From positions 1 through 34,617 of the forward strand of contig JAFWYQ010000070.1 in NCBI GenBank assembly GCA_017517605.1: 34,617 nt of DNA, read 5' to 3'. This DNA comes from Bacteroidaceae bacterium (GTDB lineage Bacteria; Bacteroidota; Bacteroidia; Bacteroidales; Bacteroidaceae). The notes under the pieces are model-generated. The model ran no database searches, was not told the origin of the DNA, and worked only from the letters and a program-made list of their open reading frames with translations. Both the position numbers and the translations under genes were made by a program. Of the stretch, positions 1 through 34,617 are shown piece after piece (within the stretch, counting starts at the first letter, position 1; every line of letters begins with the position of its first letter).

Positions 1-765
1 GCGTGCCGATGCCGGCTTGCGTGCCATCACAAAGTTTCGTGTCACGATGGGGTTCTCTTGTGGTTGCACGGCTATGGAATCCAATAGTTTTTGCAGTTCA
101 TCTCTTTTCTTCTCGATACGTTCGTTAATCTCCTCCGTCGTTTCGCCCAGGCGTAGGGTGATGTCGTGTCGGCTGTCAATTGGATTCTCCCTACCCAACA
201 GCTTTCTTACCCGTTTGCATAACTCCATGTTCTGTTGGTTGCGGTCAATCTGTCGCGGGGTGTCGGCGGGGATTATTTTTCGCAACTTCTCCAACTCCGT
301 GGCCAGTGCATCCATCTGCTTCATCAGCGGTTCTTCGCGTGCCGTGCGGCTCTGTTGGCGTGCCTCTTCGGTCAAGGGGATGCCACACACACGGCAATAG
401 CTGAACCAGTTTCGTGTGTGACAGGCCGGACATACGATGCCCTCGCGAGGTGTACCACATTCTGGACAGAAGGTATCCGTTTCGCTTATATCTGCTCCGC
501 AAAACGAGCATCGGTCCTTGCATACGTAGGTTTTGCAATGTTCGCAGAAGTCGGCTAGCAAGTCCAACGGCTGTCGGCAGTTGGGGCATAATCGTGCCGA
601 GCCGAGTGCCGTGCCGCACTCTTCGCAAAAGCAGGCATCGGGTTCGTTCACCGTGTGGCAATGGGGACACACTTTGTATTGTTGCACCTCTTCGTGTGCG
701 GCCTCCTGTGCCTGTTCTTGTACCTGTTGTGCGTGGTGTGAATGTAATTCTTTTTGCTCTTCCAT
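1..765 (-). CDS. Multi-zinc-ribbon protein with C-terminal coiled coil (3' end outside the window)
   Basis: Reading leftward from an ATG at 765 the frame stays open for 255 codons to the window edge, so the C-terminus is missing. Residues 1-30 are Gln/Glu/His-rich. Residues 33-127 hold four consecutive CxxC...CxxC zinc-ribbon units: C33/C36 with C47/C50, C60/C63 with C74/C77, C86/C89 with C100/C103, and C112/C115 with C124/C127. From about 130 on the protein is charged and helical (TEEARQQSRTAREE, then an RIEKKRDELQKLL stretch), suggesting a coiled coil. Double-zinc-ribbon (DZR) proteins usually act as structural or nucleic-acid/protein-binding modules; no enzymatic motif is visible. It has no signal peptide, so it is probably cytoplasmic. 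A TATCTTTG promoter box lies at 813-820. The exact function is unknown; the zinc-ribbon assignment is secure. Confidence 0.85.
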   Translation of the reverse strand, partial: MEEQKELHSHHAQQVQEQAQEAAHEEVQQYKVCPHCHTVNEPDACFCEECGTALGSARLCPNCRQPLDLLADFCEHCKTYVCKDRCSFCGADISETDTFCPECGTPREGIVCPACHTRNWFSYCRVCGIPLTEEARQQSRTAREEPLMKQMDALATELEKLRKIIPADTPRQIDRNQQNMELCKRVRKLLGRENPIDSRHDITLRLGETTEEINERIEKKRDELQKLLDSIAVQPQENPIVTRNFVMARKPASAR

Positions 766-812
766 TGTTGCTTGGAGATTATTTTTTCAAGGTCAATAGT
801 TCAATAGCGAAG

Positions 813-841
813 CAAAGATAGGGGATTATTTTTAATAATCC
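813..841 (-). promoter_or_regulatory. Promoter of the zinc-ribbon gene with an operator-like palindrome
   Basis: On the minus strand, 813-820 reads TATCTTTG, a match to the Bacteroidetes -7 consensus TAnnTTTG; the expected start of transcription is near 806, about 40 bases before the ATG. Directly upstream, 823-841 is a perfect 8-bp inverted repeat with a 3-base loop (GGATTATT ttt AATAATCC) filling the spacer between the -7 and -33 regions. No good -33 TTTG is visible. The palindrome could be an operator, but this is inference. Confidence 0.5.
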
Positions 842-946
842 GCCATTTTTAGCGAGTTTTTAGTCTTTTCGGGGTTTTGTGCACGCAGATTGCCGTAGGG
901 GCAGACGACTTGAAACTGATGAAGGACTAAAATTTGTTTTTTTTCT

Positions 947-1005
947 CGAACTATATAGTTCGGGGCTTTAGTCTTTATAGTCTCAGGCCTCATACTATAT
1001 AGTAT
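947..1005. repeat. Pair of related AT-rich palindromes
   Basis: Positions 947-962 are a perfect 16-bp palindrome (CGAACTATATAGTTCG) and 992-1005 a perfect 14-bp palindrome (ATACTATATAGTAT). Both share the core ACTATATAGT and lie 45 bp apart centre to centre. The first sits inside a wider stem formed by GACTAAA (near 925) and TTTAGTC (near 970). They lie in non-coding DNA between the zinc-ribbon promoter and the first MITE. They could be paired protein-binding sites, or a hairpin remnant of a mobile element. Confidence 0.5.
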
Positions 1006-1056
1006 CCTCGCTGATGGAACGTTCGCCTGTGCACCGACGTATGTACCTATCGTTGA

Positions 1057-1209
1057 GTAACTATTCAGCGATAATATAAACGCTCAATTTATTATTTAGG
1101 ACACAAAGACACGGAGACACAGAGATAATATATTTGTCACTACAAAAGGGAAAAACTCTGTGTTTCTGTGCTTCTGTGTTCTAAATAATTTGTTTCGCTG
1201 AATTGTTAC
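1057..1209. mobile_element. 153-bp MITE, copy 1 (IS66-like ends)
   Basis: The element begins GTAACTATTCAGCG and ends with the inverse CGCTGAATTGTTAC. The interior is a long imperfect palindrome whose arms contain repeated ACACAGAG-type motifs. It is flanked by an exact 8-bp direct repeat, ATCGTTGA, at 1049-1056 and 1210-1217. Ends starting with GTAA and an 8-bp duplication are hallmarks of the IS66 family, so this non-coding element is probably mobilised in trans by an IS66-type transposase. It carries no ORF of its own. It is nearly identical to the copy at 1550-1702. Confidence 0.85.
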
Positions 1210-1253
1210 ATCGTTGAAAGACAATGCAAAAATACGACACAAGGGAAGCCTCA

Positions 1254-1396
1254 TGCCACCGAGCCACCCTATATGCGGGAAAATATATATACGTGTGGGT
1301 GTGGGCGCGAGATTTTTTGGAAAATTAACAGTCTCGTCTCGCCCACACGCACACATATATAATCCTTTACGCGATATAGGGCGGCTCGGTGGCGCA
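1254..1396. repeat. 143-bp palindromic element (large imperfect inverted repeat)
   Basis: The left arm begins TGCCACCGAGCCACCCTATA and the right arm ends with its inverse (GGGCGGCTCGGTGGCGCA). The arms stay complementary for roughly 60 bases each with few gaps, through ACGTGTGGGTGTGGGCG-type sequence, around a short AT-rich centre near 1315-1332. It contains no ORF of credible length. It differs in sequence from the neighbouring 153-bp MITEs, and no clear target duplication is seen. It may be a second MITE family or a very large terminator-like hairpin immediately after the decayed gene that ends at 1404. Confidence 0.6.
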
Positions 1397-1403
1397 AGGG
1401 GCA

Positions 1404-1756
1404 TCATTCAAACTCCAACCTCAGTTTGTTAGCCAGTTCACACATCAGCTGTTCGCGCCTGTCGGATGGATAGTGGTCGATACAGAGAAGATGCCTGCTC
1501 CGTTCTTTATGGCTGTTGTCATAAGAGTCGGAAAGTTTGCCTATAAAAGGTAACTATTCAGCGATAATACAAACGCTCAATTTATTATTTAGGACACAAA
1601 GACACGGAGACACAGAGATAACATATTTGTCACTACAAAAGGGAAAAACTCTGTGTCTCTGTGCCTCTGTGTTCTAAATAATTTGTTTCGCTGAATTGTT
1701 ACTATAAAAGGGAAGATGGAGTGTATGTCGTCCCCATTGGCTGTTTTAAAGATTAG
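1404..1756 (-). pseudogene. Decayed gene remnant (C-terminal ~63 codons) split by a MITE
   Basis: Reading leftward, an open frame starts after a TGA (1757-1759), is interrupted by the MITE at 1550-1702, and ends at TGA 1404-1406. Removing the MITE plus one copy of its 8-bp target duplication (161 bp) leaves exactly 64 codons in one uninterrupted frame, with protein-like composition: ...GDDIHSIFPFIGKLSDSYDN, then KERSRHLLCIDHYPSDRREQ, ending in LANKLRLEFE. There is no start codon, so the N-terminus is lost. I do not recognise the family. The exact frame restoration supports a real coding ancestor that was broken by insertion. Confidence 0.5.
1550..1702. mobile_element. 153-bp MITE, copy 2 (IS66-like ends)
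   Basis: Same element as 1057-1209, in the same orientation, with only a few substitutions: GTAACTATTCAGCG at the left end and CGCTGAATTGTTAC at the right. It is flanked by a different exact 8-bp direct repeat, TATAAAAG, at 1542-1549 and 1703-1710. Two copies with independent target duplications within 500 bp show two separate transposition events rather than a segmental duplication. It interrupts the coding remnant at 1404-1756. Confidence 0.87.
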
Positions 1757-1847
1757 TCAACTTTTTCCTTTGAACCTTGACCATTCCTTTTTTTTACTCA
1801 ATTGCAACTGAAATTGAACTTTATCTGCAAAAAAACGACCTAAATTC

Positions 1848-1878
1848 TTTCGCAAACAACGGCTTTTGTGTAACTTTG
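1848..1878 (+). promoter_or_regulatory. purL promoter
   Basis: TAACTTTG at 1871-1878 matches the -7 consensus TAnnTTTG, and TTTC at 1848-1851 stands 19 bases upstream as a -33 element. Transcription should start near 1885, giving a leader of about 70 bases that contains a small GTGT/ACAC hairpin and an AGGAAA ribosome-binding stretch just before the ATG at 1958. No purine-type riboswitch was recognised in the leader. Confidence 0.65.
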
Positions 1879-1957
1879 TGCCCTAAGTTGGTGTAATGTG
1901 TGGAAACACGTTGGCCATACGGTGAGAAAATAGTAATAAATTATATAAAAGGAAAAG

Positions 1958-4900
1958 ATGATTTTATTTTTCAGAACATCCTCTAACAACGTGATTGCCA
2001 TTGAGATGAATCACGCTGCCAGTGTAGAGGAAATCCAAAAACTTTGTTGGCTGTTCGGTGATGCAACACCCGAATGCGAAGAGAATTTGACAGGTTGTTT
2101 CGTAGGCCCGCGTAAGGAGATGATTACCCCGTGGAGTACGAATGCAGTGGAAATTACCCAAAACATGGGATTGGAAGGTGTGGCCCGTATCGAGGAGTAC
2201 TTCCCCGTGGCTGATGAAAATGCCGACCGCGACCCGATGCTGCAACGCATGTACAAGGGATTGGGACAGGAGATTTTCAAAACCAACATCCAACCGCAAC
2301 CCATCGTACACATCACCGACCTGGAGGCTTACAACGAGCAGGAAGGACTGGCCTTGAGCGCCGAGGAGATGGAGTACCTGAAGAAGGTGGAGAAGGACCT
2401 TGGTCGTCCCTTAACCGATAGCGAAGTGTTCGGCTTTGCACAAATCAATTCAGAGCACTGCCGTCACAAGATTTTCGGTGGTACATTCATCATCGATGGC
2501 GAAGAGAAGGAGTCGAGCCTCTTCCAGATGATTAAGAAGACTACGCAGGAGAATCCCAACAAGATTATCTCTGCCTACAAGGATAATGTGGCCTTTGCCG
2601 CAGGTCCCGTCATCGAGCAATTTGCTCCGGCCGACCACTCGAAACCCGACTACTTCCAGGTGAAGGATATCGAGAGTGTGATTTCATTGAAAGCCGAAAC
2701 CCACAACTTCCCCACTACGGTAGAGCCGTTCAACGGTGCATCAACGGGTACAGGTGGTGAAATCCGTGACCGTATGGGTGGCGGTAAGGGTTCATGGCCC
2801 ATTGCCGGTACAGCTGTATATATGACCTCGTATCCCCGTAGCGAAGAGGGACGCGAGTGGGAAGAGATTCTGCCTGTACGCAAATGGCTCTATCAGACAC
2901 CCGAGCAGATATTGACCAAGGCTTCGAACGGTGCCAGCGATTTCGGTAACAAGTTCGGCCAACCGCTCATCTGCGGTTCGCTCCTCACCTTCGAGCATCA
3001 GGAGAATGGCGAACAGTATGCCTACGACAAGGTAATCATGTTGGCCGGTGGTGTGGGATATGGTACCAAGCGCGACTGCTTGAAAGGTGCTCCCCAACCC
3101 GGTAACAAAGTAGTGGTGATGGGTGGTGACAACTACCGCATCGGTCTTGGTGGCGGTTCGGTATCTTCTGTAGAAACAGGACGTTACTCGTCAGGTATCG
3201 AGTTGAATGCCGTACAGCGTGCCAATGCCGAGATGCAGAAGCGTGCCTACAACGTAGTCCGCGCCCTTTGCGAGGAGGACAACAACCCCATCGTATCCAT
3301 CCACGACCACGGTTCTGCCGGACACGTGAACTGCCTCAGCGAGTTGGTGGAGGAGTGTGGAGGACTTATCCACATGGACAAACTCCCCATTGGTGACCAG
3401 ACATTGAGTGCCAAGGAAATCATCGCCAACGAGAGCCAGGAGCGTATGGGATTGCTTATCGACGAATCGGCCATCGAGCATGTACGCCAGATTGCCGAGC
3501 GTGAACGTGCCCCGATGTACACGGTGGGTGAAACAACCGGCGACCAGCGCTTTGCCTTCGAACAGGCTGACGGCGTACGTCCGTTCGACTTGGCTGTTGA
3601 CCAGATGTTCGGTTCATCGCCCAAGACCTATATGGTTGACAAGACCGTAGAGCGCAAGTATGACGTAGTGACCTACGACATCACCAAGCTCGACGAATAT
3701 ATCCAGCGCGTACTCCAATTGGAGGCCGTGGCATGCAAGGACTGGTTGACCAACAAGGTTGACCGTTGTGTGACCGGCCGTGTGGCTCGTCAGCAGTGTC
3801 AGGGTGAATTGCAGTTGCCGCTCAGCGACTGTGGTGCCGTAGCCCTCGACTACCGTGGACGCAAGGGTATCGCCACCTCTATCGGACATGCTCCGCAAGC
3901 TGCTTTGGCTGACCCTGCTGCAGGTTCTGTCCTCTCTGTCAGCGAAGCGTTGACCAACCTCGTGTGGGCTCCGTTGGCCGAAGGACTCGACAGTGTATCC
4001 CTCTCAGCCAACTGGATGTGGCCTTGCCGTGCACAGGAGGGTGAGGATGCACGCCTCTACACCGCCGTGAAGGCATTGAGCGACTTCTGCTGCTCTTTGC
4101 AAATCAATGTGCCTACGGGTAAGGACTCACTCTCAATGACTCAGAAATATCCCGACGGAAGCAAGATTATCAGCCCGGGTACGGTAATCGTGTCTGCCGG
4201 TGGTGAGGTGAGCGACATCCGCAAGATTGTATCTCCTGTGATGAAGAACGAACCGAAGAGCCGTTTCTATCACATTGACTTCTCATTCGACACCCTGCAA
4301 TTGGGTGGCTCGGCTTTTGCACAAAGCATGGGCAAGGTAGGTAGCGATGTACCTACCGTGAAGAATCCCGAATACTTCCGCGATGCATTCCTCGCTATCC
4401 AACAATTGGTGAACGAAGGCCTTATCATGGCCGGACACGACATCTCTGCAGGTGGTCTCCTCACCTGTTTGCTGGAGATGTGCTTCGCCAATGTGGACGG
4501 AGGTATGGAGGTGAACCTCGACAAGTTACAGGGATGCGACATCGTGAAGGCCCACTTCGCTGAGAATCCGGGTGTAGTCATCCAGGTATCAGACAAGGAT
4601 GCTGCCCGCGTGAAGAAGATTCTGGACGATGCCGGTGTGGGTTACGTGAAGATTGCTGTACCTTCGGAAGAGCGTCACATCATGGTAAGCAAGGATGGCT
4701 ACGACTACCAGTTCGGTATCGACCACTTGCGCGATGTGTGGTACTCTACCTCATACCTGATGGATCGCAAGCAGAGCTTCAATGGCAAGGCCAAGGAGCG
4801 CTTTGAGAATTACAAGCAGCAACCGCTTGACCTCGCCTTCGGTCCCGAATTTACCGGTAAGTTGAAGCAATGGGGACTCGACCCTGACCGTCGTACTCCC

Positions 4901-5659
4901 TCAGGCATCAAGGCTGCCGTTATCCGCGAGAAGGGTACCAACTCTGAGCGCGAAATGGCATATAGCTTCTGGTTGGCTGGCTTCGACGTGAAGGACGTAA
5001 CCATGACCGACCTTATCAGCGGACGCGAGACTTTGGAGGACGTGAATGTCATCGCCTTCTGCGGTGGATTCTCCAACTCCGACGTGCTTGGTTCGGCCAA
5101 GGGATGGGCAGGAGCCTTCCTCTACAACCCGAAAGCCAAGGCTGCCCTCGACAACTTCTATGCCCGCGAAGATACCCTCTCGTTCGGTGTCTGCAACGGT
5201 TGCCAGCTGATGGTGGAATTGGGACTTATCAATCCTGAGCACCCTGCTGACAAGAAAGCCAAGATGCTCCACAACGACTCGCATAAATTCGAAAGTAACT
5301 TTGTATCGTTGACCATCCCGATGAACCGCAGTGTGATGTTCGGTTCGTTGAGCGGATACAAGATTGGTACTTGGGTGGCTCACGGTGAAGGAAAGTTCCA
5401 CTTGCCGCTCCCCGAAGAGGAGTACAACGTGGTGGCTAAGTTTACCTACGACGGTTATCCCGCCAATCCGAACGGTTCATCGTATGGTGTAGCAGCCATT
5501 GCCAGCAAGGATGGCCGCCACTTGGCCATCATGCCGCATCCCGAGCGTACCATCTTCCCATGGCAATGCGGATTCTACCCGCGTACGGCTGATGAGGTGA
5601 CTCCTTGGATTGAGGCATTTGTGAATGCCCGCAAGTGGGTGGAAGCAAACAGAAAGTGA
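1958..5659 (+). CDS. purL: Phosphoribosylformylglycinamidine synthase (FGAM synthase), single large polypeptide
   Basis: This cytoplasmic enzyme carries out the fourth step of de novo purine synthesis: FGAR + ATP + glutamine to FGAM. The 1233 residues match the large fused form (PurL/PurQ/PurS in one chain; the E. coli enzyme is about 1295). Visible landmarks are the N-terminal PurS-like domain, an ETHNFPT nucleotide-binding motif with a GTGGEIRDRMGGGKGSW loop in the first AIRS-like half, GHAPQAAL and a second AIRS-like half ending in TGKDSLSM and GHDISAGG, then a class I glutamine amidotransferase domain from about 1000. That domain keeps the catalytic Cys1079 in FGVCNGCQ and His1194/Glu1196 in PHPERT. 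The start is supported by an AGGAAA site and by the MILFFRT opening. It has its own promoter and appears monocistronic. No anomaly seen. Confidence 0.98.
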   Translation: MILFFRTSSNNVIAIEMNHAASVEEIQKLCWLFGDATPECEENLTGCFVGPRKEMITPWSTNAVEITQNMGLEGVARIEEYFPVADENADRDPMLQRMYKGLGQEIFKTNIQPQPIVHITDLEAYNEQEGLALSAEEMEYLKKVEKDLGRPLTDSEVFGFAQINSEHCRHKIFGGTFIIDGEEKESSLFQMIKKTTQENPNKIISAYKDNVAFAAGPVIEQFAPADHSKPDYFQVKDIESVISLKAETHNFPTTVEPFNGASTGTGGEIRDRMGGGKGSWPIAGTAVYMTSYPRSEEGREWEEILPVRKWLYQTPEQILTKASNGASDFGNKFGQPLICGSLLTFEHQENGEQYAYDKVIMLAGGVGYGTKRDCLKGAPQPGNKVVVMGGDNYRIGLGGGSVSSVETGRYSSGIELNAVQRANAEMQKRAYNVVRALCEEDNNPIVSIHDHGSAGHVNCLSELVEECGGLIHMDKLPIGDQTLSAKEIIANESQERMGLLIDESAIEHVRQIAERERAPMYTVGETTGDQRFAFEQADGVRPFDLAVDQMFGSSPKTYMVDKTVERKYDVVTYDITKLDEYIQRVLQLEAVACKDWLTNKVDRCVTGRVARQQCQGELQLPLSDCGAVALDYRGRKGIATSIGHAPQAALADPAAGSVLSVSEALTNLVWAPLAEGLDSVSLSANWMWPCRAQEGEDARLYTAVKALSDFCCSLQINVPTGKDSLSMTQKYPDGSKIISPGTVIVSAGGEVSDIRKIVSPVMKNEPKSRFYHIDFSFDTLQLGGSAFAQSMGKVGSDVPTVKNPEYFRDAFLAIQQLVNEGLIMAGHDISAGGLLTCLLEMCFANVDGGMEVNLDKLQGCDIVKAHFAENPGVVIQVSDKDAARVKKILDDAGVGYVKIAVPSEERHIMVSKDGYDYQFGIDHLRDVWYSTSYLMDRKQSFNGKAKERFENYKQQPLDLAFGPEFTGKLKQWGLDPDRRTPSGIKAAVIREKGTNSEREMAYSFWLAGFDVKDVTMTDLISGRETLEDVNVIAFCGGFSNSDVLGSAKGWAGAFLYNPKAKAALDNFYAREDTLSFGVCNGCQLMVELGLINPEHPADKKAKMLHNDSHKFESNFVSLTIPMNRSVMFGSLSGYKIGTWVAHGEGKFHLPLPEEEYNVVAKFTYDGYPANPNGSSYGVAAIASKDGRHLAIMPHPERTIFPWQCGFYPRTADEVTPWIEAFVNARKWVEANRK

Positions 5660-5724
5660 CTGGTGATTAGCTACTAGTTGCTACGGATGAGTTGATGGTA
5701 ATTTTTTTTTCGAAGATAATGAAC

Positions 5725-5764
5725 AATTACGGGCTACAGGTTGTTATATCTGTAGCTCGTAATT
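5725..5764. terminator. Hairpin after purL
   Basis: AATTACGGGCTACAG (5725-5739) pairs with CTGTAGCTCGTAATT (5750-5764) with a single G/T wobble and a ~10-base loop. It lies 66 bases after the purL stop and is the best terminator candidate, although no T-run follows on the plus strand. Confidence 0.5.
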
Positions 5765-5775
5765 AAAAATAATCA

Positions 5776-5810
5776 GGAGGGTTCTCTATAAATTCATGTA
5801 TAGCCCCTCC
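5776..5810 (+). promoter_or_regulatory. GC-capped hairpin just upstream of the HTCS gene
   Basis: GGAGGG (5776-5781) pairs with CCCCTCC (5804-5810), and inside it CTATA pairs with TATAG. It ends 23 bases before the HTCS ATG. It may be a second purL terminator or a leader structure of the HTCS mRNA. No TAnnTTTG promoter was found between the two genes, so which role applies is open. Confidence 0.4.
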
Positions 5811-5833
5811 ATTTATACACACATGCAATCTAC

Positions 5834-8800
5834 ATGAGAAACGTCCTTGTCTGTATCGTCTTGTTCTTGACGATTTTTCAAACTTCCTTCGGACAGGCCT
5901 ACAAATATATAGGTGTGGCAGAAGGATTGAGTGATCGCCGCGTTTTGTCCATCCAAAAGGATAAGGCAGGATTCATGTGGTTTCTTACTTACGCAGGAAT
6001 TGACCGGTACGACGGGAAAAACATCAAACATTACCGCTTGCAATCTGATGAGGGATATATTTCCTTTTATTCTGAAAAAACGACACTAAAGACTGATACT
6101 TTGGGACGTATGTGGGCCATCGGCTCTGCAGGGGAATTGTTCAAGTATCACTATTCAAACGATAATTTTGAGCAGATGCAATTGCCGGAAAATGTTGTTT
6201 CGGTAAAGACCTTGAATCTGGTAAAGATGACGGAGTTCAACGAAGTCTGGTATTGCCATGATGACTCTTGTTTTATTTATAATCTGGATACCGGAGACAT
6301 TCAACAGATAGAGTTTGACCATCGGCATAAGCATGTTACAGCCCTTTATCAATCTGGCAAAGAGACCTATTATATCGGCTCTGATGACGGAATATGCCAA
6401 GTGACAATGCGGGATGGGAAAATGTACACCTCGCAATGTATAATTCCCAATGATGTGTGCACACTCCCTACAATAATATATGTTCATCCAACAACAAATC
6501 TGTTATTTGCAGGAAGTGAAATAACAGGATTGATGGTGTATGACTTGGCGGCAAGGGAGATGGTAAAATCCTATACATTCCTTAAAGACTTCCCCGTCAC
6601 AAGTTTTCAGCTGTATGGGGATAGTTTGATGCTTATTCCTACCCGCGGTGCAGGAGTACAGGAATACAATCTTCATAGCAGGAATTTGGAGTTGGGACTT
6701 TATTCCGATTTTCAAGAGGTAAATAAGATGAACGGAAATAATATCCGTGCCTTGTATGTCGATGCTCATCAACGCATCTGGATGTCGGTGTATGCTCGAG
6801 GTATCACTATATATGACCAGACATTGCCTGATTATAAGTGGTATAAAAATCATATAGGTAACACAAATTCGTTGAACGACGATCTGGTAAATGCTGTATT
6901 GGAGGATTCAGAGGGTGACATTTGGTTTGCCACCAACAACGGAATCAGCTTGTATCGTGTAGAAGATGACACTTGGGAACACCTGTTCCCATGGAACAAA
7001 GCGGAAGTGGAATCCATGAAGAACTCAATCTTTCTTTCGCTTTGCGAAACAAACCCTGGAGAAATAGTGACGGGGGGATTCATGACTGGAGTTTACCATA
7101 TTGACAAAACTACAATGAAAGCGCATTTGCAGACTCCTGAAACCTATATCCCCGACAAAGAAAACCCTACCCTTACGAATAAATACATACGGGTAATCTA
7201 TCGTGATAGTGAAGGGCTTGTTTGGACGGGAGGAAACAATTATTTGGGACGTACGAATAGTAAAACCCGAGAATTCAAGTATTACCAAATCAACAATCCG
7301 GCTACATGCATAGTAGAACAGAATTCCGATGTGTTGCTGATTGGTACAGGAGATGGTATATACCGATTGAATAAAAGGACAGATGAGGTGAAAAAAATGA
7401 GATTGCCATTTGCTTCGCAACAGATCAATTGTATGTATCTTCATCCTTGTGGAGACCTGTATATAGGGACTACCAATTCAGGCTTGGTAATATTACGGAC
7501 GGATGGTGAGTATGAAATTTATCTATACAATACAAGTGCCTTGCTGTCAAATACTGTCAATACGATTGTTCCCAAGAACGAACACGAAATCATTGTGGCT
7601 ACAGAACAGAATATTGCACTATATAATAATAGGAATAAGGAGTTTGTCAATTGGACGAAGGACCAGGGACTTATCGAGGCAAATTTTACTCCACGTGCAG
7701 GAATACATACTTCGCGTGGGACATTCATCTTTGGTTCTGACAATGGAGCCGTAGAATGGGTGGAGAATATGAAACTGCCACACCATAAGAAAACTGAAAT
7801 TCTATTTGACCAAATTTTGGTGGGAGGCGAACATGTGCCGCAAAATGTTCTCAGTCAGGTGAATGCACATGATTCCGAAAATCTCAACCAACTGAACCTG
7901 CAAGAGGGGAACCATGCTATATCCATTCATATTTCAACAATCGATTACAACAGTCCGCAATATACTTTTTTCAGATGGAGGTTGATGGGAAAATATGATT
8001 ATTGGAATAGAATTGAAAAAGAGAATTGGCTGAATTTCCATAACCTGAAACCCAGGGAATACTTGTTGCATGTTCAGAATGTGTCCAAGGAAGATGAACG
8101 TGTTTTTGGCGAAAAGATGTTGAAAATCATCGTAAATCCTCCTTTGTGGCTTTCAAAAGGGGCAATATTGACTTATTTGATAAGTTTCTTTTGTATTTTG
8201 GCTCTGATATTTCGTTACATCCTGTTCAAGAGAGAACAGAAGGTTGCCGCCGAGAAAGACCGCTTCTTGATTGATACTGTTCATGGAATACGCACCCCTC
8301 TGATGTTGGCAAAAAGTGCCATGGATGAGGTGATGAAACAACAGGAACTTCCGACTCAATCGTATAATTATTTGCAGATGGCTAACTATAGTGTTGAGAA
8401 ATTATGCATCATGGCCATGAATCTGTTGAACATCGAAAAGATACGGAAAAGCAAGAAAGTGTATGTTGAATATTGCGATGTGAACAATCTTGTTCAGAAG
8501 TTTGTCAAACCTTTTTTTTCAATTATTGAGCATGATCACATTCGTGTTCAGTTCATGTCACCGAAGGATGAAAAGATAATGGCATGGATTGATATTTCCA
8601 AAATTGAGCTTATCTTTTATAATTTGATATCGAACCTTATTCGTCAGACTCCGCCTGATAACGTGATATATTTGTCCGTATATAAGGATAAAATGCGGTG
8701 GGGCATAAATGTGGCTAACAGCCACGAATTGCTCTCGGCTCCTTTGGGTGTATCTCCTAAAGGGCTTAATCGGATGAACAGGGGAGAGATGGATGCAGAA

Positions 8801-9823
8801 TTGCATCTTATAAGCCGGTTGGTAAAGCGTCATCATGGCACGATGCATTACAAGGTTATGCCACCTGCGAGCTATTTGTTCAATGTTTCCTTCCCTGTGA
8901 CACATTTTTATTATATCAAGCAGAATCGTCGCAATGATTCGTTGTGTGATGAGAATGAATCCTTCTCATCGTTGCCTGCGTATCCCGAACTGATGTCCTT
9001 GAAGGAGTTGGCATCTGTGGAGAAGTTGGGGTACATCCTGTTGATAGATGAACATACGGAAGCGTTGGATTTCTTCCATAATTCGTTGGGTAAGGAGTGG
9101 CGTATTTCAACGGCTCGGAGTGCTGAGGTTGCGTTGGAACTTGTCGTGGAGCACGAACCGGATATTATTATCGCGTCGTCGAATGCCATACAATTGGAGC
9201 ATGGTGATTTATGTACGATTTTGAAGTCTAATGTAAATACCAGCCACATACCCATTATTTTGATAACGTCAGATGATGATAGGGATACGGTTCAGGAATG
9301 TTTCTCTCAACGGGCTGATCACTATGTGGCAAAGCCCTATGACCTGTTTGTGATAAAATCTATCCTTTACAATATACTCGAAAATCGTCAACAACTGCAT
9401 GACAGACTTACCAAAGTCGATCAGGTGCATAATCTGAAGGAGATAAAGCAGGCCAATATCGAGCAGGAAACCAAGTTCCTCACTACGGTGAAAGAGGTTA
9501 TTCGTGCCCATGTAGACAATCCCGATTTCGGTGTGGATGAATTGTGTGCACAGATGGGAATGAGCCGAACCAACTTATATAATAAGATAAAGTCGCTTAC
9601 CAACTCGTCACTAAGTACTCTGATACGTGATGCCCGTATGCAACGTGCTTGCGAAATGTTGTTATCTGACAAGTACAATATAACAGAGGTATGCGACCGC
9701 TTGGGTTTCAATGAGTTGAAATATTTCAGAGAAGTGTTCAAGAAGTATTATGGAGTTACTCCCAGCGAATACATCAAGGTACACAGTAACAAGGTTGAAA
9801 AGGATGTGGATAAAGAGGAATGA
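5834..9823 (+). CDS. Hybrid two-component system regulator (HTCS), with degenerate kinase and receiver active sites
   Basis: The 1329 residues have the full HTCS architecture. A signal peptide (1-21) precedes a periplasmic Reg_prop two-bladed-propeller sensor (about 22-690), a Y_Y_Y domain (about 700-770) and a membrane segment (about 776-797). Then come a HisKA helix with His817, an HATPase-like region, a receiver (about 1070-1190) and an intact AraC-type HTH (about 1212-1313). Such proteins normally sense a glycan fragment and activate a polysaccharide-utilisation locus. The catalytic motifs are unusual. The H-box is HGIRTP, without the acidic residue after His. The N-box Asn (930) is kept, but the DxGxG motif reads NSHEL (962-966), and the GTGIGL motif reads EMDAEL (985-990), with all three glycines gone. 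The receiver has Ser1115 where the phospho-accepting Asp should be. No frameshift is present. It probably works without phosphotransfer, or is decaying. No PUL is adjacent. Confidence 0.93.
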   Translation: MRNVLVCIVLFLTIFQTSFGQAYKYIGVAEGLSDRRVLSIQKDKAGFMWFLTYAGIDRYDGKNIKHYRLQSDEGYISFYSEKTTLKTDTLGRMWAIGSAGELFKYHYSNDNFEQMQLPENVVSVKTLNLVKMTEFNEVWYCHDDSCFIYNLDTGDIQQIEFDHRHKHVTALYQSGKETYYIGSDDGICQVTMRDGKMYTSQCIIPNDVCTLPTIIYVHPTTNLLFAGSEITGLMVYDLAAREMVKSYTFLKDFPVTSFQLYGDSLMLIPTRGAGVQEYNLHSRNLELGLYSDFQEVNKMNGNNIRALYVDAHQRIWMSVYARGITIYDQTLPDYKWYKNHIGNTNSLNDDLVNAVLEDSEGDIWFATNNGISLYRVEDDTWEHLFPWNKAEVESMKNSIFLSLCETNPGEIVTGGFMTGVYHIDKTTMKAHLQTPETYIPDKENPTLTNKYIRVIYRDSEGLVWTGGNNYLGRTNSKTREFKYYQINNPATCIVEQNSDVLLIGTGDGIYRLNKRTDEVKKMRLPFASQQINCMYLHPCGDLYIGTTNSGLVILRTDGEYEIYLYNTSALLSNTVNTIVPKNEHEIIVATEQNIALYNNRNKEFVNWTKDQGLIEANFTPRAGIHTSRGTFIFGSDNGAVEWVENMKLPHHKKTEILFDQILVGGEHVPQNVLSQVNAHDSENLNQLNLQEGNHAISIHISTIDYNSPQYTFFRWRLMGKYDYWNRIEKENWLNFHNLKPREYLLHVQNVSKEDERVFGEKMLKIIVNPPLWLSKGAILTYLISFFCILALIFRYILFKREQKVAAEKDRFLIDTVHGIRTPLMLAKSAMDEVMKQQELPTQSYNYLQMANYSVEKLCIMAMNLLNIEKIRKSKKVYVEYCDVNNLVQKFVKPFFSIIEHDHIRVQFMSPKDEKIMAWIDISKIELIFYNLISNLIRQTPPDNVIYLSVYKDKMRWGINVANSHELLSAPLGVSPKGLNRMNRGEMDAELHLISRLVKRHHGTMHYKVMPPASYLFNVSFPVTHFYYIKQNRRNDSLCDENESFSSLPAYPELMSLKELASVEKLGYILLIDEHTEALDFFHNSLGKEWRISTARSAEVALELVVEHEPDIIIASSNAIQLEHGDLCTILKSNVNTSHIPIILITSDDDRDTVQECFSQRADHYVAKPYDLFVIKSILYNILENRQQLHDRLTKVDQVHNLKEIKQANIEQETKFLTTVKEVIRAHVDNPDFGVDELCAQMGMSRTNLYNKIKSLTNSSLSTLIRDARMQRACEMLLSDKYNITEVCDRLGFNELKYFREVFKKYYGVTPSEYIKVHSNKVEKDVDKEE

Positions 9824-9900
9824 GAAGGTTTCTTGAGTAGGTAAGTGTAAGCCTACAGTATGGAAATCAATGCGTGGAGTATGAAAGTGTAGAAATTGAA

Positions 9901-9934
9901 TCCTTTTCTCTATTTTCGAAAATAGAGAAAAGGA
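9901..9934. terminator. 34-bp perfect palindrome between convergent genes
   Basis: The left half starts TCCTTTTCTCTATTTTC and the right half (from 9918) is its exact complement, with no mismatch and no central loop. It lies 78 bases after the HTCS stop in the gap between convergent genes and would form a strong hairpin in either transcript. A T-run (TTTTTT) follows a few bases later on the plus strand, which fits a terminator for the HTCS gene. Confidence 0.55.
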
Positions 9935-9956
9935 GACATAGCGTTTTTTCCTAATG

Positions 9957-10040
9957 TTTCAATTGACACGTTGACGAGTTGACAAGGTAAGGGAGCATGT
10001 CGTACAAATCCTTGTCAACTCGTCAACTTTTCAACTGAAA
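9957..10040. terminator. 84-nt long-stem hairpin before the phosphatase stop
   Basis: GTTGACGAGTTGACAAGG (9970-9987) pairs perfectly with its inverse at 10010-10027, and the stem continues outward as TTTCAATTGA (9957-9966) against TCAACTGAAA (10031-10040). The arms contain two partial GTTGACGA-type units. It ends 8 bases from the minus-strand phosphatase stop codon, so it probably terminates that transcript; it also resembles dispersed intergenic repeats of Bacteroidales genomes. Confidence 0.55.
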
Positions 10041-10047
10041 ATATAAA

Positions 10048-11469
10048 TTATTCCCATTCCCATCCTGCCGCTTCGGCAATCTTTTTGGGAAGTTCGGTGT
10101 TGTCTGCACGATGGCTGAACTTTTCAGCTCCTACTCCAACGGCATATACGGGTACATAACCATTTGAATGGCTTCCGCTCATCCAGCCTACCATCGCTAT
10201 TTCGTTGATGATTTCTTTGGCAACAGTAGCCAAGCGCTCGTCTTTCTGGTACATGCTTTCGTCGTAGGCCGACTCTTGGTCTTGGAAATTCTCGTCGTAA
10301 GCTTTGCGTAGGCGCTCTTCCTGTCGTTTGTTCAACTTCAAGGGGTTGCCCAATCCAAAGTGTTCGCCCAAGGCTTGTTGTGCCATTTCCCATGTCACTT
10401 TATTGTTTGTCTTCTTGCGCAACTCGTTCAGTTTGCTGCTCAGCTTGCTGACACTCATCCGTTGGTATTTCAATGCCTGCAGGTTCAAGGTGTATTGTCC
10501 TGTGCCCAACACAAGGCCACCAGTCTCGTGGTCGGCGGTTACGACGATAAGAGTTTCGTCGGGATGTTGTTCGTAAAATTCGTAGGCCACACGGATGGCA
10601 TTGTCAAAGTCCTCAATCTCGACAAATGTGGTGGCTGCATCGTCGGCATGACCGGCATAGTCAATCTTGCCACCTTCTACCATCAGGAAGAATCCCTTTG
10701 ACAAATCCTTGGAGAGGAAGTTCACACCGGCGCGTGTAATCTCTGTCAAGGTGAGGTCGCCCTTCTCGCGGTCGATGGCATAGGGGATAGAACCACGGTC
10801 GCGTTGGCTGGCCTCTTCGCTTTGGAGCAGGATTATCTTGTCAGCCTTGCGTGCTTTCTTTTGGTATTCTTTGTAGCCACGTACGATGGTATATCCGGCC
10901 TTTTCGCTCTGTTCGTACAATGTCCCTTCTTCGGGTGCTCGGCGGTTGGTGGGGCGGGAAAAGTCGGAGCCGGCATAGAAGTCAAAGCCTGTTTTGATGA
11001 GGTCCTTTCCGATGGCATACGAATCGTTGCGGTTACGGTTGTGGGCATAGAAAGATGCCGGTGTGGCATGGTCAACACTCACGCTGGTGGCAATACCTAC
11101 GCGTGCACCAGCCTCCTGTGCTCTTACGGCAATGCTTTTTACTGGTGTCTGCAAATCGGGCAACACACCCAATGCACTATTGTTGGTCTTGTGTCCTGTA
11201 GCCAATGCGGTACCTGCTGCTGCTGAGTCGGTTACTTTACTGTTGGCGGAGTAAGTCGTTGCCATGGTGGCAAAGGGGAATTGGGTAAATAGCAAGGGAG
11301 TGATGCCGATGCGGTCCTCCAATTCTGCCCGATAGGCTTCGACACCGTTTACGTGGTTGACACCCATACCGTCGCCGATAAAATAGAATACATACTTGGC
11401 CTGCTGGCCCCATACCTGCATGGTTACGGCAAGTAGCAGAAACCATGTTAAAAGAAAATACTTTTTCAT
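10048..11469 (-). CDS. Secreted alkaline phosphatase (PhoA family)
   Basis: A 473-residue phosphomonoesterase of the alkaline phosphatase superfamily that releases inorganic phosphate in the periplasm or at the surface. The start at 11469 (MKKYFLLTWFLLLAV) gives a clean signal peptide cut near WGQ; an upstream in-frame ATG at 11505 would place 12 polar residues before it and lies within the promoter region, so it is rejected. Family landmarks are FIGDGMG (metal ligand Asp33), TDSAAAGTA with nucleophile Ser82, VEGGKIDYAGHADD, the metal-binding DHE at 313-315 in TADHETGG, and SGSHSNGYVPVY near the C-terminus. It is single, divergent from gpmI and convergent with the HTCS gene. No Pho-box-like direct repeats were recognised upstream, so phosphate control is unproven. 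Confidence 0.95.
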   Translation of the reverse strand: MKKYFLLTWFLLLAVTMQVWGQQAKYVFYFIGDGMGVNHVNGVEAYRAELEDRIGITPLLFTQFPFATMATTYSANSKVTDSAAAGTALATGHKTNNSALGVLPDLQTPVKSIAVRAQEAGARVGIATSVSVDHATPASFYAHNRNRNDSYAIGKDLIKTGFDFYAGSDFSRPTNRRAPEEGTLYEQSEKAGYTIVRGYKEYQKKARKADKIILLQSEEASQRDRGSIPYAIDREKGDLTLTEITRAGVNFLSKDLSKGFFLMVEGGKIDYAGHADDAATTFVEIEDFDNAIRVAYEFYEQHPDETLIVVTADHETGGLVLGTGQYTLNLQALKYQRMSVSKLSSKLNELRKKTNNKVTWEMAQQALGEHFGLGNPLKLNKRQEERLRKAYDENFQDQESAYDESMYQKDERLATVAKEIINEIAMVGWMSGSHSNGYVPVYAVGVGAEKFSHRADNTELPKKIAEAAGWEWE

Positions 11470-11502
11470 CGTTTTGTTAAAGTTTTGTGGATTAGATTGC
11501 CG

Positions 11503-11533
11503 CAAAGATACACAGAAATTTGTAAATGGGAAA
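11503..11533 (-). promoter_or_regulatory. Promoter of the alkaline phosphatase gene
   Basis: On the minus strand TATCTTTG (11503-11510) matches TAnnTTTG, with TTTC (11530-11533) 19 bases upstream, the same spacing and -33 variant as the purL promoter. Transcription should start near 11496, 27 bases before the chosen ATG; this also excludes the upstream ATG at 11505. The rest of the divergent gap (11534-11748) holds an imperfect CCC/GGGG hairpin near 11629-11651 and nothing else recognised. Confidence 0.6.
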
Positions 11534-11748
11534 TATTTTTGTCCATTTTGTTCTGTTTCTTTTTACATTGTATATCCTCGCTTTTTTCTACTTTGCCTTT
11601 CCATGTTTTTTCCCTCGTGAAGAAAAACTTTTTCCCTGTAGGGGAGAAAAAACTCCTTAAATAGAAAAACAAGTTGCCAACTTTTGGAAGAATCATATAC
11701 GCAGTTGTTTTTTCCATAAATTAAGGTAAAAGAAAGGGAAAGCGTGTG

Positions 11749-11776
11749 ATTATTCGCTGAATAATTACTAACTTTG
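11749..11776 (+). promoter_or_regulatory. gpmI promoter with adjacent palindrome
   Basis: TAACTTTG at 11769-11776 is a perfect TAnnTTTG box. Just upstream lies a perfect 7-bp inverted repeat, ATTATTC gct GAATAAT (11749-11765), in the -33 spacer where a repressor could act. No standard TTTG is seen at -33. Transcription would begin near 11783, leaving a leader of about 48 bases. Confidence 0.6.
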
Positions 11777-11830
11777 CACCGTTTTTTTGAGTGATACAAA
11801 TAAATTAAAGAATAATATAAAGAAAAGACT

Positions 11831-13345
11831 ATGGCAAAGAAAGCTCTTTTGATGATTCTCGACGGATGGGGAATCGGTAATCATGGTAAAGGTGATGTAA
11901 TCTTCAACACCGCAACTCCCTATATGGACTACTTGGCTGAGACCTATCCTCATGCCCAATTGCAGGCCAGTGGCGAGAATGTGGGATTGCCCGACGGACA
12001 GATGGGTAACTCCGAAGTGGGTCACCTCAATATCGGTGCAGGACGCATTGTGTATCAGGACTTGGTGAAGATTAACCGTGCTTGTGCTGACGGCAGCATC
12101 ATGCAGAATCCCCAGGTTGTAGCTGCCTATTCATACGCTAAGGAGAATGGCAAGAATATTCACTTGATGGGATTGACTTCAAACGGTGGTGTACACAGTT
12201 CGCTTGATCATTTGTATAAGTTGTGCGACATCTCCAAAGAGTATGGCGTCGAAAACACGTATATCCACTGCTTCATGGACGGTCGTGATACCGACCCTAA
12301 GAGCGGTAAGGGATTCATTGAAGAACTGACTGCCCAATGCGCCAAGAGTGCCGGACATGTGGCCTCTATCGTTGGACGCTACTATGCTATGGACCGCGAC
12401 AAGCGTTGGGAGCGTGTGAAGGTTGCCTATGACCTGTTGGTTAATGGCGAAGGCAAGCAGGCTACCGATATGGTACAGGCCATGCAGGAGAGCTACGACG
12501 AAGGTGTGACCGACGAGTTTGTAAAGCCTATCCACAACGCTACCGTTGACGGAACTATCAAGGAGGGCGACGTGGTTATCTTCTTCAACTACCGCAACGA
12601 CCGTGCCAAGGAGTTGACCGTAGTGTTGACCCAACAGGATATGCCCGAGGCAGGTATGCACACCATCCCCGGATTGCAGTACTATTGCATGACTCCGTAC
12701 GATGCTTCGTTCACCGGTGTACACATCCTCTTCGACAAGGAGAACGTACAGAACACCCTTGGCGAGTACCTGAGCGCACAAGGCAAGAGCCAGTTGCACA
12801 TTGCCGAGACAGAGAAGTATGCACACGTAACCTTCTTCTTCAACGGTGGCCGCGAGACTCCCTACGAAGGCGAGGAGCGTATTTTGGTCGCTTCACCCAA
12901 GGTGGCTACTTATGACTTGAAGCCCGAAATGAGTGCGTTCGAGGTGAAGGACAAGTTGGTGGAGGCTATCCAGACAGAGAAGTTCGACTTCATCGTTGTC
13001 AACTTCGCTAATGGCGATATGGTGGGTCACACTGGTATCTACAGTGCTATCGAGACTGCCGTGAAGGCCGTTGACGCTTGCGTGAAGGATGTTATCGAAA
13101 CTGCCAAGACCGCTGGTTACGAGGCCATCATCATTGCCGACCACGGTAATGCCGACAATGCCATCAATAGCGACGACACGCCCAATACCGCCCACTCATT
13201 GAACCCTGTACCTTGCATCTACGTAACCGAGAACAAGGATGCCAAGGTGGAAGACGGTGTGTTGGCCGATGTGGCTCCCTCTATCCTGCACATCATGGGA
13301 TTGCCCCAACCGGCAGAGATGAATGGAAAGTGCCTGATTAAGTGA
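11831..13345 (+). CDS. gpmI: 2,3-bisphosphoglycerate-independent phosphoglycerate mutase
   Basis: A cytoplasmic glycolysis/gluconeogenesis enzyme interconverting 3- and 2-phosphoglycerate, dependent on manganese and not on 2,3-bisphosphoglycerate. At 504 residues it is of usual length for the family (about 510). The N-terminus [14 protein letters not shown] carries the first metal-binding Asp. [11 protein letters not shown] contains the phosphorylated catalytic serine (Ser61). [11 protein letters not shown] and [13 protein letters not shown] are substrate-binding motifs, and ADHGNADN near the C-terminus supplies metal ligands. It is monocistronic, divergent from the phosphatase gene, with a well-formed promoter. 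Nothing unusual in the reading frame. Confidence 0.98.
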
Positions 13346-13357
13346 AGAATTAAGAAC

Positions 13358-13414
13358 GAAGAGTGAAGAATGAGGAGTGGAGAGTTCATTGGTTTATTGG
13401 ATTCTTCACTCTTC
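13358..13414. repeat. Inverted repeat between gpmI and the DUF3109 gene
   Basis: GAAGAGTGAAGAAT (13358-13371) is exactly inverted at 13401-13414, inside longer runs of GAGTGAAGAAT/CTTCACTCTTCAC-like sequence. It starts 13 bases after the gpmI stop and could terminate gpmI. Low-complexity GAAGAGTGAAGAA runs of this sort are commonly dispersed in Bacteroidales intergenic DNA. Confidence 0.55.
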
Positions 13415-13442
13415 ACTCTTCACTTTTCACTTTCGTATATTT

Positions 13443-14024
13443 ATGATCCAAATAGATGATGTTGTTGTAAGCCTGGATGTGCTGAAGGAGAAGTTCTTCT
13501 GCGACCTTTCTGCTTGCAAAGGTGAGTGTTGCATCGAAGGTGATGCCGGTGCGCCGTTGGAACTGGACGAGGTGGCCGAGATTGAGGAGGTGCTTCCTGT
13601 CATTTGGGACGACCTTTCGCCCGAGGCGCGTGCGGTGATTGACAAGCAGGGTGTGGCCTATACCGACGAGGAGGGGGACTTGGTCACTTCCATCGTCAAC
13701 GGCAAGGATTGTGTCTTCACCTGCTATGGCGAGGATGGTAGCTGCTATTGTGCCATCGAGAAGGCTTATCGGGCAGGCAAGTGCAACTTCTACAAACCTA
13801 TATCGTGCCATCTCTATCCCATCCGTATCGGTGACTATGGCCCTTATAAGGCCGTGAACTATCACCGTTGGGATGTCTGCAAAGCTGCCGTAGTATTGGG
13901 CAAGGCCAAGGATATGCCCGTCTATAAGTTCCTGCGCGAACCGCTCATACGCAAGTTTGGTGAAGAGTGGTATAAGGAATTGGAAATTGCCGTGGAGGAA
14001 TTGAAACAGCAGAAGTATATTTGA
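13443..14024 (+). CDS. DUF3109 family cysteine-rich protein
   Basis: A 193-residue protein recognised as the Bacteroidetes DUF3109 family of unknown function. The ATG at 13443 (MIQIDDVVVSLDVL) is chosen; the open frame extends 22 codons further upstream, but only through the low-complexity repeat. It has eleven or so cysteines in two clusters: FCDLSACKGECC (Cys20, 25, 29, 30) and CVFTCYGEDGSCYC, with CNFYKPISCHLYPIRI after it. The spacing resembles YkgJ-type zinc or iron-sulfur cluster-binding proteins, so metal binding is likely but not shown. There is no signal peptide or membrane segment, so it is cytoplasmic. It is followed by a strong terminator. Promoter not identified; it may lie within the repeat upstream. 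Confidence 0.9.
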   Translation: MIQIDDVVVSLDVLKEKFFCDLSACKGECCIEGDAGAPLELDEVAEIEEVLPVIWDDLSPEARAVIDKQGVAYTDEEGDLVTSIVNGKDCVFTCYGEDGSCYCAIEKAYRAGKCNFYKPISCHLYPIRIGDYGPYKAVNYHRWDVCKAAVVLGKAKDMPVYKFLREPLIRKFGEEWYKELEIAVEELKQQKYI

Positions 14025-14047
14025 TAAGGACTTTTCTTAGGGATAAT

Positions 14048-14099
14048 AAAAAACAGGAGGGTGTGTCATGGTTGAATCCTGGCACGCCCTCTTGTTTTT
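14048..14099. terminator. Bidirectional intrinsic terminator
   Basis: AAAAACAGGAGGGTGTG pairs with CACGCCCTCTTGTTTTT around a ~18-base loop with two wobble-type mismatches; the A-run on one side and T-run on the other make it work in both directions. It ends the DUF3109 transcript and would also end the leftward candidate small RNA. Confidence 0.85.
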
Positions 14100-14213
14100 A
14101 TTAGGAGTAACCCATTAGTTCTCCTCTCTTTTTGTCAATGACGGTCGTTCGCTACTTCAATAAATAGGTTCTCGTACTCATGGTTTCAAACAGTTAATGG
14201 GTTATACTTTTAT
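14048..14213 (-). ncRNA. Candidate ~165-nt leftward small RNA with own promoter box and terminator
   Basis: On the minus strand a TACCTTTG box (14220-14227) matches TAnnTTTG and would start a transcript near 14213. The transcript contains no ORF longer than about 10 codons and runs into the terminator at 14048-14099. Its 5' part (TAACCCATTA, near 14204) is exactly complementary to TAATGGGTTA near 14107-14116. The second copy also sits in the loop of a local hairpin (AGGAG...CTCCT), so two alternative structures, or a loop pseudoknot, are possible. A 5'/3' closing stem, an open centre and a promoter-terminator frame recall the Bacteroidales-1/6S-like RNAs, but I cannot align it to any family. 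No good -33 box is seen. Confidence 0.4.
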
Positions 14214-14337
14214 TTGTTGCAAAGGTAAGGACTTTATTCCATATCTTGGCGGTGCAAAGGTGAAAAAATAATGTCCGCATTGACACACAAAAAAAAAGTG
14301 TACATCCTTCAGAGGAATACTATTCGTACTTCGATAA

Positions 14338-14396
14338 GATTACCATTCTTTCATTAACAGGATTACCATTCTTTCATTAACAGGATTACTATTCTT
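14338..14396. repeat. 23-bp tandem repeat, 2.5 copies
   Basis: GATTACCATTCTTTCATTAACAG without its last three bases is the core; two exact 23-bp units (14338-14360, 14361-14383) are followed by a diverged partial unit (14384-14396). A related ACTATTC motif precedes them near 14319. It is non-coding. The remainder of the 14228-14337 gap shows only a second GCAAAGGT motif near 14254 and poly-A tracts, with no gene. Confidence 0.75.
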
Positions 14397-14408
14397 CCCG
14401 CAAAAAGA

Positions 14409-14464
14409 AGATACGGATGTTGAGGCTTGAAGATTTGAATCTTTCGTGCTCAACATCCGTATCT
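14409..14464 (-). terminator. Terminator of the acetylesterase gene
   Basis: AGATACGGATGTTGAG (14409-14424) pairs perfectly with its inverse at 14449-14464, and the loop contains a second small hairpin (AAGATT/AATCTT). On the minus strand the stem is followed by TCTTTTTGC, a T-rich tail, 45 bases beyond the esterase stop codon. Confidence 0.75.
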
Positions 14465-14509
14465 TTCAGCCTTATCTTCTATACGATAAGGAACTGATAC
14501 TAATGACCT

Positions 14510-16123
14510 TTACTTCGTCAAGTCTACTCCTGCGGCTTTCAGCCCCTTGGCAAGTAACTTCGCATTCAGTTCGGCACCCTTCTTGGAAAGGTGGGTGTGG
14601 TCGTTCTTGTAATAAGATGCAGCTTTCTTCTGTCCCTTCTTGTCGAGGTAGTCAGCAGTAAGGTTGTGCAAATCCACGAAGAGGCAACCTGTCTGCTCAG
14701 CCACTTGTTTGGTCCACAAGGCAGCACTGTCGGGGCGACGCTCAATCTTGCCATTAGGCCACTCGTTGCGCGGAGTGAAGCTGACAAGGATAGGAGTGGC
14801 TCCCTTCTCACGTACATCCTGCACAAACTTGCGCAGATACCATCCAAAGGTGTAAACAACCTTGTACTTGCGGGTAGCTTCCATCAGATATACATGGCTG
14901 CTGTCTGCAATGCCGTTGATGACGGCACGTGCCTTGCCTGTGTTGATAGGTCCCATGTCGTTGTGACCGAACTGGATGAAAACGTAGTCACCGGGCTGGA
15001 GGCTGTTGTAAACCTCGTCCCAACGTCCTTCGTCGAGGAAAGTGCGTGAGCTGCGTCCGGCACGGGCATGGTTATAGAGCGTCACCTTGGTAGTGTCGAA
15101 AGCACAGGCAGCTACACTGCCGAGTCCCCACATGCCATCTTCATCGCTGTCGCTGTTCTTTACGGTTGAGTCACCGGTGAAGAATACGACAGGTTTGCCC
15201 GGTTGGCGCTTCAAGCCCGGTACGGTGGGCGTCACCAAAGGTTTCAGATACTTCTTCAACTCCAAACCAGGGCAGGCTGCGATTCCCTCTGCTGCTGAGC
15301 GTGCATTGATGCGTGCACCGAACTCGCTGGTGTGGATGCGGTCGCCATAGAACATGTAATTTACCTTTTCAGGGCCAAACTGTTCGTACTTGCGGGCTGT
15401 AATCTCTTCCAAGTTGATAAAGGGAACGTATTCCTCTGCACAAACTTCCTTAATCCACGGGGTAAAGTTGGTTTTCTTACGGGTAAGTACACCTTCTGAA
15501 TCCCACGAATTGCGAGGAGTGAGCGACATCAGGATGGGGTATGCTCCCTTGCTACGCACATCGTTGATGAAACGGCGCATGTATTCACCGAAGGTATAAA
15601 CCGTTTCCTTGACACCTGTCTCTTTGATGGTCACGTTCAGCGAATCCTTGCCTGTACCGGGTATGCTGGCACGGGCACGTCCCTCGTCGTACGGGCCGTT
15701 GTCGTTGTGACCAAGTTCGATAATGACCCAATCGCCTTTCTGTACACCTTTCAGTACATCGGGCCACAGACGGTTGTAGAAGGTACGGCTGCTGGTGCCA
15801 CCCAAGGCATGATTCTCTACTGTGATACGGTCCTGATCGAAATATTCGCCTGCATAGTATCCCCATCCCCATTGGCCATTGTTTCCGTTGCCCAATGTGC
15901 CTGTACGCATGGTGGAGTTACCTACCAGGAAGAGTACGGGGTTGTTGCCCTTGCGGCTTGACCCTGCAACGGGGCGTGCTGTGTTGGCTTTGTTGAGGCT
16001 GTCCAACGTTAGGTCCCTTACCTTGTTTACATCCTCCAATCCGCTTCTGCGGGGTCTCTCCTGTGCCGTCAGTCCCATAGTCATCGCTAAGGCGGCACAG
16101 CATAACATTACATGTTTTTTCAT
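14510..16123 (-). CDS. Secreted double-SGNH esterase, rhamnogalacturonan acetylesterase-like (CE12)
   Basis: A 537-residue secreted protein (signal peptide ending near LTAQ at 20-21) with two successive SGNH-hydrolase domains, about 60-290 and 308-533. Domain 1 has GNST (Ser70), GHND (138-141) and DRIH (Asp261/His264). Domain 2 has GDST (Ser319), GHND (386-389) and DHTH (Asp508/His511). The TFxxRLWPDV, RNSW/RNEW and YTFGxYxRxF features match the rhamnogalacturonan acetylesterase group, which removes acetyl groups from pectin rhamnogalacturonan-I. Both catalytic triads look present, but domain 1 has Asn in place of the usual Asp in the GDS block. It has its own promoter and terminator, hence is likely monocistronic. 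No other pectinase is in the window, so the substrate is inferred from the family only. Confidence 0.9.
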   Translation of the reverse strand: MKKHVMLCCAALAMTMGLTAQERPRRSGLEDVNKVRDLTLDSLNKANTARPVAGSSRKGNNPVLFLVGNSTMRTGTLGNGNNGQWGWGYYAGEYFDQDRITVENHALGGTSSRTFYNRLWPDVLKGVQKGDWVIIELGHNDNGPYDEGRARASIPGTGKDSLNVTIKETGVKETVYTFGEYMRRFINDVRSKGAYPILMSLTPRNSWDSEGVLTRKKTNFTPWIKEVCAEEYVPFINLEEITARKYEQFGPEKVNYMFYGDRIHTSEFGARINARSAAEGIAACPGLELKKYLKPLVTPTVPGLKRQPGKPVVFFTGDSTVKNSDSDEDGMWGLGSVAACAFDTTKVTLYNHARAGRSSRTFLDEGRWDEVYNSLQPGDYVFIQFGHNDMGPINTGKARAVINGIADSSHVYLMEATRKYKVVYTFGWYLRKFVQDVREKGATPILVSFTPRNEWPNGKIERRPDSAALWTKQVAEQTGCLFVDLHNLTADYLDKKGQKKAASYYKNDHTHLSKKGAELNAKLLAKGLKAAGVDLTK

Positions 16124-16164
16124 TGTCCGATTCTGTTTTTATATATTAGTTGTTGTTAGCGGGG

Positions 16165-16172
16165 CAAAGGTA
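16165..16172 (-). promoter_or_regulatory. Promoter box of the acetylesterase gene
   Basis: On the minus strand this reads TACCTTTG (TAnnTTTG), predicting a start near 16158 and a 35-base leader. No clear -33 TTTG is found. It shows that the esterase is not simply read through from the large upstream gene. Confidence 0.5.
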
Positions 16173-16213
16173 GTAAATATTTTTTTTATAGACACATTCG
16201 GGTATGCTTTTCT

Positions 16214-19200
16214 TTATTTTACAAGGAGTTTACGTACCTCTGCCTGTCCATCGCAAAGGATATGGACGATGGCGATACCTTGATAGCCGTTAGTATTGAG
16301 GGTGGCTGAACCGCAAACGTACGTTTCGTCAAGTAGCCAACCTTCTGATGTGTAGAGAGCTATGCGAGCCTTGGTGGCAGTAACAATGATGTTTCCTTGT
16401 TGGGTAGTTACCGATACGTGAGTTTCTGCCATTTCGTCAATCGAATAAGGGTCAGCATCCGTCAGATTGCATACGTCGGCATTGATGACACGGCCGGTGT
16501 TGGCATCCAACAACATGCAGACAACTTTGCCATTCAAGGGATTTGCCAAAGCGGTCAGTGCACCTTCGATAGTGATGTTGTTGTTGATGGCTTGTCCACT
16601 TTTTACAGTGGCAGGGATTAATCCCGAATAACCACTGATTGTACTCTGGCTTTCGGCCAATATGGCACGTGCCACATCGTGGTAAGCAATCTGTACACTG
16701 GCCTGGCCGCCATACTTGCCGTTCTTTCCCCAATCGCCGTAGATGGGGTCGGTCATGTTGGCGCGTCCGTTGGTTTGCACACCCATCAATCCGTCTTCCA
16801 GCAACACGAAGAAGAGGTTGGCTGTTACACCGGCTTTGCTGATGGCGTATGTCACATCGGTACTTACGGTGAGATTACCTGTCTTGCGGTCAAACTCAGC
16901 CTTGCTCAGCGTGATGTTGGCATCCGCTTCGGTTTCCAACTCCTTCAGTACGTGATCCATCCACGATTCGTTTCCACTTACAGAGGTGAATGAGTATTCA
17001 TACGTGTCGGTGTTAATGACAATGGGCGACGTGATGGTGTCGCGACGGTTTACACGGGCGGTTGGAAGTGCTGTCAGACCGAGTGCGGTCATGTAGTCAT
17101 CGTTGGCATAAATGTCTTGATTATGAATACATACGGGGATAATCTGTCCGGGCAGAGCCTCCTGCATGTGTTCGATGGCTACCATGCCGTCAGGACAGTT
17201 GCTGCACCAGGTGCCGGTAACCTCCTCTATCACCACTCGCTTGGTAGTCTCGAATGCCAGATTCTTGATGATGAAATCAGTTGTTTTGGTATCCTCGCCC
17301 AAGATAACACCCATGGTGAGAGTATTCTCTTCGCCTATGGCCAAAGGCATTTTCTTGTTGAAACTGAATTCGAATATGTCACCCTTCTTGAGGGAGATAT
17401 TAGTGGTATGGAGAGTGTCGCTCACAGTGCCCTCTTCGTTACGGAAGAATACCTTTATTTCATTGTAGGTATTTGTCTCATCTGTGATTTTAACTACTCC
17501 ACTGACAGTTGTTTCCGATTGATTCACCACCGTTGTCTTGCTGTTAAGTGCCAACAGACAGTTACTCTTGTACACTACTTCGATGTCATCCACAAAGAGG
17601 GCGCTCTGGTTGGTACATTCGTTGGCAAAGGCAATGTAGATGTTCTTCTCTGCAAACTGTCCAAGCGGAATACGGTAGTGCATCCAGTCGCCACTCAAAT
17701 ATTCCTGATTGCCTCCTGGTGTGGCCAGTTCGGCATGAATGCATACACCTTCAGCTTTCACGCGGTCGATGAAATCCTTGTTTATCGCCGTATAGACAGC
17801 ATCGTCGGTATAGATATAGATTCGCAAACTGTCCTTTTTGCTACTCAGGTAGGATTGTACATTGAAGTCGAGGTAACAGTATTCGTTGGGCAGGTATATC
17901 TGAGTTGTCACCATCCAATCGTCGGATTTGCCTGCGGGATTGTACATGGATACACTTCCGGCACAATAGTCGTAGGAGTCTTCACTCTCGCGGATACCGA
18001 AATACCAAGGTGTGTTGTCTGCATCGAACTGCCATGCTTGGGCGGTGCTGTTGGGTGTCAGGTGGTCGCCTTCGTACAGCATGAAGTTGTTGTACGATGT
18101 AGAGGGGTCGGTGAAGTCGTCAGCAAACAACAGGGTGTCGGCCGGTGGCTCAGGTACGTATGCTCCTACATACGTATAGGTAATCTCTTCGTTGGCGCAA
18201 CTTCCCGTAATGTCGGTAACGGCACCGGCAGGAATTTTTACGATATAGTTGATGCCTTTGAACAAGTTGCGCTTGGTGCCCGGATAAGCAGCCAACATAT
18301 TGGCTGATGTGGCTAATGTGAGGTCGCTGATAGGTGTGGATATTCCTTCTTGATAAAGTGAACCTTTGCTTCCTTCTGTCAGAGCAATTTCTGTGTCGAA
18401 TTGCATGGCTACGGGGATATTGTAGCTTAATGAGGCCACTTCGGTGCCATCTTCCAGATTCACACCTACAACTTTTACGGGCTTTTCACTACGTCCGACG
18501 TAAGTAACTTCTATATCGCGGTTATACGTGTCGGTGTTACCCAGGCGGAATGTGCCTGCGGGTACTTTTACCGTATACTTTACACCGTCTTCGAGCGGAG
18601 TGTTGCGGAAGTTGATGTTGAATGTGGTGCATGTGGGCAGGTCGTTGGCCGGAGCAATGTTGGCCGAGGTACGTACCGGTGTGTCGCTTCCTTCCTTGTA
18701 GAGTGCGGCTTGTTTTCCACTCACAACGGTCGGCGCTTTGTCAAATGTGACGGCTATGCTGCGGAAATATGAGAAGGATGAACCGGCAGCAGGTGATACT
18801 GTAGAGCGGGCCAAGAGGTTTACTCCCTTAGCAGCTTCCTCAATGGTTTCGGGGAGAGTGACAACATAGTTTCCTTCGTTGACTGAGAAACAGGCAATTG
18901 TCTTTCCGTCGGCCGAGGTCGAGATGGCAAGACCGGAATTGTCTATACCACTGGCCGACATGAAATCAATGCCATACCGTTCGCTTAAAATCAATTCAAG
19001 GTTGTAGTAATAACCATCGATGAAATACATCTGTGTGCGGTAAGGGTTGCCGATGGGTGATGCTACAGCCATCAGTCCATTGTTGAAGATGGCGGTAGTT
19101 GCAGCTTCGTGATGTTCGCTGGTGGTGTAGGCGGTGAACTCTTTTGTTCGTGTATTGTAACGATAGGGTATCTCTTGCTCATCGGGGAATTGTGAACCTT

Positions 19201-19993
19201 CAATAGGAGTTATCAAGCGTGCTTTTCCTCCCACCCATTCACCGTTTGTGCTCATGCAGACTGTGGTGACGGTACTTCCTGTAGAGAAGAATTCGCTGGT
19301 TCCTATGATCTCTGCTTTCTGTTCGGCTACGTAATATACATACTGCTGGATGTCAGAAGGATAAATGTACATCAATCCTCCGATAAGGATATTTCCGTCA
19401 GCAGAAATGTCCATCAAACGGCTTAGTTCGTAACCGTCTCTACCTGCTGGTATATTGGGGAGTTCAACCAATTCTCCGTTTTTCCACATGACGGGGTATT
19501 CTTTGTAACCACCGTCAAAATTTTGGCTGTTATTGGTGACGGTACCGACCATGCACGAACCGTCGGGGGTAGTGGCAATGATGTGTCCACGTGCATTGCT
19601 GATGTACGATGGCGTGGGCAAATATTCCCAAGTGACCGAACCATTATCTCCAATGCGGCAAATGGCAGGTTTTCCTTGGTGGGCACCGACAACAATTTTT
19701 CCATCATCCGTAATGTCGTTTGCACAACAATCCGGTGACGATAGTTTTTCAGCTTCGCTCAGGAGTGAGATTGAGGTGCCCTTTGTGATGTCCAGCAAAT
19801 AAGGGTAATTGTACAGTGTGGCATCATTGGCATCCACATTGCTGGCTACAGCCCATAATCCGTTATCGGATAACTTGTTGATGTAAGTTGTTTCGGAAAA
19901 AGCAAAAGCTTGTAAACGGGCTTTACCGGTTGTCTGTGCAGTGATTGTCAGTGTGCAAATAACTTGTAATGTAAAAATGAATATTCTTCTCAT
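16214..19993 (-). CDS. Large secreted multidomain protein with Omp28/thioredoxin-like module and T9SS-like C-terminal tail
   Basis: A 1259-residue exported protein. The start at 19993 gives signal peptide MRRIFIFTLQVICTLTITAQ; a further 23 codons upstream would overlap the promoter box. Residues about 25-400 contain HAF/propeller-like repeats (DISADGNILIGG, TPDGSCMVGT). Two Ig-like units of ~100 residues follow, each with KVPAGT/KIPAGA, then a carbohydrate-binding/MAM-like module around FADDFTDPS...ALFVDDIEVVY. Next is an Omp28-type thioredoxin-like domain with GTWCSNCPDG (Cys930/Cys933). The last ~80 residues resemble a type A T9SS sorting domain (ALYTSEGWLLDE, GIAIVHI, final LLVK). It is probably delivered to the surface. 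The same Omp28 family occurs in the divergent operon (22365-23159), linking the two. Substrate unknown; roles in adhesion or disulfide handling are inference. Confidence 0.85.
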   Translation of the reverse strand: MRRIFIFTLQVICTLTITAQTTGKARLQAFAFSETTYINKLSDNGLWAVASNVDANDATLYNYPYLLDITKGTSISLLSEAEKLSSPDCCANDITDDGKIVVGAHQGKPAICRIGDNGSVTWEYLPTPSYISNARGHIIATTPDGSCMVGTVTNNSQNFDGGYKEYPVMWKNGELVELPNIPAGRDGYELSRLMDISADGNILIGGLMYIYPSDIQQYVYYVAEQKAEIIGTSEFFSTGSTVTTVCMSTNGEWVGGKARLITPIEGSQFPDEQEIPYRYNTRTKEFTAYTTSEHHEAATTAIFNNGLMAVASPIGNPYRTQMYFIDGYYYNLELILSERYGIDFMSASGIDNSGLAISTSADGKTIACFSVNEGNYVVTLPETIEEAAKGVNLLARSTVSPAAGSSFSYFRSIAVTFDKAPTVVSGKQAALYKEGSDTPVRTSANIAPANDLPTCTTFNINFRNTPLEDGVKYTVKVPAGTFRLGNTDTYNRDIEVTYVGRSEKPVKVVGVNLEDGTEVASLSYNIPVAMQFDTEIALTEGSKGSLYQEGISTPISDLTLATSANMLAAYPGTKRNLFKGINYIVKIPAGAVTDITGSCANEEITYTYVGAYVPEPPADTLLFADDFTDPSTSYNNFMLYEGDHLTPNSTAQAWQFDADNTPWYFGIRESEDSYDYCAGSVSMYNPAGKSDDWMVTTQIYLPNEYCYLDFNVQSYLSSKKDSLRIYIYTDDAVYTAINKDFIDRVKAEGVCIHAELATPGGNQEYLSGDWMHYRIPLGQFAEKNIYIAFANECTNQSALFVDDIEVVYKSNCLLALNSKTTVVNQSETTVSGVVKITDETNTYNEIKVFFRNEEGTVSDTLHTTNISLKKGDIFEFSFNKKMPLAIGEENTLTMGVILGEDTKTTDFIIKNLAFETTKRVVIEEVTGTWCSNCPDGMVAIEHMQEALPGQIIPVCIHNQDIYANDDYMTALGLTALPTARVNRRDTITSPIVINTDTYEYSFTSVSGNESWMDHVLKELETEADANITLSKAEFDRKTGNLTVSTDVTYAISKAGVTANLFFVLLEDGLMGVQTNGRANMTDPIYGDWGKNGKYGGQASVQIAYHDVARAILAESQSTISGYSGLIPATVKSGQAINNNITIEGALTALANPLNGKVVCMLLDANTGRVINADVCNLTDADPYSIDEMAETHVSVTTQQGNIIVTATKARIALYTSEGWLLDETYVCGSATLNTNGYQGIAIVHILCDGQAEVRKLLVK

Positions 19994-20031
19994 ATTTATG
20001 CTTTTCTTAGTTTTTGATGTTAAAACGTCGG

Positions 20032-20039
20032 CAAATGTA
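20032..20039 (-). promoter_or_regulatory. Promoter box of the large Omp28/CTD gene
   Basis: Minus-strand TACATTTG matches TAnnTTTG and predicts a start near 20025, 32 bases upstream of the ATG at 19993. No standard -33 element is seen. It lies back to back with the operon promoter at 20114. Confidence 0.5.
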
Positions 20040-20113
20040 GGCGATTTTGACAAAAGGAGCAACGAATTGCGCTTTTTTAACTTAAAACCGATTAATTATT
20101 CAGTCTTTATACC

Positions 20114-20121
20114 TATTTTTG
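20114..20121 (+). promoter_or_regulatory. Promoter box of the nine-gene operon
   Basis: TATTTTTG matches TAnnTTTG, with an expected start near 20128. That places the in-frame ATGs at 20130 and 20139 almost at the transcript end and favours the ATG at 20151 as the start of the first gene. No further TAnnTTTG box was found in the short gaps downstream, so this is the likely promoter for 20151-33075. Confidence 0.5.
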
Positions 20122-20150
20122 CATCCGAAATGAAAAATATGCTAAGAACT

Positions 20151-20642
20151 ATGAAGAAATTTTTGTGTTTGGTAGTATTTGCCTTGTTGGGTACAGCCTT
20201 GTATGCCCAACTCCCTTCTGTGAAGTTGAAGACATTGGAAGGAAAGACTATTGATACGGCCAAATTGAGTAACGATGGTAAACCTTTTATCATCAGTTTT
20301 TTTGCCACATGGTGCAAACCTTGTAACCGCGAATTGAATGCCATTCACGAGAATTATGTTGATTGGCAGGATGAGACAGGCGTAAAAGTGATTGCCGTAT
20401 CAATTGATCAGGCTCATCAGGTGAACAAAGTGAAACCGTTGGTCGACGGTAATGGTTGGGAGTATGATGTGTTGCTTGACCCGAACAGCGATTTCAAGCG
20501 TGCATTGGGTGTAAACATGATTCCGCACGTATTCATCATCGATGGCAATGGCAAGATTGTTGACCAACGAAGCGGATACACCGAAGGTGCTGAAGAGCAT
20601 TTGATTGAGAAGGTGCGCGAAATCTTGGCCGAAAAGAAATAA
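20151..20642 (+). CDS. TlpA-like thioredoxin-fold protein, exported
   Basis: A 163-residue TlpA/ResA-type disulfide oxidoreductase. The signal peptide MKKFLCLVVFALLGTALYAQ directs it to the periplasm. The thioredoxin fold shows FFATWCKPCNREL with catalytic Cys55 and Cys58, the SIDQAHQVNKVKPLV segment, and the cis-proline loop in NMIPHVFIIDGNGKIV. In this family it reduces or shuffles disulfides in exported proteins. It is the first gene of the plus-strand operon, 42 bases before the DUF6029 gene, with two CxxC-bearing Omp28 proteins nearby (22365 and the divergent 19993 gene), which are plausible clients. Start codons at 20130 and 20139 are possible but poorly placed relative to the promoter. 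Confidence 0.92.
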   Translation: MKKFLCLVVFALLGTALYAQLPSVKLKTLEGKTIDTAKLSNDGKPFIISFFATWCKPCNRELNAIHENYVDWQDETGVKVIAVSIDQAHQVNKVKPLVDGNGWEYDVLLDPNSDFKRALGVNMIPHVFIIDGNGKIVDQRSGYTEGAEEHLIEKVREILAEKK

Positions 20643-20684
20643 CTGAACCGCTTGGTTTTAAAAAGGAGTAAAGAATATTAGAGA

Positions 20685-22358
20685 ATGTTGAAATTAACAC
20701 GAATGGTTGCCATATTCGGTATGGCAACAATGTCTGTCGGCCTTGCCGCACAGGAAGGTGTCACTTTGAATGGTAGCATTCAGAGTGACATTTTGTTGCC
20801 TCAAGAGGACGATGCAATTGGTACAAAATACGATAGCAATTCCGATCTTCTGACCAATACGTATGCTGACCTTCACCTGCGTAGCAAATGGGTGGATGCC
20901 GGTGCGCGTTTGGAATTTATGGAATATCCTCTTCCGGGTTTTGAACGGGATTTTGAAGGATGGGGAGTTCCTCATATTTATGTAAAAGGTAAGTTGGGTA
21001 ATGGCTTCGAAGTGACCCTTGGCGATTTTTACGACCAATTCGGAAGCGGCTTAATTTTCCGTGCTTACGAAGAGCGTAGCTTGGGTATTGACAACTCTAT
21101 CCGTGGCCTTCGCTTGAATGTATCAGCCATCGATGGACTTAATGTGAAACTGTTGGGAGGCCTTCAACGCCGTTATTGGAATTGGGATGACGAAGCCATC
21201 GTTGCCGGTGCTGATGCAGAGTTGAATATCGACCGCTTCAGTACCCAGATGCAGGACAAAGGCATCAACTGGATGGTGGGTGCATCGTTTGTGGGTAAGA
21301 AGGAGGATGATGAGAATATCATGCTCAATCCTGTTCAGCGCTTGAACCTGCCTGAAGTGGTAACAGCCTTTGATGTACGCACCCGTTATCAGCAAGGCAA
21401 CTATAGCTTGATGGCCGAGTATGCCATGAAGAGTCAGGACCCTTCGTTTGACAATGGGTATATTTATAAGAAAGGTAATGCTTTGATGCTCTCCGGTTCG
21501 TATTCAAAACGTGGTATGAGTGCTTTGGTACAAGCCAAGCGTAGCGAAGATATGTCCTTCCGTAGCCGCCGCTCGGTGAATGGTACCAGTGCCTTTCTTA
21601 ATCACATGCCGGCATTTGCTTATCAGCATACCTACGCATTGGCGGCCCTTTATCCCTACGCTACACAGATGGCAAACGGAGAGTGGGCGATGCAAGGCGA
21701 GTTTGGCTATACCTTCAAACGCAAGACTCTGTTGGGTGGCAAGTATGGCACATCGCTCAAGTTGAATATGAGCTATATCCGTGCTATCGACCGTAAGCCT
21801 GTGACTGATGGTAAACTGATGGGTACGGATGGCTATACCTCTTCTTTCTTCAAGTTCGGAGACGAGACCTACTACCAGGATATTAATCTCCAGTTGGAGA
21901 AAAAAATCTCCAGTGCCTTCAAGCTGAATTTGATGTACATGAATCAACGTTACAACCAGGGAGTGATTGAGGGACATGGAGGAATGATTAATTCCGACAT
22001 CTTTGTGGGTGAAGGAAAATATCAGTTCAACAAGAAACTGACCCTTCGTGGTGAATTGCAATACTTGACCACTTCACACGAGAGTGGCGATTGGATGTAT
22101 GGTTTGCTCGAACTCTCCGTTCTTCCATATTTGATGTTCACCGTTAGCGATATGTATGGAAAGCCTGCTATCAATGGCGGTCTTGAATACGGAGACAAGG
22201 AGCATTACTACATGGCTTCGGTGACATTCAACTACAATGCCCACCGTATCATGGCTGGATATGGCCGCACACGTGCCGGATACAACTGCTCGGGTGGTGT
22301 GTGCCGTTATGTCCCAGCCAGCAAGGGTGTGAATATTTCTTATAACTATAGCTTTTAA
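20685..22358 (+). CDS. DUF6029 family outer-membrane beta-barrel protein
   Basis: A 557-residue protein with signal peptide MLKLTRMVAIFGMATMSVGL(AAQ), preceded by an AAAAGGAG ribosome-binding site. The mature part is built of alternating-residue amphipathic strands with aromatic girdles and ends in VNISYNYSF, a C-terminal aromatic typical of outer-membrane barrels. GDFYDQFGSGLIFRAYEERS and the overall pattern match DUF6029, a Bacteroidetes family without known function that in my knowledge is often encoded beside TlpA and Omp28 genes. A role as barrel partner, pore or assembly platform for the Omp28 lipoprotein is inference. The next gene starts 6 bases after its stop, showing tight coupling. 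Confidence 0.85.
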   Translation: MLKLTRMVAIFGMATMSVGLAAQEGVTLNGSIQSDILLPQEDDAIGTKYDSNSDLLTNTYADLHLRSKWVDAGARLEFMEYPLPGFERDFEGWGVPHIYVKGKLGNGFEVTLGDFYDQFGSGLIFRAYEERSLGIDNSIRGLRLNVSAIDGLNVKLLGGLQRRYWNWDDEAIVAGADAELNIDRFSTQMQDKGINWMVGASFVGKKEDDENIMLNPVQRLNLPEVVTAFDVRTRYQQGNYSLMAEYAMKSQDPSFDNGYIYKKGNALMLSGSYSKRGMSALVQAKRSEDMSFRSRRSVNGTSAFLNHMPAFAYQHTYALAALYPYATQMANGEWAMQGEFGYTFKRKTLLGGKYGTSLKLNMSYIRAIDRKPVTDGKLMGTDGYTSSFFKFGDETYYQDINLQLEKKISSAFKLNLMYMNQRYNQGVIEGHGGMINSDIFVGEGKYQFNKKLTLRGELQYLTTSHESGDWMYGLLELSVLPYLMFTVSDMYGKPAINGGLEYGDKEHYYMASVTFNYNAHRIMAGYGRTRAGYNCSGGVCRYVPASKGVNISYNYSF

Positions 22359-22364
22359 TCGAAG

Positions 22365-23159
22365 ATGAAGAAACACTATATATATATAATAGGTATAGCA
22401 GCAGCTCTTTTTACAGCTTGTGAGAATATTTCGGAAGACGAACGTTTCTTGGAGGTTGAGGGTGTAACAGCCCAACGCGTAGTGCTGTTGGAGGATTATA
22501 CGGGACAAGGATGTTTGAATTGCCCTAATGCACATGATGTTGCTACACAATTGCATGAAGCTTATCATGATAATCTAATTGTTGTGAGTATGCATGCCGG
22601 AATGTTGGCTTATCCTTATCCTGATGGATTAAAACAACCCGAAGGAGATGCGTATGCAACGGCTGTAGGAGTTGAATTCTATCCTTCGGGAATGGTTAAT
22701 CGACGTGGTGGATTGTTAGATAATTATTTATCTTGGAGTGGAGCCGTTTATAACGAATTGCAACGTGAATCGCAGGTTCAATTGGCAGTAAATGCTAATC
22801 TTTCATCTGATTCAATTTTATCAGTTAATGTTGATATGATAGCTTTGGCTGCTATATCAGGAAAACTTCAATTATGGATTGTTGAAGATAGCATTATTGC
22901 TATGCAGAAATTGCCGACAGGTAAGTATGACCCCAAATATGTTCACAACCATGTCTTCCGTGGCGCCATCAATGGCACATGGGGCGAGGATATATCCTTG
23001 ACTTTGGGAGAAGAGAAGACAAAGTGTCATAATGACTTTGAATTGAATGCAGCATGGAAACCTGAGAATCTTTCTGTAGTTGCGTTTGTGTATAACGACA
23101 ATGATGGAGTATTGCAAGCTGCTCAATGTAACGTAAATCTTGGAAATATTGATGAATAA
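22365..23159 (+). CDS. Omp28-related outer-membrane lipoprotein with CxxC
   Basis: A 264-residue lipoprotein: MKKHYIYIIGIAAALFTAC places the lipidated cysteine at 19, followed by acidic residues (ENISEDE), which fits surface export of lipoproteins in Bacteroidetes. The domain is Omp28-like (thioredoxin-related), with YTGQGCLNCPNAHD giving Cys50 and Cys53, the cis-Pro-like VEFYPSGMVNRRGG, and the KYVHNHVFRGAINGTWGE motif. Omp28 was named from a Porphyromonas gingivalis outer-membrane protein; adhesion and redox roles have been suggested. It sits between the DUF6029 barrel and a small T9SS-tail protein. Part of the coding region (about 22560-22920) is clearly more AT-rich than the sequence after it. 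Confidence 0.88.
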   Translation: MKKHYIYIIGIAAALFTACENISEDERFLEVEGVTAQRVVLLEDYTGQGCLNCPNAHDVATQLHEAYHDNLIVVSMHAGMLAYPYPDGLKQPEGDAYATAVGVEFYPSGMVNRRGGLLDNYLSWSGAVYNELQRESQVQLAVNANLSSDSILSVNVDMIALAAISGKLQLWIVEDSIIAMQKLPTGKYDPKYVHNHVFRGAINGTWGEDISLTLGEEKTKCHNDFELNAAWKPENLSVVAFVYNDNDGVLQAAQCNVNLGNIDE

Positions 23160-23174
23160 ATAATAAATTAAAAT

Positions 23175-23879
23175 ATGAAGAAAATTTCTACTTTTTTTAT
23201 TGCTGCGATGTGCAATATGGCGAGTCTTGCTCAAGGCTTAGCTTTTCAATTGTCAGATGGTACAGTTCTTGAAAATGGAACGGAATTAACCGTGGCGGGG
23301 CACGATGATGCTGAAGCTATGGAACTCCATTCAGGCTTGTGCGTGAAGAATTTGACATCAAAACAAACAGGACTTTATGTGAAAACAAAAGCAATTAGTG
23401 GTTCTATTCAAGTATGTTTTGGAGGAACTTGTGTGCCTTTATTTGAAGGAATGGAATCTGAAAAGATGGGAGTTTTGCCCGCAAATGAAGTGGTAGATTT
23501 GTTGATAGGCGCACCTACCTTTATGGTTTCGGGTTATATAACTCGCAAAATAGAGGTTACTGCCTGGTTGGCAAATGCTGTTGATGAGAAAGTGACAATT
23601 ACGCTTACTTTCACCAACGACCCTGCTCTTTCTGTTGAAGAGGTGAAGGCAACTCCTGCTAAGGTGTATGCCAAGGACAACGTCCTCTATTGCCAGTTTG
23701 CTGATGCAGCAAACCGCCAGTTGCAAGTGTACAATGTAGCTGGTAATCTTTGCAAGGACATCCGTTTGACAAGCGAATCAGAGAGCCTGCCGTTGGAAGG
23801 TATGGCCAAGGGCGTTTACATTTATCGTGTAATGGAAGCCAGCAAGAAGGCTGAGAGCGGAAAGTTCTTGGTGAAGTAA
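23175..23879 (+). CDS. Small secreted protein with T9SS-like C-terminal sorting domain
   Basis: 234 residues. A signal peptide (MKKISTFFIAAMCNMASLAQ) precedes a beta-rich body without a recognised family (it contains CFGGTCVPLFEGMES). From about residue 160 comes a type A T9SS-like tail: a VYAKDNVLYCQF strand, LQVYNVAGNLCKDI, GMAKGVYIYRV and final GKFLVK. Proteins with this tail are exported across the outer membrane and anchored, or function as secreted partners. It is located 15 bases after the Omp28 lipoprotein gene in the same operon. The first ~400 bp are AT-rich, while the tail region (from about 23600) is GC-richer, suggesting that the body and tail have different histories. Function unknown. 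Confidence 0.75.
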   Translation: MKKISTFFIAAMCNMASLAQGLAFQLSDGTVLENGTELTVAGHDDAEAMELHSGLCVKNLTSKQTGLYVKTKAISGSIQVCFGGTCVPLFEGMESEKMGVLPANEVVDLLIGAPTFMVSGYITRKIEVTAWLANAVDEKVTITLTFTNDPALSVEEVKATPAKVYAKDNVLYCQFADAANRQLQVYNVAGNLCKDIRLTSESESLPLEGMAKGVYIYRVMEASKKAESGKFLVK

Positions 23880-23924
23880 AGTAAGGAATCAGAACTAAAA
23901 ACAGATCGAATAAAAACTATAGAG

Positions 23925-26900
23925 ATGAGAAAACAAATCTTTTTATGGGTCTTGTCCCTCCTCATGCCTCTCGGAGCTTTGGCGCAAACTACGGCTTCGG
24001 GTACGGTCATTTCTGGTGAGGACAATTTCCCGATTATTGGTGCTGCCGTTCAATGTAAGGAAGTCCCTACGGTGGGTACCGCTACAGATATGGATGGAAA
24101 CTTTGCGTTGGAAGTTCCTGCCGGTGTTACAAAATTGGTAATATCTTATACCGGTATGAAAAGTCAAGAAGTCACTCCTGCTACAGGTTTGAACATTGTG
24201 CTCCAACCCGATGTAGAAGTGATAGAAGACGTGGTTGTAACCGGTTTCCAGAAGATTGACCGTAAGATGTTTACTGGTGCCGCTCAGAAGGTGACTGCCG
24301 AGGAAGCCAAGATTGATGGTGTGGCCGACATCAGCCATGCGTTGCAAGGACGTGTTGCGGGTGTGACCGTACAATCAGTGTCGGGTACATTCGGTGTGGC
24401 TCCTAAGATGCGTGTGCGTGCATCTGCATCACTTTATGGTAACACCCAATCCTTGTATGTGGTCGATGGTGTGATTCTGGAAGATGTACAGGAGATGTCT
24501 GCCGATGACTTGTCTTCGGGTGATGCATCAACCATGTTGAGCTCACGTATCGCAGGTATAAGTGCCGAAGATATTGAAGACTTCCAGGTGTTGATGGATG
24601 CCAATGCAGTAGGTCTTTATGGTGCCCGTGCTCGTAATGGTGTGATTGTTATCACCACCAAGCGTGGTAAGAAGGGACAGTCATCCATGTCATATTCAGG
24701 AGAATTTACCTATCGCTTGCGCCCCTCCTATTCACAATACGACATTATGAACTCTCAGGACCAGATGTCGGTATATCAGGAAATGAAGCAAAAGGGATTC
24801 CTTTACCATGCAGACATGTCTTCCGGTCGTGTGCAGAATGGTGGTAGCTACTTCCTGATGAATGATATGATTTATAAGGGATTGTTGGCCAACACTCCTC
24901 AGGCTATAGCCGGATACGAACGCTATTTGGAACAAGTGAATACGGATTGGTTCGAGGAGTTGTTTGAACAGAATGTACAGCAGTATCACAGTTTGAGTAT
25001 TACAGGTGGTTCGGACAAGGGTGGTTATCGTGCCTCATTGAGCTACCGTGGTGACCCGGGATGGACTAAGGGTAACTCATTGGATTTATATACAGCTTCG
25101 TTCAACTCCACTTATGAGTTGAGCAAGAATTTGAAGTTCACCATGCTTTCAAATGCTTCGTATCGTAATCAGATGGGACCTGGTACAGAAGACCGTAATT
25201 TGAATGTGGTAACGGGTGAATACGAGCGCGACTTCGACATCAATCCCTATAGCTATGCCGTTTCTACCAGCCGCACAATGTCTCCTTACGACGAAAATGG
25301 CAATTACCAGTATTATCGTCAGTACTATGCTCCTTTCAACATCTTGAGCGAGTTGGAGAACAACATCATGGAGATGGAGCAGTTCGATATAAAGTTGCAG
25401 GGCGAATTGGAGTGGAAGCCTATCCCTGAATTGACGTTGACCGGTTTGCTGGCATACAGTGCGAATGTATTCGAGACAGAACATAAGATTTACGATAACA
25501 GCAACTATGCCAATGCTTACCGTGCTGCCGATGATGCCACTATGGCCGGAAGCAACAAGTTCTTGTATAAAGACCCCGAAAATCCCGATGCATTGCCCGA
25601 GGTGGTGATGAAGGACGGAGGTTTCTATAACACCAAGCGCAACACCATGAACAGCATCTATATGCGTGCTACGGCTAATTACGACAAGATTATCGGTGAG
25701 AATTTCCGTATCAACCCCATGGTGGGTATCGACGTGAAGCGTACCGACCGTACTGCTAACATGTTCAACGGTTATGCTTTCTCATGGAGTGGTGGTAATT
25801 CACCCATGTTGGATTGGCGCATGATGCAGGATTTGCTTGTCAAGGGTGCAGAATATTACGATTATGCTGAAGGTTACGATCGTCAGGTAGGTATGTTTAC
25901 CACTGTAGGTATGTCTTTCATGGATAGATATACGTTGAGTTTGATTGGACGTTATGATGGATCTAACCGTATGGGTCGCACAGACAATTCTCGTTGGTTG
26001 CCTACTTGGAGTGTCAGTGCCAAGTGGAATATCTTGGATGAAGCATGGATGAAGAATTGCGATGCATTTTCATCTTTGGCTCTTCGTGGTTCGTATGGTT
26101 TGACCGCCGATTTGGGCCCTATCAACAACTCATACGTAATCTATTATTACAACAACACGTGGCGTCCTTTGACCAATCCGAACAAGTCTGACGAGGAACC
26201 TTCTCTCTACATCAATCAGTTGGCCAACGACGACTTGACATGGGAAAAGCAGTACGAGTTGAATATTGGTTTTGATATGGGCTTCTTGAACGAGCGCATC
26301 AGCACCAGCACCAACTTCTACACCCGTAAGACCTTCGACATGATTGCCCAGACACAGAACTCCGGTGTCGGCGGTCAGGCATGGAAGTGGGGTAATGTAG
26401 GTAAGGGTAAAGCATGGGGTGTTGAAACCACCATTACAACCCAGAACATTGTAAAACGTGACTTTAATTGGAGTACCCATTTCACCTTCTCTTATTCAAA
26501 GGATGAAGTAACAGAGTTGGACGCTATCTACAACGCGGTCGGTATGTGTATGCCTGAGGGTGTACCCTTGGAAGGAAATGCTTTCCACGGACTGTATTCA
26601 TACCGCTTTGCCGGCTTGTCGGAAGAGGGATTCCCCATGGTCTATAATGAGAACGGAATCGCCACCAGCACCGACATCAACTTCCAGGATCGTAACGGTC
26701 AGGCATATTTGAAGTACGAGGGCAGTATCGACCCCTCTGTAACGGGAGGTTTGCGTAACTCATTCCGTTGGAAGAATTGGAGTGCAGATGTGTTCTTCTC
26801 ATATCAATTTGGAAACAAGATTCGTCTGAACTCTGAGTTCGCTTCATCATATAGCGATATGAAGGCCATGAGCAAAAGTTTCAACAACCGTTGGATGGTT

Positions 26901-27248
26901 CCCGGTGATGAGCGCAAGACCAATGTGCCTGTAATCGCTTCATCGCGTCAGGTGTCTACCATTGCCGGTTTGGAATATGGATACACTGCCTATAACTATT
27001 CAGATGTACGCGTGGCTGACGGCGGATTTATCCGTTTGAAGGAAGTGGCATTGTCTTACAACTTCACTCAGCCTTGGGTGAAGGAGATTGGCTTGAACAA
27101 CTTGACTTGCCGTATGACAGCATCTAACCTCTGGTTGGTTTACAGCGATTCAAAGTTGAACGGTCAGGATCCCGAGTTCGTTCAGTCAGGTGGTGTGGCT
27201 ATGCCTACCCCCAAGCAGATTACTTTCAAGATTAGTACAAATTTCTAA
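23925..27248 (+). CDS. SusC/RagA family TonB-dependent outer-membrane transporter
   Basis: A 1107-residue outer-membrane importer. The signal peptide ends near LGALAQ. A carboxypeptidase-D-like regulatory domain (about 23-105, SGTVISGEDNFPIIGAAV...) is followed by the TonB-box/plug entry EDVVVTGFQKIDRKMFTGA, the plug with LQGRVAGVTV and LYGARARNGVIVITTKRGK, and then a 22-strand barrel ending in KQITFKISTNF. No N-terminal STN domain is present, so it is not of the anti-sigma-sensing type. It starts 45 bases after the previous gene with no promoter box between, and forms the standard pair with the SusD gene 21 bases downstream. Neighbouring peptidase genes point to peptides or protein fragments as cargo, like RagAB of P. 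gingivalis, but that is inference. Confidence 0.97.
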   Translation: MRKQIFLWVLSLLMPLGALAQTTASGTVISGEDNFPIIGAAVQCKEVPTVGTATDMDGNFALEVPAGVTKLVISYTGMKSQEVTPATGLNIVLQPDVEVIEDVVVTGFQKIDRKMFTGAAQKVTAEEAKIDGVADISHALQGRVAGVTVQSVSGTFGVAPKMRVRASASLYGNTQSLYVVDGVILEDVQEMSADDLSSGDASTMLSSRIAGISAEDIEDFQVLMDANAVGLYGARARNGVIVITTKRGKKGQSSMSYSGEFTYRLRPSYSQYDIMNSQDQMSVYQEMKQKGFLYHADMSSGRVQNGGSYFLMNDMIYKGLLANTPQAIAGYERYLEQVNTDWFEELFEQNVQQYHSLSITGGSDKGGYRASLSYRGDPGWTKGNSLDLYTASFNSTYELSKNLKFTMLSNASYRNQMGPGTEDRNLNVVTGEYERDFDINPYSYAVSTSRTMSPYDENGNYQYYRQYYAPFNILSELENNIMEMEQFDIKLQGELEWKPIPELTLTGLLAYSANVFETEHKIYDNSNYANAYRAADDATMAGSNKFLYKDPENPDALPEVVMKDGGFYNTKRNTMNSIYMRATANYDKIIGENFRINPMVGIDVKRTDRTANMFNGYAFSWSGGNSPMLDWRMMQDLLVKGAEYYDYAEGYDRQVGMFTTVGMSFMDRYTLSLIGRYDGSNRMGRTDNSRWLPTWSVSAKWNILDEAWMKNCDAFSSLALRGSYGLTADLGPINNSYVIYYYNNTWRPLTNPNKSDEEPSLYINQLANDDLTWEKQYELNIGFDMGFLNERISTSTNFYTRKTFDMIAQTQNSGVGGQAWKWGNVGKGKAWGVETTITTQNIVKRDFNWSTHFTFSYSKDEVTELDAIYNAVGMCMPEGVPLEGNAFHGLYSYRFAGLSEEGFPMVYNENGIATSTDINFQDRNGQAYLKYEGSIDPSVTGGLRNSFRWKNWSADVFFSYQFGNKIRLNSEFASSYSDMKAMSKSFNNRWMVPGDERKTNVPVIASSRQVSTIAGLEYGYTAYNYSDVRVADGGFIRLKEVALSYNFTQPWVKEIGLNNLTCRMTASNLWLVYSDSKLNGQDPEFVQSGGVAMPTPKQITFKISTNF

Positions 27249-27269
27249 TATAATTCACAGTAGAATACA

Positions 27270-28916
27270 ATGAATAAAAGATTGAAATATTGGTTGTGTC
27301 TTGCCGTATTGTCTTTGTCTTTTGTCTCTTGCGACGATTTCTTGGATAAAGACCCGGATAACCGTGTATATTTGGACACGCCTGAGTTTATAGAGAATTT
27401 GCTCGCTACTGCTTATCCCGAAGCTGACTTCGCATTTGCCGAGGCTATGTCTGACTGTTCGGGTGACCGTGGATTGAGTGCCATTTTGGATGATCCCGAA
27501 TTGCAGCAATCCTATTTGTGGAGAGATGTGGTTGAGACATGGCAAGGTACTCCGGCCTATTATTGGAACGAAGCATACAAAGCCATTGCGGCTGCCAACC
27601 ATGCGTTGGAGGCCATTGAGGAGTTCGAGGCCAATGGTCGTGGTGACGAAGTGCGCAATGCTCGTGGTGAGGCACTGCTTTGCCGTGCATACGCTCACTT
27701 TATGTTGGCCAACATCTTCTGTATGACATACAATCCTGCAACGGCAGAAACGGAATTGGGTGTTCCCTACATTACAGAACCCGAAACAACATTGAATCCG
27801 ACATACGAGCGTGAAACCTTGGAAGAGACCTATCGCTTGATTGAGAAGGATTTGACAGAGGGATTGGAACTGTTGCCTGCTACGTATGAAAATGCACCGG
27901 CTTATCACTTTACCCGCAAGGCAGCATACGCATTTGCTTCACGTTTCTATTTGTGGAAGGGTGGCGAAGCCAATTTCCGCGAATCATTGAAGTATGCCAA
28001 TCTCGTGCTGGGAGATGTGAAGACCGATAATCCTGCCAGCATGTTGCGTCAGCTGAATGATCCTTCCAGTGATTACTTGGGCGACTATTACGATGCACAG
28101 ATGCTTTATACCTCGTCTGCCGAGCCTGCCAACCTCCTTTTGGTTGCAGCTGCCTCCAACATGTACTATCAGCCTTATTGGCGATATGGTATGACCGTAG
28201 CTATCCGTACCTCAATTTATAAGGGTGGTATTTTCGGTTATGGTTGGGCTTATCAGACCAGCGGTGGATACGACTACCTGATTCACCGTCCCATTTGGTC
28301 ATACTATTTCCAACAGGATGGATTGAATGCCAACTATGGTGTGCTGATTTCTTCCATTCCTTTGTTGACTATGGAAGAGGTGCTGTTGAATCGTGCCGAG
28401 GCCAATGTCATGTTGGGTAATTATGACGATGCTTTGATTGACATCAACACATTCCTCTCAACCCGTTTGAGTAGAAATTCATGGGATGGTAAGGCTATCA
28501 CGTCTGCTGAGGTGCAGTCCTATTTCGGTATTGATACCAAGGCCTTGCCTGCTTGGCGCGAGTATATTGAGTATTTCCCCTATTTCTGCGATTTCACAGA
28601 CGAGGCCAATTTGGAGAAGTTCGCTTATACGAATACCATCCTTGCCTTGCGTAAGGCCGAATTCTTGGGCACAGGACTCCGTTGGTTCGATGTCCGTCGT
28701 TACGATATTCCTATTGTTCACACTTCAGTGACTCATCCTACCGATACGTTGGTAGCTGGCGACCGTCGTCGTGCTTGCCAGATTCCTGATCAGGCAAAAG
28801 GAAACGGTATCAAGCCCAATCCGACAAACGACAACATTCCTGAGAGTGCAAAGCAGGCTGCCATTCAGATGCATCCTATGGGATGGGGCGGCGTAATTTC
28901 TCCTAACAATAAGTAA
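27270..28916 (+). CDS. SusD/RagB family surface nutrient-binding lipoprotein
   Basis: A 548-residue lipoprotein that forms the lid of the SusC channel and captures the substrate. The signal peptide MNKRLKYWLCLAVLSLSFVSC puts the lipidated Cys at 21, followed by DDFLDKDP, the hallmark start of mature SusD proteins and an acidic surface-export signal. TPR-like helices are visible: NEAYKAIAAANHALEAIEE, ARGEALLCRAYAHFMLANIF, EETYRLIEKDLTEGLELLP and KAAYAFASRFYLWKG. Near the C-terminus the typical LNRAEANVMLGNYDDALIDI, LALRKAEFLGTGLRWFDVRR and IPDQAKGNGIKPNP occur. Length is normal. Paired with the preceding SusC gene. Confidence 0.96.
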   Translation: MNKRLKYWLCLAVLSLSFVSCDDFLDKDPDNRVYLDTPEFIENLLATAYPEADFAFAEAMSDCSGDRGLSAILDDPELQQSYLWRDVVETWQGTPAYYWNEAYKAIAAANHALEAIEEFEANGRGDEVRNARGEALLCRAYAHFMLANIFCMTYNPATAETELGVPYITEPETTLNPTYERETLEETYRLIEKDLTEGLELLPATYENAPAYHFTRKAAYAFASRFYLWKGGEANFRESLKYANLVLGDVKTDNPASMLRQLNDPSSDYLGDYYDAQMLYTSSAEPANLLLVAAASNMYYQPYWRYGMTVAIRTSIYKGGIFGYGWAYQTSGGYDYLIHRPIWSYYFQQDGLNANYGVLISSIPLLTMEEVLLNRAEANVMLGNYDDALIDINTFLSTRLSRNSWDGKAITSAEVQSYFGIDTKALPAWREYIEYFPYFCDFTDEANLEKFAYTNTILALRKAEFLGTGLRWFDVRRYDIPIVHTSVTHPTDTLVAGDRRRACQIPDQAKGNGIKPNPTNDNIPESAKQAAIQMHPMGWGGVISPNNK

Positions 28917-28925
28917 TGTAGAAGT

Positions 28926-29885
28926 ATGCAGACAAAACAGATAAAAAGAATATTTTGGTTGATGCCCTGCCTGGTGTTAGGGTTGTCATCGTTCCTCTTT
29001 ACCTCTTGTGACGAGGATGAGATCAGCGGCTCTATTATCGAAATGCCCGAAGCCGCCATGTGGGATACCACAGAAATAGGTAAGTATATTTACGAAAACT
29101 TTACCAAGCCTTACAACATCCGTATCGTATATCGTTGGGAAGACGGCCGTCAGGATATGGGTAAGAACTTGACTCCCGTGAAAGAAGAGAAAATGCTTCC
29201 GTTCCTTTCCATGTTGAAGCGCGTATGGATGGATCCCTATATCGAATATCTGGATTCGGCAGATTTTGCAAAATTCACCATCAAGGAGATGTTGGTTATT
29301 GGTTCCAAGGCACTCAATGAGTCGGGTACCGAGACCAAGGGTTTTGCCGAAGGTGGCCGTCAGATTTATCTGTACGATGTAAATAATCTGTCACCGAAGA
29401 ACGTGGAGGAGTTTGTGATGTATTTCCATACCATGCACCACGAGTTTGCCCACATTCTGCAACAGAACAACAAGGATTACGACGGCGAATACCGTGTGCT
29501 TTCCAAGGGCCTTTACACTTCTGCCTGGACTAACACATCGAATCCTGCCGCTCGTGAAGAGGGATTCATCACAGCCTATTCAAAGGCCAAGGAAGACGAG
29601 GACTTTGTGGAAATCCTTTCAGTGAAGTTGGTGAACTCTCCCGCTGCTTGGAACTATCTGATTGACCAGATTAACAGTGAGTCGGCCCGCAAGATTATCC
29701 GTGAGAAGGAACGTATCGTGGATGAATGGATGCGCGATGTGTGGGGTATCAATGTGGACAAGTTCCAGGATGCCGTTTACAAGGCCATCAAGGCCGAGTT
29801 GGGATGGCCCGAGGAGAGAGACTACATCCACGATGGAAACTATATTATAGGTGAAATTATTAACGGTGAGGTTGAATTGTATTGA
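28926..29885 (+). CDS. Putative zinc-binding metallopeptidase, surface lipoprotein
   Basis: 319 residues. A lipoprotein signal ending LFTSC (Cys28) is followed by DEDE, an acidic surface-export signal. The motif HEFAH at 172-176 (FHTMHHEFAHILQQNNKDY) is a zincin active site with two zinc ligands and a general-base Glu; Glu229 in DEDFVE is a plausible third ligand. In Bacteroidetes such lipoproteins are often found next to SusCD pairs and DUF4302 proteins. The likely job is trimming of proteins or peptides at the cell surface before import by the SusCD pair (inference). It begins 9 bases after susD and ends one base before the next start, so translation is probably coupled. Confidence 0.9.
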   Translation: MQTKQIKRIFWLMPCLVLGLSSFLFTSCDEDEISGSIIEMPEAAMWDTTEIGKYIYENFTKPYNIRIVYRWEDGRQDMGKNLTPVKEEKMLPFLSMLKRVWMDPYIEYLDSADFAKFTIKEMLVIGSKALNESGTETKGFAEGGRQIYLYDVNNLSPKNVEEFVMYFHTMHHEFAHILQQNNKDYDGEYRVLSKGLYTSAWTNTSNPAAREEGFITAYSKAKEDEDFVEILSVKLVNSPAAWNYLIDQINSESARKIIREKERIVDEWMRDVWGINVDKFQDAVYKAIKAELGWPEERDYIHDGNYIIGEIINGEVELY

Positions 29886-29886
29886 T

Positions 29887-31311
29887 ATGAAAAAGTTTAA
29901 GTATATATTGCCCCTTTTGGCAACCGTGTTTCTCACCACAGCTTGTGATGAGGAAGATTACCGCAATCCCAGCGAAATTGTGGACCAGTACATCAGCGAG
30001 CATAAGGAGTTGCTGACCTCATCGGAGTACGGATGGCGTTTCGACTATTCACCCGATGCCTCTCAGTATGGTGTATATACCTTCTTGATGAAGTTCAATG
30101 AGAATGGTCGTGTAACCATGCAGACCGACAAGGATTTCTTCTATCTCGAAGCTACAGAGGAGGAGATGGCCAAAGAGTATGCTCCCCAGGAGTCTGACTA
30201 TACCCTTCAGCATTCCGAAGCTCCGGTGTTGACCTTTGCTACCTATAACCTGATTACCAAGTTGGCCGACCCGCAGTTGAATGTGCCTGGATACGGATGG
30301 AATGGCGAAAATGATTTCATCATCATGGGTCACAGTGCCGAGGGTGATACCATCTATCTCAAGTCGTTGAAGGCGCAGAAGAGATGTTTCATGGTGAAGA
30401 ACACCGTTGATTGGGACACCTATTTCACAGGGTTGAACAAGGTTATCGAAAACTTTGCTGCCGACAATTCCTATTTCCGCGACATCGAAATGGAAGACGG
30501 TCAGCTTGCCGTTATGACCGATTTCAATATGAGCAATCGTAAGGGAGTTGTTTATCAGTATGTGGATGGCCAACTTGTATCAAACGAATGCCGTTTCCGC
30601 TTTACTCCCGAAGAGATTTGTGTAGAGTCTCCATTGAAGATTGGCGACACCCGCATTACCCATTTCAAGAGCAATGCAGGGACAAACGAGTTCCTGGTGA
30701 ACGGAGAGACGGGTTCTACCATTAAGAATGCCGTGAACGGACGTCCCAAAATCACGTTCAACGTGCGCGATAAGGTCTTCAAGGGTGTATTCACCGAGAC
30801 CGTGGACGGTGTCGAAGTCGAGCGTGACGACATGTACCAGCTCGATACCAATCCCGAAGATTGCAACGACGAGTGGATGGCATTGGCCATGAATATCAAG
30901 GATTATCTCTACATGTTGCTCTTGCCTGGTAATGATCAGGACTATTACATCGGTCTTTACGCCCAGTTGACGGATGCTTCCGGTCGTACCTTTCCCGTGT
31001 TGGCCCAGTGCCAGATTAACTGGGCATGGATGGCAGCAGAGGACGAAGTCTCTTTCCGTGGAATAAACAAAAAGACTTTGATCTTTGGCGGTCTCGATAC
31101 CGAGGATGGCGAATGGGCACTTGATACACCCTTGGCTACAGAGTTCAAGGAAGATGTGGAAGAGGTGTTCCTGAACTACCTCGATGCAGTGTTCGGAACA
31201 GGTAGCCGCGACAAAAGGGACTGTATTGTAGTACCTTCACCCGATGGCACCTATTTCAGCTTCGTAAACAAGGCGACAGGTAACTTCTTGGGTATAATGA
31301 AAGCATATTAA
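29887..31311 (+). CDS. DUF4302 domain surface lipoprotein
   Basis: 474 residues from the ATG at 29887. The open frame extends 12 codons further upstream into the peptidase gene, but only this start gives a proper lipoprotein signal, MKKFKYILPLLATVFLTTAC, with Cys20 followed by DEED. Residues 25-200 match the DUF4302 family of Bacteroidetes surface lipoproteins (NPSEIVDQYISEHKELLTSS, YGWRFDYSP, GENDFIIMGHSAEGDTIYLK). The C-terminal part is beta-rich with no identified domain. The start codon is one base from the upstream stop. It is probably an auxiliary substrate-binding lipoprotein of the adjacent SusCD complex. Confidence 0.88.
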   Translation: MKKFKYILPLLATVFLTTACDEEDYRNPSEIVDQYISEHKELLTSSEYGWRFDYSPDASQYGVYTFLMKFNENGRVTMQTDKDFFYLEATEEEMAKEYAPQESDYTLQHSEAPVLTFATYNLITKLADPQLNVPGYGWNGENDFIIMGHSAEGDTIYLKSLKAQKRCFMVKNTVDWDTYFTGLNKVIENFAADNSYFRDIEMEDGQLAVMTDFNMSNRKGVVYQYVDGQLVSNECRFRFTPEEICVESPLKIGDTRITHFKSNAGTNEFLVNGETGSTIKNAVNGRPKITFNVRDKVFKGVFTETVDGVEVERDDMYQLDTNPEDCNDEWMALAMNIKDYLYMLLLPGNDQDYYIGLYAQLTDASGRTFPVLAQCQINWAWMAAEDEVSFRGINKKTLIFGGLDTEDGEWALDTPLATEFKEDVEEVFLNYLDAVFGTGSRDKRDCIVVPSPDGTYFSFVNKATGNFLGIMKAY

Positions 31312-31344
31312 TCACTATTAACAGAAAAAGAACGAGTATTGTTT

Positions 31345-33075
31345 ATGTTGAATAAAACATTGAAAGTGGCAGCAGGCCTATGCTTGATGGCTACAACAGC
31401 GTGGGCACAGTTGCCACAAACTATAAATTTTGAATCAGTAAAGGTTTCTAAGAATCTTGTTTCAGAAGGGGTTTCAGCTGAAGCATTAAAAAAGAACTTT
31501 GAGTGGGTGAAAGAGCGTAGTTTGGCTGCGCCTAAGATAGGTAAGGTTAATAGAAACATTGTATTGAGTCCTTCGTTGAAAATGACAGGTATCAAGCAGG
31601 CTACTCCAAAGGTGATGACACGTGCAGGAGAGTTTGGTGCCTACTATACATTGCCTACCGGTGTATATAATTTGAAACCAGGTGTCTATTATGGTCAACA
31701 GGATTATTGTACTTATGGAATCCTTGCACCTGCAATGGAAGAAGTTATTTATAAGAATGCATCTACTGGTGCTGTTTACTTCGACTGGTTTGTTAATGAA
31801 ACTTTGGTAATGAATGAAGATACACTCAGTACTGTATATGTTCCTATTGGTGGAACTTCTTGGTGGACTCCGATGCCAGAGTTGACAGCTTATGCCGCTA
31901 ATGGACAGGATTCTATCTATCAGTATGGATGGGGGTTAGATCCTTATGCGGAAGAAGCTGTAGAGCGTCAGGGACAAGCCGTTACTGCAGGTAGTGGATT
32001 TATTCAAAATATGGATGCATATACCATTACATGGATGAATGCAGTTCCAATGGTAGGGTCTGAAGGAACATGGGCAGATATGATGTTTGGTTCAAGTAAT
32101 GCGATGAAGCCAAGTTATATTGAATTGTTTGACAAACCTATTGGAACTCTTGCTTTCGATTATGCTTTGGTGACAGTTGCAACTCCCGATAACGCAGAAA
32201 TTTCAGATAAAGAATTTTCAGTATCTGTATTGGTTGTAGAAAATGGAGCTTGGAAAGAGATTGCAACAGCTAAGGGTAAACCTCAATATCAGGGTTCTAT
32301 CGAAACTCCGTACTATAACACACCTTTTGCTTCTTGGAGTTTGGCTATACCATTTGATGAAATGGTTATGATGAATCAAGAGTTTGCCTTGTTGCTTGAG
32401 GGTCCGCAGGATGGAGAAACACCTTGGGCTTTCCTTTGCGATTGGACACGTGATATTAATGGACGTGCTACGGCAGGCTTTATTCCTTCAGAAGGAGAAT
32501 ATGCCGGCCAAATTATGTTTTATGGAATCCAACCTGATGGCTATTCTGAACCTGTTGCTTTCCCTACTTCTATGGATGTCGCTTTGGGGGCTTATACTCC
32601 ATTCAATATTTTCTTTGATCCTGAGAGTGGATATTCTATCAACATGCTGAACAATGACACCGTATCAGTTGGTGGGGGAGATGTTATCGCTGATATGCAA
32701 TTGTTGAATTGGGAAACATGGAATTTTGGCCCTTCAGATTGTTCTTTAAAGATCACATCCAATGTTGATTGGTTGAATGCAAAGGTAACAAAAACTCCTT
32801 CTGATGAGAATATTTCATACATGATTCAAGTCAATGTCAAGGCATGTCCTGAAGGTAATCGTTTTGGTACTTTGACTTTCACTGATGGAAGAGGATATAA
32901 TGGTACTTTGACCTTCTATCAGGAATATGATGCAGAAGGTGTTGAAGAAATTGTAGACGATTATCAAAAGGATTTGGATTTGAGTAAACCTGTATATGAT
33001 TTGACAGGTCGACGTGTTTATAATCCTCAGAATGGTATTTATTTGCAAGGAGGAAAGAAATTTGTAGTGAAGTAA
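31345..33075 (+). CDS. Secreted protein with BACON-like domain and T9SS-like C-terminal tail
   Basis: 576 residues. The ATG at 31345 (MLNKTLKVAAGLCLMATTAW) is chosen; the frame also has a TTG two codons earlier. After the signal peptide the body (about 25-450) has no recognised family; it includes WWTPMPELTAY and repeated aromatic-rich strands. Residues about 465-535 form a BACON-like beta-sandwich (SNVDWLNAKVTKTPSDEN, RFGTLTFTDG, ending TFYQEY), a module thought to bind glycans or mucin. The tail ends YDLTGRRVYNPQNGIYLQGG then KKFVVK, like a T9SS/Bacteroidales sorting tail. It is last in the operon, just before a terminator. Its codons are markedly AT-rich: two 60-base samples hand-counted at 33-35% GC against about 53% in one sample from the preceding gene, suggesting separate acquisition. 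Confidence 0.82.
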   Translation: MLNKTLKVAAGLCLMATTAWAQLPQTINFESVKVSKNLVSEGVSAEALKKNFEWVKERSLAAPKIGKVNRNIVLSPSLKMTGIKQATPKVMTRAGEFGAYYTLPTGVYNLKPGVYYGQQDYCTYGILAPAMEEVIYKNASTGAVYFDWFVNETLVMNEDTLSTVYVPIGGTSWWTPMPELTAYAANGQDSIYQYGWGLDPYAEEAVERQGQAVTAGSGFIQNMDAYTITWMNAVPMVGSEGTWADMMFGSSNAMKPSYIELFDKPIGTLAFDYALVTVATPDNAEISDKEFSVSVLVVENGAWKEIATAKGKPQYQGSIETPYYNTPFASWSLAIPFDEMVMMNQEFALLLEGPQDGETPWAFLCDWTRDINGRATAGFIPSEGEYAGQIMFYGIQPDGYSEPVAFPTSMDVALGAYTPFNIFFDPESGYSINMLNNDTVSVGGGDVIADMQLLNWETWNFGPSDCSLKITSNVDWLNAKVTKTPSDENISYMIQVNVKACPEGNRFGTLTFTDGRGYNGTLTFYQEYDAEGVEEIVDDYQKDLDLSKPVYDLTGRRVYNPQNGIYLQGGKKFVVK

Positions 33076-33108
33076 TCAATATTACTCATAAAAGGTTAAG
33101 TAAAAAGA

Positions 33109-33137
33109 GAGGGTGCGGCCGCAAGGTGCGCACCCTC
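33109..33137 (+). terminator. Operon terminator
   Basis: GAGGGTGCG (33109-33117) pairs with CGCACCCTC (33129-33137) around an 11-base loop, 34 bases after the last operon stop, followed by ATTGCTTT. The remaining gap to the next promoter (33138-33351) shows no gene or repeat that I can support. Confidence 0.8.
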
Positions 33138-33351
33138 ATTGCTTTATGTAGAATTATAGGTGTTTGGCGGAGACCAATAATAAGAAGATGATTTTTGAAG
33201 GTGATGGAATAAGAATATCCAATCCCATCCTCCCTTCCTCCGATACAGTCCCTTGTTCTCCCGTGCTTCCTCCAAATTGTTCATTTGTATGAATATTAAA
33301 CAATTCCGTAGAGTGAAGAAGGGCGAAATAAAGCAAAAAAATGTCCCATTG

Positions 33352-33382
33352 TTTGTAATCAATGAAATTATCTCTATCTTTG
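33352..33382 (+). promoter_or_regulatory. Consensus promoter in front of the truncated AAA-ATPase gene
   Basis: TTTG (33352-33355), exactly 19 bases, then TATCTTTG (33375-33382): the best Bacteroidetes promoter match in the window. The predicted start (about 33389) falls at the point where the downstream coding frame opens, so the promoter is directly joined to a gene lacking its N-terminus. Confidence 0.65.
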
Positions 33383-33390
33383 CGGCATAA

Positions 33391-34617
33391 CAAAATATCA
33401 AGGGATTGGCCATCGAACAGTTGGAACAGGATTGGACGGTGTATCCGGTGCTTCATCTGGACTTGAACATCGAGAGGTACGACACGGTAGAGAGTCTCGA
33501 AAAGATTCTTGAAGACAACTTGCGGCTTTGGGAAAAGGAATACGAAGTGGAGGTGCTCAGCGACTCCTATTCCCTCCGCTTTGCCAATGTGATACGCACG
33601 GCTTACCAGAAGACAGGCAAGGGAGTGGCCGTCCTTGTCGGTGAATACGACAAACCGTTGTTACAATCCATCGGGAACAAGGAACTGCAGCCCCGGCTTC
33701 GTAACGTGATGAAACCATTCTATGGGGTGCTGAAAACAATGGACGGTTGCATCAAGTTCGCTATGCTCACGGGTGTCACCAAGTTCGGGAAGGTGAGCGT
33801 GTTCAGCGACTTGAACAATCTGAAAGACATCTCGATGGATGCCCGTTATGCTGAAATTTGCGGTATATCGGAGAAGGAACTTCACATTTGTTTCAAAGAA
33901 GAGATTGAGGAACTGGCCGCACTGAACCAAACAACCTATGAGGCTATCTCAGATGAACTTCGTCTGAACTACGACGGGTATCACTTTGCCCCCCACACGA
34001 CGGGAATGTACAATCCGTTCAGTGTCTTGAATACATTGGACAGCATGGAGTTTGGCAGCTATTGGTTCGAGACGGGCACGCCGACCTATCTGGTGGAGTT
34101 GCTCCAGCAGAACGACTATAATCTGAATGAAGTGGATGGGGCATTGGCTTCCGATGTGACACTCAGCGGTGTGGATTCCGCTGATACAGATCCCATTTCT
34201 GTCATTTACCAGAGTGGATACCTGACCATCAAGGATTATAACCCGGAGTTCCGTTCCTACACGCTTGGTTATCCCAATAAAGAAGTGGCAGAAGGGTTCG
34301 TCCGTTTCCTCGTCCCCTATTACACAGCCTTACCCAATGAACGGAAATCAATCTTTGAGTTGCAACATTTCGTACAGGAGGTTCGCACAGGCAACATCGA
34401 TGCCTTCTTCACCCGCCTGCGCTCGTTTTTCAGCGATACCACTTACGAGTTGGTGCGCGAACGGGAGCTTCATTATTCCAACATCCTCTACATTGTCTTC
34501 AAACTGATGGGGTTCTATACCCAAGTGGAGTATCACACGGCCAACGGACGCATTGACTTAGTGCTGAAGACCAACGACTACATCTATGTGATGGAGTTCA
34601 AATTGGAAGGTTCGGCA
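33391..34617 (+). pseudogene. AAA-ATPase-like/DUF1703 protein, N-terminally truncated (3' end outside the window)
   Basis: The frame opens after a TAA (33388-33390) and runs 409 codons to the window edge without an ATG near its start; the first usable codon would be TTG at 33406. From KGLAIEQLEQDWTVYPVLHL on it follows the AAA-ATPase-like family with a C-terminal PD-(D/E)XK nuclease-type domain (DUF1703): KPLLQSIGN, LTGVTKFGKVSVFSDLNNL, LRLNYDGYHFA, YNPFSVLNTL, WFETGTPTYLVELL, IYQSGYLTIKDY, and NGRIDLVL...YVMEFKLEG with the nuclease Asp and ExK. Complete members begin about 75 residues earlier with a Walker A motif (typically PRRFGKS), which is absent here. The Walker B-like VLVGEYDKP has Gly where Asp is usual. 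It is probably a non-functional remnant; these genes are thought to be mobile accessory genes of unclear role. Confidence 0.8.

Follow-up and report, generated by a model that had tools for sequence, protein, structure and literature searches.

Hybrid two-component systems (HTCSs), a major class of the regulators with which gut Bacteroides respond to glycans, have been described as phosphorelays. Several observations bear on how such proteins might work without phosphate. In PMC11253607, BT4124 with a broken lock binds DNA without phosphate, and BT4236, an HTCS with Gln in place of the phospho-His, is suggested to have a phosphate-free mode. Dead two-component domains are also kept as signalling parts in other systems, among them DivL, ShkA and the ALR domains (PMC12632262, PMC4395418 and PMC4211667). 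As defined in PMC12632262, a pseudo-histidine kinase is a kinase fold without one or more kinase functions, while a pseudo-receiver, or aspartate-less receiver, is a receiver without one of five conserved residues. SusR, involved in starch use, has a periplasmic sensor, a membrane segment and a cytoplasmic DNA-binding domain, with no kinase in its description (PMC3878776).

The gene considered here lies in a window of 34,617 nucleotides from a Bacteroidaceae bacterium, the whole stretch of DNA that was analysed, and encodes a protein of 1329 residues. It resembles the Bacteroides HTCSs BT4124 and BT4663 in domain order, sensor type, lock motif and AraC output (PMC11253607 and PMC3878776). Unlike them, it lacks kinase and receiver chemistry, and the neighbours of its gene are purL and, ancestrally, CHR genes rather than a PUL. 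It shares with BT4236 a suggested phosphorylation-independent mode (PMC11253607), but only one residue is reported changed in BT4236, which was compared by description, whereas both enzyme halves are dead here, and in many species. It differs from DivL, ShkA and the ALR domains in carrying both dead halves in one chain with a sensor and a DNA-binding domain. In contrast to SusR, it has an HTCS ancestry and still contains the dead folds; the likeness to SusR is one of working only, and is drawn from description. The protein is probably (at a probability of about 0.72) a maintained pseudo-HTCS, that is, a membrane-spanning AraC regulator derived from a hybrid two-component system that no longer uses phosphate.

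Domain architecture

The gene is a single open frame with an ATG start (5834..9823, + strand) and has orthologues, in agreement with the open 1329-codon frame of the first-pass annotation. All of its features lie on the same strand. A signal region and periplasmic Reg_prop sensor of the HTCS type occupy residues 1–775 (5834..8158; PF07494, 75.6 bits against a cut-off of 20.4), followed by a putative membrane segment, a hydrophobic stretch read in the translation at about residues 776–797 (8159..8224). At the other end is the AraC-type DNA-binding domain typical of HTCS output (residues 1222–1318, 9497..9787; HTH_18, PF12833, 69.6 bits, cut-off 33.6). Both ends are thus intact, as had been claimed.

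Between them lie a DHp-like helical hairpin with H817 kept (residues 803–880, 8240..8473), recognised by helices in a structure model and by its hydrophobic core, and a CA-like domain without G1, G2 or F-box/lid (residues 881–1045, 8474..8968), recognised by alignment, model and kinase-fold matches. The pseudo-receiver, with Ser1115 at the Asp column, spans residues 1064–1182 (9023..9379; alignment and Response_reg, PF00072, 40.4 bits, cut-off 30.2). It includes SHIP at residues 1137–1140 (9242..9253), which aligns with the REC–DBD lock motif of HTCSs as defined in PMC11253607. The HisKA profile had no match in the protein, and HATPase_c scored 13.8 bits, below its cut-off of 26.4.

The structure model supports retention of a kinase fold. 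It shows helices at the DHp-like hairpin with a pTM of 0.48, and residues 177–189 of the model (973–985 of the protein) have pLDDT below 50; 41 of the 51 rows in its input alignment were canonical. The modelled cytoplasmic part matches many kinase folds, RetS and DivL among them.

Loss of catalytic residues

Of the 106 other HTCSs of the alignment, none lacks the phospho-accepting His, the N-box Asn, the receiver Asp or Lys, or either of the two G2 glycines (106/106 for each), and 105 have the G1 Asp. All eight checked residues are present in 71 of 80 named loci. In the 1329-residue protein, NSHEL replaces the DxGxG box, with N962 at the G1 Asp column, and EMDAEL replaces GxGIGL, with D987 and E989 occupying both G columns. 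H817 is followed by G818, the F-box/lid is a gap in the alignment, and S1115 occupies the phospho-Asp column. The first-pass annotation had read the HG H-box and the other three substitutions correctly, but left the missing F-box/lid out of its list of changes. It had also given HE as the usual H-box, when HD is commoner (D in 88 and E in 18 of the 106). It had further held that every phosphotransfer site except His817 and N-box Asn930 is altered, which is too strong: both of these are kept, but so are receiver Thr1145 and Lys1167, the receiver acidic pair D1072/E1073 (mostly E/D in others), and Arg820 and Pro822 of the H-box. The protein therefore has no active kinase core, the G1 and G2 residues being lost, and its receiver domain is present without the phospho-Asp. 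This makes it an aspartate-less receiver in the sense given above, joined to a putative pseudo-histidine kinase whose fold is supported by the model and whose motifs are lost in the alignment.

A clade of degenerate relatives

The degenerate state is found in eight proteins from seven genomes of one genus, which form a single clade (SH-aLRT 100). In trees the clade is nested among canonical HTCSs, indicating descent from them. Canonical copies outside it occur within the genus (G001, G010) and, beyond it, in Bacteroides, Phocaeicola and Mediterranea; the homologue set left out 24 places at 25–28% identity, and one further search was followed up at the loci of its 30 highest-ranked places. The closest orthologues, at 72, 52, 49, 48, 41 and 36% identity plus one split over two contigs, are all open and degenerate. 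Simple decay, which the first-pass annotation had raised as the alternative if close orthologues were canonical, does not fit this pattern, and the existence of the clade, its open frames and its omega values together rule out decay confined to a single genome.

Within the clade, the His is kept in 4/8, the G1 Asp in 0/8 and the receiver Asp in 1/8 (genome G004). The S/CHIP motif retains S in 6/8, H in 7/8 and P in 8/8; the member from genome G013 lacks both S and H. Letters at the dead catalytic positions vary from species to species, and on this ground the idea that a shared substitute site took over the dead centre was rejected. Catalytic loss is conserved in the clade, rather than a new site having formed. 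Of the idea that the substitutions are conserved in orthologues, then, the loss stands and the replacing residues do not.

Selection on dead and living domains

Purifying selection acts on every domain, including the dead kinase. In five clade members, omega is 0.090 for the sensor, 0.075 for DHp, 0.086 for CA, 0.043 for the receiver and 0.038 for the DNA-binding domain. Values stay within 0.04–0.11 in all domains (0.08–0.11 in the dead kinase), but are rough because dS is saturated in several domains under counting dN/dS. Each domain's omega beats an omega of 1 by 52 to 709 log units, with kappa fixed at 3.0 in the comparison model. Together with the degenerate clade, these estimates, which the first-pass annotation had proposed making and which fall far below 1 in every domain, support its suggestion of selection for a phosphorylation-independent pseudo-HTCS.

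Omega for CA is 0.086 in the clade and 0.084 in five canonical proteins, showing no relaxation by this measure. Relaxation of CA consequently rests on tree lengths. The ratios of clade to remaining tree length are 0.152 for the sensor, 0.189 for the DNA-binding domain, 0.471 for CA, 0.453 for the receiver and 0.747 for DHp, the last inflated by the G013 member. Relative to canonical copies, the kinase and receiver have thus evolved about 2.4–5 times faster than the sensor and DNA-binding domain. DHp distances also exceed sensor distances in some canonical pairs (0.70 vs 0.29 in g54, 0.78 vs 0.59, and 2.24 vs 1.93). In the eight members, hydrophobic residues fill 140/160 fold-core cells in DHp, 282/313 in CA and 290/336 in the receiver, a level reached by 0/1000 shuffles. 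The corresponding figures for retention of conserved polar residues are 26/55, 49/133 and 90/152 cells, and 96/104 for the DNA-binding domain.

Genomic neighbourhood

The upstream neighbour, purL (1958..5659, + strand), is conserved in 8/8 clade members, and a hairpin after it was read by eye as its terminator. Downstream, on the opposite strand, is an alkaline phosphatase gene. Six of the eight members hold a chromate-transporter (CHR) pair at the site corresponding to 9824..10047, where it is absent here. The neighbour is missing at the locus in the source genome and in G012, and the pair was not found elsewhere in the source assembly, which is 80% complete. The ancestral neighbours of the subfamily are purL and the chromate-transporter pair, not a PUL, and this linkage marks an HTCS subfamily with non-PUL neighbours. 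A linked PUL is common for HTCSs, although not strictly defining. The earlier statement that none is adjacent holds for the direct neighbours, but a SusD-like gene, the nearest one, lies behind a 1107-residue CarbopepD_reg protein (23925–28916), the pair being about 14 kb downstream and the SusD-like gene about 17 kb away. A by-eye look at 10 upstream stretches, two of them (G006, G007) anchored too far upstream, gave no claimable direct repeat as a cis operator. No description of an HTCS with a chromate transporter, or of a pseudo-HTCS clade, was recognised among the open-licence PMC papers listed.

Proposed signalling without phosphate

The chemistry is dead across a group of related species while the sensing and DNA-binding ends are kept, which suggests transmission by shape change. 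A periplasmic ligand would alter the sensor, and the movement would run through the membrane helix and then the DHp hairpin of a dimer. This could shift the receiver, which would clamp the AraC domain via the S/CHIP lock, and thereby release the DNA-binding domains or let them pair anew. In this scheme the roles left to the dead CA and receiver would be those of a scaffold and a lock. Linkage hints that the ancestral target might have been the protein's own operon with the CHR pair. Counting against a maintained pseudo-HTCS are Thr1145, Lys1167 and the acidic pair in the receiver, H817 and N930 in the kinase, and the lock loss in G013.

Other explanations account for parts of this pattern. The protein could be a signal-blind, constitutive DNA-binding protein or repressor with the sensor as a passenger, since altered-lock HTCSs may bind unphosphorylated and repress (suggested in PMC11253607) and the G013 member lacks S and H of the motif. 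Retention of the sensor at a normal relative rate, and of the motif His in 7/8, makes this improbable. RetS and DivL are precedents for regulation through a partner. In like manner, the protein might pair with an active HTCS or other kinase and tune it as some pseudokinases do: the dimerising DHp fold is retained, a canonical HTCS (C53) is present in the same genome, and both precedents are among the many kinase-fold matches. Yet the full DNA-binding domain is conserved, and DHp is the fastest-evolving domain of the clade, unlike the prediction for a specific partner interface, leaving a partner role about as doubtful as a signal-blind one.

Slow decay, in which function is being lost, kinase first, on the way to a pseudogene, would explain why catalytic letters drift differently per species and why the CHR neighbour is missing from the locus in G012 and in the source genome. 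It is nevertheless very unlikely, given eight members that all have open frames, one of them interrupted where contigs end, at 36–72% identity, omega of 0.04–0.11 throughout, and the polar cells retained in the DNA-binding domain (96/104). Residual phosphate signalling, through H817 or through the receiver and another donor, can draw on H817, N930, Thr1145 and Lys1167 in this protein and on the receiver Asp of the G004 member; with the His at 4/8, the G1 Asp at 0/8 and the receiver Asp at 1/8 across the clade, it is the most far-fetched of these readings.

Other degenerate HTCSs

Beside the canonical C53, the source genome has a second HTCS without kinase domains, a form that 9 of the 15 genomes of the genus carry. 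The kinase is deleted with the receiver Asp kept in G001, and with the Asp lost in eight genomes. In g2 and g6, CA is deleted and a DHp stub is left. Two g13 genomes lack both kinase and receiver, and Phocaeicola vulgatus and one relative lack the receiver. All domains are kept but dead in the pseudo-HTCS clade and, separately, in a pair in genus g9. A shared origin of this pair with the clade was rejected (AU p = 0.024, lnL 37.7 lower when constrained together), on a quick tree and with a group that was defined once its degeneracy had been noticed.

It is somewhat more probable than an even chance that Bacteroidaceae HTCSs repeatedly become phosphate-free membrane regulators, and that these forms are surviving stages of that path. 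If so, an HTCS would be a conformational signalling rod, with phosphorylation an optional switch. Folds without chemistry, beside a kinase-less clade, make a mechanical question testable: can ligand binding outside the membrane be relayed to the AraC domain in the absence of phosphate, and what part is then left for the folds of kinase and receiver? The receiver-less variant is carried by a cultured strain, P. vulgatus ATCC 8482.

Residues and domains of the pseudo-HTCS

The open frame at 5834–9823 on the forward strand encodes 1329 amino acids and is a real, maintained pseudo-HTCS, a degenerate hybrid two-component system. Its Reg_prop, Response_reg and AraC domains pass the Pfam cut-off; HisKA has no Pfam match in the protein, and HATPase_c scores 13.8 bits, below its cut-off of 26.4. 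Residues were compared with L047, a canonical relative carried by an uncultured Phocaeicola MAG (G001). The H-box retains H817, R820 and P822, with G818 replacing D/E, and the N-box retains N930. N962 stands at the Asp of the G1 box and H964 and L966 at its glycines, D987 and E989 replace the G2 glycines, and the F-box position is a gap. In the receiver, the acidic pair reads D1072/E1073 where L047 has E/D, and S1115 replaces the phospho-Asp, with T1145 and K1167 retained. The first-pass annotation held that every phosphotransfer site except H817 and N930 was altered. Its main points, the motif losses and S1115, are borne out, but ‘every’ was too strong, as R820, P822, T1145 and K1167 are also kept. 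Because two defining features fail, the protein is not filed as a functional HTCS, despite its HTCS descent.

The catalytic residues are close to invariant elsewhere. Among 106 other aligned HTCSs, paralogues included, the H, N, receiver D, Lys and G2 glycines are each present in 106/106, and the G1 Asp in 105/106. A scan of named genomes, from which the best 80 of 224 loci were retained, found all eight checked residues in 71. The remaining nine comprise six members of the degenerate clade, two incomplete loci (L173, a fragment in G004, and L178), and L148, which differs at one glycine.

A clade of degenerate proteins

Within the genus (15 genomes searched), the same degenerate state occurs in G012 (72% identity), G005 (two copies, 52 and 49%), G006 (48%), G007 (41%) and G013 (36%), and in G004, where the gene is split across two contigs. 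The eight proteins form a single clade, with support of 1.0 in FastTree trees of the whole protein and of the sensor only, and an SH-aLRT of 100 in IQ-TREE (sensor and DNA-binding domain (DBD) columns). The degenerate state is therefore not an accident of one genome. The named members, MAGs listed as ‘Bacteroidaceae bacterium’, come from water buffalo, sheep, goat and roe deer. Another genus also has two degenerate proteins (G022 and G073); grouping them with the main clade was rejected (p = 0.024). The purL genes beside the two G005 copies share 92.6% DNA identity, so this MAG may include another species as the source of one copy.

Selection on the degenerate domains

Codon models gave omega values for five clade members of 0.090 (sensor), 0.075 (DHp), 0.086 (CA), 0.043 (receiver, REC) and 0.038 (DBD), against 0.073, 0.022, 0.084, 0.026 and 0.025 for five canonical proteins of genus-level group g13, all of them rough values because counted dS is saturated. 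Omega is not raised in CA relative to the canonical set, and forcing omega to 1 costs the clade sets between 26 and 709 log units. With a single fixed topology of 89 rows, the protein tree lengths of the separate domains gave clade-to-rest ratios of 0.152 (sensor), 0.189 (DBD), 0.471 (CA), 0.453 (REC) and 0.747 (DHp). The relay domains thus evolve 2.4 to 4.9 times as fast as the sensor and DBD, with the caveats that DHp length is inflated by G013 and that DHp distance exceeds sensor distance in 3/10 canonical pairs listed.

Canonically hydrophobic columns remain hydrophobic in 140/160 (DHp), 282/313 (CA), 290/336 (REC) and 222/224 (DBD) clade cells, a retention matched by 0/1000 shuffles. Conserved polar columns are retained in 26/55, 49/133, 90/152 and 96/104 cells, respectively. 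The clade preserves the folds and loses the chemistry.

Proposed mode of action

PMC11253607 describes an S/CHIP motif in the HTCS receiver that keeps the DNA-binding domain inactive, DNA binding without phosphate by BT4124 with an altered motif, and a suggested phosphorylation-independent mode for BT4236. In the clade, S is present in 6/8, H in 7/8 and P in 8/8. G013 lacks the S and H, and has Glu at 1235, which we infer to be the partner position of the lock, where the others have Asp. We propose that the clade retains the lock, which would open through movement transmitted down the dimer. Most likely, the pseudo-HTCS acts in the manner of a membrane one-component regulator. Some elements of this idea have been published (BT4236, pseudo-receivers, pseudo-kinases); the literature searched yielded no account of the clade, the selection on its dead domains, the stages of loss or the purL/CHR linkage.

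Stages of loss in a second family

A second HTCS of this genome (contig C29, ~1157–4519; 1124 aa, family range 1120–1124) lacks DHp and CA altogether, and runs from sensor through Y_Y_Y, hydrophobic segment and short linker to an Asp-less receiver and AraC. This kinase-less family occurs in 9/15 genus genomes without inner stops (one copy is cut at an edge), and only the G001 copy retains the receiver Asp. Among the best 30 places examined for relatives, some are canonical. Four (L245, L248, L250, L252) have CA deleted, a DHp stub without His and a receiver without Asp; L235 (Phocaeicola vulgatus ATCC 8482) and L236 have the receiver deleted and a kinase without a normal G2 box; in L233 and L234 both CA and receiver are deleted. 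The regions around L235 and L233 (L257 and L258) have nine flanking gene families in common, so the long and shortened genes occupy one locus. No PUL genes were found among the neighbours checked of these shortened Bacteroidaceae relatives. The receiver Asp kept in the G001 copy and in the G004 clade member suggests that the kinase was lost first. No number of independent losses is given, because some branches of this second tree are poorly supported (0.70).

Gene neighbourhood

The HTCS subfamily has an old linkage to purL and to two half-size CHR genes (chromate transporter, PF02417), for which we recognised no description in the literature searched. At the loci listed, CHR starts within ~100 bases of the HTCS stop or overlaps it. 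Among 27 non-degenerate subfamily loci with ~1.5 kb on each side (L014, L015, L017, L019, L059, L061–L082), CHR lies downstream in 18 and purL upstream in 20; the clade has purL in 8/8 and CHR in 6/8. CHR is missing at the locus in this genome and in G012, which carries the pair elsewhere; PF02417 has no match in this genome (80.5% complete).

The order purL-HTCS-CHR-CHR, linking an HTCS to a split chromate transporter, is conserved in Bacteroidaceae (L014, L063–L070, L072–L078 and others). G005 holds two purL-HTCS-CHR blocks (L042 and L038) within one MAG, through duplication or a mixed bin. In G007 (L045, 5863–7098), the two CHR halves form a single 411-aa protein. Just upstream of the HTCS start (window 5815–5835) lies a 4-codon frame, ATGCAATCTACATGA, with a stop codon that overlaps the ATG of the HTCS; it recurs in the DNA of G012, G005a and G005b, and the G006 translation is consistent with it. 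Translational coupling is possible. An inverted repeat 3' of purL (window 5710–5770), seen by eye in several relatives too, is read as a putative purL terminator. Further along, window 19941–33075 carries a same-strand run of genes for redoxin, DUF6029, Omp28, a Por_Secre_tail protein, a CarbopepD_reg protein (1107 aa), a SusD-like protein, Peptidase_Mx1 and DUF4302, with one gene without a Pfam match.
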